Shown: positions 1 to 64,000 of the stretch, in pieces
Layout: every line of letters starts with the position of its first letter
How positions within the stretch are numbered: position 1 is the first letter of the stretch
Notes under the pieces: generated by a model
What the model was told of the DNA's origin: nothing
Databases searched by the model: none
Seen by the model: the letters and a program-made list of their open reading frames with translations, nothing else
Made by a program: the position numbers and the translations under genes
Assembly: GCA_030272585.1 (NCBI GenBank)
Contig: BSYQ01000008.1
Coordinates: forward strand, 4,898,001 to 4,962,000
Direction of reading: 5' to 3'
Origin: Bryopsis sp. KO-2023
Lineage: Eukaryota > Chlorophyta > Ulvophyceae > Bryopsidales > Bryopsidaceae
Length of the DNA stretch: 64,000 bases

Positions 1-125
1 TTTTTCGGAAGATAAAAAACAAGCATGGTTTTCGAATCTTTTCTTTTCAGAATAAGCTTTTTTCGCTCAGAACAAAAGCTCCTTCATGAAGGTTTGCTTT
101 TTCTTTGTTTTAAAGAATTTTTCAG

Positions 126-2867
126 TGGAAGATTTCAGCGTGGAGATTTCTGGTCCTTATGGTCCGGGCATACCTTTCAAAAAGAAATCGACAGCACTGC
201 ACGTCGTAGCAGCTTTCGGCACTACCGATACAGCTAATGTAAGCCAGTGTTTCAATCCAGGGAAGATATAAATAGCAAGCACCACAATAGAACCGTGTGC
301 ATCTCTTTCCTTCTAGATTTCATTTCAGCTTTGAAAATGCTCCCCAAATCGTACGAAACCATTGGCAAATCGATGTCAGATCTGAGTTCACCTCATTTAT
401 TTTCTTCATGTTTTTTTTTTCCCCATGTCGGAGCTTTTTTCAGTTCATTTTGTGTGCATGTCTGACATCATGGTGAATTTTCTTTTTTTCAGGCCATGGT
501 TAATTTGTTTCCAACCGGACTCAAATTTTCAGCTGAAAATGAAGCTGGAGAAACACCCCTGCATGATGCAGCAGCTGTTGGGAACTTCAAGATGGTCGTG
601 GTGAGGGAAGACCCAGGGAAATTAGGATTCAACAAAAAAAAGGAGAAAAAAAACTTCGAAAGACATGAAAAGAGTGATATGCAAAAAAAAGAGAGTGATT
701 GAGGGTCGGTCGTAGCTTGCAGTGGATACAAATTCATACATTGATATATGCATTTAACAGAATGTTTGCACTGTTTTTTTGAGCCACTTAATATTTGGTT
801 AATAACCGGCAGTTATTACTAATATTATACAACTGGCGCTTTTTTTTCTTCTTTTTCCTTCTGCTGCGCTGATAAAGCAACCAATTTACATGTTTTTTTC
901 AACAGAGATGCGCTCTACAGAGACAAAAAGCTTGCTTTTTTTTCCCGAGAATATTTATTGCATATTTATTTCATCTCGACATTTTCTGCATTCGCTTGCT
1001 CCTTTTTGATTTTGTTTTATTATGTAAATTTTTACAGTGGCTTCTTGAGGAAAACGTTGATATCAACGCAAGGTCCTATGGTGAAACCCCACTAACATAT
1101 GCAGCAAGGGAACTTCATGTAAAGACAGTTGAGGTCAGTTTTTTTTTTTAATTAAGAATACATTTGAGAAATGGAAGGGGGTTGGGGTTGGGGAGGTCTG
1201 TGTTGAAAAGTTCAGCAATAACTTAATTGAGCGGGGTGGAGACAGGTGGCTTTCGGTTTATAGATTTCTGCTTCCCTTTCCACAGTGTCCGAGTTACCAG
1301 TTTTCGCTACTAGCGCTAGTACTGAAAATTGCTTCCACGTTCATCATTCCACGGTTATTGGCAAAAAGATTTTAGATCTCATTTCCTGAACAATTGTTTA
1401 CAAGACAATTATAGATCGCATAAAAAAATCTGAAGTGGAAAGAAATAGTTGAGAGGCTCTTAGCTTCTCACCAATGTTAGTGCATTTTTAGCTTTTTCTG
1501 CTGAATTGTCTTGTCTACAACATTATGGCCGGTAGCTGAAAAACTAGATTTTTCGAGCTCATGGGATGCATTGGAGATAAATCCACACCTATTGAGGGTT
1601 CTAAGAAAAAAAAGCCAGCCTCGTTTGATGTAAAAAGCGTCCCATTAGGTCAATGCAAACTTGATGCATTTTGACAGTTTCTTGCCGTTTCTTGCCGCTA
1701 GAACAATTTATTCTACATGTGGACACATAAATGTTGACTAATCTTCATAATCTTCGGTGTAATGTTTCGAGAGGGATATATTACCTCCAAAGTGATATAT
1801 TTTGGTGGGAATGAATGCTTATTATGTGCCCACGATTTCTAGCCTATACTTGTTAGAGCCCCTCCAAAATATGAAACGAATTGGAGATTAAGATGCTTTT
1901 TTAATAAAATTTTCATTTTACGAAGTTTTTTGTTGATATCTTATGGTTTTTGTACAATTAGGTCGTACATAAGGTCACACCCATGATTCGGATAAAATGA
2001 ACTGTGAGAAACGCATCAACTTTGGATTAGCATTACGAGAGGATAATTGCGTCAAATGAGGCCGGATTTTTTTCTTGAGAATCCTTGATAGGTGTGGATT
2101 TATCTCCAATGCATCTCATGAGTCTCGAAAAATCTAGTTTTTCAGCTACCGGCCATAATGTTGTAGACAAGATAATTCTGCAGCAAGCTAAAATTACCTC
2201 CACATGAGTGAGATACTAGGAGCCTTGAAAAACTTTTCTTTTACTTGATTTTTTGTCACATTATGTGTTTTGGTCTTTTGAAACCACGATCTAAAAATGA
2301 GGTACAAACTCTACATTCCAAGCGTCGTGGAAAGAAAAATATGGAAGAGACTTTAAACGCTGTTTCTGCGACACAAAATCGTAATAAGGAGATAGGAGGC
2401 GTGCATTAGGATCTAATGTTTGAATTTTGATCTCATTTTTATTTCCCAATACATTCAAGTCATAAAAAAGGTCTCTGCAAAATTTTGGGAAAAAATATGA
2501 AGTTTGAAAGAGAAAGTGGAGGGGGTTGAACATTGTTACTAGCGCTAGTAGTTCAGAACTAGCGCTAGTAACCTGGTAACTCGGACAACAGTGATTTTTT
2601 TTTTCTTTTCCTTTTGATCATCTACAGAACAACTTTATTGGACAATATAAAAGCATAAGTTGGTGTTTTCAATTTTTTTTTTTCTTTTTTTTTCTTGATT
2701 TTCTTCTTGTTTTTTTTTTTCTGTTTTGTCAGGTGCTGATAGACCGTGGAGCGAAAGTGGAGATGAATGAAGCTATGGATCGTTTTTGGCGAGCTGTATG
2801 TCTTAGGAAAAAAGCTCCACTTGTCTGTCAAAAATTAGCGCGAAAATTGAAAGGAAGAAAGCCCTAA
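126..2867 (+). CDS. Ankyrin-repeat protein, 3' part (four exons, 5' end outside window)
   Basis: Four phase-compatible exons at 126-238, 493-600, 1038-1133 and 2733-2867 (TAA) carry ankyrin signatures. The first has TALHVVAAFG, the second ETPLHDAAAVGN, the third DINARSYGETPLTYAA, and the last opens with VLIDRGA, the end of a repeat helix. Ankyrin repeats are protein-interaction scaffolds, so no specific partner can be named. The tail after the last repeat is basic (KLARKLKGRKP). Acceptors are strong pyrimidine-rich AGs and every donor is GT. The first visible exon starts from an acceptor, so upstream exons lie beyond the window edge. The last intron is about 1.6 kb and hosts an inverted-repeat element. 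Exons seen: direct. Ankyrin assignment: family knowledge. Complete function: unknown. Confidence 0.75.
1286..2587. mobile_element. Non-autonomous inverted-repeat DNA element inside the last ankyrin intron
   Basis: The ends read TGTCCGAGTTACCAG and CTGGTAACTCGGACA, a perfect 15-bp inverted repeat, flanked by ACAG on each side (possible 4-bp target duplication). Copies of the palindrome ACTAGCGCTAGT lie just inside both ends. A second arm of about 100 bp at about 1506-1604 (containing ATTATGGCCGGTAGCTG) is repeated inverted at about 2088-2187. No transposase frame is present, so it would need help from elsewhere. The superfamily is unclear: the TG...CA ends and the short target duplication do not decide it. 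Confidence 0.6.
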
Positions 2868-4537
2868 TTGGTCGGGTAGCTAAATCGTGCTCAAGGAATT
2901 TGCATTGGTTGTTTTCTCCTGCTCTTTCTGAGAACCCTCGCACAAAAAAGAATAAATAAATAAAAAATACATATATATGTATGTGTGTGTGCTCTTGAAC
3001 ATTTCATAGAAGCAAAAAAAAAAAATCTTTTCAGAGAGCAGCCCTTCTCATATCGAAATGTGTAACGGGTGCATGCATAAATATATATAAATATTTATAT
3101 ATAAAAATATACATTATAATGTATATTTTTTTTCCTCCCAAAACTCGTTGGGTGGGTAGGGTCTGCAGAATCTGTTTTTGACCTGAACTGATCGTGATGG
3201 TTGTTTTTTTGTTCATTTCCCTGACTATCCTATTGATTTTTCTTTTTTGAGTGTGTTTTTTTCCTTTTCACATCTGGAGTAGTTTACTCCAATTTTCCAT
3301 TCCTTTTTTTTTCCTCTTCTGTTTCTGTTCGTTTTTAGTTTTACACTTCACATTTTTGGCCGTCGTCCGGGAACGAAACACAATTTTGATATTGTTACAG
3401 TTCAACTAGAAAATGAAAACTCAGAAAGGAGGGAAATGAGGGGATCCTACTCCTTTGATGCAAATGGCTGAATTTCAAGAAAACGTAGCTTTCGTTTGGC
3501 ACTGTTTTTCTGTGTGTGATGTTGTGTCTTGATGTAAAATGTTTTTGTAAAAATGTGCAAAAAAAGAAAAGGAATGGGTTTCAATGGAAAGAATCAAATT
3601 GTCCAGTACAGAGTATCAGAGGAATCCTGATTTTTTTCCTTTTTTCTTTTTTTTTTGGGAATCGATAACATTTTTTTTACTGGTATGTATATATATTTTT
3701 GTGTGTATCATACAATATGATATATTGTTGAATTCACATTGTTACAGTAAAAAGTATGACCCCTCTTCCAACCAAAGCCCCTTCAAATAAGCAAGTACCC
3801 AACTGAATTGGCCCTTTCCACTGTGTGTAATATGTGTATATACATAATGTATAATGTACTATCTGTTTGATTGATTGATATATTGTTTTAGCCAGTGGCA
3901 CACCACAGAATTAAGAGTTAGTTTGTTACCAGCCTCTTATTTTATTCTTTTTCTGGTGGTAGGTTTTGGAAACTGAACCCCTCTCAGAGGGAAAATACCA
4001 CGCTTCCATAAAAGCTCTAAAAAATTTCCCAGCCTTATCCCTGGCGGCTCAATCACACTTTTTCATTTTGAATGAATCCATCTGGGGGGGGGGGGGGAAG
4101 CTTGATGATGATTTTCCACAAATCATTTCCGGATAGGAAAACACGCTGAAGGCAAAAAACAAACATATTCACGCAACCAAATTTTGCTTGTGTTTCAAAC
4201 GAAAGGAAAAGGCCAAGGCTCCGTCCAGTTTTTGTGATGTGTCGAGGTTCTCTCTCAAACGCAAAAGGTTTCAATCAAATTCTGAAGTTCTGTTCGTTTT
4301 CCTTCCTTTTGTGTTTGTTTTACGAAAGAACACAACAAAATTTACGTTTAGATTGTATCGAAAAGTACAGGTGTTTTCCGCACATTAAGAACCACGGGCC
4401 CGTGCAATACAAAGTTCTCAAGGAAAAAGCAGTTTGAGAGAGGGTACCGCGGTTGAATCCAGCGGTTGCACGGCGGCGCTTAAAAGCGGCTTACGTCGGA
4501 CTGAAAAAAAAAAGTTGCAACTACCCTGGTGTGTGCG
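2868..4537. other. Intergenic spacer, AT-rich with simple repeats
   Basis: No gene seen. Contains TA/TG microsatellite tracts near 2970-2995 and 3075-3130, long T runs, and a run of about 14 G at about 4085-4098. The last 100 bases before the next gene are richer in GC. Confidence 0.6.
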
Positions 4538-4538
4538 G

Positions 4539-4547
4539 CATAAATAC
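4539..4547 (+). promoter_or_regulatory. Candidate TATA box of the Ala/Cys-rich gene
   Basis: CATAAATAC lies about 110 bases upstream of the ATG at 4654 in a locally GC-richer stretch. A start site about 30 bases downstream would leave a short 5' leader. This is inferred from position and sequence only. Confidence 0.35.
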
Positions 4548-4653
4548 CAGTTCCTCCTCGAAACATCCAAAGTTCAGTTGTTTCCTTGCCTGTGTGCGTT
4601 CTGTCTTCTCTCAGCCGGCTATTTTGTCTAGAATTTTTCCTTTCACAACGACG

Positions 4654-6077
4654 ATGACGACGACCATGAACGCTGCTATGATTTTGGCTTTCCTCGCACT
4701 CGTGGCGCCGCCACAAGCTTTGGCAGGTTTGGAGCACAAGTCCCCGTCCTTTGAGCTTTCTGGGACGCAACCCAATCGTCTTCTTGCTTTGGTTGGGATG
4801 TGCCGCCTTAGCTTCGCATTTGTTTTTTTCCAGGTCGAGGCCTCTACCAGACCTCAACGACTTCTTGCCAGGTCTTTGGTTCTGTGAGCCTCGTGGTGAA
4901 ATCGGGGTCGTGCAAGGGCTGGGCCGGAGCGAGTTGCACCGTATGAATCACTTCTTCCAGCCAGAGTTTTTGCTTGTCCTCCTTGGGTTCATCACCACTT
5001 GGGTGCAGTAACTGACTGACTTGCTACCTTCGTTTCTACAGTCTCTGGCGTTCGCTGAATCCAAACTGGAAACCGAAGTCAAGGAAATCCTGACCAACGA
5101 CCTGTGCAACCCTGCATCGGCGCAAGCCGCAGCAACGGCCGCTGCGACTGCAGTGGCCACTGTCTACTTTGAAGCGTTGGCAAAGGTCGGTTTCCTTGCT
5201 TTTGGAGTCGACTGTTTCAACACAATGAAAAGTACCGCACGTTGCCGAGAGTTGGTGTGGTTTTGCGTGTGCAGGTCTCTTGTGACGGGCAAGGATTTGG
5301 ATGCGGTTTCAGCGTAGCCCGCGGAGATTCTTTCGCAACCGCGTATGCCGAAGCTTTCGCTCGTGCCGTCGCAATTGCAGCTGGCGGCGATTCCAGTGCA
5401 GTGTGTATGGGAGACTTAACCGCGATAGCGGTAGGATTCGCGCAAGCCGCTGCGGAGGGTAGTGCCAGGGCGTGCGTCGAAGGCAGCGGATCAGCCGAGG
5501 CGTTCCGCTCCGAGTTTGTCGTGTCTGCAACAACAGCCATAGCCGAAGCCCTGGCGATCGCAACGTCCGAAGTCTGCACAGGTTCGTTTGCTCCGTGCTG
5601 ATATAGCTTCTCCGTCACCTTGGTCCGTTCATGAGCAGCGAGGATGTTTTTGGTACAGGCGAATTGGGTGTCGAATCTGAATGCGGAGTCGATGTGGAGG
5701 GAAGCTCCACCGCAACCAACAACAGCTTCAATGATGTGGGCGACCCAGCGCCAACGACAAGCGGCGACGGAACTGCCGATTCTGGCTCCTCCTCGACCAC
5801 CGCCGGCGCCCAGCTCCCAGTCTGCACCACCGTAGAAGAGTACTCTTGCTGCTGGGATGCTCCAGGGTGAGAAGCGTTGCATTGATGGCCATGGTTATCA
5901 CTCAGAAATATGTATGTGTGTGTGTGATTGCATCATCATCGATTGGTGATGACCTGAATTCGTATTTTCCACAGCTGCGCAAGGAACGGGCTGCGAAGCG
6001 GGGCCTCTTTCGATCCCAACCACAACCTGCTGATCTTCCCCTTGGGTTCTTCGGCGCCACAATGCTTCTGCTACTAG
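4654..6077 (+). CDS. Secreted alanine- and cysteine-rich protein, unknown family
   Basis: Six exons join without a phase break: 4654-4726, 4834-4871, 5042-5185, 5275-5581, 5659-5866 and 5975-6077 (TAG), giving 290 residues. Residues 1-24 form a signal peptide: a hydrophobic core (AAMILAFLALVAPPQALA) with an ALA-type cleavage site. The middle (about 40-190) is a run of Ala-rich amphipathic stretches with small and aromatic residues, such as SFATAYAEAFARAVAIAAGG, interrupted by regularly spaced cysteines. It is followed by a Ser/Thr/Gly/Asp linker and a short Cys-rich C-terminus ending CFCY. The start is the first ATG after the TATA-like box; a second ATG four codons later would also keep the signal peptide. 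Export is inferred. I recognise no enzyme or named family; an extracellular structural or wall protein is possible. Codon use is clearly richer in GC than the surroundings. Confidence 0.75.
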
Positions 6078-6827
6078 CAGTTTTACCAGGCCCCACCTAC
6101 CTTAGAGCCTTAGAGTGGGGCGACAGGAAGCGAAACACCAACCAGAGGGTCTTGTATAATTTCGGGCGTAACACGAGCATCGTTCCTCTCTTTCGTGGAG
6201 CAGTGAACATCGGGGCAGAATCCACTTGAAAAGTAGTGGGAAGCCTCTTTTTATCGTATGATGAACCATGCCTTTGCGTGGTTTCTGAGCACCATGCATT
6301 TGGACCTGACCGTGGCGAGAGCTGTCTTCCTTTCGCGTTGGAGGTGGTGGCGAGTGTGTGAATCGTTTTGTGGTATTTTCGAAAGAGACTTCGGCCGTCT
6401 GTACGGTCCAGAAAGACTCCTAGGCCAAATGTAAAGGATGTGTGCGTTGAGAATCTGCAGTCGCGAACTCACTCTTGTTTCGGTTCCATTCCAAAAACAT
6501 TCCACCATTCTGGGATGGTTTTGGTGACGACCTTCAGAACTGGACTGCGGCAAACTCACGAACTCATAAAGACCAATCAAAACGTGTATCAAAATTTCAG
6601 AAAAACGAACTTTTTTTGCAAAACTGAAGTCTCAAGTTTCCAATGTGGGCTTTGCGATTCGATTGAACATAGCTGTCAGATTCCGACTAGACGCAGTCAC
6701 GTCTTTCCTGGAAAGTGTGGGGAACCTCCCGGCTCACTCTTCCCACATAAAACGGTGTTCTGGGATTCTGTGCCGCATCGAAAAGAAGGGTTGTGAATCT
6801 TGTCAAGTGTTGTTTCTGTTTGGAAAA
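6078..6827. other. Spacer between the Ala/Cys-rich gene and the PLAC8 gene
   Basis: No supported gene. It should hold the 3' UTR of the upstream gene and the promoter and 5' UTR of the downstream one. Open frames here lack splice context and low-complexity bias does not support them. Confidence 0.5.
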
Positions 6828-7535
6828 ATGGCGAAACTCCAGTATGAAAAGGTGTCCATTGGCGAGCCAGTAAAGGCCGTCGCCGTTGCTGAGGAACCTC
6901 GTCACTTTCATTCTCACTTCTGCAACTGTTTTGGAAACTGCGACATCGTTGGATGGGGCTGTTGCTGTTTTGTATATTGGTGCCCATGCGTCGCGTTCGG
7001 GTAAGAAAACGTCGCAACGAGTCCCAGTTGATGGTGCCTTTCGATCCCCTTTTGAAGACTAACTCACTCTCTCCGCTTATTTTAACACAGGATGAACATC
7101 GAAAAGGTTACAGGGAAAACGGGTCGCGCTATCGCATATGCGCTTCTGATGCTCATTGCGATAGTGGGGATGAGGGGAGGCAACGTCCTTCTCAGATACC
7201 AGATGGCAGCTAATCCCTGCTTCGATGACGAGGTTGCCCCTTGCACCCAAGCCGACGTCGATCAATATTCCCACACGGCTTTGCTTTGCTTCATCGTCAG
7301 TTTAGTGGCCTTTGCGGGACTCGTCACGCTTGGAGTCGTGAACAGAAGGCGCACACGCAGGGCTCTGAACATTAAGTACCACGTGGACGGAGGATGCGCG
7401 GAGTGTTGCGAGGACACTTGCGCGTGGTGCTGCTTCCCTATGGGTTTGTGCCAGGAAACCCGCACTCTGTTTTACAACAGAGTCGAGAACGGGCAATGGA
7501 GGGGTCCTGTGACAATGGGGAACAGCATTGTGTAG
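6828..7535 (+). CDS. PLAC8-domain membrane protein
   Basis: Two exons, 6828-7000 and 7091-7535 (TAG), join in phase (GG|G) to give 205 residues. The first exon carries the PLAC8 signature CCFVYWCPC (pattern CC-x4-CPC). The second has a hydrophobic segment (ALLMLIAIVGM), a second one (ALLCFIVSLVAFAGLVTLGV), a basic RRRTRRAL stretch, and the closing Cys cluster CAWCCFPMGLCQETRTL, all in the order typical of the family. PLAC8 proteins of plants and fungi act at membranes in metal (Cd/Zn) tolerance or cell-size control; which applies here cannot be read from sequence. About 200 residues is normal for the family. The intron is a clean GTAAG...CACAG. Confidence 0.88.
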
Positions 7536-9298
7536 ATTTGCTAAAAAACAAACGAACGAAAACGCTATAAAATTTTGCTTATGTGTGTGTACTCTCCCAA
7601 TGTTTGTTTTGTTCGGGTATGTTACTCTTCTTTTTCCAGGAAATAGGTGAGGAAAAAGGTGAGAATGATGGACTGGATGTGACATGGCCACCTAAAATTC
7701 TATATATTCTTTTATGTATGTATATGAATTATGGAGTGTGCTGATGTGGCCTTGTGGTTTCATGGTGGGTAGATTTCCAACTGGCAGGAACCAGACAGTC
7801 TGACAGTCTAATGCCAATGTTGCTTTTTGTACTATATGTGGGAATGCACCCGAAAAATTTTTGTTTGTATTGCTCGGAACGGGGGCGGTGCATTTGGATG
7901 TCAGGAGAACACCGTGGGGTTTGAAGTCCCCACCTGCCTCGGACACCTGTTTTCTGCAAGGAATGAATTTTTTGTGTCATTTTTTTACATTTGTGTTGAT
8001 TCAAAAAATGGAGAAGCTTGTGGTCGACAGGGACAGGAAGTGGTGTTCTTCTTTACTTTGGTGGAATAAAGTGACTGACAGATCAGAGCAGTTGGTCGAG
8101 GGTGATTTGGGTTTCATTTGTGTTTGGTAATGTGGATTTGGTACTGTAGAGAGTGTAAGTAAAGATTGCACTTCTTGAAAAAACTGTGGAAAGGGAATTT
8201 GTTTGCAAAACAACAGTCTCCACTGAAGAAATCTGGAATGAGGTGTCTATTTTTCATGTTGAGGAACACAAACCCCAACACAAAAACTAAACCTCCTCCC
8301 CTCAGAGCATCAGTCTGGGAGGAGTTATGAACATCAGGGAATAGTTTCAAAATAGGTGTTCGAATTTAAAATTAGGAAATGTGGTCATCAACCCAACACT
8401 CTCATTTGGCAGTATGGCAAGCGAAGTTCACAAGCAAGGGGGCGATTTGCAAAAGGAGGAAGTGCTTGATACAGCCACAGTTCGTGATTATTGTTGCTAT
8501 TATTATTATTAGCACGATGGGGTGGTACTTTGAAGCAATTTAGTGGTGCCCAGTTTTGTCATGGAATCCAAAAAATCTTGAATCCTGCCCTGCCAAAAAG
8601 TTGGGAACCAGCGCTCAACCACGAAACAACAATACGGAATATGCACGATGATAAGTGGTCGGGGCACGTGCGTTCTATCGCTTTTCCTCTTAGTGTATTT
8701 GTAATGCTTCCATTTTCATTACTGAAGAACAAGCAAACCCTGCAACGAACCTAGGAAATGATATCGAAGGAGGGCGAAGTGTTACCAAGAAACAACCTTT
8801 TCCAAGCGACGACGATAGCGATCCCAGCACGATTTCGAGCGTTTGAATGGCGCCTTGCATCATCTTGTTGGTGGAAGTGTTCGTCTGTTGCAAGAGACGA
8901 ACAGAGACCCCCCTGGTCTCCGAATATCTGGATCTGTACTGTTTTTCAATAATTCACTCAACGATTACACCCAGTAAGCGTGCAATAAGATTTTTACGTC
9001 AAGATACGAACCGCCTGGGCGTGCTGGCTGTACACCCCGAACGACTGATAAACCTCCCCTCCAAACCGCACCCGCAAACCAGCCTTGTTTCGGTGGATTG
9101 AGAAACCTTTCAGAAGCAAGAAGCGAACAAGGTACGCGCAAGTCAGCCTCCACGTGCTTGTTCCCTGCCTTGGTCGCGATCATACTCCCCGATGCGGAGA
9201 TCAACCTCAGTTTCTTTTCAGGACCACAACCTACTCCTAGGCTTTCTTTTTGCCTGACTGTGGCCTAAACTCACTACGGGCTGTTTTGCTTTCTGGTG
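7536..9298. other. Spacer between PLAC8 and the next membrane-protein gene
   Basis: No gene recognised. An ATAAAA motif near 7566 may serve as polyadenylation signal for the PLAC8 gene. The rest has moderate base composition, a short TTA-rich tract near 8500, and no supported splice structure. Confidence 0.5.
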
Positions 9299-10993
9299 AT
9301 GGCTTCAGAAGATGGTTTTAGCACCCTTGACCACCCCTGCCCACTTCACCGGGCGACGCTCTGCACCCCCTGTGAAGGGCCAGGCTGCGCCGCCTTCACC
9401 TACGGCGACATCACCTCGAGCGAGGCTGCGGGCTTGGGGTAGGTCATCTAGAGGCGCTTCCTGTGGTTTTTTTCTGTGTTGGAGAGGGCTGGCGCAACAT
9501 TCTGCGTGGACAGAATGTTCTACGGGTCAGCAGTAACATAGGTCATGTCATTTCCATCCAATTTCGTCTATCGTCATCTGATTGGTTTCCGTGGCCCGCA
9601 TGGGCGATCGCTGCACTGGGAATTCCTCGTGTTGACTGTTGCACGCTTTTGCCCTGCCGCTTGTGTTCGATTTGTGTGCAACTGATTCAACAAGATCAGA
9701 TATCCTGTATCCTTGTCATGAGATTTTATGATAAGGATCTCATGAGGTCTAGAACTGACCTGGGCGATGAAAATTATATCATGTACAATTCACCTGGTGT
9801 GCTTTTTCCAGTGTTCAAATTCGTTGAAGAATTTGATAAGAATGTTCTATTTGATTCAGTGGCATTTTGAGCACACATTGAATTGAGAAAAAAACTGTGT
9901 CTGTAGGGACCCATTCCAGTGAAGACACAACACCCTCCCCTGGTGCTCTCCACAGATCGATATTCAGCCTCGATCCTGACCAACTGGGTAAGTGTCTCAA
10001 TTATGGAAGCCAGTTTTTACAATGCGATCTTCTCTGTTTTATTTGACTGTTGGTAGTCAAAGACACAGCTAAATAAGCATTTCTCGATTCTTTTGATCCT
10101 GCCACCAATGTGCGCCCTGCTGAATCTCCGCAATTGAATCAGATCTTTGTAGTCGGCTAGAGGAAAAAGGAGCTGACAATTTTTTTTGTTTTTTTTGTTG
10201 CTCAGCGGCCATGTTCCTCGAGGAGCCAGATGAGCAGAAGGTAGACGAAAACAACACTGGGCCTCACATCCAGGAGGAACCTCTGCTCCCACACTTCGAG
10301 AAGGCGTGGGATGAGGTATTTGATTTGAATTCATGTAACAGAGTTTGATATGATAACTTTTCTGGTTAGTGGTGGTGACCACGAAATCACTAATCTTCCC
10401 TGAATTTGCTAAATTACCAAGTACTGACTGAGCTTCCTGTTATCTTTCGTAAGTCAATCAGTGGACTAAGAAAAAACAGTGTCATTTTACTGTGTTCAAT
10501 TCCTGACTCTGATTTGTGCATCAGGTGTGGGCGGGGGGCTCCCCGAAGGCTACAAAAGACCGCTACGTTGTAGTGGAGCACCCAGGATCGGGTGGACAGC
10601 CCAGCTCCCCTGACGTGACCCAGGAGGCGACGAGCAATGGAGGCAGACACTGTCGCAGGTATAATATCAAGAATGTCCTTTTTTTGCTGAAAATGAAAGG
10701 GGAAAAAGATTCACTGGCTTGATGTTTATCCAACTGGTCGAATGCTCTTTGGAAAAGATCATGGGATGGAGCAGGAATACCTGACCTAGGTTTTCAATCA
10801 CCAGAGATCTGGTTTTCTTCCTTCCTTCTTTATTTTTTAATGTTTTGATATTTTCCTTGACTGATTTTCCCTTGTTGAATTCAGGTTTGCTGCAGTTGGC
10901 GGGGGCGTTCTGACGGCGATCTTCTGCCTTGTCCGGTCGAGAGCTGCCAAAAAAAACAGGATTGAGTTCGGGTTGGCTCTTCCTGTGAGGTAA
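9299..10993 (+). CDS. Hypothetical single-pass membrane protein
   Basis: Five exons join in phase: 9299-9438, 9920-9987, 10206-10315, 10525-10658 and 10885-10993 (TAA), giving 186 residues. The N-terminal part is hydrophilic and acidic, with a small Cys cluster (CPLHRATLCTPCEGPGC). The C-terminal part has one hydrophobic helix (FAAVGGGVLTAIFCLV) followed at once by positive charges (RSRAAKKNR), predicting a cytosolic tail by the positive-inside rule. No signal peptide or known domain is seen. The GTAAAAG at the stop could instead be a donor. Two downstream phase-compatible pieces (12230-12241 and 12346-12391) would then extend the tail by about 18 residues; I prefer the shorter model. The second exon's acceptor (ATTCCAG) was chosen because the upstream AG creates an immediate stop. 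Confidence 0.5.
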
Positions 10994-12755
10994 AAGTTAA
11001 CAACTCCAAAAAATAATTTATGAATTTATGTACCAACATGGGAGGGATAAAAAAAAAGCTGGAAAAAACAAATAGGGAAGGAAATTGCAAAAAAAAATAT
11101 TGCAATTTGGTGAATCAAAATATTAAGAAGAAAAAGAATGCTGAGGAATCTCAGTTATGTGATCGTATTTCTGGGTGAAATTGAATGGAGTACTCTCGTT
11201 GCGGGAAAAAATATTTGAAAAAAAAAGGGGGAGGGTTATTGAAGGGTTGAAGCTTAGTCAAAGCGAACATGAAAAGCTTAGATGGAAAAAAACAGCTTCA
11301 AAGAAAAAGCAAAGATGGAACTGAGAAGATCAACTAAGTTCAAACTTTTCCAAAAGAAAAGAAGAAAAAAGTTGAGAAGATCATTGATCTCGGTCAGTTT
11401 ACCGAAGCATCAATTTGATGCTGTTTGTTTTTTTTTAATTTTAGTTTTCTGTGACAACTGGGTTAGAGAGGGAGCATTTGCTTCTTGGGTTTTTCTATTT
11501 CATCCTCACTTTTTTTTTCCGACTCGTTGGAAAATATGGGTTACAATGAGGGCTGTAGAGAGCATTAAAAAAAAAAAAAACTGTGGGTGAGATCGATGAT
11601 GGGTCATGTTTGCAATGGAAATTTCTTTGGAATTTCTCTTTGAAATCATCAGCTCATGTGAAGGTTTTGCCCACAGAACAAAAACAGGAACAAAAAAAGA
11701 ACAGTCGTTTTCAAAAAAATGGGAAAAAAACACAAAAACAGTAAGTGGTGGGGTATTTATTAAGGTGACGAAAAAAAGATCTTTAAAAAAGATCTTTCTC
11801 TTGTATTTTCTTGATCTGCAAAAGAATTTTCCGTAGGTTTCTGGTGTTTTCTTTACAAAACAGTTCCTTTCCTGAGTTTTATCTGGGGGAACGCTAACAG
11901 CACATTGCTGCGGGCAAACAACGACCCCTTGGGAACCCTTTTTTTTTTCAAATACGCACCATCTCAACAGACGAGGTTTTGGTGGGGGGTTTTAATCTTG
12001 GAATTTTGTGGGTTTCTTTTAACTTGTGGTGAAAAGAGGAGTGTCGAAAAGATTTGATGTGTCCGAAAGGATGAATCTTTTCTTCTTTTTTTTTTTGTGG
12101 AGGATTTGTCTGGCCCTGCACCTTGAAACAGAGGTGCTGATTGGATTTATTGCCTTTTGGGGTTTCATTTGGTTTATGGCTGAGTAGAAGAGGAATACAC
12201 TTTGCGAAATCTCGGGACATGTGTTTCAGGCCAGTTCAGAGGTCAGTGTGGTTGAATAAAACAAAAAAGAAATGGATATTTTCTTGGAATTCAAAGGATA
12301 TGAGAGGAAAATAGAGTGCCCCTCTAATGTTTATAGAATTTGCAGGGCAAGAAAGATGCTACTGCAAATATTGGAAACAAAACGCTTTTGAGAAATTGCA
12401 CGACAGAAGATGAAATGAAAAAAAACTGGATGATGGATGGACCCCTTTTCTATGTTTTTCTATTCGGTTTGGGTTTTTTTCTTTTTTTTTCCCGAGCTAA
12501 TTTGTTTGTGTCCGGCCTGGGAGCTAATTTGTTTGTGTCCGGCCTGGGATCGGGCAGAGAAGAAAATTTTAAACATGAGTTTTTTTGTAGAATTGCCACC
12601 ACCAAGTTTATTCTTTTTAATTTACAAACCAGCAAAAAAGGTGAACATCCCCCCTATGATGCCAGAAAACCACACGATAATCCAAGCAGCTGTTTGTCTT
12701 TTACCTTCCCCGATTTGCTATCCAGTTGCTACAGAATCGTCACTCTAGAATAGAT
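10994..12755. other. AT-rich spacer between convergent genes
   Basis: No independent gene is supported. A/T homopolymers dominate. It may hold alternative terminal exons of the upstream gene (12230-12241 and 12346-12391), and a 27-bp tandem duplication lies at its 3' side. Confidence 0.5.
12494..12547. repeat. 27-bp perfect direct duplication
   Basis: GAGCTAATTTGTTTGTGTCC plus seven further bases occurs twice head to tail (12494-12520 and 12521-12547). It looks like a recent local duplication in non-coding DNA. Confidence 0.9.
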
Positions 12756-13206
12756 CTATTCCGATTTCCGAGTTCTTTTTCGCAAGGTTCGACACCCTCC
12801 ACACACCACCAGAAGTAACAGCAGCACCATACTGAAAACGAGGCCGCCGCCCCCTTCTTGATGAGTCAATCCCAGAGGAAACTCTTGCTCGAACCTCAGT
12901 TTTAATCGCTCCACCTGGGCTTGGTGATCTGTGGCCAATTGAGGGAGGCCAAATATCAACCCAAAATCAGCAGGCTCGATTTCCTGGCCGTTCAAAGTCT
13001 TTTGACAAAAATCCACTGGCAAAAAACCCATGAAACCTCCAGATCTCGGGGTAGACCTTGGAGCGGCCTTCAAAGAATTTGAGACTGCAAGAATCACCCA
13101 CAAAAGTTAGGAAAAAAACATCGTTGATCAGGGGAAAAAAAAATCATTTATTCATGAGAATAATATCGCAGTGTGTACGACTTTCTTTCCTGGAACATAT
13201 CTGGAA

Positions 13207-13246
<40 letters not shown>

Positions 13247-16200
13247 GATTACATGTCTGGAAGAATGTAAGATCACCTGTGCAACACAGTTTGCCTGCCT
13301 CCATAATGCTGATTTCTGCATTTTTTGTTTTTTTCAAATATCTGGATCCATTTTCCTCAGAATGGTGTCGAAATTCCGAAAAATTGTGGCCATTCTCAGC
13401 CAGAAATCTGCATCGACCAAAAAAACTCATTTAGCCTTTTTTTCCCCAAATAAAACAATTGTAAGTGTTTCGTTTTCCAATTTTCAAGAAAGGCGGTGCT
13501 ATTTTTAGATTTGGAAAAAGAGATAAATTGCAGCAAGGCAAGGTAGTGAACTGTTTGAAAACAACACAAGATCCAAGCTTGATTTTCTGATGTAGGAAAA
13601 CGAAAACAGGAGTACTCCACTAGTGGTGGTTGGAAGTGTACCCGACGCCCCCACCCACCAGTTGCGACGTAAGCTCTGATGTTGAACGTCCCAAGGTTAT
13701 CGGGTGCCGTGAAATCGACGGTGGCGATCCCACCCTTCGCAATCACAGTTTCAAACAGCGCCGTCGACACGAAGTCCTCCAAAACTCGAACGCTGGCTGA
13801 AGCTGAAGGTGAGGGGAGGCGGCGTGGTCCAGTGGAGACTCTTGAAGTTGAATGGTGTCTATGAGTACCAGCAGGAGGAGCACCACCACCAGCACCACCA
13901 CAACCACCACAATCACCACCAGCACCACCACCACAACCACCACAACCACCATAAGCACCAGCACCAGCACCAGCACCACCAGCACCAGCACCACCAGCAC
14001 CAGCACCAGCACCACCACCACCACCAGCACCGCCACTACCAAGTAACCGCGACTGCATTCACAGACACGTTGAAGGTATACTTGTTTATTTCTTTACTTT
14101 ATATTTTTTTTTATTTTTTATTTTTTAATTTACTTCTTTTATATATATTTGTTTTTCGAAGATGGGTACCATTACCGATGCCCGAAAGCATTTTGTGTTT
14201 TTCCAGAGTGGACACTATCATTCATTACAACAAAAATATAATGAACAGTTAGTTTTTTTTTTCGAACTATTTTTTCTGCCCATGTCCTTTTCTTCCACGA
14301 AACCTCAACGTCACCACCCCCTCCTGTATTCTAGTGCATGTAAATCGAACCCAAAAGAAAAGTATCCTGGAGCAGATTTTTTTCCATTTTCATTTTCATT
14401 TTGCTTTTGCTCTTTTTTGGGGGGGAGGGGGCTGCAGGGAAACTGAAACTATGCATGGTTCAAACAAGATACTACTTGCTTTTCATGCTTTCTGTTGTTT
14501 GGGAGCAAAAAAAGAAGAAATTAACCTACTATTTCATTGGTTTTGTCTGTTTTCTAAGAATAGATAGCTGTGTTCATATTTACAGTCGAGGTCAGAACTC
14601 ACCCAGGTATTTTGATGCACTGTCACATATGTGCTCCTCATATTCACATATTCTTCCTTCGTTTGATCCACGTTTAAGTCATCAAGCTGATTCGGAAAAA
14701 AACAAAAACAAAACCTTCTTTTAAAAAAAAAAAAAAAAAGACTGATTTAAGTGTAATTTAACATACTTTGGAAACAAAAAAAAGCGAACAAAAAAAAATC
14801 CTCTTTTTATAGAAACCGACACAAAGAAAATGAAAAATTAAAATTCGGCACAGCGAAAGTACAGAACTTGGGGGAAAGAATGAACCGACAAAAAAAAAAA
14901 AATAAAAAATCGAGAAGTATTGCTGACCTGGACGGATGGCTCGAACCATGGATCCATTTCCTGTTTTTTCTTGAAGTCGTGGATCAAGGTTTCGATCGCC
15001 TTTGGAGACACCAGGTCGGCCCCCGAATTTGAAAATCCAACGTCAAACTTAGCATCAAGCTCCAGAGCCTTCGCCACATCCTTGAGGGCATAGGGCAGAC
15101 TCTCGAGAATGGCTTTGTCCACAGCAATCACTGTGACTTCGGCCTCGTCGATTTCTGGATCGGTGATATTCACTTGGATGGCCGTGGATTCCCCAGGGGA
15201 AATCGCAAAGTCTTTGGATGCATCCTTTTTAACATCTGGAAACGAGATCTCCACATCCAGGGGCACATCCTGCAGCAATATTAATCCACACGAAATTTTC
15301 ACTAAAAAAATGACCAATTATTATCGACAAAGCCAGTTTGATTTGCTGCACGTATCCAATCCACCCCCCCCCAAAAAAACTGAAATAAAATTAAGAAATT
15401 ACAAAACTAATATAAAAAAATAAGAAATTACAAAACTAATATAAAAAATTAAAAAATTAAAAACCAATATAAAAAAAATAAAAATAAAAATAGAGATTAA
15501 GAATTGATATCCACGCATTGATGATTAGAGAAAATGTCTCACATCAAGCCATTTGAGGGATGCATCACTCAATTTTGACCTCATTTTCACACAGCATGAT
15601 TTTCCCCCAAAAAAACACTTCCCACAATATTTTTACCCCCCCCCCGACAGACCTTTGCGGTGACAATTTCGTAGGTGAGCTTAGTTGAATGGGGCATTGC
15701 CAGATCGAACATGTTCGAAACGGAGACTCCCTTGGGATTGAGAGCGATGCCCTCCGTCTGTCTGGGGACCATCACGCCCACACTCAGCCTGCAGGCCCTT
15801 TCACAATTTTCCCCTAGATCGATCGAGAATTCATGCAAACTGCTGTCATTGATGGGCATAACCTGCAAATACACACACACACACAGAAAAATGTGCTCAA
15901 GAGCCCACAATCGTTTTTTTAATTTTCCACTATTTATATATTTCCAGCGAATTTTGACTTCTGGGGGAATAAATTTTACCACTGGGGCAGTGCCCAGTTT
16001 CATGTAATGATTGAAAAAAAAAGATATAAAAAGTAGTGTTAACAAAATGAACAGTTTCCACCAATTAGTCATTGAATTTTCGTATTTTCAATCCATACCA
16101 TTTGATCGATCCCAGAAGTACTCCCCCAAATCACGAGAGCCTGTGCGTTTCTGTAAGGATTTTCGATCCCGAATTTCAATCGATCTCCGACTTTGTGGGG

Positions 16201-19200
16201 CCCCTCTGTCAGACTCACAAGGCCAATTGGAAGATGGGACTTGAGTCTGCATAAGAACAAGGAAAAAAAAATAGAGGAATCTATTCAATTTGCAAGTGAT
16301 ATGATTTTGATTCAAAAGTTAAACGTTTGCCGCCCAACACCTTCCAGAGAGGGATAGATCCATAGCAATATCAGAGGGACCTTGTTGCAATTCTAAGAAG
16401 AAAAAAAAAGTCGGCGTGGCAGACCTGGGAGAGGGGGGGGGGGGGGCTTGGGAATTGGAAAGGGCTCTGTCGATCGTGTGCAGTTTTTTCTAGGTCCAAA
16501 CTCTTCCTATGCATTTCTGTGAAGTTTTTTTTGACTTCCCAACTTTTTTTTCGTGCTCTAGTTTTTTTTCTAATGAAAAAAGACTTGGCAATACTCACTT
16601 GCCCCATTTTTTAGCTGTTTGTCCAAGGATGGTGACTTTACAGAGCTGCTCTCCAGAATCGGTGTCAATTACGACGCACGCCTCCAAGGCGAAAAGCCCC
16701 AACTCAGGGATCGAAAATCGACAGTCATACCCTTCCGAATCTGGGGAGGAAAAAAAAAAATTAAAACATAAAAAAAAAACATCATTCGCTCACATATATA
16801 TATATATTCTTAAATCCAAGTTTCATCCATGTCATGATTTTTACGATTTTTTTTTTTTTTCAATCGGTCAAAAAAACAACACATCGAAAAAATATATTCT
16901 GTTCTATCAGATCCACTGTGGGTCCCCCCCTCTTTGAATGATGATCGGAGTGATGCTTTTTCTGCTAAAATACAAAAAAAAAAAAAAGGATTTGAGGTTC
17001 TGTATTCTTGTCGGATAAATTAAAAAAAAAGACCAAGAAAAAAAAATACCGAGAATAGCAGGGTTTGGTATATAGGGGTTTTTATTTTATTTTATTTGTT
17101 TTTTGTTGAAACTCACTTGTTTCGATTTTGCAAGAATCCACGATGGGTCCGTCCAACGGTTGGGAAGCCATGTTTGGATTTCTGTTAACATCCTCGTCAG
17201 GGCTGGAAAATTTTTTGAGGTTCAAAACCACTGTTCTTTTTTCGACAGAGTTTTTTTGAAGGTCGGAAAGACGCAGTTTCACGCCAAATTCTTGACCAGG
17301 GAAATCGGTTCCGACAGTCCGATCGACGTTAATAATCAAATCGGCTTTCCTCAACCTGGAGAAACGTAACATCAATTAAATAAAGAAAGAAAGAAAGAAA
17401 GAAAGAAGTAAATAAATAAATCAATAAATAAATAAAGGTGATAATTGGAATAAAAACAACGTAAAATGAGAACACCATTCATGTTTTCTTTTAAGGATAA
17501 GGAAGGAAGCGGGGGGGCTGGTTGTCTTGATTGCAAAAAAAAAATAGTCCTCAAGTGAGAGTTAAAAAATACTTTTAACAATCGTTTGGATGTTGGATGA
17601 CGAAATTAATGCACATAATGAAAAAAGCACAGAACAAAACAATCACAGAATTCATCCTGTACAAAAAAACTCTGCGAAAGACACAAATAGCCTCAAAATT
17701 TCTAAATTATCCACACATGGAAAGATAATTGATTAATAAACAAAACACACACAGGTGATATTATTATTAAAAATAAATAAATATGTATATACATATATAT
17801 ATTTAGTTATTTTATTACAATTATTCTTTTTCTTTAAATCAACAAATACAAACAAAAAAACACATCCACACACTCACAGGACTGACGCGCTTTCTTCGAG
17901 GAGCTCTCTGGTGGGTCCCACCAAAGAAACCTTGATTTCCAGACTTTCGTCTGTGGGAGGCGTTTTTTCCAGCGAACCCAGATCTATTTCCGCTGAAACT
18001 TTTCCCAAAGAATCCGTGATGACCTCCATCTCTTCTTTCAACTCTGTACCGTCAGAGGCACCACCTAAGTGTAGAAAGAGAGGAAATTTGAAAATGAAGG
18101 GAAATTACCTTTGATATATTCTGAAAGTCCCGGAGGTTTGATTGAAACAAAAACAAAAGCGAGTAGAGGAGCCTCTGTTTGAAAACATAAAAACGACAGA
18201 CAGACAGACAAAAACAAAACAAAACAAACGCAATCCTACCAAGATTTAGGATTGTCAAATCTTCGATCTTAGGTTTATGGGGGGTTATTCTTTTTACTTA
18301 ATATTATTATTTTTTTCTCCACTTGAAAGTCGATATCTAGCTCCAAATTTTTCAGTCCAATCCTAAATAGATTCCAAAATTTCATTTCATCTGCTCCGTA
18401 TGTTTTTCTTTGTAAAGCTAGCTTTGCTTTTCCATACTATGGATTTCATTTTAAGATTTTTCACGAGCTGAAAACAAAAAAAGGGTGTGGCAAAACTTAC
18501 AGATCATTTTTTTCTTTTTTTTCTTCTGAAACCACCGAAAGAAGAGAGCATATTTTATTTATTACCTGAGATAGACCACTTGAGTGTAATTTTTGCATCC
18601 CCAACAGCAGCTCCGATAAAACTCTCAGCTGTGATTTTAATTTCCACCTTTGAATCAGGTTTGGCCTGAAAAAAAATCAAACACCCAAACAAAAAGGCGG
18701 TTTCAAAACAAAACAAAACAAGCAAATGGTGAAACGACATCTGGCATATGTGGGTCTATCTCATTTTTAATCTGGATCAATTGATAAACAAGCAAAACAT
18801 TTTTCAAGGAGAAAAAAACGACGACGTATCAAAGGCACTCAGCAATTCACCCACAATTCTCAGCTTAAAAAAAAACAACATAAAAGTAAGAAATGGTGGG
18901 GACCTGTCCACCAAAAAAATATGTATAGTGTATATTAGTTATCGAAAATTATATTGTATAATATATATATATATATATATAATATAATATCTATATTGTT
19001 GCAAGAGAAACACATCGTCACGAAACTTCACAAATACCTTAGCAGATGCACACCTACATTTTCAGAGCCGGAAAAAAAAAAAAAGAAACTTACCCAACGG
19101 GGAGCATCAACAGTCAGACCCACGGTGGGTGGCCTCGGATTCCCCAACACGAAAGAGTCTGACGTAATATAGTCGTATGTTGTTAAGAGATCGATGTCGC

Positions 19201-22200
19201 GTCGTTCTGAAATGGCATTTTTCGGCACGGGGACCTCCAGCTGAAAGCTCCCAAATTTTTTATCAAATTTAATGAAATGATATTCCGCGTCATAAGCATC
19301 AGGATCCAATTGATGGGCAATCCTGATCATTAATCCGTCGGTCGGAGTTGACCCTCTGATGTAACCTGGGGTTTTGAAAAAAAAAATGAAATTGGTAGAA
19401 TTAAAAAAAAAAAACGACTTGAAAATAAATTATCGATGAATATTTTCAACACCAGCAGCAACAAAGTAGAGAAAAAAATGCAAGAAAATACATGGCTAAA
19501 AAAAAACAAAAAAAGAAAACACACACCATAACAACCAGCAGATCGATCCTTTTCTCCAGTCCCTCACCCCTTTAAGGTTTTCTGGTCAACAAATTTATTA
19601 TGCTTGGATTATTATCAATATTTATTTATTTATATTTAGTATTTATAATAAATATATATTTTTTTAATGTATTCATTCATTTTAAATTAAACTAATACAC
19701 GATCCGCATTGTCAAGAGAAAAAAAACACACACAGGTACGTCGAAGAAACACACCTCAATGAAATGATCTCTGTCGATATCCCCCCCCCCCCCCCCCCAG
19801 TTAAAAAAACAAAAAACCCACAAAAGATACCATTTGATGTATGTGGATATTTTCATGATTCCTACCTTTGATGTGCAGGGTTTCTCCAGGTTTCACCAAC
19901 CTTCTGTCCAAAACCAAAGAAGTTGAACCATCTTTGGAAAAAGAGTATCCTGTCAGGATGTTTCTGATGAACAAGGATTTTTTTCTATATTCCACGTGGG
20001 TGTATTCAGCATGTTTTAGGCCATTCGAAAAAAAACCTCTTCCTTCTGCATCTGTTCGAGTGCTGGGAACTGGCTTTCGGCCCTGGAGGAAAATTTTCAA
20101 AACACGAATCCTTGTTATCATCCTTCGTTTCATTTTTTTTTAATCAATATCATAAAAAAAAAGAAAAAGAGAAAAAAAATCTCGCTCTGTATGTATAGAT
20201 TGTTTTTTTTTTTTTTGTATTTTTGAAAACAGTTGAAACTAAAGGGGAAAAAAAGGGGGGGGGGGGGAATTTTGGAAAACAGCATTGAAATGCGCGAGTC
20301 CAGAGGAGGGAGGGGAGGAACAGTAAAAATTAGGATCTGGAATTTTTCACTCCATAGCAGGGTTTTTCTTGCCCTGTTTTTTTTTTTTTTTGGAAAAGTG
20401 TTTTCTCCTGACTACAATGTATTTTCGAAGCAAAACTTTCTCAAGCAAAAACAGCGGATTCCCCCCCCCCCCCCCTTCCATGCTGAAATTTTTAAGGTTC
20501 TATTTTTTCCTTTTCGATATTTTTCTGCCTGAGGAACTTCTTTTCCGAGATCACATTACCTGGGAAATCGAATATTTTTTAAAAGTAATATGTACGTTGA
20601 ACAAGGATACTGCAAAAAACAAAAAGAAGCAGCCAAAAGAAAAAAAACCCAAAGAAAACAGCACGGCCTTACCTCAGAATCAAAAAGTGTAACGTTGGCC
20701 CCTTGGACCGGTTTTCCAGTTGTCATGGAAGTCACCCACACAATGCTCTGGCCATTTTTGGTCCCAAGGATGAGCGCTTGCATGTCAGACTCATTTATCA
20801 GCATCCGGATAGTGTAGCGATTGTATCGTCTAGAAAACATTTCAACATTTCAGCGGTACAAAAATGCACCATGAGAAATCATCCCAAGTTTCAATCGGGG
20901 AAATCTCCAAAATTTACCTAATTTTTTGCATGGTAATTAAAAAATATAATATAATAATAATATTGTTTTATCACTTGGGCATGAATGCGATGTGAATGTC
21001 ACTTTTTTTTTTTTAAATCGTTGGCATTAGCAACAGCTGCACTCCAATTTCTAACTTACTAATTTTCGTTTTTCAAACGTCACAAACCCAGAAAATTGGC
21101 CATTACCCAAAAGATTTTTTTTTTTCACTCAAGGCTCAAAACTGCACCCCCCCCCCCCCCATAGAAAAAAAATAAATATAAAAATGAATAAATAAAAATT
21201 GGATCAACGAGTTCTCTTGTTCTTTTTCATTTTTTTTCACCTGCAATATTCAGCGGCGACCAACCCTGTTGGCTTTAAATATTTTTCAATATCAATCTCC
21301 GCCACCTCTGTGGACCCTGGATTTTTTTGCTCCAATATCGCAGCTGCCGAATTGAGAAAAAAAGAAAAATGGAGGAAAAAAAGAAGAGTCACAACATTGC
21401 AATATTCCTCAACAAATTCCAGAAAAAAATATCAACTTGGGGGGGGGGGAGGATTGACTCAAATACCAAATGATCCATATCGAAGAACCGAAACTGGCCG
21501 GAAACTTAAGTTGCAAGATTTTTTTACGTTGTTTTTTTCTTTTGTTTTCCCTTCCCTTTTTTCTTTTTTTTTCGAACCCAGTTCGAAAAACGGGGTTCTA
21601 CTTTTGGATGTGTTTACCGTCTTTTTTTTTTTTTTTCTTACTTGGACTTCCGAGATCCTGGTCTAATCTCGATAAGCTGGAGGAATAAAGGGTGGATTGG
21701 AAATCTCTGCTGATTGCCTTGATCTGTTCTGAGTCAAAAACTGGGAATATGTTGATCGTATTTGTTTTCATATGCTGACAGGAGATTTTGGCTTTCGGAT
21801 TTCCTTTGACAGCTGCAACAATCTTTCGCCCCCAATCCTCTCCGGCTTCGAAAATTGCATACCTGGAAAGAAACGAGAAAAATTGAAAAAAAAAACAAGA
21901 AACATACACACACAGGCACCTATTCCAAAAAAAAATTATAAATGGAAAAAAATAATAATATTAATGAAAAATAAAAATAATAGAAATTCCACACAGAAAG
22001 AGAGAAAGAGAAAAAAAAAAAGATGCTGGGAGGAACTTGTTTGAAAAAAAAGAAAAAAAAGGGAAATCCTCCTTTTCTCGTTTTCTGTTTTGCCACCCAT
22101 GTCAAAAAGAAAAAAAAAAAACGGTTGTCTGATTTCAAAAGAGCCTGTTAAGGCTGTATGTATCAAGCAAACATCGATATTTGCTTTACTTTTTGCTTTT

Positions 22201-25200
22201 TTTTTTCCGTTCTTGAAAAAGGTGGGGGGGGGGAGCGTTCGGAAATGAAAAACGAAAGCTGAAAGTATGTTTGTTATTTTTTATAAACATACCTACTCCA
22301 AGTATGGAACGGCTGGAACACAGGATCAACTTTTTCCGCCCAGAATTTGATCGATGAAGATTCCAAAGGTATGCCGAATCCATCCAAAATGTTGCTCGAT
22401 CCATTGACAGAAATCCTGATAGGAACAAAAAAAAAAAGAACAGGAAAAAGAAACGAATAAACTACGAGAAATCCTTTCTATGTTTCTTTCATAAATACGA
22501 CGGAGCAGCCAGGATATTCCAAAAAAAGTTAAAGGAGGGGGGAGAAGACTGAAAAGTATGAGGAAAGAGGAAAAAAACAAAACCCTGAAGGATTTTTACT
22601 CAGGTTCTTTTTTTGTGTTCCAATATTTTTTCTATAATTCATATTATTATATATATACGTAAAGGTTTTTATTTTCTCTGGAGAATACGGCAGGAAAAAA
22701 GAATTGAATAGGGATGGCAACCACTTTTTTTTTTTTTGAATTCCTTCTGTTATTAGCTTTCACAGGTATCTTTTTCTTTTTTCTTTTCTTTTTTTTCTCA
22801 CAGATGGTACTTCAAAATTAAAGTGGAAAAAACAGAAGTAAAAATAGCATATTCTTACTTGTAATTTGTGTCTGGGAGGAAAGATGTCGAAATCCTCAAG
22901 ACACCTTTATTCTCGAGCTCCAACTCAAAATCCACCTTGAAAAAAACACCAAACACTGTTTTTTTTCAAACTGTTTACTTCGAAAAAACTGAAAAAAGGA
23001 AAAAAAACACATTGCTGGATGATTCATGGGGATATCCCCTCGACTCATCCAGAAACAAAAGCGAAGTCTGCCCTGAAACACTTCATTTAAAACAAAACAA
23101 AAAAAGGGTTTTTTGGTAGAACCGATCGAAAAAACTACTTGGGGTGTCTTTTAATTCAATTATTTTCATTCCCTGTTTCGTTTTTTCCCCCACCTCGTCT
23201 CCATTATCCGTCGTTATAGTAAACTGTTGTTTCAATGCTTGTATGTCTGACTCAGCAGTTTTCTCCAATCCATGAGGAAGCCACGTTCGAAGATAATTCG
23301 TACCAAATGATCTGACGTCCCTGGGAAAACAAAAACAAAAACCACCACCGTTTTTCATCGATTTCCTTTTCTTCATAGATTACTTGTCATTTCGATTTCA
23401 AATTTTCTACCTTCTTTTCTTTCCCAAATAAACAAACATAAAAAATAATTATCTTTTTTTTCTTTGTCATTTGCTAGCACTTTTTTGGTACAGAAGAGTT
23501 ATTCAGTTTCATGCAGACAGCCCACACAATCGACAATTGAGGAAGCGATTGAATCAAATTTTTTAGGTTTGATGCGCATTGGGGGTGTTTTCAGGAAGTG
23601 AGGAATCAGATTTCGTATTTTTCTTCTTTTCTTTTTCGGTTTTTTTTTTTTTTTTTCCGTTTTTTTCTTTCTTGGATCGAAAATGGATGGAGATGGGAAA
23701 GTTCTCCATTCAACTTTTTTTTTCTTGTTGTAACGACTGTGGGTGGGTGTGGCGGTCCATTATACGAAAAAAAAAAATGTAGAATGGTTCATAAACCTCA
23801 CCCGCCTCGCTGCTTCCCAAGAAAAGGAATTGTAAATCTTCTCGGACCTCCGAATTTGTATTTTTTTTCGGCTTTCAAGGGACCATTCCTTTTGCTGTAC
23901 TGGACACCTTCAGCCAAAGAAAGAACATATCTGCAAGCAAAAAAACGACAAAAACTAAGTTTCTTTTTTAATTAATTAATTGTTTTCGTTAAACAAAAGA
24001 AAAGCTCAATACATGGCCCAGCCTGAAAAACCAAACCGCCGCCATCGTTTCACAAAATGAAATCTGATTCAATTTAATTATTTACAATTTTTAAATTGTT
24101 ATTTTTTATTTTGTTTTATTTTTTTCCCGGAGACATATTTTGGTCGGCTCAATATTTTTATAGAAGTTAATTGGTACAACATTTTCGAACCTTTGAGCAG
24201 CTGGTTTGCTGCTTTATTGTCAGCCCTAATTAAGAAAAATTCACTTTTCAAGATGCAACCCACCCTGTTTCCAGCTGGAGATCCCCATCGATCGACACCG
24301 CGGCACAATTATCTTCTTCCTCACTCTTTTTGGGCTCCATTTTTGGTACTTTGCACTTTCGTGGGAAAAGCAAAACAAAAGGGTAGGAGAAAAGTATAGT
24401 TAGGAATAGCCAAAATTACGAAGAGAATTTTATCACCGAAAATTCTCATATACTTTGAAAAATATAAATAGATATATACATAAATTTGAAGTCCATCCTG
24501 GAAGTATCTGATTTACCCCATCTGCAAAAAGAACAGCTTACACCTAGATGTTATACATTCTAGTGCGTATTTCCCCCTGTCCACTATTTCTTCTTTTTTT
24601 TTTTTTTCAGCCGCCTTTTCCCCAATAATGAAATTCCGCTACTCATCCAGAAGAATTATTGTTAATTTTTTGTTCAACAGAATAATAATTGCAAACGACA
24701 GGTGCAGACACACACACATTCGATATTTTCTTGTTTTGATATTGGTTTGTCTTTGTTCGTTTTCATCATGATAAAGATCTAGAAAGCAAATGTGAAAATA
24801 TTTTTCTTACTCTGAGGCAGGGCTTTGGGGAAACATGTCCGCCAGACTTAGGACCACAAGGTTGCACTTTGACCCCCAACCCTTCGGCCGGCTCCTTGGA
24901 AGTACCAATAAAAACCTGAAAACACACTCATGAAAATGAGCAACCTCTTCTCTTCCATTTCGTTTTTGCATGCACCCACCCCACAAACCCTCTTTTCAAT
25001 TTTTTTTTCAAATTTGAGAATTCTGAGGCTGATAAGAATGCTATTATAAAGAACGCTCTGTGTTCTTGCAAGAGAAACACAGGGGGGGGGAATCTGGACT
25101 TTCAGCTTTAAATGTATTTTTATTTTTAGATTTTTCAGATTTTTTAAATGTCTTTTTATTTTTAGATTTTTCAGACTTTTTATATTTTTTCTTTCCCGCA

Positions 25201-26890
25201 CTCGACATTTACAATAAATGTACCTTCTACTTGTGTTCCTATTGTGCTTTTTTTTTCCCCTTACCTTCAAGTTTTCTTGCAGGGCTGTCAAGGAAACTTT
25301 GGTGTTGAATTTCAGCTTGATCACGCCTGGGCACAGAGAAAAATTCATTAAAAAAAAAAGACGACTTAAAAAAAAATAAATTGAAAACCGCCACAACACA
25401 CTCAGGAAAACAACAAGGATCCGAACAATAAACAGCCTTGACTTGCACCCAAACATCCTCGGAAAGAAAAGACAAAAACCCTGAGAATTCTTTGTTTATT
25501 GATTTTTGTTTTTATTTTGTAACCCTATGGCTTCTTAAAAAGTCAAAATTTTCCTTTTTTCGTGTATAATAAGAGGTGACTCAACCAAATTAGGTTTATG
25601 ACTCACCATCAGGTGGGACTTCTGGCAGTATGTCAGACGGCAGGCCAATGTTAGGATGCCATTGATTATCGGTAAGATTGACTGCCTTTTCAGACTGCAC
25701 ACTTCCAATATCCATGCTCAAAGAGGGCGTGGTTAAAATGACTGATCCTTCATTTCCCTCCGATTGAAACAAAATTCCTGCCAAGAAAAAACAAAAAGTA
25801 AAAACAACCTTCCAGACAGGACATATGAAGGGAAGAGTATCATATTTTCAAGCCCTAGGAACCTTGTATCAAATTATAGAGCAAGTAAACCTACCATCAT
25901 GTGTTGTCAGTTTTTTGTTAAATGTAAATTTGACCTCAGAATCCAACGGCCAACTCCCATCGGGATCCCATCTGGCAATGTAAGTGGTAACCCATCGAAA
26001 CCGACCAGGAACAGCAGGCTCCAGAAGAAAGGGAACCTGCAGCAATTGAATCACACCCCAAAAAAGTGAGAAAGCCGTGCTACCTCATAAACAAGACAGT
26101 TCATGCATATCGCTGTCACATTGCAGTGAACTGTGGCTATATTCCCCTGAATTTCTGGCACTGCATTTAGCATATACATATATGGGCTGGTGTTACTGGT
26201 CCGATGTTGGAAGTGGCTACAATGTTCCAAAACATCTCTCAAGTCTGGGGGCTGAGTCAATTATCCAAATGCTGGTCCTCCCACCTTGTCGTCTGGCAGC
26301 GATGTCACTCCAAAATCTTGACCCAAAGCAATCACAGATCGGGAAAAGACAACCTGGAACAATGCACCAGCAAAATCTTTAACAATCAGAGGATTGCATC
26401 TTTTCGATCAAATTGTGCGTTATGATGTAATGACTTTCGAAAAAGAGTGAGAAGAAACAATCAATCAATTACAGCAAAAAGAGGTCATCACCCCTCATAA
26501 AAGAGTGAGAAAAAAGAGTGAGAAAAAACACTGGCAGCGATCGCTCATTCCCATGCAGATGATCTTCATCGTTTGGTGGGTGATCACGACGCAAAAGAGT
26601 GAGGCCGTGTCGTGGTGCGGCGTGAATTTCTGGCGATCGAATCAAATATTACACGCACAGAAGCCGCTCGGTCTCTACTTCGGGCAATGGAGACGCACCG
26701 TGAGCGCTTGTTGGTCCTGTACTGCCAATCGCTCCGTGCCATCGGCGAGGTTCGAAGGGGTGGTCACAAGGACCTGCAAAGGAAGCTCGCTGGACAGGAA
26801 GCCTCCGCCCTCCACCGCCTCATTGGATTCCTCCTGGAAGGCTCGCGCCGAGCAGATCCACGTCGTCAACAGCAGAACCGTTACCCACAC
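12756..26890 (-). CDS. Bacterial-type alpha-2-macroglobulin, membrane-anchored, lacking the thioester region
   Basis: 24 exons join with no phase error or stop: 26890-26699, 26036-25895, 25777-25607, 25326-25265, 24915-24811, 24348-24245 (weakest), 23930-23802, 23320-23194, 22935-22859, 22415-22293, 21862-21642, 21343-21241, 20829-20673, 20082-19866, 19365-19094, 18665-18566, 18064-17878, 17355-17117, 16740-16599, 16246-16099, 15862-15653, 15269-14928, 14052-13659, 13084-12756. Product: 1,430 residues, signal peptide MWVTVLLLTTWICSARA. Bacterial-type landmarks in order: PAVPGRFRW, IVWVTSMTTGKPVQGA, LVKPGETLHIKG, a GSFQLEVPVP strand with FVLGNPRPP, VGDRLKFGIENPYRNAQALV, VTVIAVDKAIL, and VRVLEDFVSTALF...FTAPDNLGTFNIRAYVA. 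The family traps proteases. After the last landmark there is no thioester or receptor domain; the last exon ends in a transmembrane helix (GLVFSMVLLLLLVVCGG) and a basic tail. A surface role is inferred; covalent trapping looks impossible. Confidence 0.8.
13206..13245 (+). repeat. (CAAT)n microsatellite
   Basis: About ten CAAT units in the last intron of the macroglobulin gene. Confidence 0.85.
13872..14040 (-). repeat. Coding triplet repeat for a Gly/Ala-rich linker in the macroglobulin
   Basis: On the - strand this is an imperfect GGT/GCT/GGTTGT triplet array within exon 14052-13659, encoding a Gly-Ala linker of about 55 residues with scattered Cys (GGCGGCGGGAGGDCGGCGG). It lies exactly where bacterial alpha-2-macroglobulins carry a Gly-rich linker, between the VDKAIL strand and the LEDFVSTALF strand, and it stays in frame with both. 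The + strand reading is a meaningless His/Thr/Gln repeat. Confidence 0.75.
18959..18981. repeat. (TA)n microsatellite
   Basis: Alternating TA tract in a macroglobulin intron. Confidence 0.8.
25111..25180. repeat. Short tandem duplication in a macroglobulin intron
   Basis: A T-rich unit with the core TTTTTATTTTTAGATTTTTC occurs twice head to tail, with small differences. Confidence 0.7.
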
Positions 26891-27725
26891 CCCTGACGAG
26901 CCAACACAGTGTTTTCACGCTGGAGATCCGGCTAGAACGCGGAGGAGGGAAACCGAAACCAAGAGGAAAACGATGAACTCACGCCCGACGTCTTTGTGAC
27001 GGCGAGATTCGCTCCATTTTTGTTTCGGAGTTTTCGCTATGTGTGTGCGTGTGTTCCTTCCGCTTCTGTTACGTTCCTGTCACTAGCAAAGCGTCACGCT
27101 ACCTCGTGATGCATTCGGGCTGCCTCGAGGCAAGGGCTGTCGCTGACGTTTCATAGTACTTCGTTGCCAGCTTCCGTGATGGGGAGGGTACTCAGGCCAT
27201 GGACGTAAGCATCGACTTACGTCTTAAGTATCGGAAGGTCTTTTCTTTTACTCCACAGTTGGTTGATGCCGCAGTCAGCGAATCGAATTCATTCGTGTTA
27301 CTCTTTCACGCAGTCAGTCACCGCGGGGCGACTCATCGAGCATGTGCGTGCATGCTGAGTATGGACGTGGGGGTGTCGCCCCATAACCGTGCCACATAAC
27401 CAATAGTTATATCACAGCAAAAGTTTGTTGTCCAATCAATCATGCACCTCGCCAGGCCAAATCAACATACCTGACAAAAAAGTTATCCACTGAAATTCAA
27501 CTATATTTGTTCAATTGAAGGTCATTGAAATTATCTGTTTTCCAAGAGAGATTCACTTTTAAAGATCAAGCGAATTTAAATATCAAGCGAATTTTCTGGA
27601 CTGTACTTTTTAGTAATCGATGCACTTTTCGATGCAACCTCCCAATTTACTCTGAGCAAAGTTGCTTTTCAAGCTATTGTTGCTTACACTGACCCAAATC
27701 AGCCTGAAACACAGTTCATTCACAC
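26891..27725. other. Upstream region of the macroglobulin gene
   Basis: No gene seen. The first about 450 bases are relatively GC-rich and should include the promoter and 5' UTR of the - strand macroglobulin gene. The rest is AT-rich up to the foldback element. Confidence 0.45.
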
Positions 27726-29118
27726 CAGAGTTGTGCGCCGTTGCAACGGCGCCGTGAATAACGGCGCCGTTAACGGTAACGGGCCGTTGCCGTACCGTTA
27801 CCGTCAGCGATTCCGTGTGACCGTTAATGGCCGTTAAAACGCCGTTAACGGTCGCAGAGCCGTTGCAACGGTGGACGCCGTTGCTGAGGGTCACTACGGT
27901 CATTGTTACTAAATTAAGAGTACTGTAATGAATAATCCATGCCGTCCCGTTCCTGTCTCGCTCGTTTCGCGGGTTAGGAAAGGAATAAAACCGTTTGGGG
28001 ATGAAACCAAACGCAAGAAAAAGACTTTCCGAGCACGACGCATTTTGTCGCGTGCAAAACGAGTGAGAAACGAGGGAGATATCCCAGTTTCTGTATTTTT
28101 CACAGAAACTGGGATATCTCCCTCGTTTCTCACTCGTTTCGCACGCGACAAAGTGCGACGTGCTCGGAAAAAAATTTTCTCTTAGCTGAGATACTTTTTC
28201 AAGGTCGAAAACGACTCTTAAACAAAAACGACGAGTGGTGTGGGTCAAGATCTACATCAGATCTATTTTTAAGTTAACAAGAACTTCCGCTTACAGTGCC
28301 GCTAAAGTTCCGAAAAAAGCAGAACTTCCACGGTTCGTTTCACGAAAAAGAGGGCGAGACACAGCAAGTTCCGTCTTTTTCGCAAGTTCCGCCTTTTCCA
28401 AATGCTATTTTTAGGATTAAAACGAACTAAAATTGAAAATTGAAGGAGGTAATGGGAAAAGGCGGAACTTGCTGTGTCTCGCCCTCTTTTTCGTGAAACG
28501 ACCCGTGGAAGTTCCGCTTTTTTCGGAACTTTAACGGCACTGTAAGCGGAAGTTCTTGTTAACTTAAAAATAGATCTGATGTAGATCTTGACCCACACCA
28601 CTCGTCGTTTTTGTTTAAAAATCGTTTTCGACCTTGAAAAAGTATCTCAGCTAAGAGAAAAACTTTTTTCGAGCACGTCGCACTTTGTCGCGTGCGAAAC
28701 GAGCAAGAAACGAGGGAGATATCCTAGTTTCTGTGAAAAATACAGGAACTGGGATATCTCCCTCGTTTCTCACTCGTTTTGCACGCGACAAAGTGCGTCG
28801 TGCTCGGAAAAGCATATGGGTTCGGTCAGTTGTGTTTTTAAACGGGTTCAATTCCTTCCTCACTCGCGAAACGAGGGGGGAACGAACGGGACGGGGTGGA
28901 TTATGTATTAGTAATACTTGTAGTAAGGGCTGTCAGTACGCAAAAAGTGCCGTTAACGGTGACCGTTGCAACGGGCCGTTAAGGCGCCGTTAACGACCGT
29001 TAAACCGTTGTGCAACAACGGCACGGCAACGGTTTTCACGGCAATTAACGGCCGTTAATTGCCGTTGCCGTTGCCGTTCCGTTGCCGTTGTCGATTTTTC
29101 GACTTCGGCACAACTCTG
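27726..29118. mobile_element. hAT-like foldback element (non-autonomous) with 8-bp target duplication
   Basis: Terminal inverted repeats CAGAGTTGTGC / GCACAACTCTG are flanked by an exact 8-bp duplication ATTCACAC (27718-27725 and 29119-29126), the size made by hAT transposases. Almost the whole element is palindromic: the two arms (about 27726-28400 and 28450-29118) are inverted copies around a spacer of about 50 bp. Each arm contains an outer array of CCGTTAACGG/CCGTTGC words and an inner hairpin of about 115 bp built on CGAGGGAGATATCCCAGTTT and its complement. No transposase frame exists, so it is a MITE-like foldback mobilised in trans. Confidence 0.9.
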
Positions 29119-29126
29119 ATTCACAC

Positions 29127-30733
29127 ACACCAAGTATGTGTTTTTTTTTTCAAAAATTCTTGGGCCGGCTGGGATGCTCTTCCACAATGCCCAATGGAAT
29201 GTATGCCGCCTCCTACCAAGTGCCAAGTGTTTCCTCTCCACAAGATTGCAGGTGAGCGACAAAGAATGTGCAGGTGCATTTGAAAACCCGAAAGCAAAAG
29301 GGGGATTCACGGACACTTGATCATGTCCTTTCTTTTCTTGCTATGGGGGCTGAGAACCCAGGAAGATTGCACAGTTCATTTGTGAATATTTTTTGTTCAG
29401 TTATGGTGAAGAAGGATTTGGTGGCTTCAAGCCAAAGTTTGCTGTGTTTTCCAGGATGATGTCAAGATGTGCCAGGGATGGTGTCTTAAGCTTCATGGCT
29501 CATGCAATCAGTTGCCATATGGTGGATATGCTGAGGTCTATTCTGGAGCAAACCAAGAAATCGAGCATAAAGGAGATAGAGAAGGCAAATGCATCTTTTT
29601 CGGTGTTCTTTTCTTATTTGTGATAATGCATCTGCTTGATTCTTTTGTGATTTTCTTTTTGGAGGAAGAGTAAGGATGGGTGAATATGGGAGATAATACG
29701 TTACTGTCACTGGTTTGTTTGGAAGAGTGCAAGGAAAATGTCAAAATTTAAAAAAATTAGTTGAGACAAAAGGACAGGGCAATTCTTTTTGGTCGATAAT
29801 TCAAAAGTTTCTATGCTTTGCCAAAATAAACACCCAAATAACGTCCTGTTTCCGAGTATTGACTGACCTTTCAGTTGCCTCGATCTGGTGTCATTAATTT
29901 TATTGAATTGAGTGCAATCTTTGCACACCAAGGAGCATGCACATTTTTGTCGCGACTGATAATAAACTATTGAAAACTATTATGCCAGACAGCAAGCTCC
30001 ACTTCATTTCTTAAAATATGCAAGTGATACTTTACAAAAACTCCACATTTGTAGCTATCTTTCGGGAAAAAATTTTGGGTGATGCATTTCTTTCAAGATA
30101 TGGTGGGGCCGGGGTGAGTGGGTGACTTAATGGATAAAGTCCAGCACATTACGCTGCCAATTCCGGAAAGAAATCTCAGGGGATTCAGTGATGATGCACC
30201 AAAGAAAATCAGAACGAGAGTGAAAACCAGGGAAAAATGAAAATTCTCTCCTACTCCTCGTTTTTCTTTCTTATTAATGGATTTTTTTATTGGGGAGAGA
30301 GCATCAAAAACAAAATAAATAAACAATTTTGGTTTTTGCAATCTAATATATGAAGCCATTAATTTTTCCATGTCAGCACCGCGCGTGCTGGGCAACCATA
30401 AACCTCAATAATTTTCTCAGGGTGGAATTTGCCCAATTGGGGCACTGTTGTATTTTTTAGCAGATGTGGGGGCTTTGAAAAAATAATTTAGTAGTGCAAA
30501 TGGGTGCCTGACTCAGGGATATTTTTTGTATCCACCACTTGATGGGGATAAAATCCCCCCCCCCCCCAGAAAAAAAACCATGATGACAGAAAATCTGAAA
30601 AAGAAAAAATATCATTACAACATCCATCCCCACTGATGGTGCTGCCACATAACCCAAACAAGACACACTGCAAACAGAGCAAATAAAAAAAAATCAACCC
30701 TTCCCCATTTTTTTCTGAAATAAAATCTCAAGT
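29127..30733. other. Spacer, no gene recognised
   Basis: Moderate to AT-rich sequence with an 11-C run near 30547. Open frames are short and lack splice or composition support. Confidence 0.5.
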
Positions 30734-31497
30734 TTAATCATTTTGATCGGCAAAATGATCTGAAGGACCCGCTGCTGGTGGTGGTGAAGTGAAAGGAGCG
30801 TCCGGACTGACGGCAGCCTGGGAGCTGGCCGAAGACGAAAATGAAGGGGGGGCAGCGGTCCTGTACAGTCCAAACACGAAGGTCGAAACACGTCACACAA
30901 CAATCACGAAATAGCTCGCCAGAAACTGAATCCCCCACATCCCCTTCGCATGCGACAGCGCAGTCACACTTAAAAAAAGCAAGCAGACTGCAAGGCGAGC
31001 AGAGCAGCTTTCAGAGCGTCGCCTTTTGTCGAACGAAGAGAAACATCGAACAGCTTGCAAGACTGGAAGAGTGTCGAAGGAAGGAAATTACCTCTGCTCC
31101 TCGGTTCCGAGCAGCCAGTCCGTCTCGTCGTCGTCGTCATCAAGGGGAAGCGGCAAGCAGCACGCTGCCGACAACCAGACTCGAATCTTAGATGGGGTTC
31201 TCCTCCTCTTTTTGGGACTAGGGGTTGGTTTTGCACGGAGGAACCTCTCGACGCGCTCGGTGAATGCGTTCACCAGGGTTCTCGTGGAGGAGAATTCGGC
31301 CTGGAGGCGGTGAAAACGCTGTTCAAGCGTTCGTATTTCGTGTTTAATAAGGCACGCTTCCGCTCCGGGGTCTGCAAGGATAAACAGAAAGTCGACACAT
31401 CCGTCAAATCTTTTCCGATATATGTGTTCGAGACGTTTCGAACACCGCAACCAGCGGAACGGGACTCCAGAAACTTACTGAGTGGTTGTCGAGGCAT
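30734..31497 (-). CDS. Small hypothetical protein with basic nuclear-type motif (three exons)
   Basis: Exons 31497-31479, 31371-31092 and 30860-30734 (TAA) join in phase to give 141 residues. The product starts MPRQPLN and has a helical, coiled-coil-like stretch (LIKHEIRTLEQRFHRLQAEF). A monopartite nuclear-localisation-like cluster (PKKRRRTPSK) follows, then an acidic DDDDDETDW patch and a Pro/Ser/Ala-rich disordered tail ending HFADQND. The donor after exon 1 is a consensus GTAAGT. No known domain is recognised; a nuclear adaptor or DNA-associated protein is only a guess. The start could lie further upstream, since the frame stays open to about 31623. Confidence 0.5.
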
Positions 31498-33896
31498 TGT
31501 TTTTCTCGAAGGCACCAGAAAGCAGAAAGTAGAAGAAAGGCTTCGATACGTTTGAACCTTTCGGATATTTCCGTGCACGCAGCCTGTTTTGTCGGCAAGA
31601 ATATGTGTGGTTGTGCGGTACAACGTACTGCTTCACATATCCTTCCCGTAACACTCTTCCCATGACTAACGAACCTCCTGCCGCATTCGTCATTCGCTAT
31701 AAACAGTTTCAAAAGCGTTGATCCGCAACGAAGGTACCTCTTTTGTTGTTTCAACCTGTGCGTTGCAATTGGCGGCGGTAGAAAGAAAAAACGTTTACAA
31801 CCTTGACCTGCAGGTGGTGTTGTGCACCACATTCCCTTCCTATATATTATCACAGCATGTCAAAATGTGGGGGGCAAGTGTTTTCTCTGTTTATTTGCAG
31901 TTTCTTGAAAATATGGGCGCCGAGGCAGGAAACCACATAGGGTGGTGCTTGTGAAAAAGCTGACACCTTCATTTTCTTGTTCGATTCTAAGAAACATATA
32001 GAAATATATTTGTTGTGCAAATGTATACATATGGGTCTGAATGAATGAATGTTTAATTTACATAAGGCAAACTTGCCCAACGAAGGTGGTCCACAACGAG
32101 GTGATCCCTCTGTAAAAATCCAGCTCAATAAAGTCAGCTCTAGAAAATCCTCCGCAGTTGCATCTAAAAATAGAGTAAACCTAGTAAAAATCCCTTGTGA
32201 AAGTGCCTAGCACCTTGGAAGCGAAAATCTGAATATTAGTCCTTGTTCAAAAACACCCGCCATGACCGTTGCGAAAGTAGGAAAGAGCCTCGGCTATTTA
32301 TACCGAGAAAACTACGTTTGTTATCGAAAAAAAAAAAAAAAGCACTGGATAGAAATAAAATAAAGCCACTACTGTCGCTCAAACATATGGGTTTGATTCA
32401 ATGAGCTGTTCCAGGTGATGCTTTGCTCAGAAAGTGTCAGTTTTATATCAAATTTCTTGTTTAGAGATGGGGGTGGGGATATTAGGACAGAGCAGACAAT
32501 ATTTATTGTTACCGGAAATAGGCGAATTTTTGAGCACATTAACTATTGCGTAATCAGGTCGCAAAAATTAGTCCAGCGCAAAATTTAGCCTATCTATGGT
32601 ATATAAATTTCTGGTGTTGAAATATAATGCCACAAAAATTACATATTTTTTTTCTTGTCTTTTGCCAACTTTGTTGAGAATGACACAACCCGCCAATGAA
32701 CACATAGAGAATGACCCGGTGCCAAATAACTTTCTTTATTTTATTCTATTTTATTTTATTTTATTTTATTTTATTCTTTACATATTGGTTTGTGCCAAGC
32801 CTTTTGACTTGTGTTTGATATTATGGAATGTGAAAGCTGTGGAAAACTGTGTCTTAATTTCTGGGAGAATTGAATTGCTGGCGATTCCGTAAAACATAAT
32901 ACATGAGGTATTTTTAACCTGGTGTGATTGACTGGAGCAAAATCCAACATTTGGTTTTTCAGTTCCCTAATTTTGGAATTGATCAGTCATGTTCAGAGTG
33001 GAAATCCACCCCTGATTTGTAATCGGAATATTTTATTATTATTATTTCGAAGAAACTGAAAAGAAATAAAATTTGAGAGTCCATGAGGGAAAAATGGGGG
33101 AATTCAGGGTGGTGGAATGAGAGCCTGCCAATTTTTTTTCTTAAATATGATTTGTCCAAGTCTCATGCATCCAGAAGCATGGGCAGAAAAGAAGAATGAC
33201 TTTGTTGGGGGCTCAGTTCAGTTTTTGATTTAAAAAATAAAAACAAATTTCTCCTTTCTGTTTTGTTGAAATGCAAGTTGCATCTTTCTAACTGTCCTTC
33301 TTCCTTTTTCTGTTTGTGTTGTGGAAATTGGGTGCAGACTGGGGGAGAACAACTTGGCTGGATTGAAAATTGGATGTACATGCATAATGGAAGAGTACAT
33401 GCAAAATAAGATCAACCTAGAGGGACAAAAAAAAAAAAAAGGCACATGCCCACGAACACTGGTGGAAGATCATAACTATTGGCATAGAAAACTTACATTC
33501 CGTTTTCCCACCCCCAAAATGTCAAAACTGTAACGAGCCCAAACAAAAAAACACTTGATTGTCTTCTCAATAAACTCGAACAAAAAACAAAGAAACAAAA
33601 CATAGAATTTATGTCTTCTCATTTTGACAACCAAGGAAAAAAAATATATGGGCAAAAAAAAGGAAGCAAAATGCTGTAACACCCAAATCTGGGAAGATGT
33701 ACTGCAAACCATTCTTGGTTCTTTTTCAAAACTGCATAATTGAAGTGCCTGTGTAAATCTTACTAACTCAATAAATTCCAGGTTTTGTTGAATAACTGAT
33801 AACACTAGAATAAAAAATTCCCTTTCCAGGATATCCACCGTTTTCTCTCCACCTCAGGATGAAAAACTGGTTTGGCATTCATCATCAGGCTATTCA
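31498..33896. other. Spacer upstream of the small gene and 3' flank of fusion copy 1
   Basis: No gene seen. Includes a (TTTTA)n tract at about 32735-32776. The part from about 33470 onwards resembles 40960-41400, showing that the 3' flank was included in the duplication that made the two pyranose-oxidase copies. Confidence 0.55.
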
Positions 33897-36800
33897 CTAG
33901 TAGTTTCTGAACCTCGAAATTGCAGGGTTAAGTTCGAAAGCAACCCAGAAATCATAGCTCTCAGGCCCTTCACTGTCTCCATCGCCCGCTTTCCATTTGT
34001 GACCTCGATACAATACCCCCCCCTTCTCGTTTCTAACAGGCGTTCCATTTGGTTTGATTTCCCACAATGCTCCATGTTCGAAGCAACTGGGCACCACCAG
34101 CTTGGCCTGCTCTGGATCCTCTTCCTTTTCAGAGCTAGTGTTTCGGTACATCGCCCCATCTCCTGTTCCATTCACAAGGCAAGCGTGGATTTCACAGAAC
34201 GTATCATCTGCGTTCAGTGTGCCATGGTCATGAGTTTGAGCATCCACCCCCTTCCCGGCCAACCAGAACTGCATGTGAGCCAATTTCTCGTTGCCTTGGT
34301 AGAACCAGAAACCGCTCATGTTGTAAAACTCGTCATCCGTCTTGAAATATTTCTTGGCATAGTTGTAAAACTTCATCTCTGGACGCTTGCCATCGACAAG
34401 TAAAGTCTCAACATCAAGGTCAGGTGCTCCCCCATCGTGATTTTCGTGAATCTTTGGCACATCTTCCGTATCAGGGTCCCAGTCGCGGATTGGGGTCATC
34501 AGCACCAGCACAGTTTGCACATCAGCCCTCAACATCCTCTTGTCGGAAAACACCCTCGTGTTCACAACAGTGCCAGGTGTAACACAGTTGCGACGCGAAA
34601 TCAGAGTGTCGGGAAGATTCCTCTGTGGTTGCCATGACACTTCACCCTTGATGACTTTGATCATGGTGTCGCTCGGACCACCGGTCAGTTCGAGCCGGCT
34701 GCTTGCATCCATGAAGACGAGTTCAAAAGAGAAGTAATGTGCGTTCAGCAGAAACATGCGTTTGATTTCCCCAGCCGCCAGTTTCTCTGGAAGCTCCACC
34801 TTCACCTCAACAATCTCCGGGGTGATCTTGTTAGGAGGAAGCAAGGATACCTTGAAACCTGGGTCAGGATCAGGCGTAGCGAAGCCATTGTAGTACACAT
34901 TGATCTCCCGGGGGTCCGACTCACAGCTGAGGGTTGCAAAACCCAGCGTACCATTCCGGTCAAAATCTGCAACGACAATTTGGGAAGCGGGTTCTTTGGC
35001 AACATGGGTTTCCATAAAGCGCCCCTCTGACAAATCTAGAGCAGTGTAGTGCATAACCCCACGATCGCGCAAGGCAACGAGAATCTCATCGTTGCCATCT
35101 CTGTCGAAGTCGCAAGCGACGATGTCACGTGCATCTCCTGAGCCGTCATCATCCTCCGTGTCGCTCTTGCTTCGATTGTAAATGGCCACAGGGTGGCACT
35201 CCCATTCGCTCCCGATGAGAGTACCGGTGGATGGCCCACGGCGAGTGTAAACATTCATCACGTTGCCGTGGAAAGGCTCGAGGGTGGCAATGAAGGCGAA
35301 TGGATCGTCACCGTACCGACCGACAGCCACGTTCCCGCATCCTACGAAATCATGCTGAGAACTGGGAGGACGGAGCAAACCTGGGAATAAGTTGTCGCGC
35401 TTGAACTCCTTAGCAATAATGTCGTAGTACAAGTATGTAACGCCTTCCATTGATGCCACCAGAACCGAATCGAGTGGGCCTCCAAAGGCTGCGTCGAACT
35501 TTTTCTTTGTGACCCCATGAATGACATGGAACCAGTCTTTATCGATAGGTACTTCTATCCAGGACTCGGCGTTCTCCAAATCGTCGGGTTGTTGGAACAG
35601 TTTCACCTCTGCACCAGGCTTCGTGTCTCCTTTGCTGCTGACAAGGGGAAAGCCAAGGATCTCCAGTTTCTCTGTTTGAGTGAAGTGACCAAGCTCAAGC
35701 TTGTGCATTCCTGGGGCTTTGCCAACTTTTCGCTTGCACCAGCTCTTGTTCTTTTCCAACACCCCTTTTGGGTTCTCCAGCCAGTAGATTTGTCCTCCGT
35801 CCATGTAGATGGTATCCATCGTGTCTCCATATTCACAACAAATAGCGATATCGTTCCAGCCGTTGCCGTTTATGTCCCCCGCCGCCATTCCAACCGGATT
35901 GTGAACCTCGGAAATCTGAACGTGCTGCCAGTTCGGAGGCTTCTCTCCTTCGTTCGAATGCACTCGCACAAAGCCACTGTTCAAACCCAAAGCCACGATG
36001 TCTGGATATTTATTGTTGGTTAGATCAACAGCTCCAATGCAGCAAGCGTCCCGCACCGCGTCCGTGTCCAACGTTTTAGCATGAAATGTGGGAACTCCAG
36101 ACGAGACGCCGCCCTTGGAAGGAAGACCTCCCGATTCGATGAGTTCGTCAACACATCGCAGAGCCATCGCTGCGCTGGTGAGCGTTGGGTTGCACGCTGC
36201 ATGCGAAGGGAGGATGCCGAGTCCTCCGACGTACAGACCACTGACACCATGCACTTTGCAGTAAGAATCCACAACACTGTCCTTTTTATCCTTCCCCATT
36301 CGGGTAACTCCGGTGATGTGGAGGGTTTTGCCCGGTTCCATCCATTGGGGTTCGCTTCCAGGCAAAAAGCTCCCCAGACAGTTGGCGGCGCGGAGCATAT
36401 CCTTCATCGCCGCCGCAGTTGTTTCTCGATCTTTAATGCTCATTTCAAATTCAAAGGTTGGCTGAGGCATATCGAACATATCCTTGAACTCGGAGGAAAA
36501 CTTGACACGGACTTCTTTGCACGGTTTCATACTTGTGAACCATCAGAGATCAACAATCAAACGAGGGTCGACGTTAGGAGCCAGCTCGCCATATGCGAAC
36601 GCGTCGCGGTGAATTTGGCAATGCCAGGGCCTATCTTTGCTGTATGGGAACCAGCACTGGGGATCACCATCGCCATGCGGTATTGGAATTGGGTCGTGTT
36701 GGGTTCTCAGCTTTTTGTCCTTAGCCACTTCGTCCGGGTACTTTGTACCGATACCCTCAACGATAGACCGCTTCATCACCACTTGACAGAAGGCGAGAGG

Positions 36801-38289
36801 CTGCTCAGTGAGGTAACGTCCAAGCGCGGGGAGGAAATCGCTCTCCTTACCATTCCCGAGACCCGAAGCATGCAGTAGTTGTGCAGAGAGCACGGTTCCA
36901 CAACAGACGATGTAGTGTTTGGCCTTGACTCTGATACGCTCATTCCGCAGCATGTTGTGGATGACCGCGTATTCCACCGACTTTTTGTCATCGTCTTCAT
37001 CCTTCATCACCAGCTTTCGGCACAGATGCTGCTCAAGGATCCGGAATGGACGTGCGGTGTTCACATTCATTGATGGCTCAGCTCCCAAGTGAATGCAGCT
37101 TGGCTTCGCGTGAGGACCCAGAACTGTCGCAGTTGACCCCCATTTTAAAAAGGATTGGTTTAGAGCACGCCTTTTCACGGACAAAGGTAACGCCTGGGGG
37201 CGTTTATCCTCTGGGATGGAATCTTTCTCATACTCTTCCCTAAGCGTTTTCATTACTGTCCGGTGCCGAATTGAATCGTTGAAGGCTTCTTGGGTGACGT
37301 CAAAAAGTACTTCAGCACGCTTGTACAGCTCCTCGCGATCTTCATCAGTCACGAGGTTCTCAAGGTCGCCAAGCTCATCCTGGTGCATTCGTGGACACGC
37401 CGCAGTCCAATGCGTTCCCATGCCTCCAACCTAAACACAGATACGTGCTTACACCAAGGCAATCACAACTGTCGGAAAAAAGCAGTCGATCCACATCAGC
37501 CCATGTTAGGCGTGAATGTCGTTTTCACGGTTTTTCTCTGTTGCAGAACAGACACAGATTTGCGCAGCAAACTAGCCCCCTTTTTTTTCGTGGAGTCGTA
37601 CTTCGTCAAAGAAGCCAACAAACGAACTACATACGACGATGGGAACAAAACATCTGCCCTGCGAGGTATTACCTTGTATGTACATCCAGCTCCACTGAGA
37701 TTTTTGTAGGCGTCCTGGTCTGGGTTCTCATTCCATGTAGAGTAATTTTTTTTATAGTCCTCAGCAGAAACGGTGTAAGCATCTGTCCCAAGCGTGGCCA
37801 CGGGCGCTCTGTTCACAGCGATACTGATTGGGTGGAAGTCTGCCTTGATGATGTTGGCGAAGTAGTTCACATCCTTTTGGAAGTATGCCACGTTCTTGAG
37901 ATGCGCTCCTGGAACAGGAGTGCCGGCGTCCCCGACATCCACCACTGCAAGACAGAGAATGCGTGTCAGAATGAGAATCGTGATCCTGAGCACAGACAAA
38001 TAGATATGCCGGATTCGTTTCCGACAGTTTCGTCGTCGAGTCACATAGACAGAACATCATTTTTTCGGTGTAAAAGGATTGGGTCCTGCAGACTACTACA
38101 CTGGAAGAACGGATTTGGCTCGGTGTTGTCAAGAAACACATGTTTTGCCTTTTCCCTGTACGTACTCAAAATCTTGGCACCAGTGCGATCGAGGAGCTCG
38201 CGCGCGAAAACGGCGCCGATAGGACCACTGCCTATGATGAGAACATCGGTATCAAGCTGCCCCAGTTCTTTGTCCGTGTTTTCCGTCAT
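33897..38289 (-). CDS. Pyranose 2-oxidase / aldos-2-ulose dehydratase fusion, copy 1 (one in-frame TGA)
   Basis: Exons 38289-38166, 37944-37673 and 37430-33897 give 1,309 codons. Residues 1 to about 575 match pyranose 2-oxidase: dinucleotide motif GSGPIG (20-25), VGGMGTHW with the His that carries covalent FAD in fungal enzymes (H139), MPQPTFEFEM, FLPGSEPQWMEPG, and the catalytic pair H503 (LHITG) and N546 (NPTLT). Residues from about 590 hold FG-GAP/propeller repeats (DLTNNKYPDI, DINGNGWNDI, DFDRDGNDEI, DFDRNGT), then two cupin-like regions with a metal-type H-x-H...E-x-H (about 1199-1214); this order resembles fungal aldos-2-ulose dehydratase. In fungi the oxidase makes glucosone and H2O2, and the dehydratase converts glucosone to cortalcerone. 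No signal peptide, so probably intracellular. Codon 428 is TGA where copy 2 has CGA (Arg), so the copy may be inactive or the base an error. The first ATG of an alternative start lies 27 bases upstream. Confidence 0.8.
36543..36545 (-). other. Premature in-frame TGA in fusion copy 1
   Basis: The frame reads RLIVDL-stop-WFTS; the paralog at about 45280 reads RLIVDLRWFTS. The change CGA to TGA is a C-to-T transition at a CpG. The 881 codons after it stay open, so the lesion is recent, polymorphic or a sequencing error. Confidence 0.85.
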
Positions 38290-38722
38290 GGTCGCACACT
38301 TGGAAACTCGTGCCAATCCTCCAACGGGAATCTAACTTTGGTTGCCGCAATACTTCTCGCTGGGGCTTACAGGTCTGGTTCAGGCTTTAGTACGAGGCGA
38401 CCGATACTGCCCAGCGTTCGTAAGCTGCGGCACCACAGTAAACAAGCAACACGCTGCACGCCCCGTGTCATCACTAAGAAATTGAATTTGCATGAAATAG
38501 CGCGCCGGAAATATCATTGCCAGCCAAGCCAAGGGGATGAAGTAAGGCGTTCGAATGGAATCATTACAGCGTCACGCGTCTGCATGACGGATGAGGTCTC
38601 GGAATGACACAGTGGTTGCGGCACCTTCATATCGGCTCAACGGAGGGTCTGCTGGGTGCGTGCTGGCAAGCATCAGCTTGGGGGATGTTCTCTCCCCCCC
38701 CCTTTCCCCACATTGATTATCA
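38290..38722. other. Upstream region of fusion copy 1
   Basis: About 300 bases next to the gene align by eye with 48904-49330 upstream of copy 2, so the promoter was duplicated with the gene. A G/C-run (C8) near 38695 precedes the MITE. Confidence 0.5.
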
Positions 38723-38730
38723 TCTATCAT

Positions 38731-39240
38731 CAGGCCACTTTATTTCGGGCACACGCCCGAAACACCAAAAATAGCTTATTTTGGGCCTCAGCCCAACCTT
38801 ATTTTGGGCTTATTTTGGGTAATCTTTTTCCTTCTCAAATTACGTCAATAGGATTAGCTCAGCACAACATATATTGTATCTAGTGTAATTTTTTGTGCGT
38901 ATTAAGTATTGCTTGGGTTTATTTTCTGCATGGACTGATTTTTGCCATCCAATCAGATTGCAAAAGTTAGTCCAGGGAAAAAATTAGGCATTCGCAGAAG
39001 CAAAGCAATGCACAAATAATGCACAAAAAAATGTGTTCAAAACAAATCAGCAACTGTTGTCGACACAAAAAATCTGAAAGCAAGCCTGAACTCATCCCGC
39101 CCCTTGTGTCGGACTACAACCCCAAGTCTTCAAACTCGCCAAAACATTGTGGATCCTCCCCATGCTAATTTCACACCACAATAGGGAGCTTCTTTGCTTT
39201 CGTTGGGAATTCTACGCATTCTACGCATATAATCATATTC

Positions 39241-39274
<34 letters not shown>

Positions 39275-39612
39275 ATTGATGAAATTTCTGCGTGGGCTCA
39301 TCCGATGAGCCGACGAGTCGTTCGCGGTGCTTTAGTTTTTCGAGCACAATTTTTTACATTTTTTCCAAAAAAAAATAGTTCAAGGCAAGAATTACCTTAT
39401 ATAAGGTACTAACAACGAATGCACACACACAAAAAATCCTGAAGTGAAAATCTGTCCTGAGATGGCCATATCCAACTCAGATGTGACAGTGTTAATCATA
39501 TTATTAGAGTACATCTCCAAAAAAATTGAAGTTAATTTTGGGCACAGCCGCAAACCTTATTTCGGGCGCATGTGCCCAAAAAATCGTAAAATGCCCGAAA
39601 TAAAGTGGCCTG
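38731..39612. mobile_element. hAT-like MITE with 8-bp target duplication
   Basis: Perfect 20-bp terminal inverted repeat CAGGCCACTTTATTTCGGGC and its complement, flanked by an exact 8-bp duplication TCTATCAT (38723-38730 and 39613-39620). Subterminal copies of TTATTTTGGGC / TTATTTCGGGC words recur at both ends. No transposase is encoded. It sits between the two duplicated fusion genes. Confidence 0.88.
39242..39273. repeat. (TG)16 microsatellite inside the MITE
   Basis: Uninterrupted TG tract. Confidence 0.95.
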
Positions 39613-39620
39613 TCTATCAT

Positions 39621-41415
39621 CCACGCTGTTTTCCGGTTTCAACTGTTGCGTTAGGACACCCCCCCTGTCGAGCTGGATCGCTCCACTTTTTCCTCTTGTG
39701 TTTTGTAACTCGCGTTTTTTTCTATCTGAGCTAAAGAAAAAAATTATCTTTGGTTCAATTTTTTCTGGCATGTCATCCCCCCTCCCCCCAAAAGAGGAAA
39801 AAGAATAACTGAAAGAAAAAAGAGATGTTTGTGTAATTTACGACCGATATGTAATGAGTGGTGTGGCTTGTATATGTTTACAGTTGTTTTAAACAAATTT
39901 CTTCGGATCGCGACTTGGCAGGTGTTTGAAAAAAATACGGTGATCTGTAAACATGGGTAAGAGAGCTACAAAACTATTTAGTGGAATTGCAGGATGTTCA
40001 AGAATGAAAGGGGCTTTCTGGAACGAAAGATATTCGATATATAATACTGTATTCAGTCCCAGCGCATTCACCTGTCTCGCCACCAATTGTCAAACGAATA
40101 CAAAACCAAATACCTACGAATGTAAAAGATGTTCGTCCAAACTTCAGCATTGCCCGAACGAAAGTTTTGTCCAGACAACAGTGCAAAAAAGCACGGGCGT
40201 TTTCTTTTGGGGAGGAGTGGTGTGATCGGGGAATTGAACTGAAAGAAGAAAGAGGAGTGCGTCCAATTGGTGTTTGCTTTACAGAAATGTTCGCACAGAC
40301 CCAAATCTGTGTTTTAAAAAAAAGGAGTGTGTGTGGTTGGCGTCCAATGATAACGACGAAGAGGGTGCAGAACAAGGACATAGCAAAACCCCAGGGCCCC
40401 TACTTTTTCACCTCCTTACTATAGGCAATAGTTTTCTTGTTGACTGTCGGGAGAGATGAAGGATTTAAGGATTATTCTTTTGTGTCACTTTATATGTGTG
40501 CAACTGTGTAAGGGAGTTAAGTTTTCCCAATCAATTGAAATTTCCATAATGAAATGGTGGTTGCAACTCCACCCGAAACAAGGGCGTATTCTTCCTCTGC
40601 TTCCCAAAATAATGAATTCTCGGATGGACGATTGTGCTGTATAACCTCTGGGGAAAATTGCTCGTTATCTTTTGAAACTTTTTTACTTTACACGAATGTG
40701 TGTTTACGAGGTCGAAACAAACGGGCTGAATTCTTGAAAATAAGAATTGATCAAGGCTGGCAGATTCATCAAAATACAACCCCTCTCTTGGTTTGTAGTA
40801 ACGTGTGTTTACTGTCCCTGTTTTCTTTAGTTTTTTTATTCAAGATATTCTGGAGGTAGGAACTTCAAATATGATATATATAATGAAAGGAAACATGAGA
40901 AACAAGATTTTGTAAGGTGGAAAGAGCACATCATCTTCACCATAACTGGTAACACTATTGACTTGGAAAGTTTACATTCCATTTTCCAAAAAATAAGATC
41001 CCAAAACTCTGATGAACATAGATAAAAAAAACACTATTGTTTCCTCAGCAAAAAAAAAATACAACAAAAAAATAGAGAAAAAAAAAAGAAACACTCCGAT
41101 GTCTTCTCATTTGACCAACATGAAATATATGGGCAACAAAAATAGAAGAAGAAAAAACATCAAACCCAGAAAGATGCATTCTTCAAATGCCGAAAATCTC
41201 CACCCAGCTAATTGACAGGAAAACACCCTGGTTTCTTTTCATAACTGCACTGCTCTGTCTGAACCTTGAATAACCAACGAATACCAGGTTTTCCTGATGA
41301 AGTAACTGACAACACTAAAACCGTAAATTCCCTTTCCAAGATCCCCACATTTTGCTCCACCTGGAGAGGGAAAATGATAAGCCATTGATCAGGCCTTACA
41401 TTTTCAAACCACTGT
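39621..41415. other. Spacer and 3' flank of fusion copy 2
   Basis: No gene seen. From about 40960 it resembles the 3' flank of copy 1, marking the edge of the duplicated segment. Confidence 0.5.
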
Positions 41416-42434
41416 TTACACCCTCGCATTGACAGGGTTAAGTTCAAAAGCAGCCCAGAAGTCATAGCTCTCAGGCCCTTCACTGTCTCCATCGCCCGCT
41501 TTCCATTTGTGACCTCGATACAACACCCCCCCATTATCGTTTCTAACAGGCGTTCCATTTGGTTTCGTTTCCCACAACGCTCCATGTTCGAAGCAACTGG
41601 GCACCACCAGCTTGGCCTGCTCTGGATCCTCTCCCTTTCCAGAGCTAGTGTTGCGGTACATCGCCCCATCTCCTGTTCCATTCACAAGGCAAGCATGGAT
41701 TTCACAGAACGTATCATCTGCGTTCAGTTCGCCATGGTCATGAGTCCGAGCATCCACCCCCTTCCCGGCCAACCAAAACTGCATGTGAGCCAATTTGTCT
41801 TTGCCTTGGTAGAACCAGAAACCGCTCATGTTGTAAAACTCGTCGTCCGTCTCGAAATATTTCTTGGCGTAGTTGTAAAACTTCATCTCTGGACGCTTGC
41901 CATCGACAAGCAACGTCTGAACGTTGAGATCAGGCGCCTCCCCATTGATGGGATTTCGGCCGACCTTTGGCACATCTTCCGTGTCGGGGTTCCAGTTGCG
42001 GATGGGAGTCATAAGCACCAGCACTGTGTCCGAATTAGCCTTCAATGTCCTCGAGTCCGAAAACACCCTCGTGTTCACAACAGTGCCGGGTGTAACACAA
42101 CTGCCACGCTTAATCTCGTCCGGAAGGTCATTCTGTGGTCGCCACGACACTTCACCCTTGATAACTTTGATCATGGTGTCGCTCGGACCACCGGGCAATT
42201 GGATTGTCTCGAATCTGCGGAGGGCTACGAGTTCGAAAGAGAAGCAATGTGCATTCATCAAGAATAAGCGCATGGGCTTCCTAAAGGTTCGTGGAAGTTC
42301 CACCTTCACCTCAACGGTTTCCTCCGGTTGGTCCTTGATGGGAGGGACAATAGATACCTTTATCTCCGCACTGTCAGCTGTGGGGTCAGGGGGAGCGAAG
42401 CTGTTGTAGTACACGTTCACCTCACAAGGTTCCG
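41416..42434 (-). pseudogene. Fusion copy 2, surviving 3' part (cupin end of the dehydratase module)
   Basis: Reading from about 42434 (CEVNVYYNSF) to the stop at 41416, this aligns with the last about 340 residues of copy 1 (EINVYYNGF onwards). It keeps FELVALRRFE, VIKGEVSWRP, THDHGELNADDTFCEIHACL and SCFEHGALWE, including the metal-type H-x-H...E-x-H set. It diverges only at the last residues (NPVNARV against NPAISRFRNY). The open frame runs on upstream into the palindrome array (to 43167), but that sequence is not part of the enzyme. The oxidase C-terminus and most propeller repeats are missing, so the remnant cannot be a full enzyme. Confidence 0.85.
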
Positions 42435-42507
42435 CCTCATAATAGCCCCGAGGCGTGGGCGTTTCCCCGAGGGATCCCCGCGATTTTCGCGTGCCGTCGG
42501 AATGTTT

Positions 42508-42781
42508 GGAGGCTTCGCTTCCACGGAAGCACAAGGCGGAAGCGCGCTTCCAAACCGCTTCCTCGGAAGCGGTGCGCTTCCATATGCTTCCGTGGAAGCG
42601 ACTTCGCTTCCAGCAGCGCTTCCATGGAAGCGGCCTCGCCTCCAGCAGCGCTTCCATGGAAGCGGCCTCGCCTCCAGCAGCGCTTCCATGGAAGCGACCT
42701 CGCCTCCAGCAGCGCTTCCATGGAAGCGACCTCGCCTCCAGCAGCGCTTCCAACCACGCTTCCACTGGAAGCAAGCGTTTC
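42508..42781. repeat. GCTTCC/GGAAGC palindrome array, inner edge
   Basis: Up to five tandem copies of a 32-bp unit built on CGCTTCCATGGAAGCG plus CCTCGCCTCCAGCAG-type spacer (about 42593-42755), with looser copies outside. Each unit is a perfect hairpin stem around CCATGG. The array replaces the enzyme sequence exactly where copy 2 stops matching copy 1. Confidence 0.9.
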
Positions 42782-42789
42782 CATGGTTC

Positions 42790-44890
42790 AATCCATAAAA
42801 CTCCCCAAACCCTCCAAGAGAATAATTTGTATCCCCTGCACGTGTGCACGTGAAGTGGAGTCACGTGTTCAAATGCACATGTCCGACGAAGGCGCAGCAC
42901 TACCAGGTTGGTTGCCCTGCTTCGAATTTGGCTTTGGGACGGGGGCGAGGAATTATTCCGGACAAGACGACACGAGGGTGCGGAGAGGTTGCCACACCCA
43001 AGCGTACCGCGACTGATGAATACTGTCGTAAGTGCATCTATGGAGCCGGAGCCCATTTCGCTCCTGGCGTTGGTGGCGTGGCTGCCGAGCATTTTGGTGG
43101 CCACGTTCCCACCCTGCGAGAATTTGGCTGGGTGCCAGGTGGTATGTCTTGTGTTTTTGGTGTGCAACGTTCAGCCTTCGTTTGATGGTATGTCCTATAC
43201 CTGAACAAGTAGCTCTGGGTTGGAATGAGAATAAAATTTCTTAAAGAACCTCTTGCCGGTGAAAAATAAATAAATGATATGGATTAAAAACAGAGATGGA
43301 GAGAAAGGGCGTGGAAGACATGATTGCGATGCCTGGATTGATCCGGCTTCGCTTGGGGAAATCAGTGTCACGATATCTGGAAGGAAGGTAAACCACAGGA
43401 GCAAGGATGAGAAACTTGTGTGTTGTCCAGTTGAAGTCCTGCTTATATTTTCAGGGGGATGGTTTAATGAAAGCAATCTCAGCCAAGGCCTTGAACTCAG
43501 AGTGAGGTTGACAGTTTCAATAATCCATTGGTCTTGGGCGCTGGATATTGCTGGGCAACAATCTGAACTGGATGGTACATATGCAATGCAGATTGCAATA
43601 CTACAATGTGGACAGGAAGAGCTGAAACGGTCGGAGTCTAAATTCCAGAAAGCTCCACAAATGGCATCACCATCTCTGGCATTGCGGTGGGTGTACTCAA
43701 GTCTGATAGTGAGCTCACAATATTTCAGTATTGTAGTTAATTGTTTGAAAGAATTGATGAATCAGAATTGAATAGAGAAAAGTTTCATAAAAATAAAAAT
43801 CACCATTTGAAAGGACTTACATAAAAAAGGTCTGAAACATTGAAAGACGGCAGAATATAGCATTTTTTTTTAATCGAGTGAATGTCAATGACATCGTAGT
43901 GATAGTGAACCTTTCCACCTGACCATGACAGTGGAATTGCTCCATGGGATTCTAGTGTCCCGTACCATCCTCTCATTTTTTCCAGTTTGTCTCGTGCAAC
44001 ACAGTCATACCAGCGAACGAAAGCCATTTCTTTTTTTTCTCCTTCTACGTGTATCGTGAATAGTAGCCTTAATTGAGCATACCAGTGGACTTCATCTTCA
44101 CCCCGAATAATCACGTTATCGAACCTGGGTCGACCATAAAACATGGGTGTTGCACGCACTGTCTCGATAGGAAAATCTCCTTCTGCAGCTTCTACCACAA
44201 GGGCCAGGTGCTTAGTGGTTCGTATTGTCGCAGGTACCTCTTTTTTCCCCCGAAAACGAAGGATCCCCTCCCCTTCCTCTCCAATTATCGCGAAGGAAAA
44301 AAACGCCCGAAGCGAAAAAAAGGTTTCAGGAAAAACAGGTGAGAAAAAAATAGCGTGTGCTCGAAAAAAATCGGCAGAAACACGGGGGAAGAATCTATTT
44401 TGGGCAGTAGGGAATAATAAAAATAGAAGAATAGGTGGTGAGCTATGAATATTTTATTTCTATTATGTTTAATAAGTTTTTTTCTTTTTTCTGGGGGTGG
44501 TTTGTTTGAATGCTCTCAGAAACTCTTCCGAATTCTGCATTGGACTTTTTGCTTCTCTTTTCTTTTCCATCTTCTAATAACAAAATAAAGGACTTGGATA
44601 TACATGTTGGAACATACATGTGCAGCATGAATGTGACTGCACTTCCAGAAGTGGTCCACAGAAATTCTGTGTTTGCTGCACACTAACAGTTTCCTGGAAA
44701 ATACAAACACAAACACAAAACACAGGAGAACTGCCTATTCATGAATGCTTGGTAGTGTGAGTCAGTTTGGGACTAGTCCTAAAAGAGTGTGCAAGGGACG
44801 CTCTTTGGCGGCGACCCTGGGCTTTTTCGGGTTCGACTCCCAGTGCTCATTAATAACATCAATTAGACGCAAGAAAATTCTTGCAATTTT
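42790..44890. other. Foreign segment between two palindrome arrays in fusion copy 2
   Basis: This sequence has no counterpart in copy 1. It contains a possible transposon-protein fragment (43800-44198) and no complete gene. Together with its bordering arrays it occupies the place of the oxidase C-terminus and the propeller repeats. Confidence 0.6.
43800..44198 (-). pseudogene. Possible transposon-associated protein fragment
   Basis: A 132-residue open frame with a protein-like composition: FYGRPRFDNVIIRGEDEVHW, then an LLFTIHVEGEKKEMAFVRWY stretch, GWYGTLES, and IHSIKKKCYILPSFNVSDLF. The pattern 'AFVRWY ... IHSI ... ILPSF ... FYVSPF' is reminiscent of the C-terminal part of large transposon-encoded proteins (CACTA/Plavaka-like) in fungi and algae. 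That resemblance is from memory and weak. No start context or neighbouring exons were found, so it is called a fragment. Confidence 0.35.
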
Positions 44891-45200
44891 CCCCCAGCAC
44901 GCCCAGTTCCGGCTCGCTTCCAATGGAAGCGAAACTGGAATCCATCGCTTCCACTGGAAACGATCGCTTCCACTGGAAACGATCGCTTCCATTCTCGCCT
45001 CCATCGTGGTTCCATCTTCCGCTTCCGTGGAAGTGAGTGTGGTAGCGACCGCTTCCATGGAAGCAGTCTTGGAAGCGAGCTGTGGGCGTTACAATCGCAC
45101 GCTTCCACGATCGCTTCCGCGGAAGCGATCGGTGCCACACTCATTTCCATGGAAGCGGAAGATGGAACCACGATGGAAGCGACGTTGGAAGCGTGCAAAC
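44890..45200. repeat. GCTTCC/GGAAGC palindrome array, outer edge
   Basis: Repeated hairpins of the forms CGCTTCCACTGGAAACGAT and CGCTTCCATGGAAGCGG, less regular than the inner array. The oxidase frame of copy 2 runs to about 45215 (KFSTKYKD) and then enters this array. Confidence 0.85.
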
Positions 45201-45214
45201 ATTCCGACGGCGCA

Positions 45215-48200
45215 GTATCCTTGTACTTGGTGGAAAACTTGACACGGACATCTTTGTCAGGTTTCACGCTTGTGAACCATCGGAGATCAACGATCAAACG
45301 AGGGTCGACGTTAGGAGCCAGCACGCCATATGCGAACGCGTCGCGGTGAATTTGGCAATGCCAGGGCCTCTTTTCGCTGTATGGGAACCAGCACTTGGGA
45401 TTTTGGCAGGTTTTTACCAGGTGTGTTGGGATCGTAAGCAATTCCCCAGGGGCTGGTTAACAGGGATTCTACGGCCTTTTTACAAGGGTAAGGGTAATCG
45501 TGCTGTCCCTGAATTTTACAGGCCCATAGTCCTGACGTCTCCTCTATATAAGATTTTTTCTTATATATTATTGGGTCGCATGGAGGTTGTAGATTGTCGT
45601 GTCGGTTTACGTTCAGATTTGCAGGCGGGATTTCATGTAGATTTTTCTCCAAATGATCATCTTTTTCTTTTTTGGTTGTTTTGGTTTCATTCTAAGGACC
45701 AGCGTCTGCCCTTTTTTATTTTATGGTTGGATTTTCGAAAGGCGTACGATTCGGTGCAACATAGGCGTTTGTGGGAGACTCTTTATTGTTTTCGTTTTTC
45801 AAAAGCCTATGTGGAGATGTGGCAGTATTTATACGAACATTCTTCTTTCGTTATAAAGGCATCAGTAGGGACTTCGGTACCGATACCTCTTCGGGCCGGG
45901 GTTTTACAAGGTTGTCCAGCAAGTCCTTCTTTATATAATCTGTATCAGGAGCCACTCCAAGATTTATTGAACTCGAGGATTGCTGCTCCTTCCTTGGGTG
46001 GGGAGACCATTCCATGTATGATGTTTGCAGATGATACGGGGATACCAGGACATTGTTGGTCTGGGGTAAAGGAAGTGTTGCAGGTTTTGATTGAATGGGA
46101 ACAATATTCGGGAATTGGTTTAAATTTTTCCAAAACGATTCTGATGGTTTTTTTTCAGCAGCTTATGTCTTCTTCTTTTCATTTTCATGAGCATTCTATA
46201 CCAATTTCAGAGGACCATACATATTTAGGAATTCGGTTATCATCAAGTTCTCATCATCCTTTTTTGTCGCATATTGATTATGTTTTAGCACAGTGTCGGA
46301 AAGCAATGGGGTTTGTTTTGTCGCGTCTTTTTGCTCTGAAAATTGAGGATCCAAAAGTAGCATACAATCTTTTTAAGGTGTATGTTTTGGGCAGTATAGG
46401 ATATGGGTTTCCTATTTGGGGTCCATTCCTAACAGTTTCTCAGTGGCGTTTGTTGGAAGCAATTCATCTCCAGTTTATGAGAAGTATCCTCCGTTTGCCT
46501 CGATATACGCCAAAGGAGGTTCTGTACGGGGAATTAGGGTGTTATCCATTAGAATTAGCACTTTGGTCGCAATTGTGCCGATATTGGAACAAGTTGGTTG
46601 GGTTATCAGTTGATCGATTGCATGGAAGATTGTTTTGTTGGGGTTTTGATCAATATCACGCATCTCGATCTTCTTGGTTTGGGCGTATTTTGGGTTTTTT
46701 CAGACGGTTTTGGCCGGAGAAGATATTTTCTTCTACGACTTTGGTGGACATTTCGGAATTTCAGCGTCGTTATAAAGCTATGCATGCTGAACATGTTTTC
46801 GGTTCATCTGCATCTCGAGTTATATCTTGGTATCGGCATATTAAGTTTTCCCTCAGATTTGAACGGTATTTGACAACTTTAAAACCAACTTCTCTTCGGG
46901 TTTTCTTTACTCGTTTTCGTTGTGGTATTCATTTCTTGGAAGTGGAAGTGGGACGATATAATGGTGTACCAAGGGAAAACAGGATTTGTCGGTTGTGTCG
47001 GTCCGCGGTGGAAGATGAACGGCATTTTCTTTTTGAATGTCCTTTTTATTCTTCCTTTCGTTCTTTGCATTCAGATGTTTTTCGATGGGCTAATCCCAAG
47101 GATCTTTTTAGTAGGGTGCCATCGGGCAAATTAGCTTTAGTTATCAGCAAAATGGCTTCAATACGTTCAGCAGGTTTACAATCCTAAGGTTTTTGTTTTG
47201 TTTTTGTTTTTTTTTTTTGTTTTTGTTTTTCTCTTTCTTTTCTTTCCTTTTTGTCTTTGTTCCAGCATCATAGAGGGTGATGGCTCTCTTTTGCTGTGGG
47301 TTGTAATTATGATTATGACTACGGAACCAGCACTGGGGATCACCATCACCATGTGGTATTGGAATTGGGTCTTCAGGGTGTTCATCGTTGTGCTGTGCCA
47401 CTTCGTCCGGGTAGTCTTCCCTGATACCCTCAACAATGGACCGCTTCATCACCACTTGACAGAAGGCGAGAGGCTGCTCAGTGAGGTAACGTCCAAGCGC
47501 GGGGAGGAAATCGTCATCCTCACCATTTCCGAGACCCGAAGCATGCAATAGTTGTGCAGAGAGCACGGTTCCACAACAGACGATGTAGTGTTTGGCCTTG
47601 ACTCTGATACGCTCATTCCGCAGCATGTTGTGGATGACTGCGTATTCCACCGACTTTTTGTCATCGTCTTCATCCTTCATCACCAGCTTTCGGCACAGAT
47701 GCTGCTCAAGGATCCGGAATGGACGTGCGGTGTTCACGTTCAATGATGGCCCAGCCCCCAAGTGAATGCAGCTTGGCTTCGCGTGAGGACCCAGAATGGT
47801 CGCAGTCGATCCCCAGTTCAAGAAGGATTGGTCACGAGTACGCCTTTTCACGGACAAAGGTAACGCCTGGGGGCGATAAGCCTTTGGGATGTCTTCACGC
47901 TCATACTCTTCCGCAAGCGTGTCCCTTACTGTCCGATGTCGAATTGAAGTGTCGAAGGCTTCTTGGGTGACATCGTAGAGTACTTCCGCACGCTTGTACA
48001 GCTTTTCACGGTCTTCATCGGACACGAGGTGCTCAAGGTCGCCAAGCTCACCCTGGTGCATTCGTGGACACGCCGCTGTCCAGTGCGTACCCATGCCTCC
48101 AACCTAAACACAGATACATGCTTACACCAAGGCAATCACAACAATAGAAAAAGAAAGAGAACTGTCGAGCGGCGCAGGCCCAAGGCACCTTGGGAGTGAA

Positions 48201-48903
48201 AATCAATTCAATAGTTTTGGAACAACCATAGACTCATGGTGAAGCTGCTTTCCTTTTACAGCATCACCAAGGTATCTCGATTTTTCTTCGGGCTGTGTGA
48301 AAATAGCGAACAAACTCCCGCATGTGACGATGATGTAGAAGAGGAACGGTAAACATCCAACTGAGCGGGTTTTACCTTGTACGTGCAACCAGCTCCACTT
48401 ATATTTTTGTAGGGGTCCTGATCTGGGTTCTCATTCCAGGTTGAGTATCCATTATCATAGGCTTCAGGAGGAACAGTGTAGGCATCTGTCCCAAGTGTGA
48501 CCTCGCGCGATCTGTTCACAGCAATACTGGTTGGGTGGAAGTCTGCCTTGATGATGTTGGCGAAGTAGTTCACGTCCTTTTGGAAGTATGCCACGTTCTT
48601 GAGATGCGCTCCTGGAACAGGAGTGCCGGCGTCCCCGACATCCACCACTGCAAGACAGAGAATGCCCATCAGAATGACAGATAGATATGTCGATTCGTTT
48701 CCGACAGTTTCGTCGTAAAGTGACAAAGATAGAACAGAGTTGTATCGCGAGAGAATGACCTCTGCCTCCCTATACATACTCAAAATCTTGGCATCGGTTT
48801 TGTCCAGGAGCTCGCGCGCGAAAACGGCGCCCACAGGTCCACTGCCTATGATGAGAACATCGGTATCAAGCTGCCCCAGCTCTTGGTCCGTGTTTTCCGT
48901 CAT
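45215..48903 (-). pseudogene. Fusion copy 2, 5' part (pyranose-oxidase N-terminal region, split by a LINE)
   Basis: Exons 48903-48780, 48647-48376 and 48103-47323 plus 45395-45215 have the same splice sites and phases as copy 1. They encode MTENTDQELGQLDTDVLIIG, GSGPVG, VDVGDAGTPVPG, VGGMGTHW with the flavin-linking His, and HRDAFAYG...RLIVDLRWFTS (Arg where copy 1 has a stop). The third exon is interrupted by a LINE in the opposite orientation, between exact copies of GGAACCAGCACT. Without the LINE the frame would be open to KFSTKYKD, where the palindrome array begins and the catalytic His/Asn segment is lost. Two independent lesions make this a pseudogene. Confidence 0.88.
45396..47322 (+). 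mobile_element. 5'-truncated LINE (non-LTR retrotransposon) inserted in fusion copy 2
   Basis: Flanked by an exact 12-bp duplication GGAACCAGCACT (45384-45395 and 47323-47334); copy 1 has the empty site. One uninterrupted frame, 45397-47187 (596 residues), carries reverse-transcriptase motifs in order: RPFYKGKGN, YRPIVLTS, LDFRKAYDSV, GVLQGCPASPSLYN, MMFADDTG, a thumb region, and a C-terminal zinc-type CRLCRSAVEDERHFLFECPF. There is no start codon near the junction, no endonuclease and no ORF1, so it is a 5'-truncated copy. The 3' UTR is T-rich and ends GATTATGACTAC, not poly(A). The intact frame and perfect duplication indicate a young insertion. Confidence 0.9.
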
Positions 48904-51673
48904 GGTCGCACGTCGCACACTTGCAAACTTGGGCTGTTTCTTCCACGGCGATCTATCCTTGGTTGCTGCAGTGTTCCTTGCTGTGGTCCACAAGATTCCC
49001 TCCCCCTCAAATATGAGACCAGTGGTGCTGCCAACCTTTCGTAAACTGCGCTAGCACAGTAATCCTGTCACAAAAGACCACCTGTTGCACGCCTAGTGGC
49101 ATCACTAAGAGATACCGAATTCACATGAAACAGCCCGACGGCAATAAACACGAAACGAAGTTGCCGCACCGCACTGTACCAGTCCGCGACACTTATCAGT
49201 CAGAGCTCAGGTATGACTCCATTCGGACGGCTGCTTCACCAGCTTGGAGGCAACAGCGGAAGCGTGGTGCCAAGAATCAGCATGCATGCTGATATAAATG
49301 CCGCACGGGGGAAGGTTCTGCGTATTGAACGCTGGTTCTTTTTGCGCGTTCTTTTTTGCAGCCATTTGCGATTCACCCAGGATAGTTTTAAGTTCAACTT
49401 AAAGGATTAAGGATTTTAGCTTGTGCAAAACAAAAGCAACGCACGTATGGACAAAAAGGAAGGGCGAAAAAACCCACCCCTGAGCAATTACACAGCAAAT
49501 AACCCAAGGTGGCCACAGAAAAAACCAATAAAGAATCTAAAAACCATTTTGTCATCGTGTCCCAGAAAAAATAATGCCTTTCCCAAACAGAGTTTTGTCC
49601 CCTATGAATATCATTCGTTCAATCGACTATAATCGTCCTTAAAAAGCTGTTGTACCTAGAAATGCACTGAAACCAGTTCTGAAAACAATAGAGGCTTTAT
49701 TACACAAGTCCGCATCTACAAACAATGATTGTCATTCAAAAAGAGAATACGATATCACCTCCTCTCATAAGAAATCGAAACACTAAAAAGCAACGACCGT
49801 TCAAGCAAAGCACAAGCTTGCGAACGTGCAAAAAAAGAGACAGCTTTTGTAAAGCCGTTTCCATCTTCTGCGCATGTAATTTTTGGTTTGGTTTGGTTCG
49901 TCTGTGGATCTGCTGTGTGGTTGCTAACACGTGTGTGACTCGAATGGTAGCGTTTGGGGAAACGTTGGTCTGCACGCTTGCTTTTGGGTGCTGTGTTTGG
50001 CCAACAATGGGTTCTGTTTTTGTTTGAAAGAAAAAATTTGAGCTTTTTTTTTTCCTTGAGGTGCCTGCTTTGTTCGTTGGACTATTTGGTCGAATCGGGG
50101 TCGTTACCAACCACTGGCTAGTGATAGATTCTGGTCAAAGAGTCAGTATCACTCAGCCTTTGAAAGGAATCAGTAAGGTGACCAAAAGGATACTTAGAAG
50201 GGATTGTGAGAAAGGAAGAGGAACTGATCCGACAGATTTTTGACAAGTGTAAGAAACGGTGTTTTATCGCGAGCTTATTGAATGGGAAGACATACTCCAA
50301 GCAGAAAAAAAAAATCACGCAGTAGATTGTGCGGGCAGAAATTTCCCTCTCTATGGTGTCTTCCCCTTTCCATATTGTTTTTTTCACAAAAGAGTAAAGA
50401 AGTGTAACGAGTCCCCCGTAGATCCGCGCAAAAGCGCAAACTTCAAGTTTCAGTAAGTTACTGGTGTCAAATGAATGATGGTTGATTATGGTTTTTGGGG
50501 ACATCTGGTGGAATGATGTCTTAGTCGTTTCATGAGGGACAATGGTGGAAGGAGAATGTGAGGGTAGAAAGGATAAGAGGGGTGATATGAACAGAGAGAT
50601 CTATCTTGTTGTAATCCAATCCATTCTCAAGAGTAGTCTGGTGCCGAAAGGCCAAGTGTCCAGCCGGAAGGCAAGAAAGAACCGACTGTCGGAAGACACA
50701 CAGTGCAGGAGACGACTGGAAAGTCGCAAACACTACGTCACACTTTACACTGGGCTTTGATACACTCATTGGAGATGGTTCTTACACATTATCATGAATA
50801 TTATGACTGCCACTGTTTGGGGGGTCACTCGCCGCGACTCCAACACGAAAGAGAAAACGTCTGAAGCAAACGTCGATCGACGACCTAAGATCAGCGCTGT
50901 GATGCCAGAATACGGAACAGGAAACGAGCATCACGACATAACCAGCCAGTGGCAGCTCCAGGGGGCTTCACGTGCACCTTTTTTTCTACCGTTTTCCCAA
51001 CTCCTGCCGAGTTTCATTGCAACCCAAGGAAGGAATCGAACCTTCGCACTCGTGAGAGTTGTTGCATGATTGGCGCCCGTAGGAACTACACAGAATCAAA
51101 CTTTGTGTTCCACTACTGTTCACTTGGACATGAGATTTGCGGATTGGAATGTAAGATTCCCAATGTTGGAGGGGGCTTGATCTCTCTCTTTAAAATCAAA
51201 GGACCACACTTAAGCAAGCTGAACTCCATCAGAATTTCCTGAAGGATATTAAGTTTCAAGACTGACCAGCAACGAAAAATAAAAAGGACAAAGCCCATTA
51301 CACTCTGATTTTATCCTTTCACTATCACAGTGACATGATGTTACCCGCTGGAATCGGAAAACACCTGATTTTTTTTACCCTTGATACGAAAAACCCCTAC
51401 CTATACTTCAAATCATTTGGCACCCCCCTGCAGATGTAAAACATGGACCAAGTATCCAACAATTATGTGATGGAGTTCTTGTGATTGCCATGTTCATTTC
51501 GTTCTACCCAGTAAACACATAAACGAATATCCTTCAGAGTTTGATCATACCTCTTATCCAGAAGGGTGTTTTGTGGCCCATCGTGGCCCCCCAAAACAAT
51601 TGCTTGGCAGTTTTTTTGGGCCACAAAAGGGCCACATCCACCCCACTGCTCATAACCTGTCCTGGTGAGTGTG
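48904..51673. other. Spacer from fusion copy 2 to the retrotransposon nest
   Basis: The first about 400 bases match the upstream region of copy 1. The rest has no recognised gene; open frames are short and unsupported. A T-arm-like motif near 51018-51060 is not a complete tRNA. Confidence 0.5.
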
Positions 51674-51678
51674 TCATG

Positions 51679-51842
51679 TAAAGGATAAGACTCAATCAAA
51701 ATCTTACAAGCATACTTTCATGACAACCCAATATATAGGTCCACATTCAGTTAGCCAGCAACTCACAACAAACTGTAAGTCCTCCAGTCAATCCACTATC
51801 CTAACCACTGCAACTAGCACGCTGGCTGAGTCACCTGGGACA
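51679..51842 (-). repeat. 3' LTR of the outer element
   Basis: 164 bp, nearly identical to the LTR at 63492-63856 once its MITE is removed. Confidence 0.85.
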
Positions 51843-52140
51843 GGCCTCCCCCACAATGTTTAATCGTGCCCTCACGATTGACTTGAAAACATATACTCCC
51901 ACATCTTTTCTGGAACTACAAAATTCTCAGACTTTTTCCTTGCACTCTGTTTTGCCTATTGCAGAAAATATTGCCCACTGACATCATACCATCCCTCACA
52001 CAGTTTGTAAACACAGACCCATAAAAACCCTTTGCCCTAGTTTTCTTTCCAATTCAGTCCACGGTTCAAAAAAAAACTACTCCACAATACCATTGTCCAC
52101 TCAAGCATCACTCATACAAAAAAACAGTTTTGGAATTGCC

Positions 52141-53730
52141 TCACTTCAATGTTTTTATTTGCCAATCGGCAAGCAACTTACCCTGGACTCGAACCGCTCC
52201 CTTCTCTCCTACCCAGTCAACCTCGTATGGCCCTCTCCAGTTTTCCTCCACCTTGCTCCTGTGTTTTGGATCCGTCAAGACCATGACGCAATCTCCTTGC
52301 TTGATCTGATCTGTGCCTCCATAAGCACCATTTCTTGCCCACTGGTCCCTTTTTTCGCCCATGACGTCCAACGCATGATCCCGAATCAATCCCAAACAGC
52401 CCAATTCTTTCCTCACCTCCATCACTGGAACTACAACTCCACTTTCTGCCATCCAGCAAACTCCTCCTGGATCCCACAGACTGATTCGAAATTGCCCACT
52501 GCTTGTGTCGTTTTGCTGAGGCCCTTTGTGCGCATCCTCCTTCATTCTTGGTCGTAGCATGCACGCATTTCCATCCCATTTGATTTCAAAAGGTTCAATT
52601 GTCCTTTGAAGAACAGAAGCGTCCTTTCCCAGTCCAGGATCCCAAAGTCGCGAACCACACCCTTCAAGGACGTCACCATCGACTGACTTCACTGTCATTC
52701 CTTCACCTTCCTTGCTCCTGTGAATCAATTCCTCGAACGCACTTCGATTCTCTTCACAATGGACGTTAGGAAACATCCGTGGAATTTCACGGAACCCATT
52801 CTCCCCAGTATTGCACTGCGCGCAACGGGCTTCGCTCTGTCTTTGGTTAAATTTCGATAGGTCGTCATCAGCTTCAGCAATGACCCTCTCAGCTGCACTC
52901 CTATCTTTTTTGTCGTGGGCATCGCCAGAACAGGGTATGGCATTGAACTTTTCCTCAGGAACATCGTTTAGCTCAACAGCGATCCTGTCCTTGGGCTCAT
53001 CCTTTCCCAAATGCTCCTTTAGCTCAACAACACAGCCAACCTCTTCCCTGTCGCTGTTGTCATTGTTGCCGTCCACAGGCTCGACTACGGAACTTCCATT
53101 TCCCCCCAAAACAACGCGCTGCTCAGAGAGTCCCACTGCACTTTGATTACCCCTCTTTTCCTCAGTATCTTCATCGTCAAACTCCGATACCATACTATCA
53201 CCCTCAACCATTTCCTTCTTACTTTCAAGCATATTGTTGCCAACGCCATCAGTTTCAGCCGTTTGCTGGTGCTCTGTCGATTCGGCAGGTATGGTTTCGA
53301 CAGGGTTTCCATGCTCCACAGGAAAAACACTCGACTCTGAGATCACCCTTTCCATCTCGGTTATCTCTTTCTTTTCAGCACCATGCGATTGAATGTTGAC
53401 AACCTCTGTTCCTGTTTCAGTCTCGTTCGGAATAGAGCATATAATAGCCCGTGGAGCCATTGCTACATTTTGCCTCGCCTTCCGATCAATCACGCCCTTG
53501 ATAAACTCAGCGAACAGGTCGTTAAGTTCTTGATTGGCAGCAAAGGCATCTGCTTCGGTTAGAATCAGTTCATCAGCATCGTCACAAGCATCGATATGCT
53601 CTTGGAAAAACTCCCCCCAACCATTCACTAGCTCTTCTAGCGAGCAATCCAACCGTTCGGCGGCTGAGCGCAATGCCTCAAAGATAATTGCTTCAATTTC
53701 TGATGCCTCGTCCATGCTGTCCTTGCTCAC
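52141..53730 (-). CDS. Retroelement ORF with integrase-tail-like C-terminus
   Basis: A single 529-residue frame fills most of the internal region of the outer LTR element. The N-terminal about 120 residues are acidic and helical (LRSAAERLDCSLEELVNGW). The middle is a low-complexity Glu/Asp/Ser/Asn region, followed by a short Cys-containing stretch (CAQCNTGENGF). The last 50 residues (GDCVMVLTDPKHRSKVEENW, then RGPYEVDWVG and QIKTLK) resemble the small beta-barrel that follows integrase in Ty3-like polyproteins (GD-x-V-x-V ... W-x-GPY-x-V). No protease, reverse transcriptase or integrase core is present. It may be a chimeric gag-like protein that keeps the element mobile in trans, or a captured host sequence. 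Absence of stops suggests recent selection or youth. Confidence 0.6.
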   Translation of the reverse strand: MSKDSMDEASEIEAIIFEALRSAAERLDCSLEELVNGWGEFFQEHIDACDDADELILTEADAFAANQELNDLFAEFIKGVIDRKARQNVAMAPRAIICSIPNETETGTEVVNIQSHGAEKKEITEMERVISESSVFPVEHGNPVETIPAESTEHQQTAETDGVGNNMLESKKEMVEGDSMVSEFDDEDTEEKRGNQSAVGLSEQRVVLGGNGSSVVEPVDGNNDNSDREEVGCVVELKEHLGKDEPKDRIAVELNDVPEEKFNAIPCSGDAHDKKDRSAAERVIAEADDDLSKFNQRQSEARCAQCNTGENGFREIPRMFPNVHCEENRSAFEELIHRSKEGEGMTVKSVDGDVLEGCGSRLWDPGLGKDASVLQRTIEPFEIKWDGNACMLRPRMKEDAHKGPQQNDTSSGQFRISLWDPGGVCWMAESGVVVPVMEVRKELGCLGLIRDHALDVMGEKRDQWARNGAYGGTDQIKQGDCVMVLTDPKHRSKVEENWRGPYEVDWVGEKGAVRVQGKLLADWQIKTLK

Positions 53731-54000
53731 GACTGAGTTGGAGCACTAGCCGAGCAATTGCACGTCCATGAGGGAGAGAGAGCGTGACTGAGTAGGAGGA
53801 GGAGGGTAGTCCAGGGAGCTATCTGAACACCATAGGCAACACACCCAATCACCGACGCAAAAAAAAAAACAAGTATCAATTGTGTCGTCGATGCACTGCC
53901 TGCCAATGATATGCCCCAAAATGCAAATATAAAAACACCGGTCCCAATTTCCGGTCTGTCCGGTTTAACACTTCACGACACTGTTTCGACCCAGCTTGTC

Positions 54001-54650
54001 TGTAACGACTCTGCCCTGCAGATCGCTTTTTCTGCTTCAATACACTGAAGACTGCGACCCTGCCGGTCTGCCAGTCTGAACTGCCGTTCTATTGAACGAC
54101 CATGGGAGAGACACTTGAACCTAGCAAGGTTCAAGGGCGAGATCAGGTTCCAAACTAAGGTTAGGTTAAGTTACAAGAATGTCCAAGCCCCAACAACTTA
54201 TACCGTTTCTTCCAACCCTGATCCAAACTGATCCTAAGCCATAACATCAGTCTGCATCAGTGTTGCAGACCATCAAACTACCAAGTTCCTTTCAGTCCCC
54301 TTTCATGACATGCAGCCTCAGACACCTTGCACGGTACTGCGGTCCTGAGTCTGCCACCTAAGACCTTCTAGAACCTTGTGCCTGCCAGCTCTGCAGCCCA
54401 CGTTCTGCAACGCTGCCAGCACCTGTCTGCCATCAGCAACCCTGTCAGCCCGACTACTCTGCCACTTCGTCAGTCTGCCAATCTGCTGACTACCAGTCCT
54501 TTAGTCTGCAGGTCTGAAGGACCTGAACCATTCCTGCTTCTGCAGAATCATAGCAGTCAACCTGCAGCCTAATCTGTCAGCCCAATCACTGCCAGTTCTG
54601 CAAGCCTGCAGGTCTGCCTGAATCGCCTTTGATTCTGCCGAATCACTACA
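54001..54650 (-). repeat. 3' LTR of the nested element
   Basis: Ends TGTAAC...TACA in + orientation; 650 bp, matching 62555-63204 throughout by eye. Confidence 0.92.
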
Positions 54651-54662
54651 TTCCTCCCCATC
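54651..54662 (-). promoter_or_regulatory. Polypurine tract of the nested element
   Basis: GATGGGGAGGAA on the - strand directly precedes the 3' LTR, the standard site for plus-strand priming. Confidence 0.75.
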
Positions 54663-57600
54663 TAGTTGGCAGTAGTCCCTTACTGCCCTAAGAGACTTAT
54701 AACAACCTTGTCCCTTGGATTTCAAATACCCAAAGGAACTTCTGCCTCAAAGTTCAGTTTGAAAAGTTGCTATCCCATCTTGCCAACTGCCAAACACCTT
54801 TTGGAAGGACTAACCAACTTCTTTTCGAAAAAATTTGCAAAATAAAGTATATGCTTCTTTCTCAACATTCTGATGCATACCTCTGAATTGCCTAGAAAAC
54901 TGCTCAGAAAAATCCCAATAACACAAATAAGAAAACCGAACGAACTTCTCTTTCGGAATTGTAATGTGCTACTGAACAAAATTCAATTCCTTTCTGCAGC
55001 CTGTGAACTCAATAGATTTTATTAGAGAATTCAACAGAAAAATAGCAAAAATCTGCTGCAGCTTTTAGAGTCTCAGCAATTCACCTTTCTGCTCAAATAT
55101 CATTTTCCAATGATGAAAGAAAGACACCAAATATTTTGCAAGTACCAAAATTTCTGAAACTTCATGTTGTCCCATAATTTCAAAAGCAACATTTGCATAT
55201 TGAAAACCTGCAAACTGCCACTACCACAATCTGCAAATTCTCTGCAACTACTGCCACAGTCTGCAACCCAGCAAACTGGTACTGCCACAATCCAGAACTC
55301 TACAAACTGTTGCTGCCAAAATTTGCAACTCAGCAAAATACCACTTTCACAATATGCAAACTGTCTTGGAGTAAAGAAGAAGGTTGAATGACTGAAGTTC
55401 TGTCTCCCAAAAGAAGTTTCCAACCTTTTGAAAACCAAGAGATCACCAGTCACTCCAGCAGCTCCTCAGAGTGGAAACTCCTTGATGCATAGTGAGCTGC
55501 CACATGTCTCCACCAAGTTAGCCTTCCGCATAGCAATGAAAAGCGAGCGATAGGATCTTGCAACAACAAGTCTCCAGATGTTCTTCAATGAAGAAGTGAG
55601 CTTGCTCCTCAATTTTTCCCTGAAGCATGCTCCCTTCTGTTCCTGCTTCCTCTCTCCTGAGTCAAGAATGTGCAGAGTACCTACAGATTGATTGCATTAA
55701 TTGTTCCCGAGTTCTTCTATGCCTTCTCCGGTTTTCCCATATATGAATCTATACAAACCAGAGTATATGAAAACCCAGAAATTCCACTTGGCCTATCCTG
55801 ACTTAATGAAATCAACCCTTTCTTTCAACCAACAAGACTTCACTCAGTGACATTTCCTTTTTCTTTTGAACTCTGCTGCTCAAATAAATATCCTACAACT
55901 GAGTGCTGAAAGAATCCATACCAATGTACCCTCTGAAATTCAGTAACCTCAAGTGAGCACCAATCTAACTGATTCAATCAATGGTCATGCAAACTTCTGT
56001 AAATTCCAAACCAAATGAATCCACATCAAAATATGTGTCGTGAACCAGAATATTTCAGTCCACCAAAAACATCCTTGCTAAGACTACAAATGTTCCATTA
56101 TGCATCGTCCCAAAGTAGTGAACTATGCATAGTTCCTTAATCCACTCTGCAAGAATAGTGGAACTGAAAACACATATTTACTGACCACCGAGATATTGCA
56201 AACACTATCCATGAATTCCCGTCAGCTCTGAAAGAGTATCACTAACAACCTCTTCCTTTCCTTAGAAACCTTGATGAAAACATGTGTCTCTTTGCAACAC
56301 CTACTGAAATAAATGCAATTTTGGAAAAACAAAAACGAAACGCATCGGTTCAACCGAGGCCCCCTCCCCATCTGAAATGGAGCTTGTCCTCAAGCAAAAC
56401 CATGCAACCATGCAAAACCATATCACTGTCCCAGCTACAGAAAGTTGAGCTGTTCGGAGCAGCCAAATGACCCCAAACAACTGAACAAACTACTTCAGAA
56501 AACAAGCCTGAAAAACTGAAGGCCTGAATTTGCTCTGCCAAAGTCAGAAAAATCTGCTGCCCCAGATTGTAACCAAATGTTCAGTTCTCAACCTTTCTGA
56601 TATAGTTTGTCCACACAAATATACACCAATCATACCACCAAAGATCAAGGCTATTTCTGTTCCATTGACAAGAAAAGAAATAGAAAATAAAGAAAACACA
56701 GAAATTTTTGCAGCCCTGCAAAGTGTTCCTGCAAACAGGTTCTGCACCTGCAATGTACCAACTGCCCATAACAAATTTCCAGATCTCCTGCAAAAATTTT
56801 CACTGTCCCTTTTGTTTCTTTGTATGTAAAGCTGAACCTGACCATCGAATGTCATAACCTTCAGCTCCTGATCTTTGACACCATGCTATCCATGCATCAA
56901 GTTCAAACACTAGCCCATTGTTTACTAGTACATCGTCATGAAATAAAAGAGTTGCCAACTCATGCTACTTCATGTCTAACCACTGCAAACAAACTCAAGA
57001 AGAAATCCATCTGAAAATCTGAATCCTGAATGAAAGTCCGAGAAAACCTTTCTTTTCTTTTCTCTAACTCTGCTGATTTCCACTGACTCAAACACAAAAT
57101 CAGAGATAGATCTTCAGAAATTGAAAATCCTTTTGCTTTTCCTTCTGAGCTTTATATTTCTCACAATAATATTTGAACTACCGCTGGTCCATGTATATTT
57201 AGACTTCTCAAAGAAATCAGAAATATAGACTTCACCCCTGATTTTCTTTCTTGATCTCCTGAAAATCTGCAACTCAAACCAGATCTAATGTATCGAATCA
57301 AAATAAAGCATTTTCCAGATTTCAGTCACTGCCAATCAAGTCCAAAAGTGACTGCAACAATACCAACTTCTGTCACTGAAAATTGCTATCTCTGATGCCC
57401 TTTGGCACAATCATAAGTTTTCTAGGGAACCCTGAATGTCCCTCAGAAATGTTTCAGCCCAACAACCAGTCTATGGACCTGTAAAATAGAGATCAGAGTC
57501 CTCCTTTCGAGTACAAAACTGCAACTCCATCTGCAGTCTGAAATAGAGCCCAAATCTCTCATTTTCCAGCCTTTTAAATGTTGTCATTCTGCCACTGATT

Positions 57601-58225
57601 TGCCAAACCAATTTCCATATTCAAAACTGAAATGAAAGCTCTTATGTAGGTGGTTGTATCTGCCCTTTTTATCAGCCATACTCAGGTGGCACCAAATACT
57701 AACACCACGAAGATAAATCTCACAATGCATCAAATATTTTTCTCTAAACCAATACTCTGATCCTCTTTCCTCTAGAGCTGAGGTCTCTTCACACTCTGCA
57801 ACTCCTAGAAAAGATCATTGTATTTTCCTTCAACTCAACTACATTCCTTCATCAATCTGAAAAGGTGATATCAGATGCAGTTCACATGTTACTGCATCCA
57901 CTGAAAATTTCTCTAGCCAATTTCAGAACCCCAGCTAGCTTCCAGTTTATAGGCAAGATGTAGATATTCCAATTCTACATCCCTACCTATCGATATACGA
58001 TTTTCTCCACGTCACGAAATCACCGACAATAAAAATTCAGTTCCTTCTCAAAACATCAATCGCACGCCGTACACAATCTGCCTGGCATGTATTCTCATTT
58101 CAGCCGCACGCCGCACACGGCCTGCCTGGCATGTACACTTCACTTCCATAGAACGAAGTTTGGACTATGTCCTTGAAAGTAGACTTCATTAGGTCTACCC
58201 AGCCCATAACTTCTCGCTCACCAAA

Positions 58226-58648
58226 TCAAGTCTGATGTGCCTGCAGAACACCATCAGAATCGACATACACTGAAAAATCATGCAGGTCAGGTGCGACCCC
58301 ACATGGCCCTACACCCCCTGCCTCCGAGATCTGAGAGGTGGTGGCTCCACTCGGCCGACCAGCCTCCTCATTCCCTGAAACCTCCTTCAAAATTCCAGCA
58401 GATGCTGCTGCCCCTGCGGCAACACCCACTAATTCATCCACTGACCTACTCGCGAGAGACTCTGCCCCCATCAGAGTACCCGCCAATTCATCCACTGACC
58501 TACTTGCGAGAGACTCTGCCTCCATCAGAGTGCTCGCCAATTCATCCACTGACCTACTTGCGAGAGACTCTGCCTCCATCAGAGTGCCCGCCAATTCATC
58601 CACTGACCTACTTGCGAGAGACTCTGCCTCCATCAGAGTGCCCGCCAA
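58226..58648 (-). CDS. Repeat-containing ORF of the nested element
   Basis: A 140-residue frame holds four copies of an 18-residue unit AGTLMEAESLASRSVDEL encoded by a 54-bp tandem repeat (about 58432-58650), then a Gly/Ala stretch and an acidic tail. The frame stays open upstream of the listed Met. An adjacent Gly-rich frame (58633-58893) overlaps it. It may be a gag remnant; no nucleocapsid zinc knuckle is visible. Confidence 0.35.
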   Translation of the reverse strand: MAGTLMEAESLASRSVDELAGTLMEAESLASRSVDELASTLMEAESLASRSVDELAGTLMGAESLASRSVDELVGVAAGAAASAGILKEVSGNEEAGRPSGATTSQISEAGGVGPCGVAPDLHDFSVYVDSDGVLQAHQT

Positions 58649-58650
58649 TT
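58432..58650. repeat. 54-bp tandem repeat (four copies)
   Basis: Unit with the core CCAATTCATCCACTGACCTA, preserved at a multiple of three so that both strands stay open. Confidence 0.9.
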
Positions 58651-61600
58651 CGTTAACTGCGCAGTCTGCAAGTCCCCTGGGGGACCGTCCCCCTCGTCGC
58701 CTAGCGGGCCACCTGCAGCACTGCTCACCTTCTCCTCAAGGCCTCCAGAATTTCCTGCACCAGTGTCCCTGCCTGGACCACCACCTGCAGAAATTCCATC
58801 CACCAGACTTACTTCTCCGTGTTGCGGCTGCACCGGCACTCCAACTACGGAATGGACTCCGCGCCCATAGGCTACCCTCCCCTGAGGTAACACCCTGTGT
58901 GAGTGGCTACGCCGGCCTTCTCACACTCCACTTCTGTCCACCTTCGCCTCTTTTCTCACTCCTGCAAGTCCTCCCTGGACTTCCTCTTCCTTCAAAACTT
59001 GGGGCTGAGCAACTTTCTTGAGGGATGTTGATCTTAGCTTCCCCGCTCAGTTGTCCTACATGGGTGTATGCTTCACATGGCACTCCACTCATGCACCATC
59101 TCCTCAGATGTAGCTACACATGGCTTTGCATCTGCAAGAGATATCTGCAAGTCTTGCTCTCCTTTTCTCACTTCACAACCCATAAGCACCACCTGGTGCT
59201 TTCACCTTAAACTCTCTTTTTTTTTTTTAACTTGTACTCTTCTCGTAAAAAGCACCTGACTACAATGTGGCTGCAAAAAGAATATAAAACCTGCCACATT
59301 CAACTTCCTTTCTTTTCCTCCTATTTTACCCTAATAAATCAGCAAAATACTGAGTGCACCTCTTTCTTTTGTCACAACAAACCACTAAGTATATTATGGC
59401 AGTCCAAACACAAAAATCTGCCACAGTTTCTTTGTGTAAAGAATGCCTGAAAACTTCAGGTGACTCCAGCATATCACCAATATACTTTCTATCGCCAACA
59501 GGATAGAAACTCTACCAAAATAACTATCAGAAATATACTCCCTTTGAAAATCAGCAACCACTCTGCATCCAAATGAAAAAGGAAGAACAGAACTATACCA
59601 AACAAGCAAAGAAAACTTCTCTTTTGTTCAGCCATCTGCCCTTTAGACTGCTGCCCTTTTTCTGTGCCTCAAGAGTACCACTGCTAGTTCAATAACTGAC
59701 CTGAAATTTTCTGGAAACCTGAATAAACTTCCAGAATGAGATATATCCTGAAAACCTATTTTCCAACACCTCAAAGACAAATAACCAAGAGTGTAACCAG
59801 AAATTTCTTTTCTCTAAGACCAAGCTTCTTCAACCAACTCTGCTACCACCAAAGTCTTGTTGAAATAAAAACCTAGTACCGAGAAAATGCTGCCATCAAC
59901 CAATGAAAATACCCTTTTAATCAATAAGTAGGATGTGGCTGTTTTAACACTTCATCCTCCCCATCTGATTTCATTTCTCTTTGAAAGACAATCAGTATTT
60001 TCAAACAGCTTAATTTCCAGAATTCCCTAGACTATCTTTGAAAATTCAGTCTCTAACAATACTACCACAATTGAGTATTGTTCCCTTCCAGAAAATTCTC
60101 TAATCACTAGCAACCGTTTACTGCTCAATAAGGGGCATCCTTGAACAAAATAACCTGCCCTCATATCAATGTATCTGACTGAAAATTTTCTGCTAGCGGA
60201 AAATAACAAATGTCCTATCTCAGAACACCCATAATAGAAGAAAAGACCAGCTACTGCTGTACCAAACATTTCTTCAATTCACCACTATCACTCAACCTAC
60301 TAAAGAAGAGTTCCATGGACCTATTGGTCCCTTCAAAAATCTACATCTTTTCCTGACCTGAAAAGCAAGGCTGCCACAGAAAAATACCTTGCCAATACAT
60401 CTAATATTTGCCCTGCCAACAACAGAAAATGATCTGCCACTGATCTATAAAAAGACTGATATTCTGTCATTTGTCCCACCAAACAACAGAAAATAATCTG
60501 CCACTAGTCTATTATAGAACGAAAACTTCATGTCATTGACATTCTTCTGAGAATAACCTGCCACTGGTCTATTCAGAAATCAGAGCAATATACCATAGGG
60601 TCCATCAAGAAAAAGACAAGACAACCCTTCCACAGAAACACAAACACTATACCTCAACTGACCAATAGAGTAGAACTGAAAAGTGCCTTAGCTTTCTGCA
60701 AGCAACTCTAAAATAAGTTCTGACCTTCAGTTCTCCTCATTTCAAGTTCAGAAACGACTCTGAAAAATTCCCTCAAGCTATTGTGCATTCACTGAAACAC
60801 CTGAAAATGTTCCCACAATCAACACAAATGTAGCAAGTGTTCCTGATGTACAAACATCCAAAATATGTATGCACAATCACATCAAAGCTGATGTGACACA
60901 TGTTCTGACCTGCCACTAAAGCCAAGAATTTTTCCACTGCAACCTTCAACACTCTGAAATGATAAGTCACCACTGCTGCTCAAATCCACTGAGCCAAGGA
61001 TAAATCTCCACTAACAAATGCACAAATCCAAGCAAACAAGGAGGAACTCCTGAACAGAAAAATCCTAACTTCTGACCAATAAAGCTGTCAAATATCAACA
61101 CCAGATTTTTGAAAGAATATCAAATCTTCCCTGAAAAATCTACCTGGTCTCAAAGACTCTTTCCAGAATTTCCATCGCTGACTTGCGATCAATCAAAGCC
61201 TTTCAGAACATCTCCCTCACTTCAGCCTGAAAATTTGACTGCATCTCTTTAAATCCTTTCTAATGTGATCATACATCTATTCCAGAATGTATGCTGCAAT
61301 CAGAAGATCATAGATCACCTGATCCTGCAATCAATCTGCAGCTCACTACTTCTAAAGTCACTTCAATCAACCAACGAAATGATCAGATCACTCAAATGTA
61401 ACCCTGCAAGCACGTAACACTCTTGCATCTCACGTCTGCGCTCAACTTACGCTCAACCTGCGCTCAACCTGAGTCAGTTAAGCGACGCCTGCATCAGTCG
61501 CACTCACTGCGTACACTGCAACTCTTCCTGGTCGCAGCAACTTAATGTGTGCTGCGCAATTCTCACTCTCGCACACATCCTGCCACGTTCTGTGCAAGTC

Positions 61601-62541
61601 CATCAGATCCTGCACCTTGTGCCGACCTTGCACAGAGCTGCGCGTTCCTGCGTCAGCTGCGCGATCCCTGCATCAGCTGTTCCTTCAATCGACACGCAGT
61701 CCCAACATCGTCTGCGAACTTCCATCAAGAGCTGCACAGTTCCATAAACACTGCGCAGTCCCTGCATCCTGCATAGGTTGCCCAGCCTGCATCTGCGCGA
61801 AATGTCCCATCGACATTGCAATCCACTGCACGCAGCGTAACTCCGTCGTCTGCAGTGCAATTTCGCATATGCAGCGCTTTCCTGTGGCTGCTGCGCGTCA
61901 CATCATCCACTTACGCAGTGCCAACATTCGCTGCGCACTTCCAGCAAAACCTACGCACGTTCTGTCTGCGATGCAATCCTGCACGCGGTACATTTCCATA
62001 TTCGCTGCGCAACCTTGTATCAACAGCGTAATTCCACATCTGCGGTACAACTCTGCATCTGCGGCGCAATCCTGGATCTGGTGCGCATTCCTGGATCTGC
62101 TGCGCAGTTCTACACCTGCGACGCAATCCTCCAAATGCCGCGCCACCCAACGTCTCCTGCGACGCTGCATAGTCGTGCTGCGCTTGACAATGCTGCGCGC
62201 CTGTGTGTAAGCTGCGCTTCTACATACTCCAATGTATTGCCCTGCGCTCTACACATCACTTCTGCGAAATCTGTCTGCCGCAGTGTTCTTACACACACTG
62301 CGCCCATTCTACTCCTGACGCTGATTCAGCGACTTTCCTCCACACAGCACACTCAAACACTCCAATGGATAACTGCAAATCTGCAAAGCACTGGCGTTTG
62401 TCTGCCTTGCAAACCTCTGCTTTGCACTGTGCTGTGTGCCTGCTAGTGTCCTGCGCTTCTGCGCCTTCTCACTGCGCGCCTGCCGCGCATACTGCTGCCT
62501 CTGCAGCCTGCCAGGCTCGTTTGTGATCTTGTCACAAGCCT

Positions 62542-62553
62542 GCTCCGAAACCA
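62542..62553 (-). promoter_or_regulatory. Primer-binding site of the nested element
   Basis: TGGTTTCGGAGC on the - strand, one base from the end of the 5' LTR; it would pair with the 3' end of a tRNA ending GCTCCGAAACCA. Confidence 0.7.
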
Positions 62554-62554
62554 A

Positions 62555-63204
62555 TGTAACGACTCTGCCCTGCAGATCGCTTTTTCTGCTTCAATACACT
62601 GAAGACTGCGACCCTGCCGGTCTGCCAGTCTGAACTGCCGTTCTATTGAACGACCATGGGAGAGACACTTGAACCTAGCAAGGTTCAAGGGCGAGATCAG
62701 GTTCCAAACTAAGGTTAGGTTAAGTTACAAGAATGTCCAAGCCCCAACAACTTATACCGTTTCTTCCAACCCTGATCCAAACTGATCCTAAGCCATAACA
62801 TCAGTCTGCATCAGTGTTGCAGACCATCAAACTACCAAGTTCCTTTCAGTCCCCTTTCATGACATGCAGCCTCAGACACCTTGCACGGTACTGCGGTCCT
62901 GAGTCTGCCACCTAAGACCTTCTAGAACCTTGTGCCTGCCAGCTCTGCAGCCCACGTTCTGCAACGCTGCCAGCACCTGTCTGCCATCAGCAACCCTGTC
63001 AGCCCGACTACTCTGCCACTTCGTCAGTCTGCCAATCTGCTGACTACCAGTCCTTTAGTCTGCAGGTCTGAAGGACCTGAACCATTCCTGCTTCTGCAGA
63101 ATCATAGCAGTCAACCTGCAGCCTAATCTGTCAGCCCAATCACTGCCAGTTCTGCAAGCCTGCAGGTCTGCCTGAATCGCCTTTGATTCTGCCGAATCAC
63201 TACA
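62555..63204 (-). repeat. 5' LTR of the nested element
   Basis: 650 bp, matching 54001-54650; followed on the + side by the target duplication TTGTC. Confidence 0.92.
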
Positions 63205-63491
63205 TTGTCTTTCCGTCCTCAAAACGCTTGATGCGCGTCACTGGTCGACAACACTTCTGCACATAGAGCAATCAAGTCGTGTCCTGTTTTTCCAGCACAG
63301 TGTGGTGCGAAAGCTTTTCCTCGAAGATATCGAAGATGAAGACTGCTGACGGTTTGCTGGTTGACCACGTCGTCGTTGCGTCGTCCAAAGGTATCACAAA
63401 TATGGTCGAGTCGAGAAAAAATAAAGAAGAATATTCAATCGAAAAGGCCGCAAGAGCAAAGCAACTCCTGCTCCCCTTCTTGGCCACCAAC

Positions 63492-63856
63492 TAAATGATA
63501 AGACTCAATCAAAATCTTACAAGCATACTTTCATGACAACCCAATATATAGGTCCACATTCAGTTAGCCAGCAACTCACAACAAACTGTAAGTCCTCCAG
63601 TCAATCCACTATCCTAACCACTGCAACTACACCCTTCATCGTATTTAGTGTAGCCTACACTATTTCCGTGTACGGCAGAAATTTTAGAAAACAGAAAATA
63701 GTGTGGGCCACACTATTTCCGAAATCTACACTTCTAGTTAACGTTTCGGTTTTCCATGAATTAGTGTGGCCTGCACTATTACTGAGGTAACACTATTAAA
63801 AGACCCACACTAAATACGATTGAGGGTGTAGCACGCTGGCTGAGTCACCTGGGACA
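63492..63856 (-). repeat. 5' LTR of the outer element (interrupted by a MITE)
   Basis: 164 bp of LTR plus a 201-bp insertion (MITE and duplicated TA). Confidence 0.85.
63630..63828. mobile_element. 199-bp MITE with TA target duplication (Tc1/mariner-like)
   Basis: Terminal inverted repeats CACCCTTCATCGTATTTAGT and the complement of CACCCTCAATCGTATTTAGT (two mismatches in 22) are flanked by TA (63628-63629 and 63829-63830). The empty site is preserved in the other LTR at about 51815. The inner part holds further inverted copies of a TAGTGTGGCC-type word. Confidence 0.88.
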
Positions 63857-63861
63857 TCATG

Positions 63862-64000
63862 GTGAAAAGTTTGGCTAATGGGTGTCATGGAGATGTGATC
63901 AGATCATCACATGCGGGTTTCTTCATCGTGGCGATTGTACATTTGTCCTCATCAGCGCCGAATCGTTGGCGATCGTGCTTTCCTCATGATTTCAACGAGC
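63862..64000. other. Right flank of the retrotransposon nest
   Basis: Continues the host sequence that was interrupted at 51673. Too short to assign. Confidence 0.4.

What the first reader, a model, noticed from the sequence alone, without database searches (positions are those of the whole stretch)
33897..38289. One-polypeptide pyranose 2-oxidase + aldos-2-ulose dehydratase fusion
The reading frame joins a complete pyranose-oxidase module (GSGPIG, flavin-linking GTHW, His/Asn catalytic pair) to a propeller-plus-cupin module that looks like fungal aldos-2-ulose dehydratase. In fungi these are separate enzymes of consecutive steps (glucose to glucosone + H2O2, then glucosone to cortalcerone). 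A physical fusion in an intron-rich, apparently non-fungal eukaryote would be a Rosetta-stone link. It suggests channelling of a reactive dicarbonyl toward an antimicrobial pyranone, or processing of 1,5-anhydrofructose. The second, decayed copy has both ends, so the fusion predates the duplication.
Basis: partly seen in the sequence, partly recalled or inferred. Interest (0 to 1): 0.92.

Follow-up and report, generated by a model that had tools for sequence, protein, structure and literature searches.

The report
Broken algal two-step sugar-enzyme fusion gene
A green seaweed carries a gene that welds a sugar-oxidising enzyme to the enzyme of the next step; a marine worm has the same fused protein uninterrupted, while both seaweed copies look broken, so the fusion is real but probably not working here.

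Summary
The fusion is real. One minus-strand gene (33897-38289, three exons) encodes pyranose 2-oxidase followed by both aldos-2-ulose dehydratase (AUDH) modules, propeller and cupin; the module junction lies inside one exon. The C half matches AUDH specifically (4a7k, E 4e-78). The same architecture occurs uninterrupted in the annelid Dimorphilus gyrociliatus (1388 aa) and one unnamed assembly (1387 aa); the three form one clade for both the oxidase and the propeller. The host is a siphonous green alga, probably Bryopsis.

Copy 1 also lacks one of four near-universal propeller histidines. Copy 2 has lost the propeller and oxidase C-terminus and holds a reverse transcriptase frame. Searches found no other AUDH copy in the 91-Mb assembly: a decaying locus, probably not a working algal pathway.

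New context: in bacteria the propeller gene lies near pyranose oxidase plus an IolE-like TIM barrel (10 of 43 strong loci), another GMC oxidase plus that TIM barrel (8), or a remotely AUDH-like cupin (25, of which 5 with GH31). This fits sequential action on 2-keto-sugars. Substrate and product are untested.

The parts
38166..38289 (-). Copy 1 exon 1: start codon, FAD-binding GSGPIG (38215-38232)
   Evidence: splice sites; conserved columns
37673..37944 (-). Copy 1 exon 2: oxidase N-terminal region
33897..37430 (-). Copy 1 exon 3: rest of oxidase, linker, AUDH propeller, AUDH cupin, stop
37404..37418 (-). GTHWT, flavin-linking motif (His139)
   Evidence: the role of this His in fungal enzymes is recalled
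36543..36545 (-). In-frame TGA, codon 428; Arg in copy 2 and in relatives
36162..36509 (-). GMC_oxred_C domain with His503 (36318-36320) and Asn546 (36189-36191)
34887..36050 (-). AUDH beta-propeller region (about residues 593-980)
35127..35129 (-). Arg900, where 46 of 47 propeller rows have His (4a7k His337)
33927..34805 (-). AUDH cupin, with the HxH...E.H motif (34185-34232)
48373..48903 (-). Copy 2: region of exons 1 and 2
47324..48103 (-). Copy 2: oxidase part matching residues 133-393
45217..45402 (-). Copy 2: oxidase part matching residues 388-449, with Arg at the codon-428 position
41422..42438 (-). Copy 2: cupin part (76% identical to copy 1)
45046..47184 (+). Open frame with reverse transcriptase domain (LINE-like by my reading) lying between the oxidase pieces of copy 2
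   Evidence: RVT_1, E 6.3e-19

Best explanation
This is an algal member, now decaying, of a rare family of three-module fusion enzymes: pyranose 2-oxidase, then AUDH beta-propeller, then AUDH cupin. In intact members the oxidase most likely oxidises C2 of an aldopyranose (glucose, or 1,5-anhydroglucitol), releasing H2O2; the metal-dependent propeller removes water from the 2-keto-sugar; the cupin rearranges the enolone to a pyranone of the cortalcerone or microthecin type. Keeping the steps on one chain would limit escape of a reactive dicarbonyl and its cleavage by the co-produced H2O2. In this alga the tandem copies look disabled: copy 1 by a nonsense codon in the oxidase and loss of a probable propeller site histidine, copy 2 by loss of the propeller and oxidase C-terminus. 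Shown: architecture, homology, one clade for the fusions, the lesions, no further copy found. Inferred: chemistry, substrate, channelling, the role of the four histidines, pseudogene status.
For: AUDH-specific domains and 4a7k match; oxidase match; fold model matches AUDH and pyranose oxidase; uninterrupted fusions P0001 and P0002 with the same module order; fusion clade 100/100 for the oxidase and 98/89 for the propeller. TGA. Conserved-column recount: algal propeller 12 substitutions and 1 gap in 49 columns, against P0001 2 of 50, P0002 1 of 50. Genome searches: 2 cupins and 1 propeller, all at this locus. Bacterial neighbours. PDB titles: AUDH solved with its active-site metal depleted and with the intermediate ascopyrone M. 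Fungal pathway and glucosone cleavage by H2O2: PMC7910265, passages.
Against: Copy 1 is open for 1308 of 1309 codons apart from one stop; dN/dS between copies is 0.40 over 674 codons, so constraint acted for much of their history; 4 of 5 comparable divergent oxidase residues are shared by copy 2, so the divergence is not only decay of copy 1. Recounted without copy 2 as reference, the cupin has 7 of 59 conserved columns changed, more than P0002 (2 of 61), close to P0001 (5 of 64) and fewer than P0008 (11 of 70). No transcript or activity data.
Confidence: 0.72

Rival explanations
1. The algal gene still works: the TGA is an assembly error, a null allele, edited in the RNA or read through, and the fusion is a live enzyme.
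For: Rest of the frame is open; dN/dS 0.40; cupin motif kept.
Against: Arg900 replaces a histidine found in 46 of 47 rows; highest number of substitutions in conserved propeller columns among the five rows tested; copy 2 also broken.
Confidence: 0.2
2. After the stop the 881-codon frame is used on its own as an AUDH-like protein, or only the cupin is kept, with a changed function.
For: Open frame of 881 codons; both copies keep a cupin above the Pfam cut-off.
Against: No transcript data; the propeller site histidine is lost; cupin columns changed 7 of 59.
Confidence: 0.12
3. The family's main substrate is 1,5-anhydroglucitol or 1,5-anhydrofructose (clearance of an anhydro-sugar), not glucose.
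For: 5 of 25 bacterial propeller-cupin loci have a GH31 gene nearby; for four of these Pfam confirms GH31, and a profile of the four has its longest PDB stretch with alpha-1,4-glucan lyase 2x2h. 1,5-Anhydrofructose as a GH31 side product and precursor of ascopyrone and microthecin: PMC12441222, passages. Oxidation of 1,5-anhydroglucitol by pyranose oxidase is recalled.
Against: 2x2h was only the second hit by E-value after maltase-glucoamylase and eighth in the single-sequence search; in the algal genome that GH31 query found only weak matches (4 places; best 32% identity), one being an 896-aa glucosidase-II-like frame (label recalled).
Confidence: 0.3
4. The Dimorphilus sequence is contamination and the fusion is algal only.
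For: The source of P0001 is unnamed; the flanks of P0002 were not seen.
Against: P0002 lies on a 2,241,898-base contig; the genome's authors removed contigs similar to bacteria, algae and fungi (PMC7854359, passage); only 42-45% identity to the alga.
Confidence: 0.05

Closest known systems
Fungal pyranose 2-oxidase (e.g. PDB 2f6c, 4mif, 1tt0)
   Same: FAD motif, THWT motif, catalytic His/Asn, GMC fold; sister group of the fusion clade in the tree (86/93)
   Different: Stand-alone enzyme in the solved structures; the algal copy has an in-frame stop
Fungal AUDH / pyranosone dehydratase (Phanerochaete chrysosporium, PDB 4a7k, 4a7y, 4a7z)
   Same: Propeller followed by cupin, aligned over 4a7k residues 72-732
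   Different: No oxidase in front; 4a7k has about 170 further C-terminal residues that have no counterpart here (a lectin-like domain, as recalled)
Fusion proteins P0002 (Dimorphilus gyrociliatus) and P0001 (unnamed)
   Same: Same three modules in the same order, 42-45% identity over 99% of the query
   Different: Uninterrupted; all four propeller histidines kept
Bacterial propeller gene neighbourhoods (e.g. Streptomyces, Saccharothrix, Nocardiopsis)
   Same: Same kinds of parts encoded near each other
   Different: Separate genes; where pyranose oxidase is present the partner is a xylose-isomerase-like TIM barrel, not the cupin; the cupins are only remotely similar to the eukaryotic one

Membership tests
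Pyranose 2-oxidase (GMC) | FAD-binding GSGPIG and flavin-linking THWT | tested here: met
Pyranose 2-oxidase (GMC) | Catalytic His and Asn | tested here: met
   His503, Asn546; they lie after the stop. Roles recalled; one search lists an H548N mutant structure
Pyranose 2-oxidase (GMC) | Uninterrupted coding frame | tested here: not met
   TGA at codon 428
Pyranose 2-oxidase (GMC) | C2 oxidation of sugars with O2 | not testable with these tools
   needs the protein
AUDH | AUDH beta-propeller and AUDH cupin domains above the curated cut-offs | tested here: met
AUDH | The four near-universal propeller histidines | tested here: not met
   3 of 4 kept; Arg900
AUDH | Cupin HxH...E.H motif | tested here: met
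AUDH | C-terminal region beyond 4a7k residue 732 | tested here: not met
   alignment ends at 732 of 900 and the algal protein ends soon after; also absent from P0001, P0002 and P0008 by length
AUDH | Dehydration and isomerisation of 2-keto-sugars | not testable with these tools
   needs the protein
P2Ox-AUDH fusion family (P0001, P0002, this gene) | Same module order, corresponding junction, one clade for oxidase and for propeller | tested here: met
   (no tree was made for the cupin)

The most novel reading that the evidence does not exclude
A self-contained one-polypeptide pathway (C2 oxidation, dehydration and isomerisation of a hexose to a reactive pyranone) arose once by joining a bacterial-type pyranose oxidase to AUDH, moved between distant eukaryotes, is kept by an animal (Dimorphilus) and is being lost from a siphonous green alga.
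Probability: 0.4. Interest if true: 0.8.

Novelty: new variant of a known kind. Interest (0 to 1): 0.6.

Why it matters
It gives a Rosetta-stone link between two enzymes known to act in sequence in fungi, puts the pair in an animal and a green alga, and together with the bacterial gene neighbourhoods makes the function of the AUDH propeller testable in laboratory strains. I found no paper on such a fusion in the held full-text library (searches; I saw listings and some passages, and for only 15 of 1,462 papers); papers outside that library were not searched.

Tried and rejected
Generic FG-GAP/cupin match: rejected by AUDH-specific domains and 4a7k. Two neighbouring genes run together: rejected, because the junction lies in one exon and two other proteins share it. 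A short intron removing the TGA: considered by eye on the sequence; any GT..AG stretch spanning it would delete part of the VDLRWF block that relatives keep. Bacterial contamination: rejected; the gene has introns and contig C8 also carries light-harvesting genes. Viral source: one IMG/VR scan with the C half found no relative. First GTDB scan with the whole C half found none; the propeller-only alignment found 60 loci. Plasmid search with the oxidase piece gave 5 records of distant GMC oxidoreductases. The third protein search gave only P0008 and did not return fungal AUDH, so these searches are not exhaustive. My first conserved-column count was mended: the cupin result '0 of 53' came from having copy 2 among the reference rows, and the propeller '14 of 48' held an end artefact.

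Full report
What is there. A gene on the minus strand from 38289 to 33897 has three exons (38166-38289, 37673-37944, 33897-37430) with GT-AG introns (my notebook entry has two exon ends off by one). The model has 1309 codons. The N half (about residues 1-556) is a pyranose 2-oxidase: GSGPIG, GTHWT, GMC_oxred_N and GMC_oxred_C; its best PDB matches are pyranose oxidases. The C half carries the AUDH beta-propeller and AUDH cupin domains far above their cut-offs and aligns with Phanerochaete AUDH 4a7k over chain residues 72-732 (E 4.1e-78). An AlphaFold2 model of exon 3 with the stop read as Arg (mean pLDDT 71.5, pTM 0.47, cupin region weak) matches AUDH first and pyranose oxidase next in the PDB. 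The relative placing of the modules in that model is not reliable.

Codon 428 (36543-36545) is TGA, in the conserved VDLRWF block. Copy 2 and the aligned relatives have arginine there. The first 427 codons lack the catalytic His/Asn piece; the 881 codons after the stop carry it together with the AUDH modules. The frame is not intact in this assembly.

The organism. The window is C8:4898001-4962000 of a 91,088,769-base, 28-contig assembly. The genome has 107 chlorophyll a/b-binding matches, five of them on C8. For one such protein the top PDB matches are 9vfj LHCI-2 and 9jzr Lhcb-d (organisms not shown), then the siphonaxanthin LHCII Bry-Lhcb1 (8hlv, E 2.5e-91). That points to a siphonous green alga (Bryopsidales). 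Bryopsis sp. KO-2023 (GCA_030272585.1, named in PMC12509668, passages) is my guess; its assembly size is recalled and was not checked.

Relatives. One search gave 3 hits among 6842 scored candidates, 2 of them fusions: P0002 (Dimorphilus gyrociliatus, an annelid by the title of PMC7854359) and P0001 (unnamed). One search gave 6 hits among 7994 scored, with the same 2 fusions; the other hits of the two calls are P0003, P0004, P0006 and P0007 (fungal oxidases by their source names) and P0005 (unnamed). P0001 and P0002 are 66% identical and 42-45% identical to the alga. P0002 lies on a 2.24-Mb contig of a genome whose authors removed contigs similar to bacteria, algae and fungi (passage). One search gave P0008 (743 aa), with the AUDH half only. 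These searches rest on shared words and are not exhaustive.

Trees. In the oxidase tree (21 rows) the three fusions form one clade (100/100), next to the 4 fungal rows (86/93). In the propeller tree (55 rows) they again form one clade (98/89), then P0008 (98/87), then the fungal enzyme (98/92), inside a clade of 32 rows (100/99) whose 27 bacterial rows include 24 from loci with a cupin and 3 from loci with pyranose oxidase. The algal, fungal and P0008 branches are long and the program warned of long branches, so positions beyond the fusion clade are less certain. One fusion event followed by transfer between distant eukaryotes is the simplest reading; direction unknown.

Bacterial context. With the two plasmid loci I scanned 62: 43 have a strong propeller (over 250 bits), 16 a weaker one, 3 gave no hit. 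Of the 43: 10 have pyranose oxidase plus a xylose-isomerase-like TIM barrel (IolE-like is my label; Pfam says PF01261), 8 another GMC oxidase plus that TIM barrel, 25 a cupin (15 of these also a FAD_binding_4/BBE oxidase, 5 a GH31 gene, 5 neither). None of the 16 weaker loci has any of these partners. Caveats: the cupin model was seeded with one bacterial cupin (L008); a model of eukaryotic cupins alone finds no bacterial one; Pfam gives the AUDH cupin for 7 of 10 frames tested, all below the cut-off, two of them only at E 0.06-0.08. So the propeller gene usually lies near an enzyme that could make a keto-sugar; that these enzymes do so here is inferred from their families.

State of the algal locus. 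Among columns conserved in the other rows (all, or all but one where more than 33 rows count), recounted: propeller, alga 12 substitutions and 1 gap of 49, P0001 2 of 50, P0002 1 of 50, P0008 4 and 2 gaps of 51, 4a7k 4 and 5 gaps of 50; cupin, alga 7 of 59, P0001 5 of 64, P0002 2 of 61, P0008 11 of 70, 4a7k 44 and 5 gaps of 108. Oxidase: alga 10 of 94 including the stop, P0001 1 of 95, P0002 1 of 95, P0003 15 of 108, P0004 2 of 96, P0007 8 of 102; P0005 and P0006 were left out of that count. The bases differ between rows because each row is tested against the others without the alga. So the excess is clear for the propeller, present for the oxidase against most rows, and absent for the cupin. 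Of four near-universal propeller histidines (4a7k 155, 215, 295, 337) the fourth is Arg900 here and His in 46 of 47 rows. That His155 was proposed as catalytic base and that the propeller binds zinc is recalled from the structure paper, which I did not read; PDB titles confirm only an active-site metal and bound ascopyrone M.

Copy 2 (41422-48903) keeps oxidase N-terminal pieces and the cupin; 565 of 691 aligned residues are identical, exon 2 not counted. It lacks the oxidase C-terminus and the propeller and contains a reverse transcriptase frame and GCTTCCATGG-type repeats. dN/dS between the copies is 0.40 over 674 codons. Of five divergent oxidase positions that can be compared, four are shared by copy 2 and only the stop is private to copy 1. 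Family searches of the genome found 2 AUDH cupins and 1 AUDH propeller, all here, and 0 of 14 control genomes held either; 10 GMC C-terminal matches were found.

How it works, most likely. Intact members would oxidise C2 of a pyranose with O2, pass the 2-keto-sugar to the propeller for metal-aided dehydration, then to the cupin for isomerisation, as fungal pyranose oxidase and pyranosone dehydratase turn glucose to cortalcerone (PMC7910265, passages). The same passages report that H2O2 cleaves glucosone without enzyme, a reason to keep the dehydratase close. Glucose versus 1,5-anhydroglucitol is open (PMC12441222, passages). For this alga I put about 0.7 on no active full-length fusion being made.

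Verdict. A real, new domain architecture of known enzymes, backed by uninterrupted homologues, in an organism where it is probably broken.

Noticed in passing
L018, L022-L024, L028, L029, L032, L048, L052, L056: Actinobacterial loci with pyranose oxidase, a PF01261 TIM barrel and an AUDH-type propeller close together.
   Followed up: partly
L017, L019, L020, L027, L042: Propeller and cupin genes near a GH31 gene of about 1010-1074 aa (Pfam for four; L042 by profile only); possible anhydrofructose pathway.
   Followed up: partly
L009-L016: Propeller near another GMC oxidase and the TIM barrel; in Persicobacter (L009) also a glycogen-debranching-like and a GH63/MGH1-like gene.
   Followed up: partly
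window 42544-42752, 44934-45193: Arrays of palindrome-like GCTTCCATGGAAGC repeats inside copy 2.
   Followed up: no
window 14841-15317 (-): Exon-like frame with a weak, sub-threshold alpha-2-macroglobulin bait-region match.
   Followed up: no
window 7086-7532 (+): Cys-rich frame with a weak, sub-threshold PLAC8 match.
   Followed up: no
window 52000-64000: Stretch with strong negative GC skew (-0.18 to -0.33), a 534-aa open frame without Pfam match and a 54-bp tandem repeat at 58431-58651.
   Followed up: no
P0005: Unnamed protein: pyranose oxidase N part read into a PF01261 TIM barrel across what looks like a frameshift; groups with L018.
   Followed up: partly
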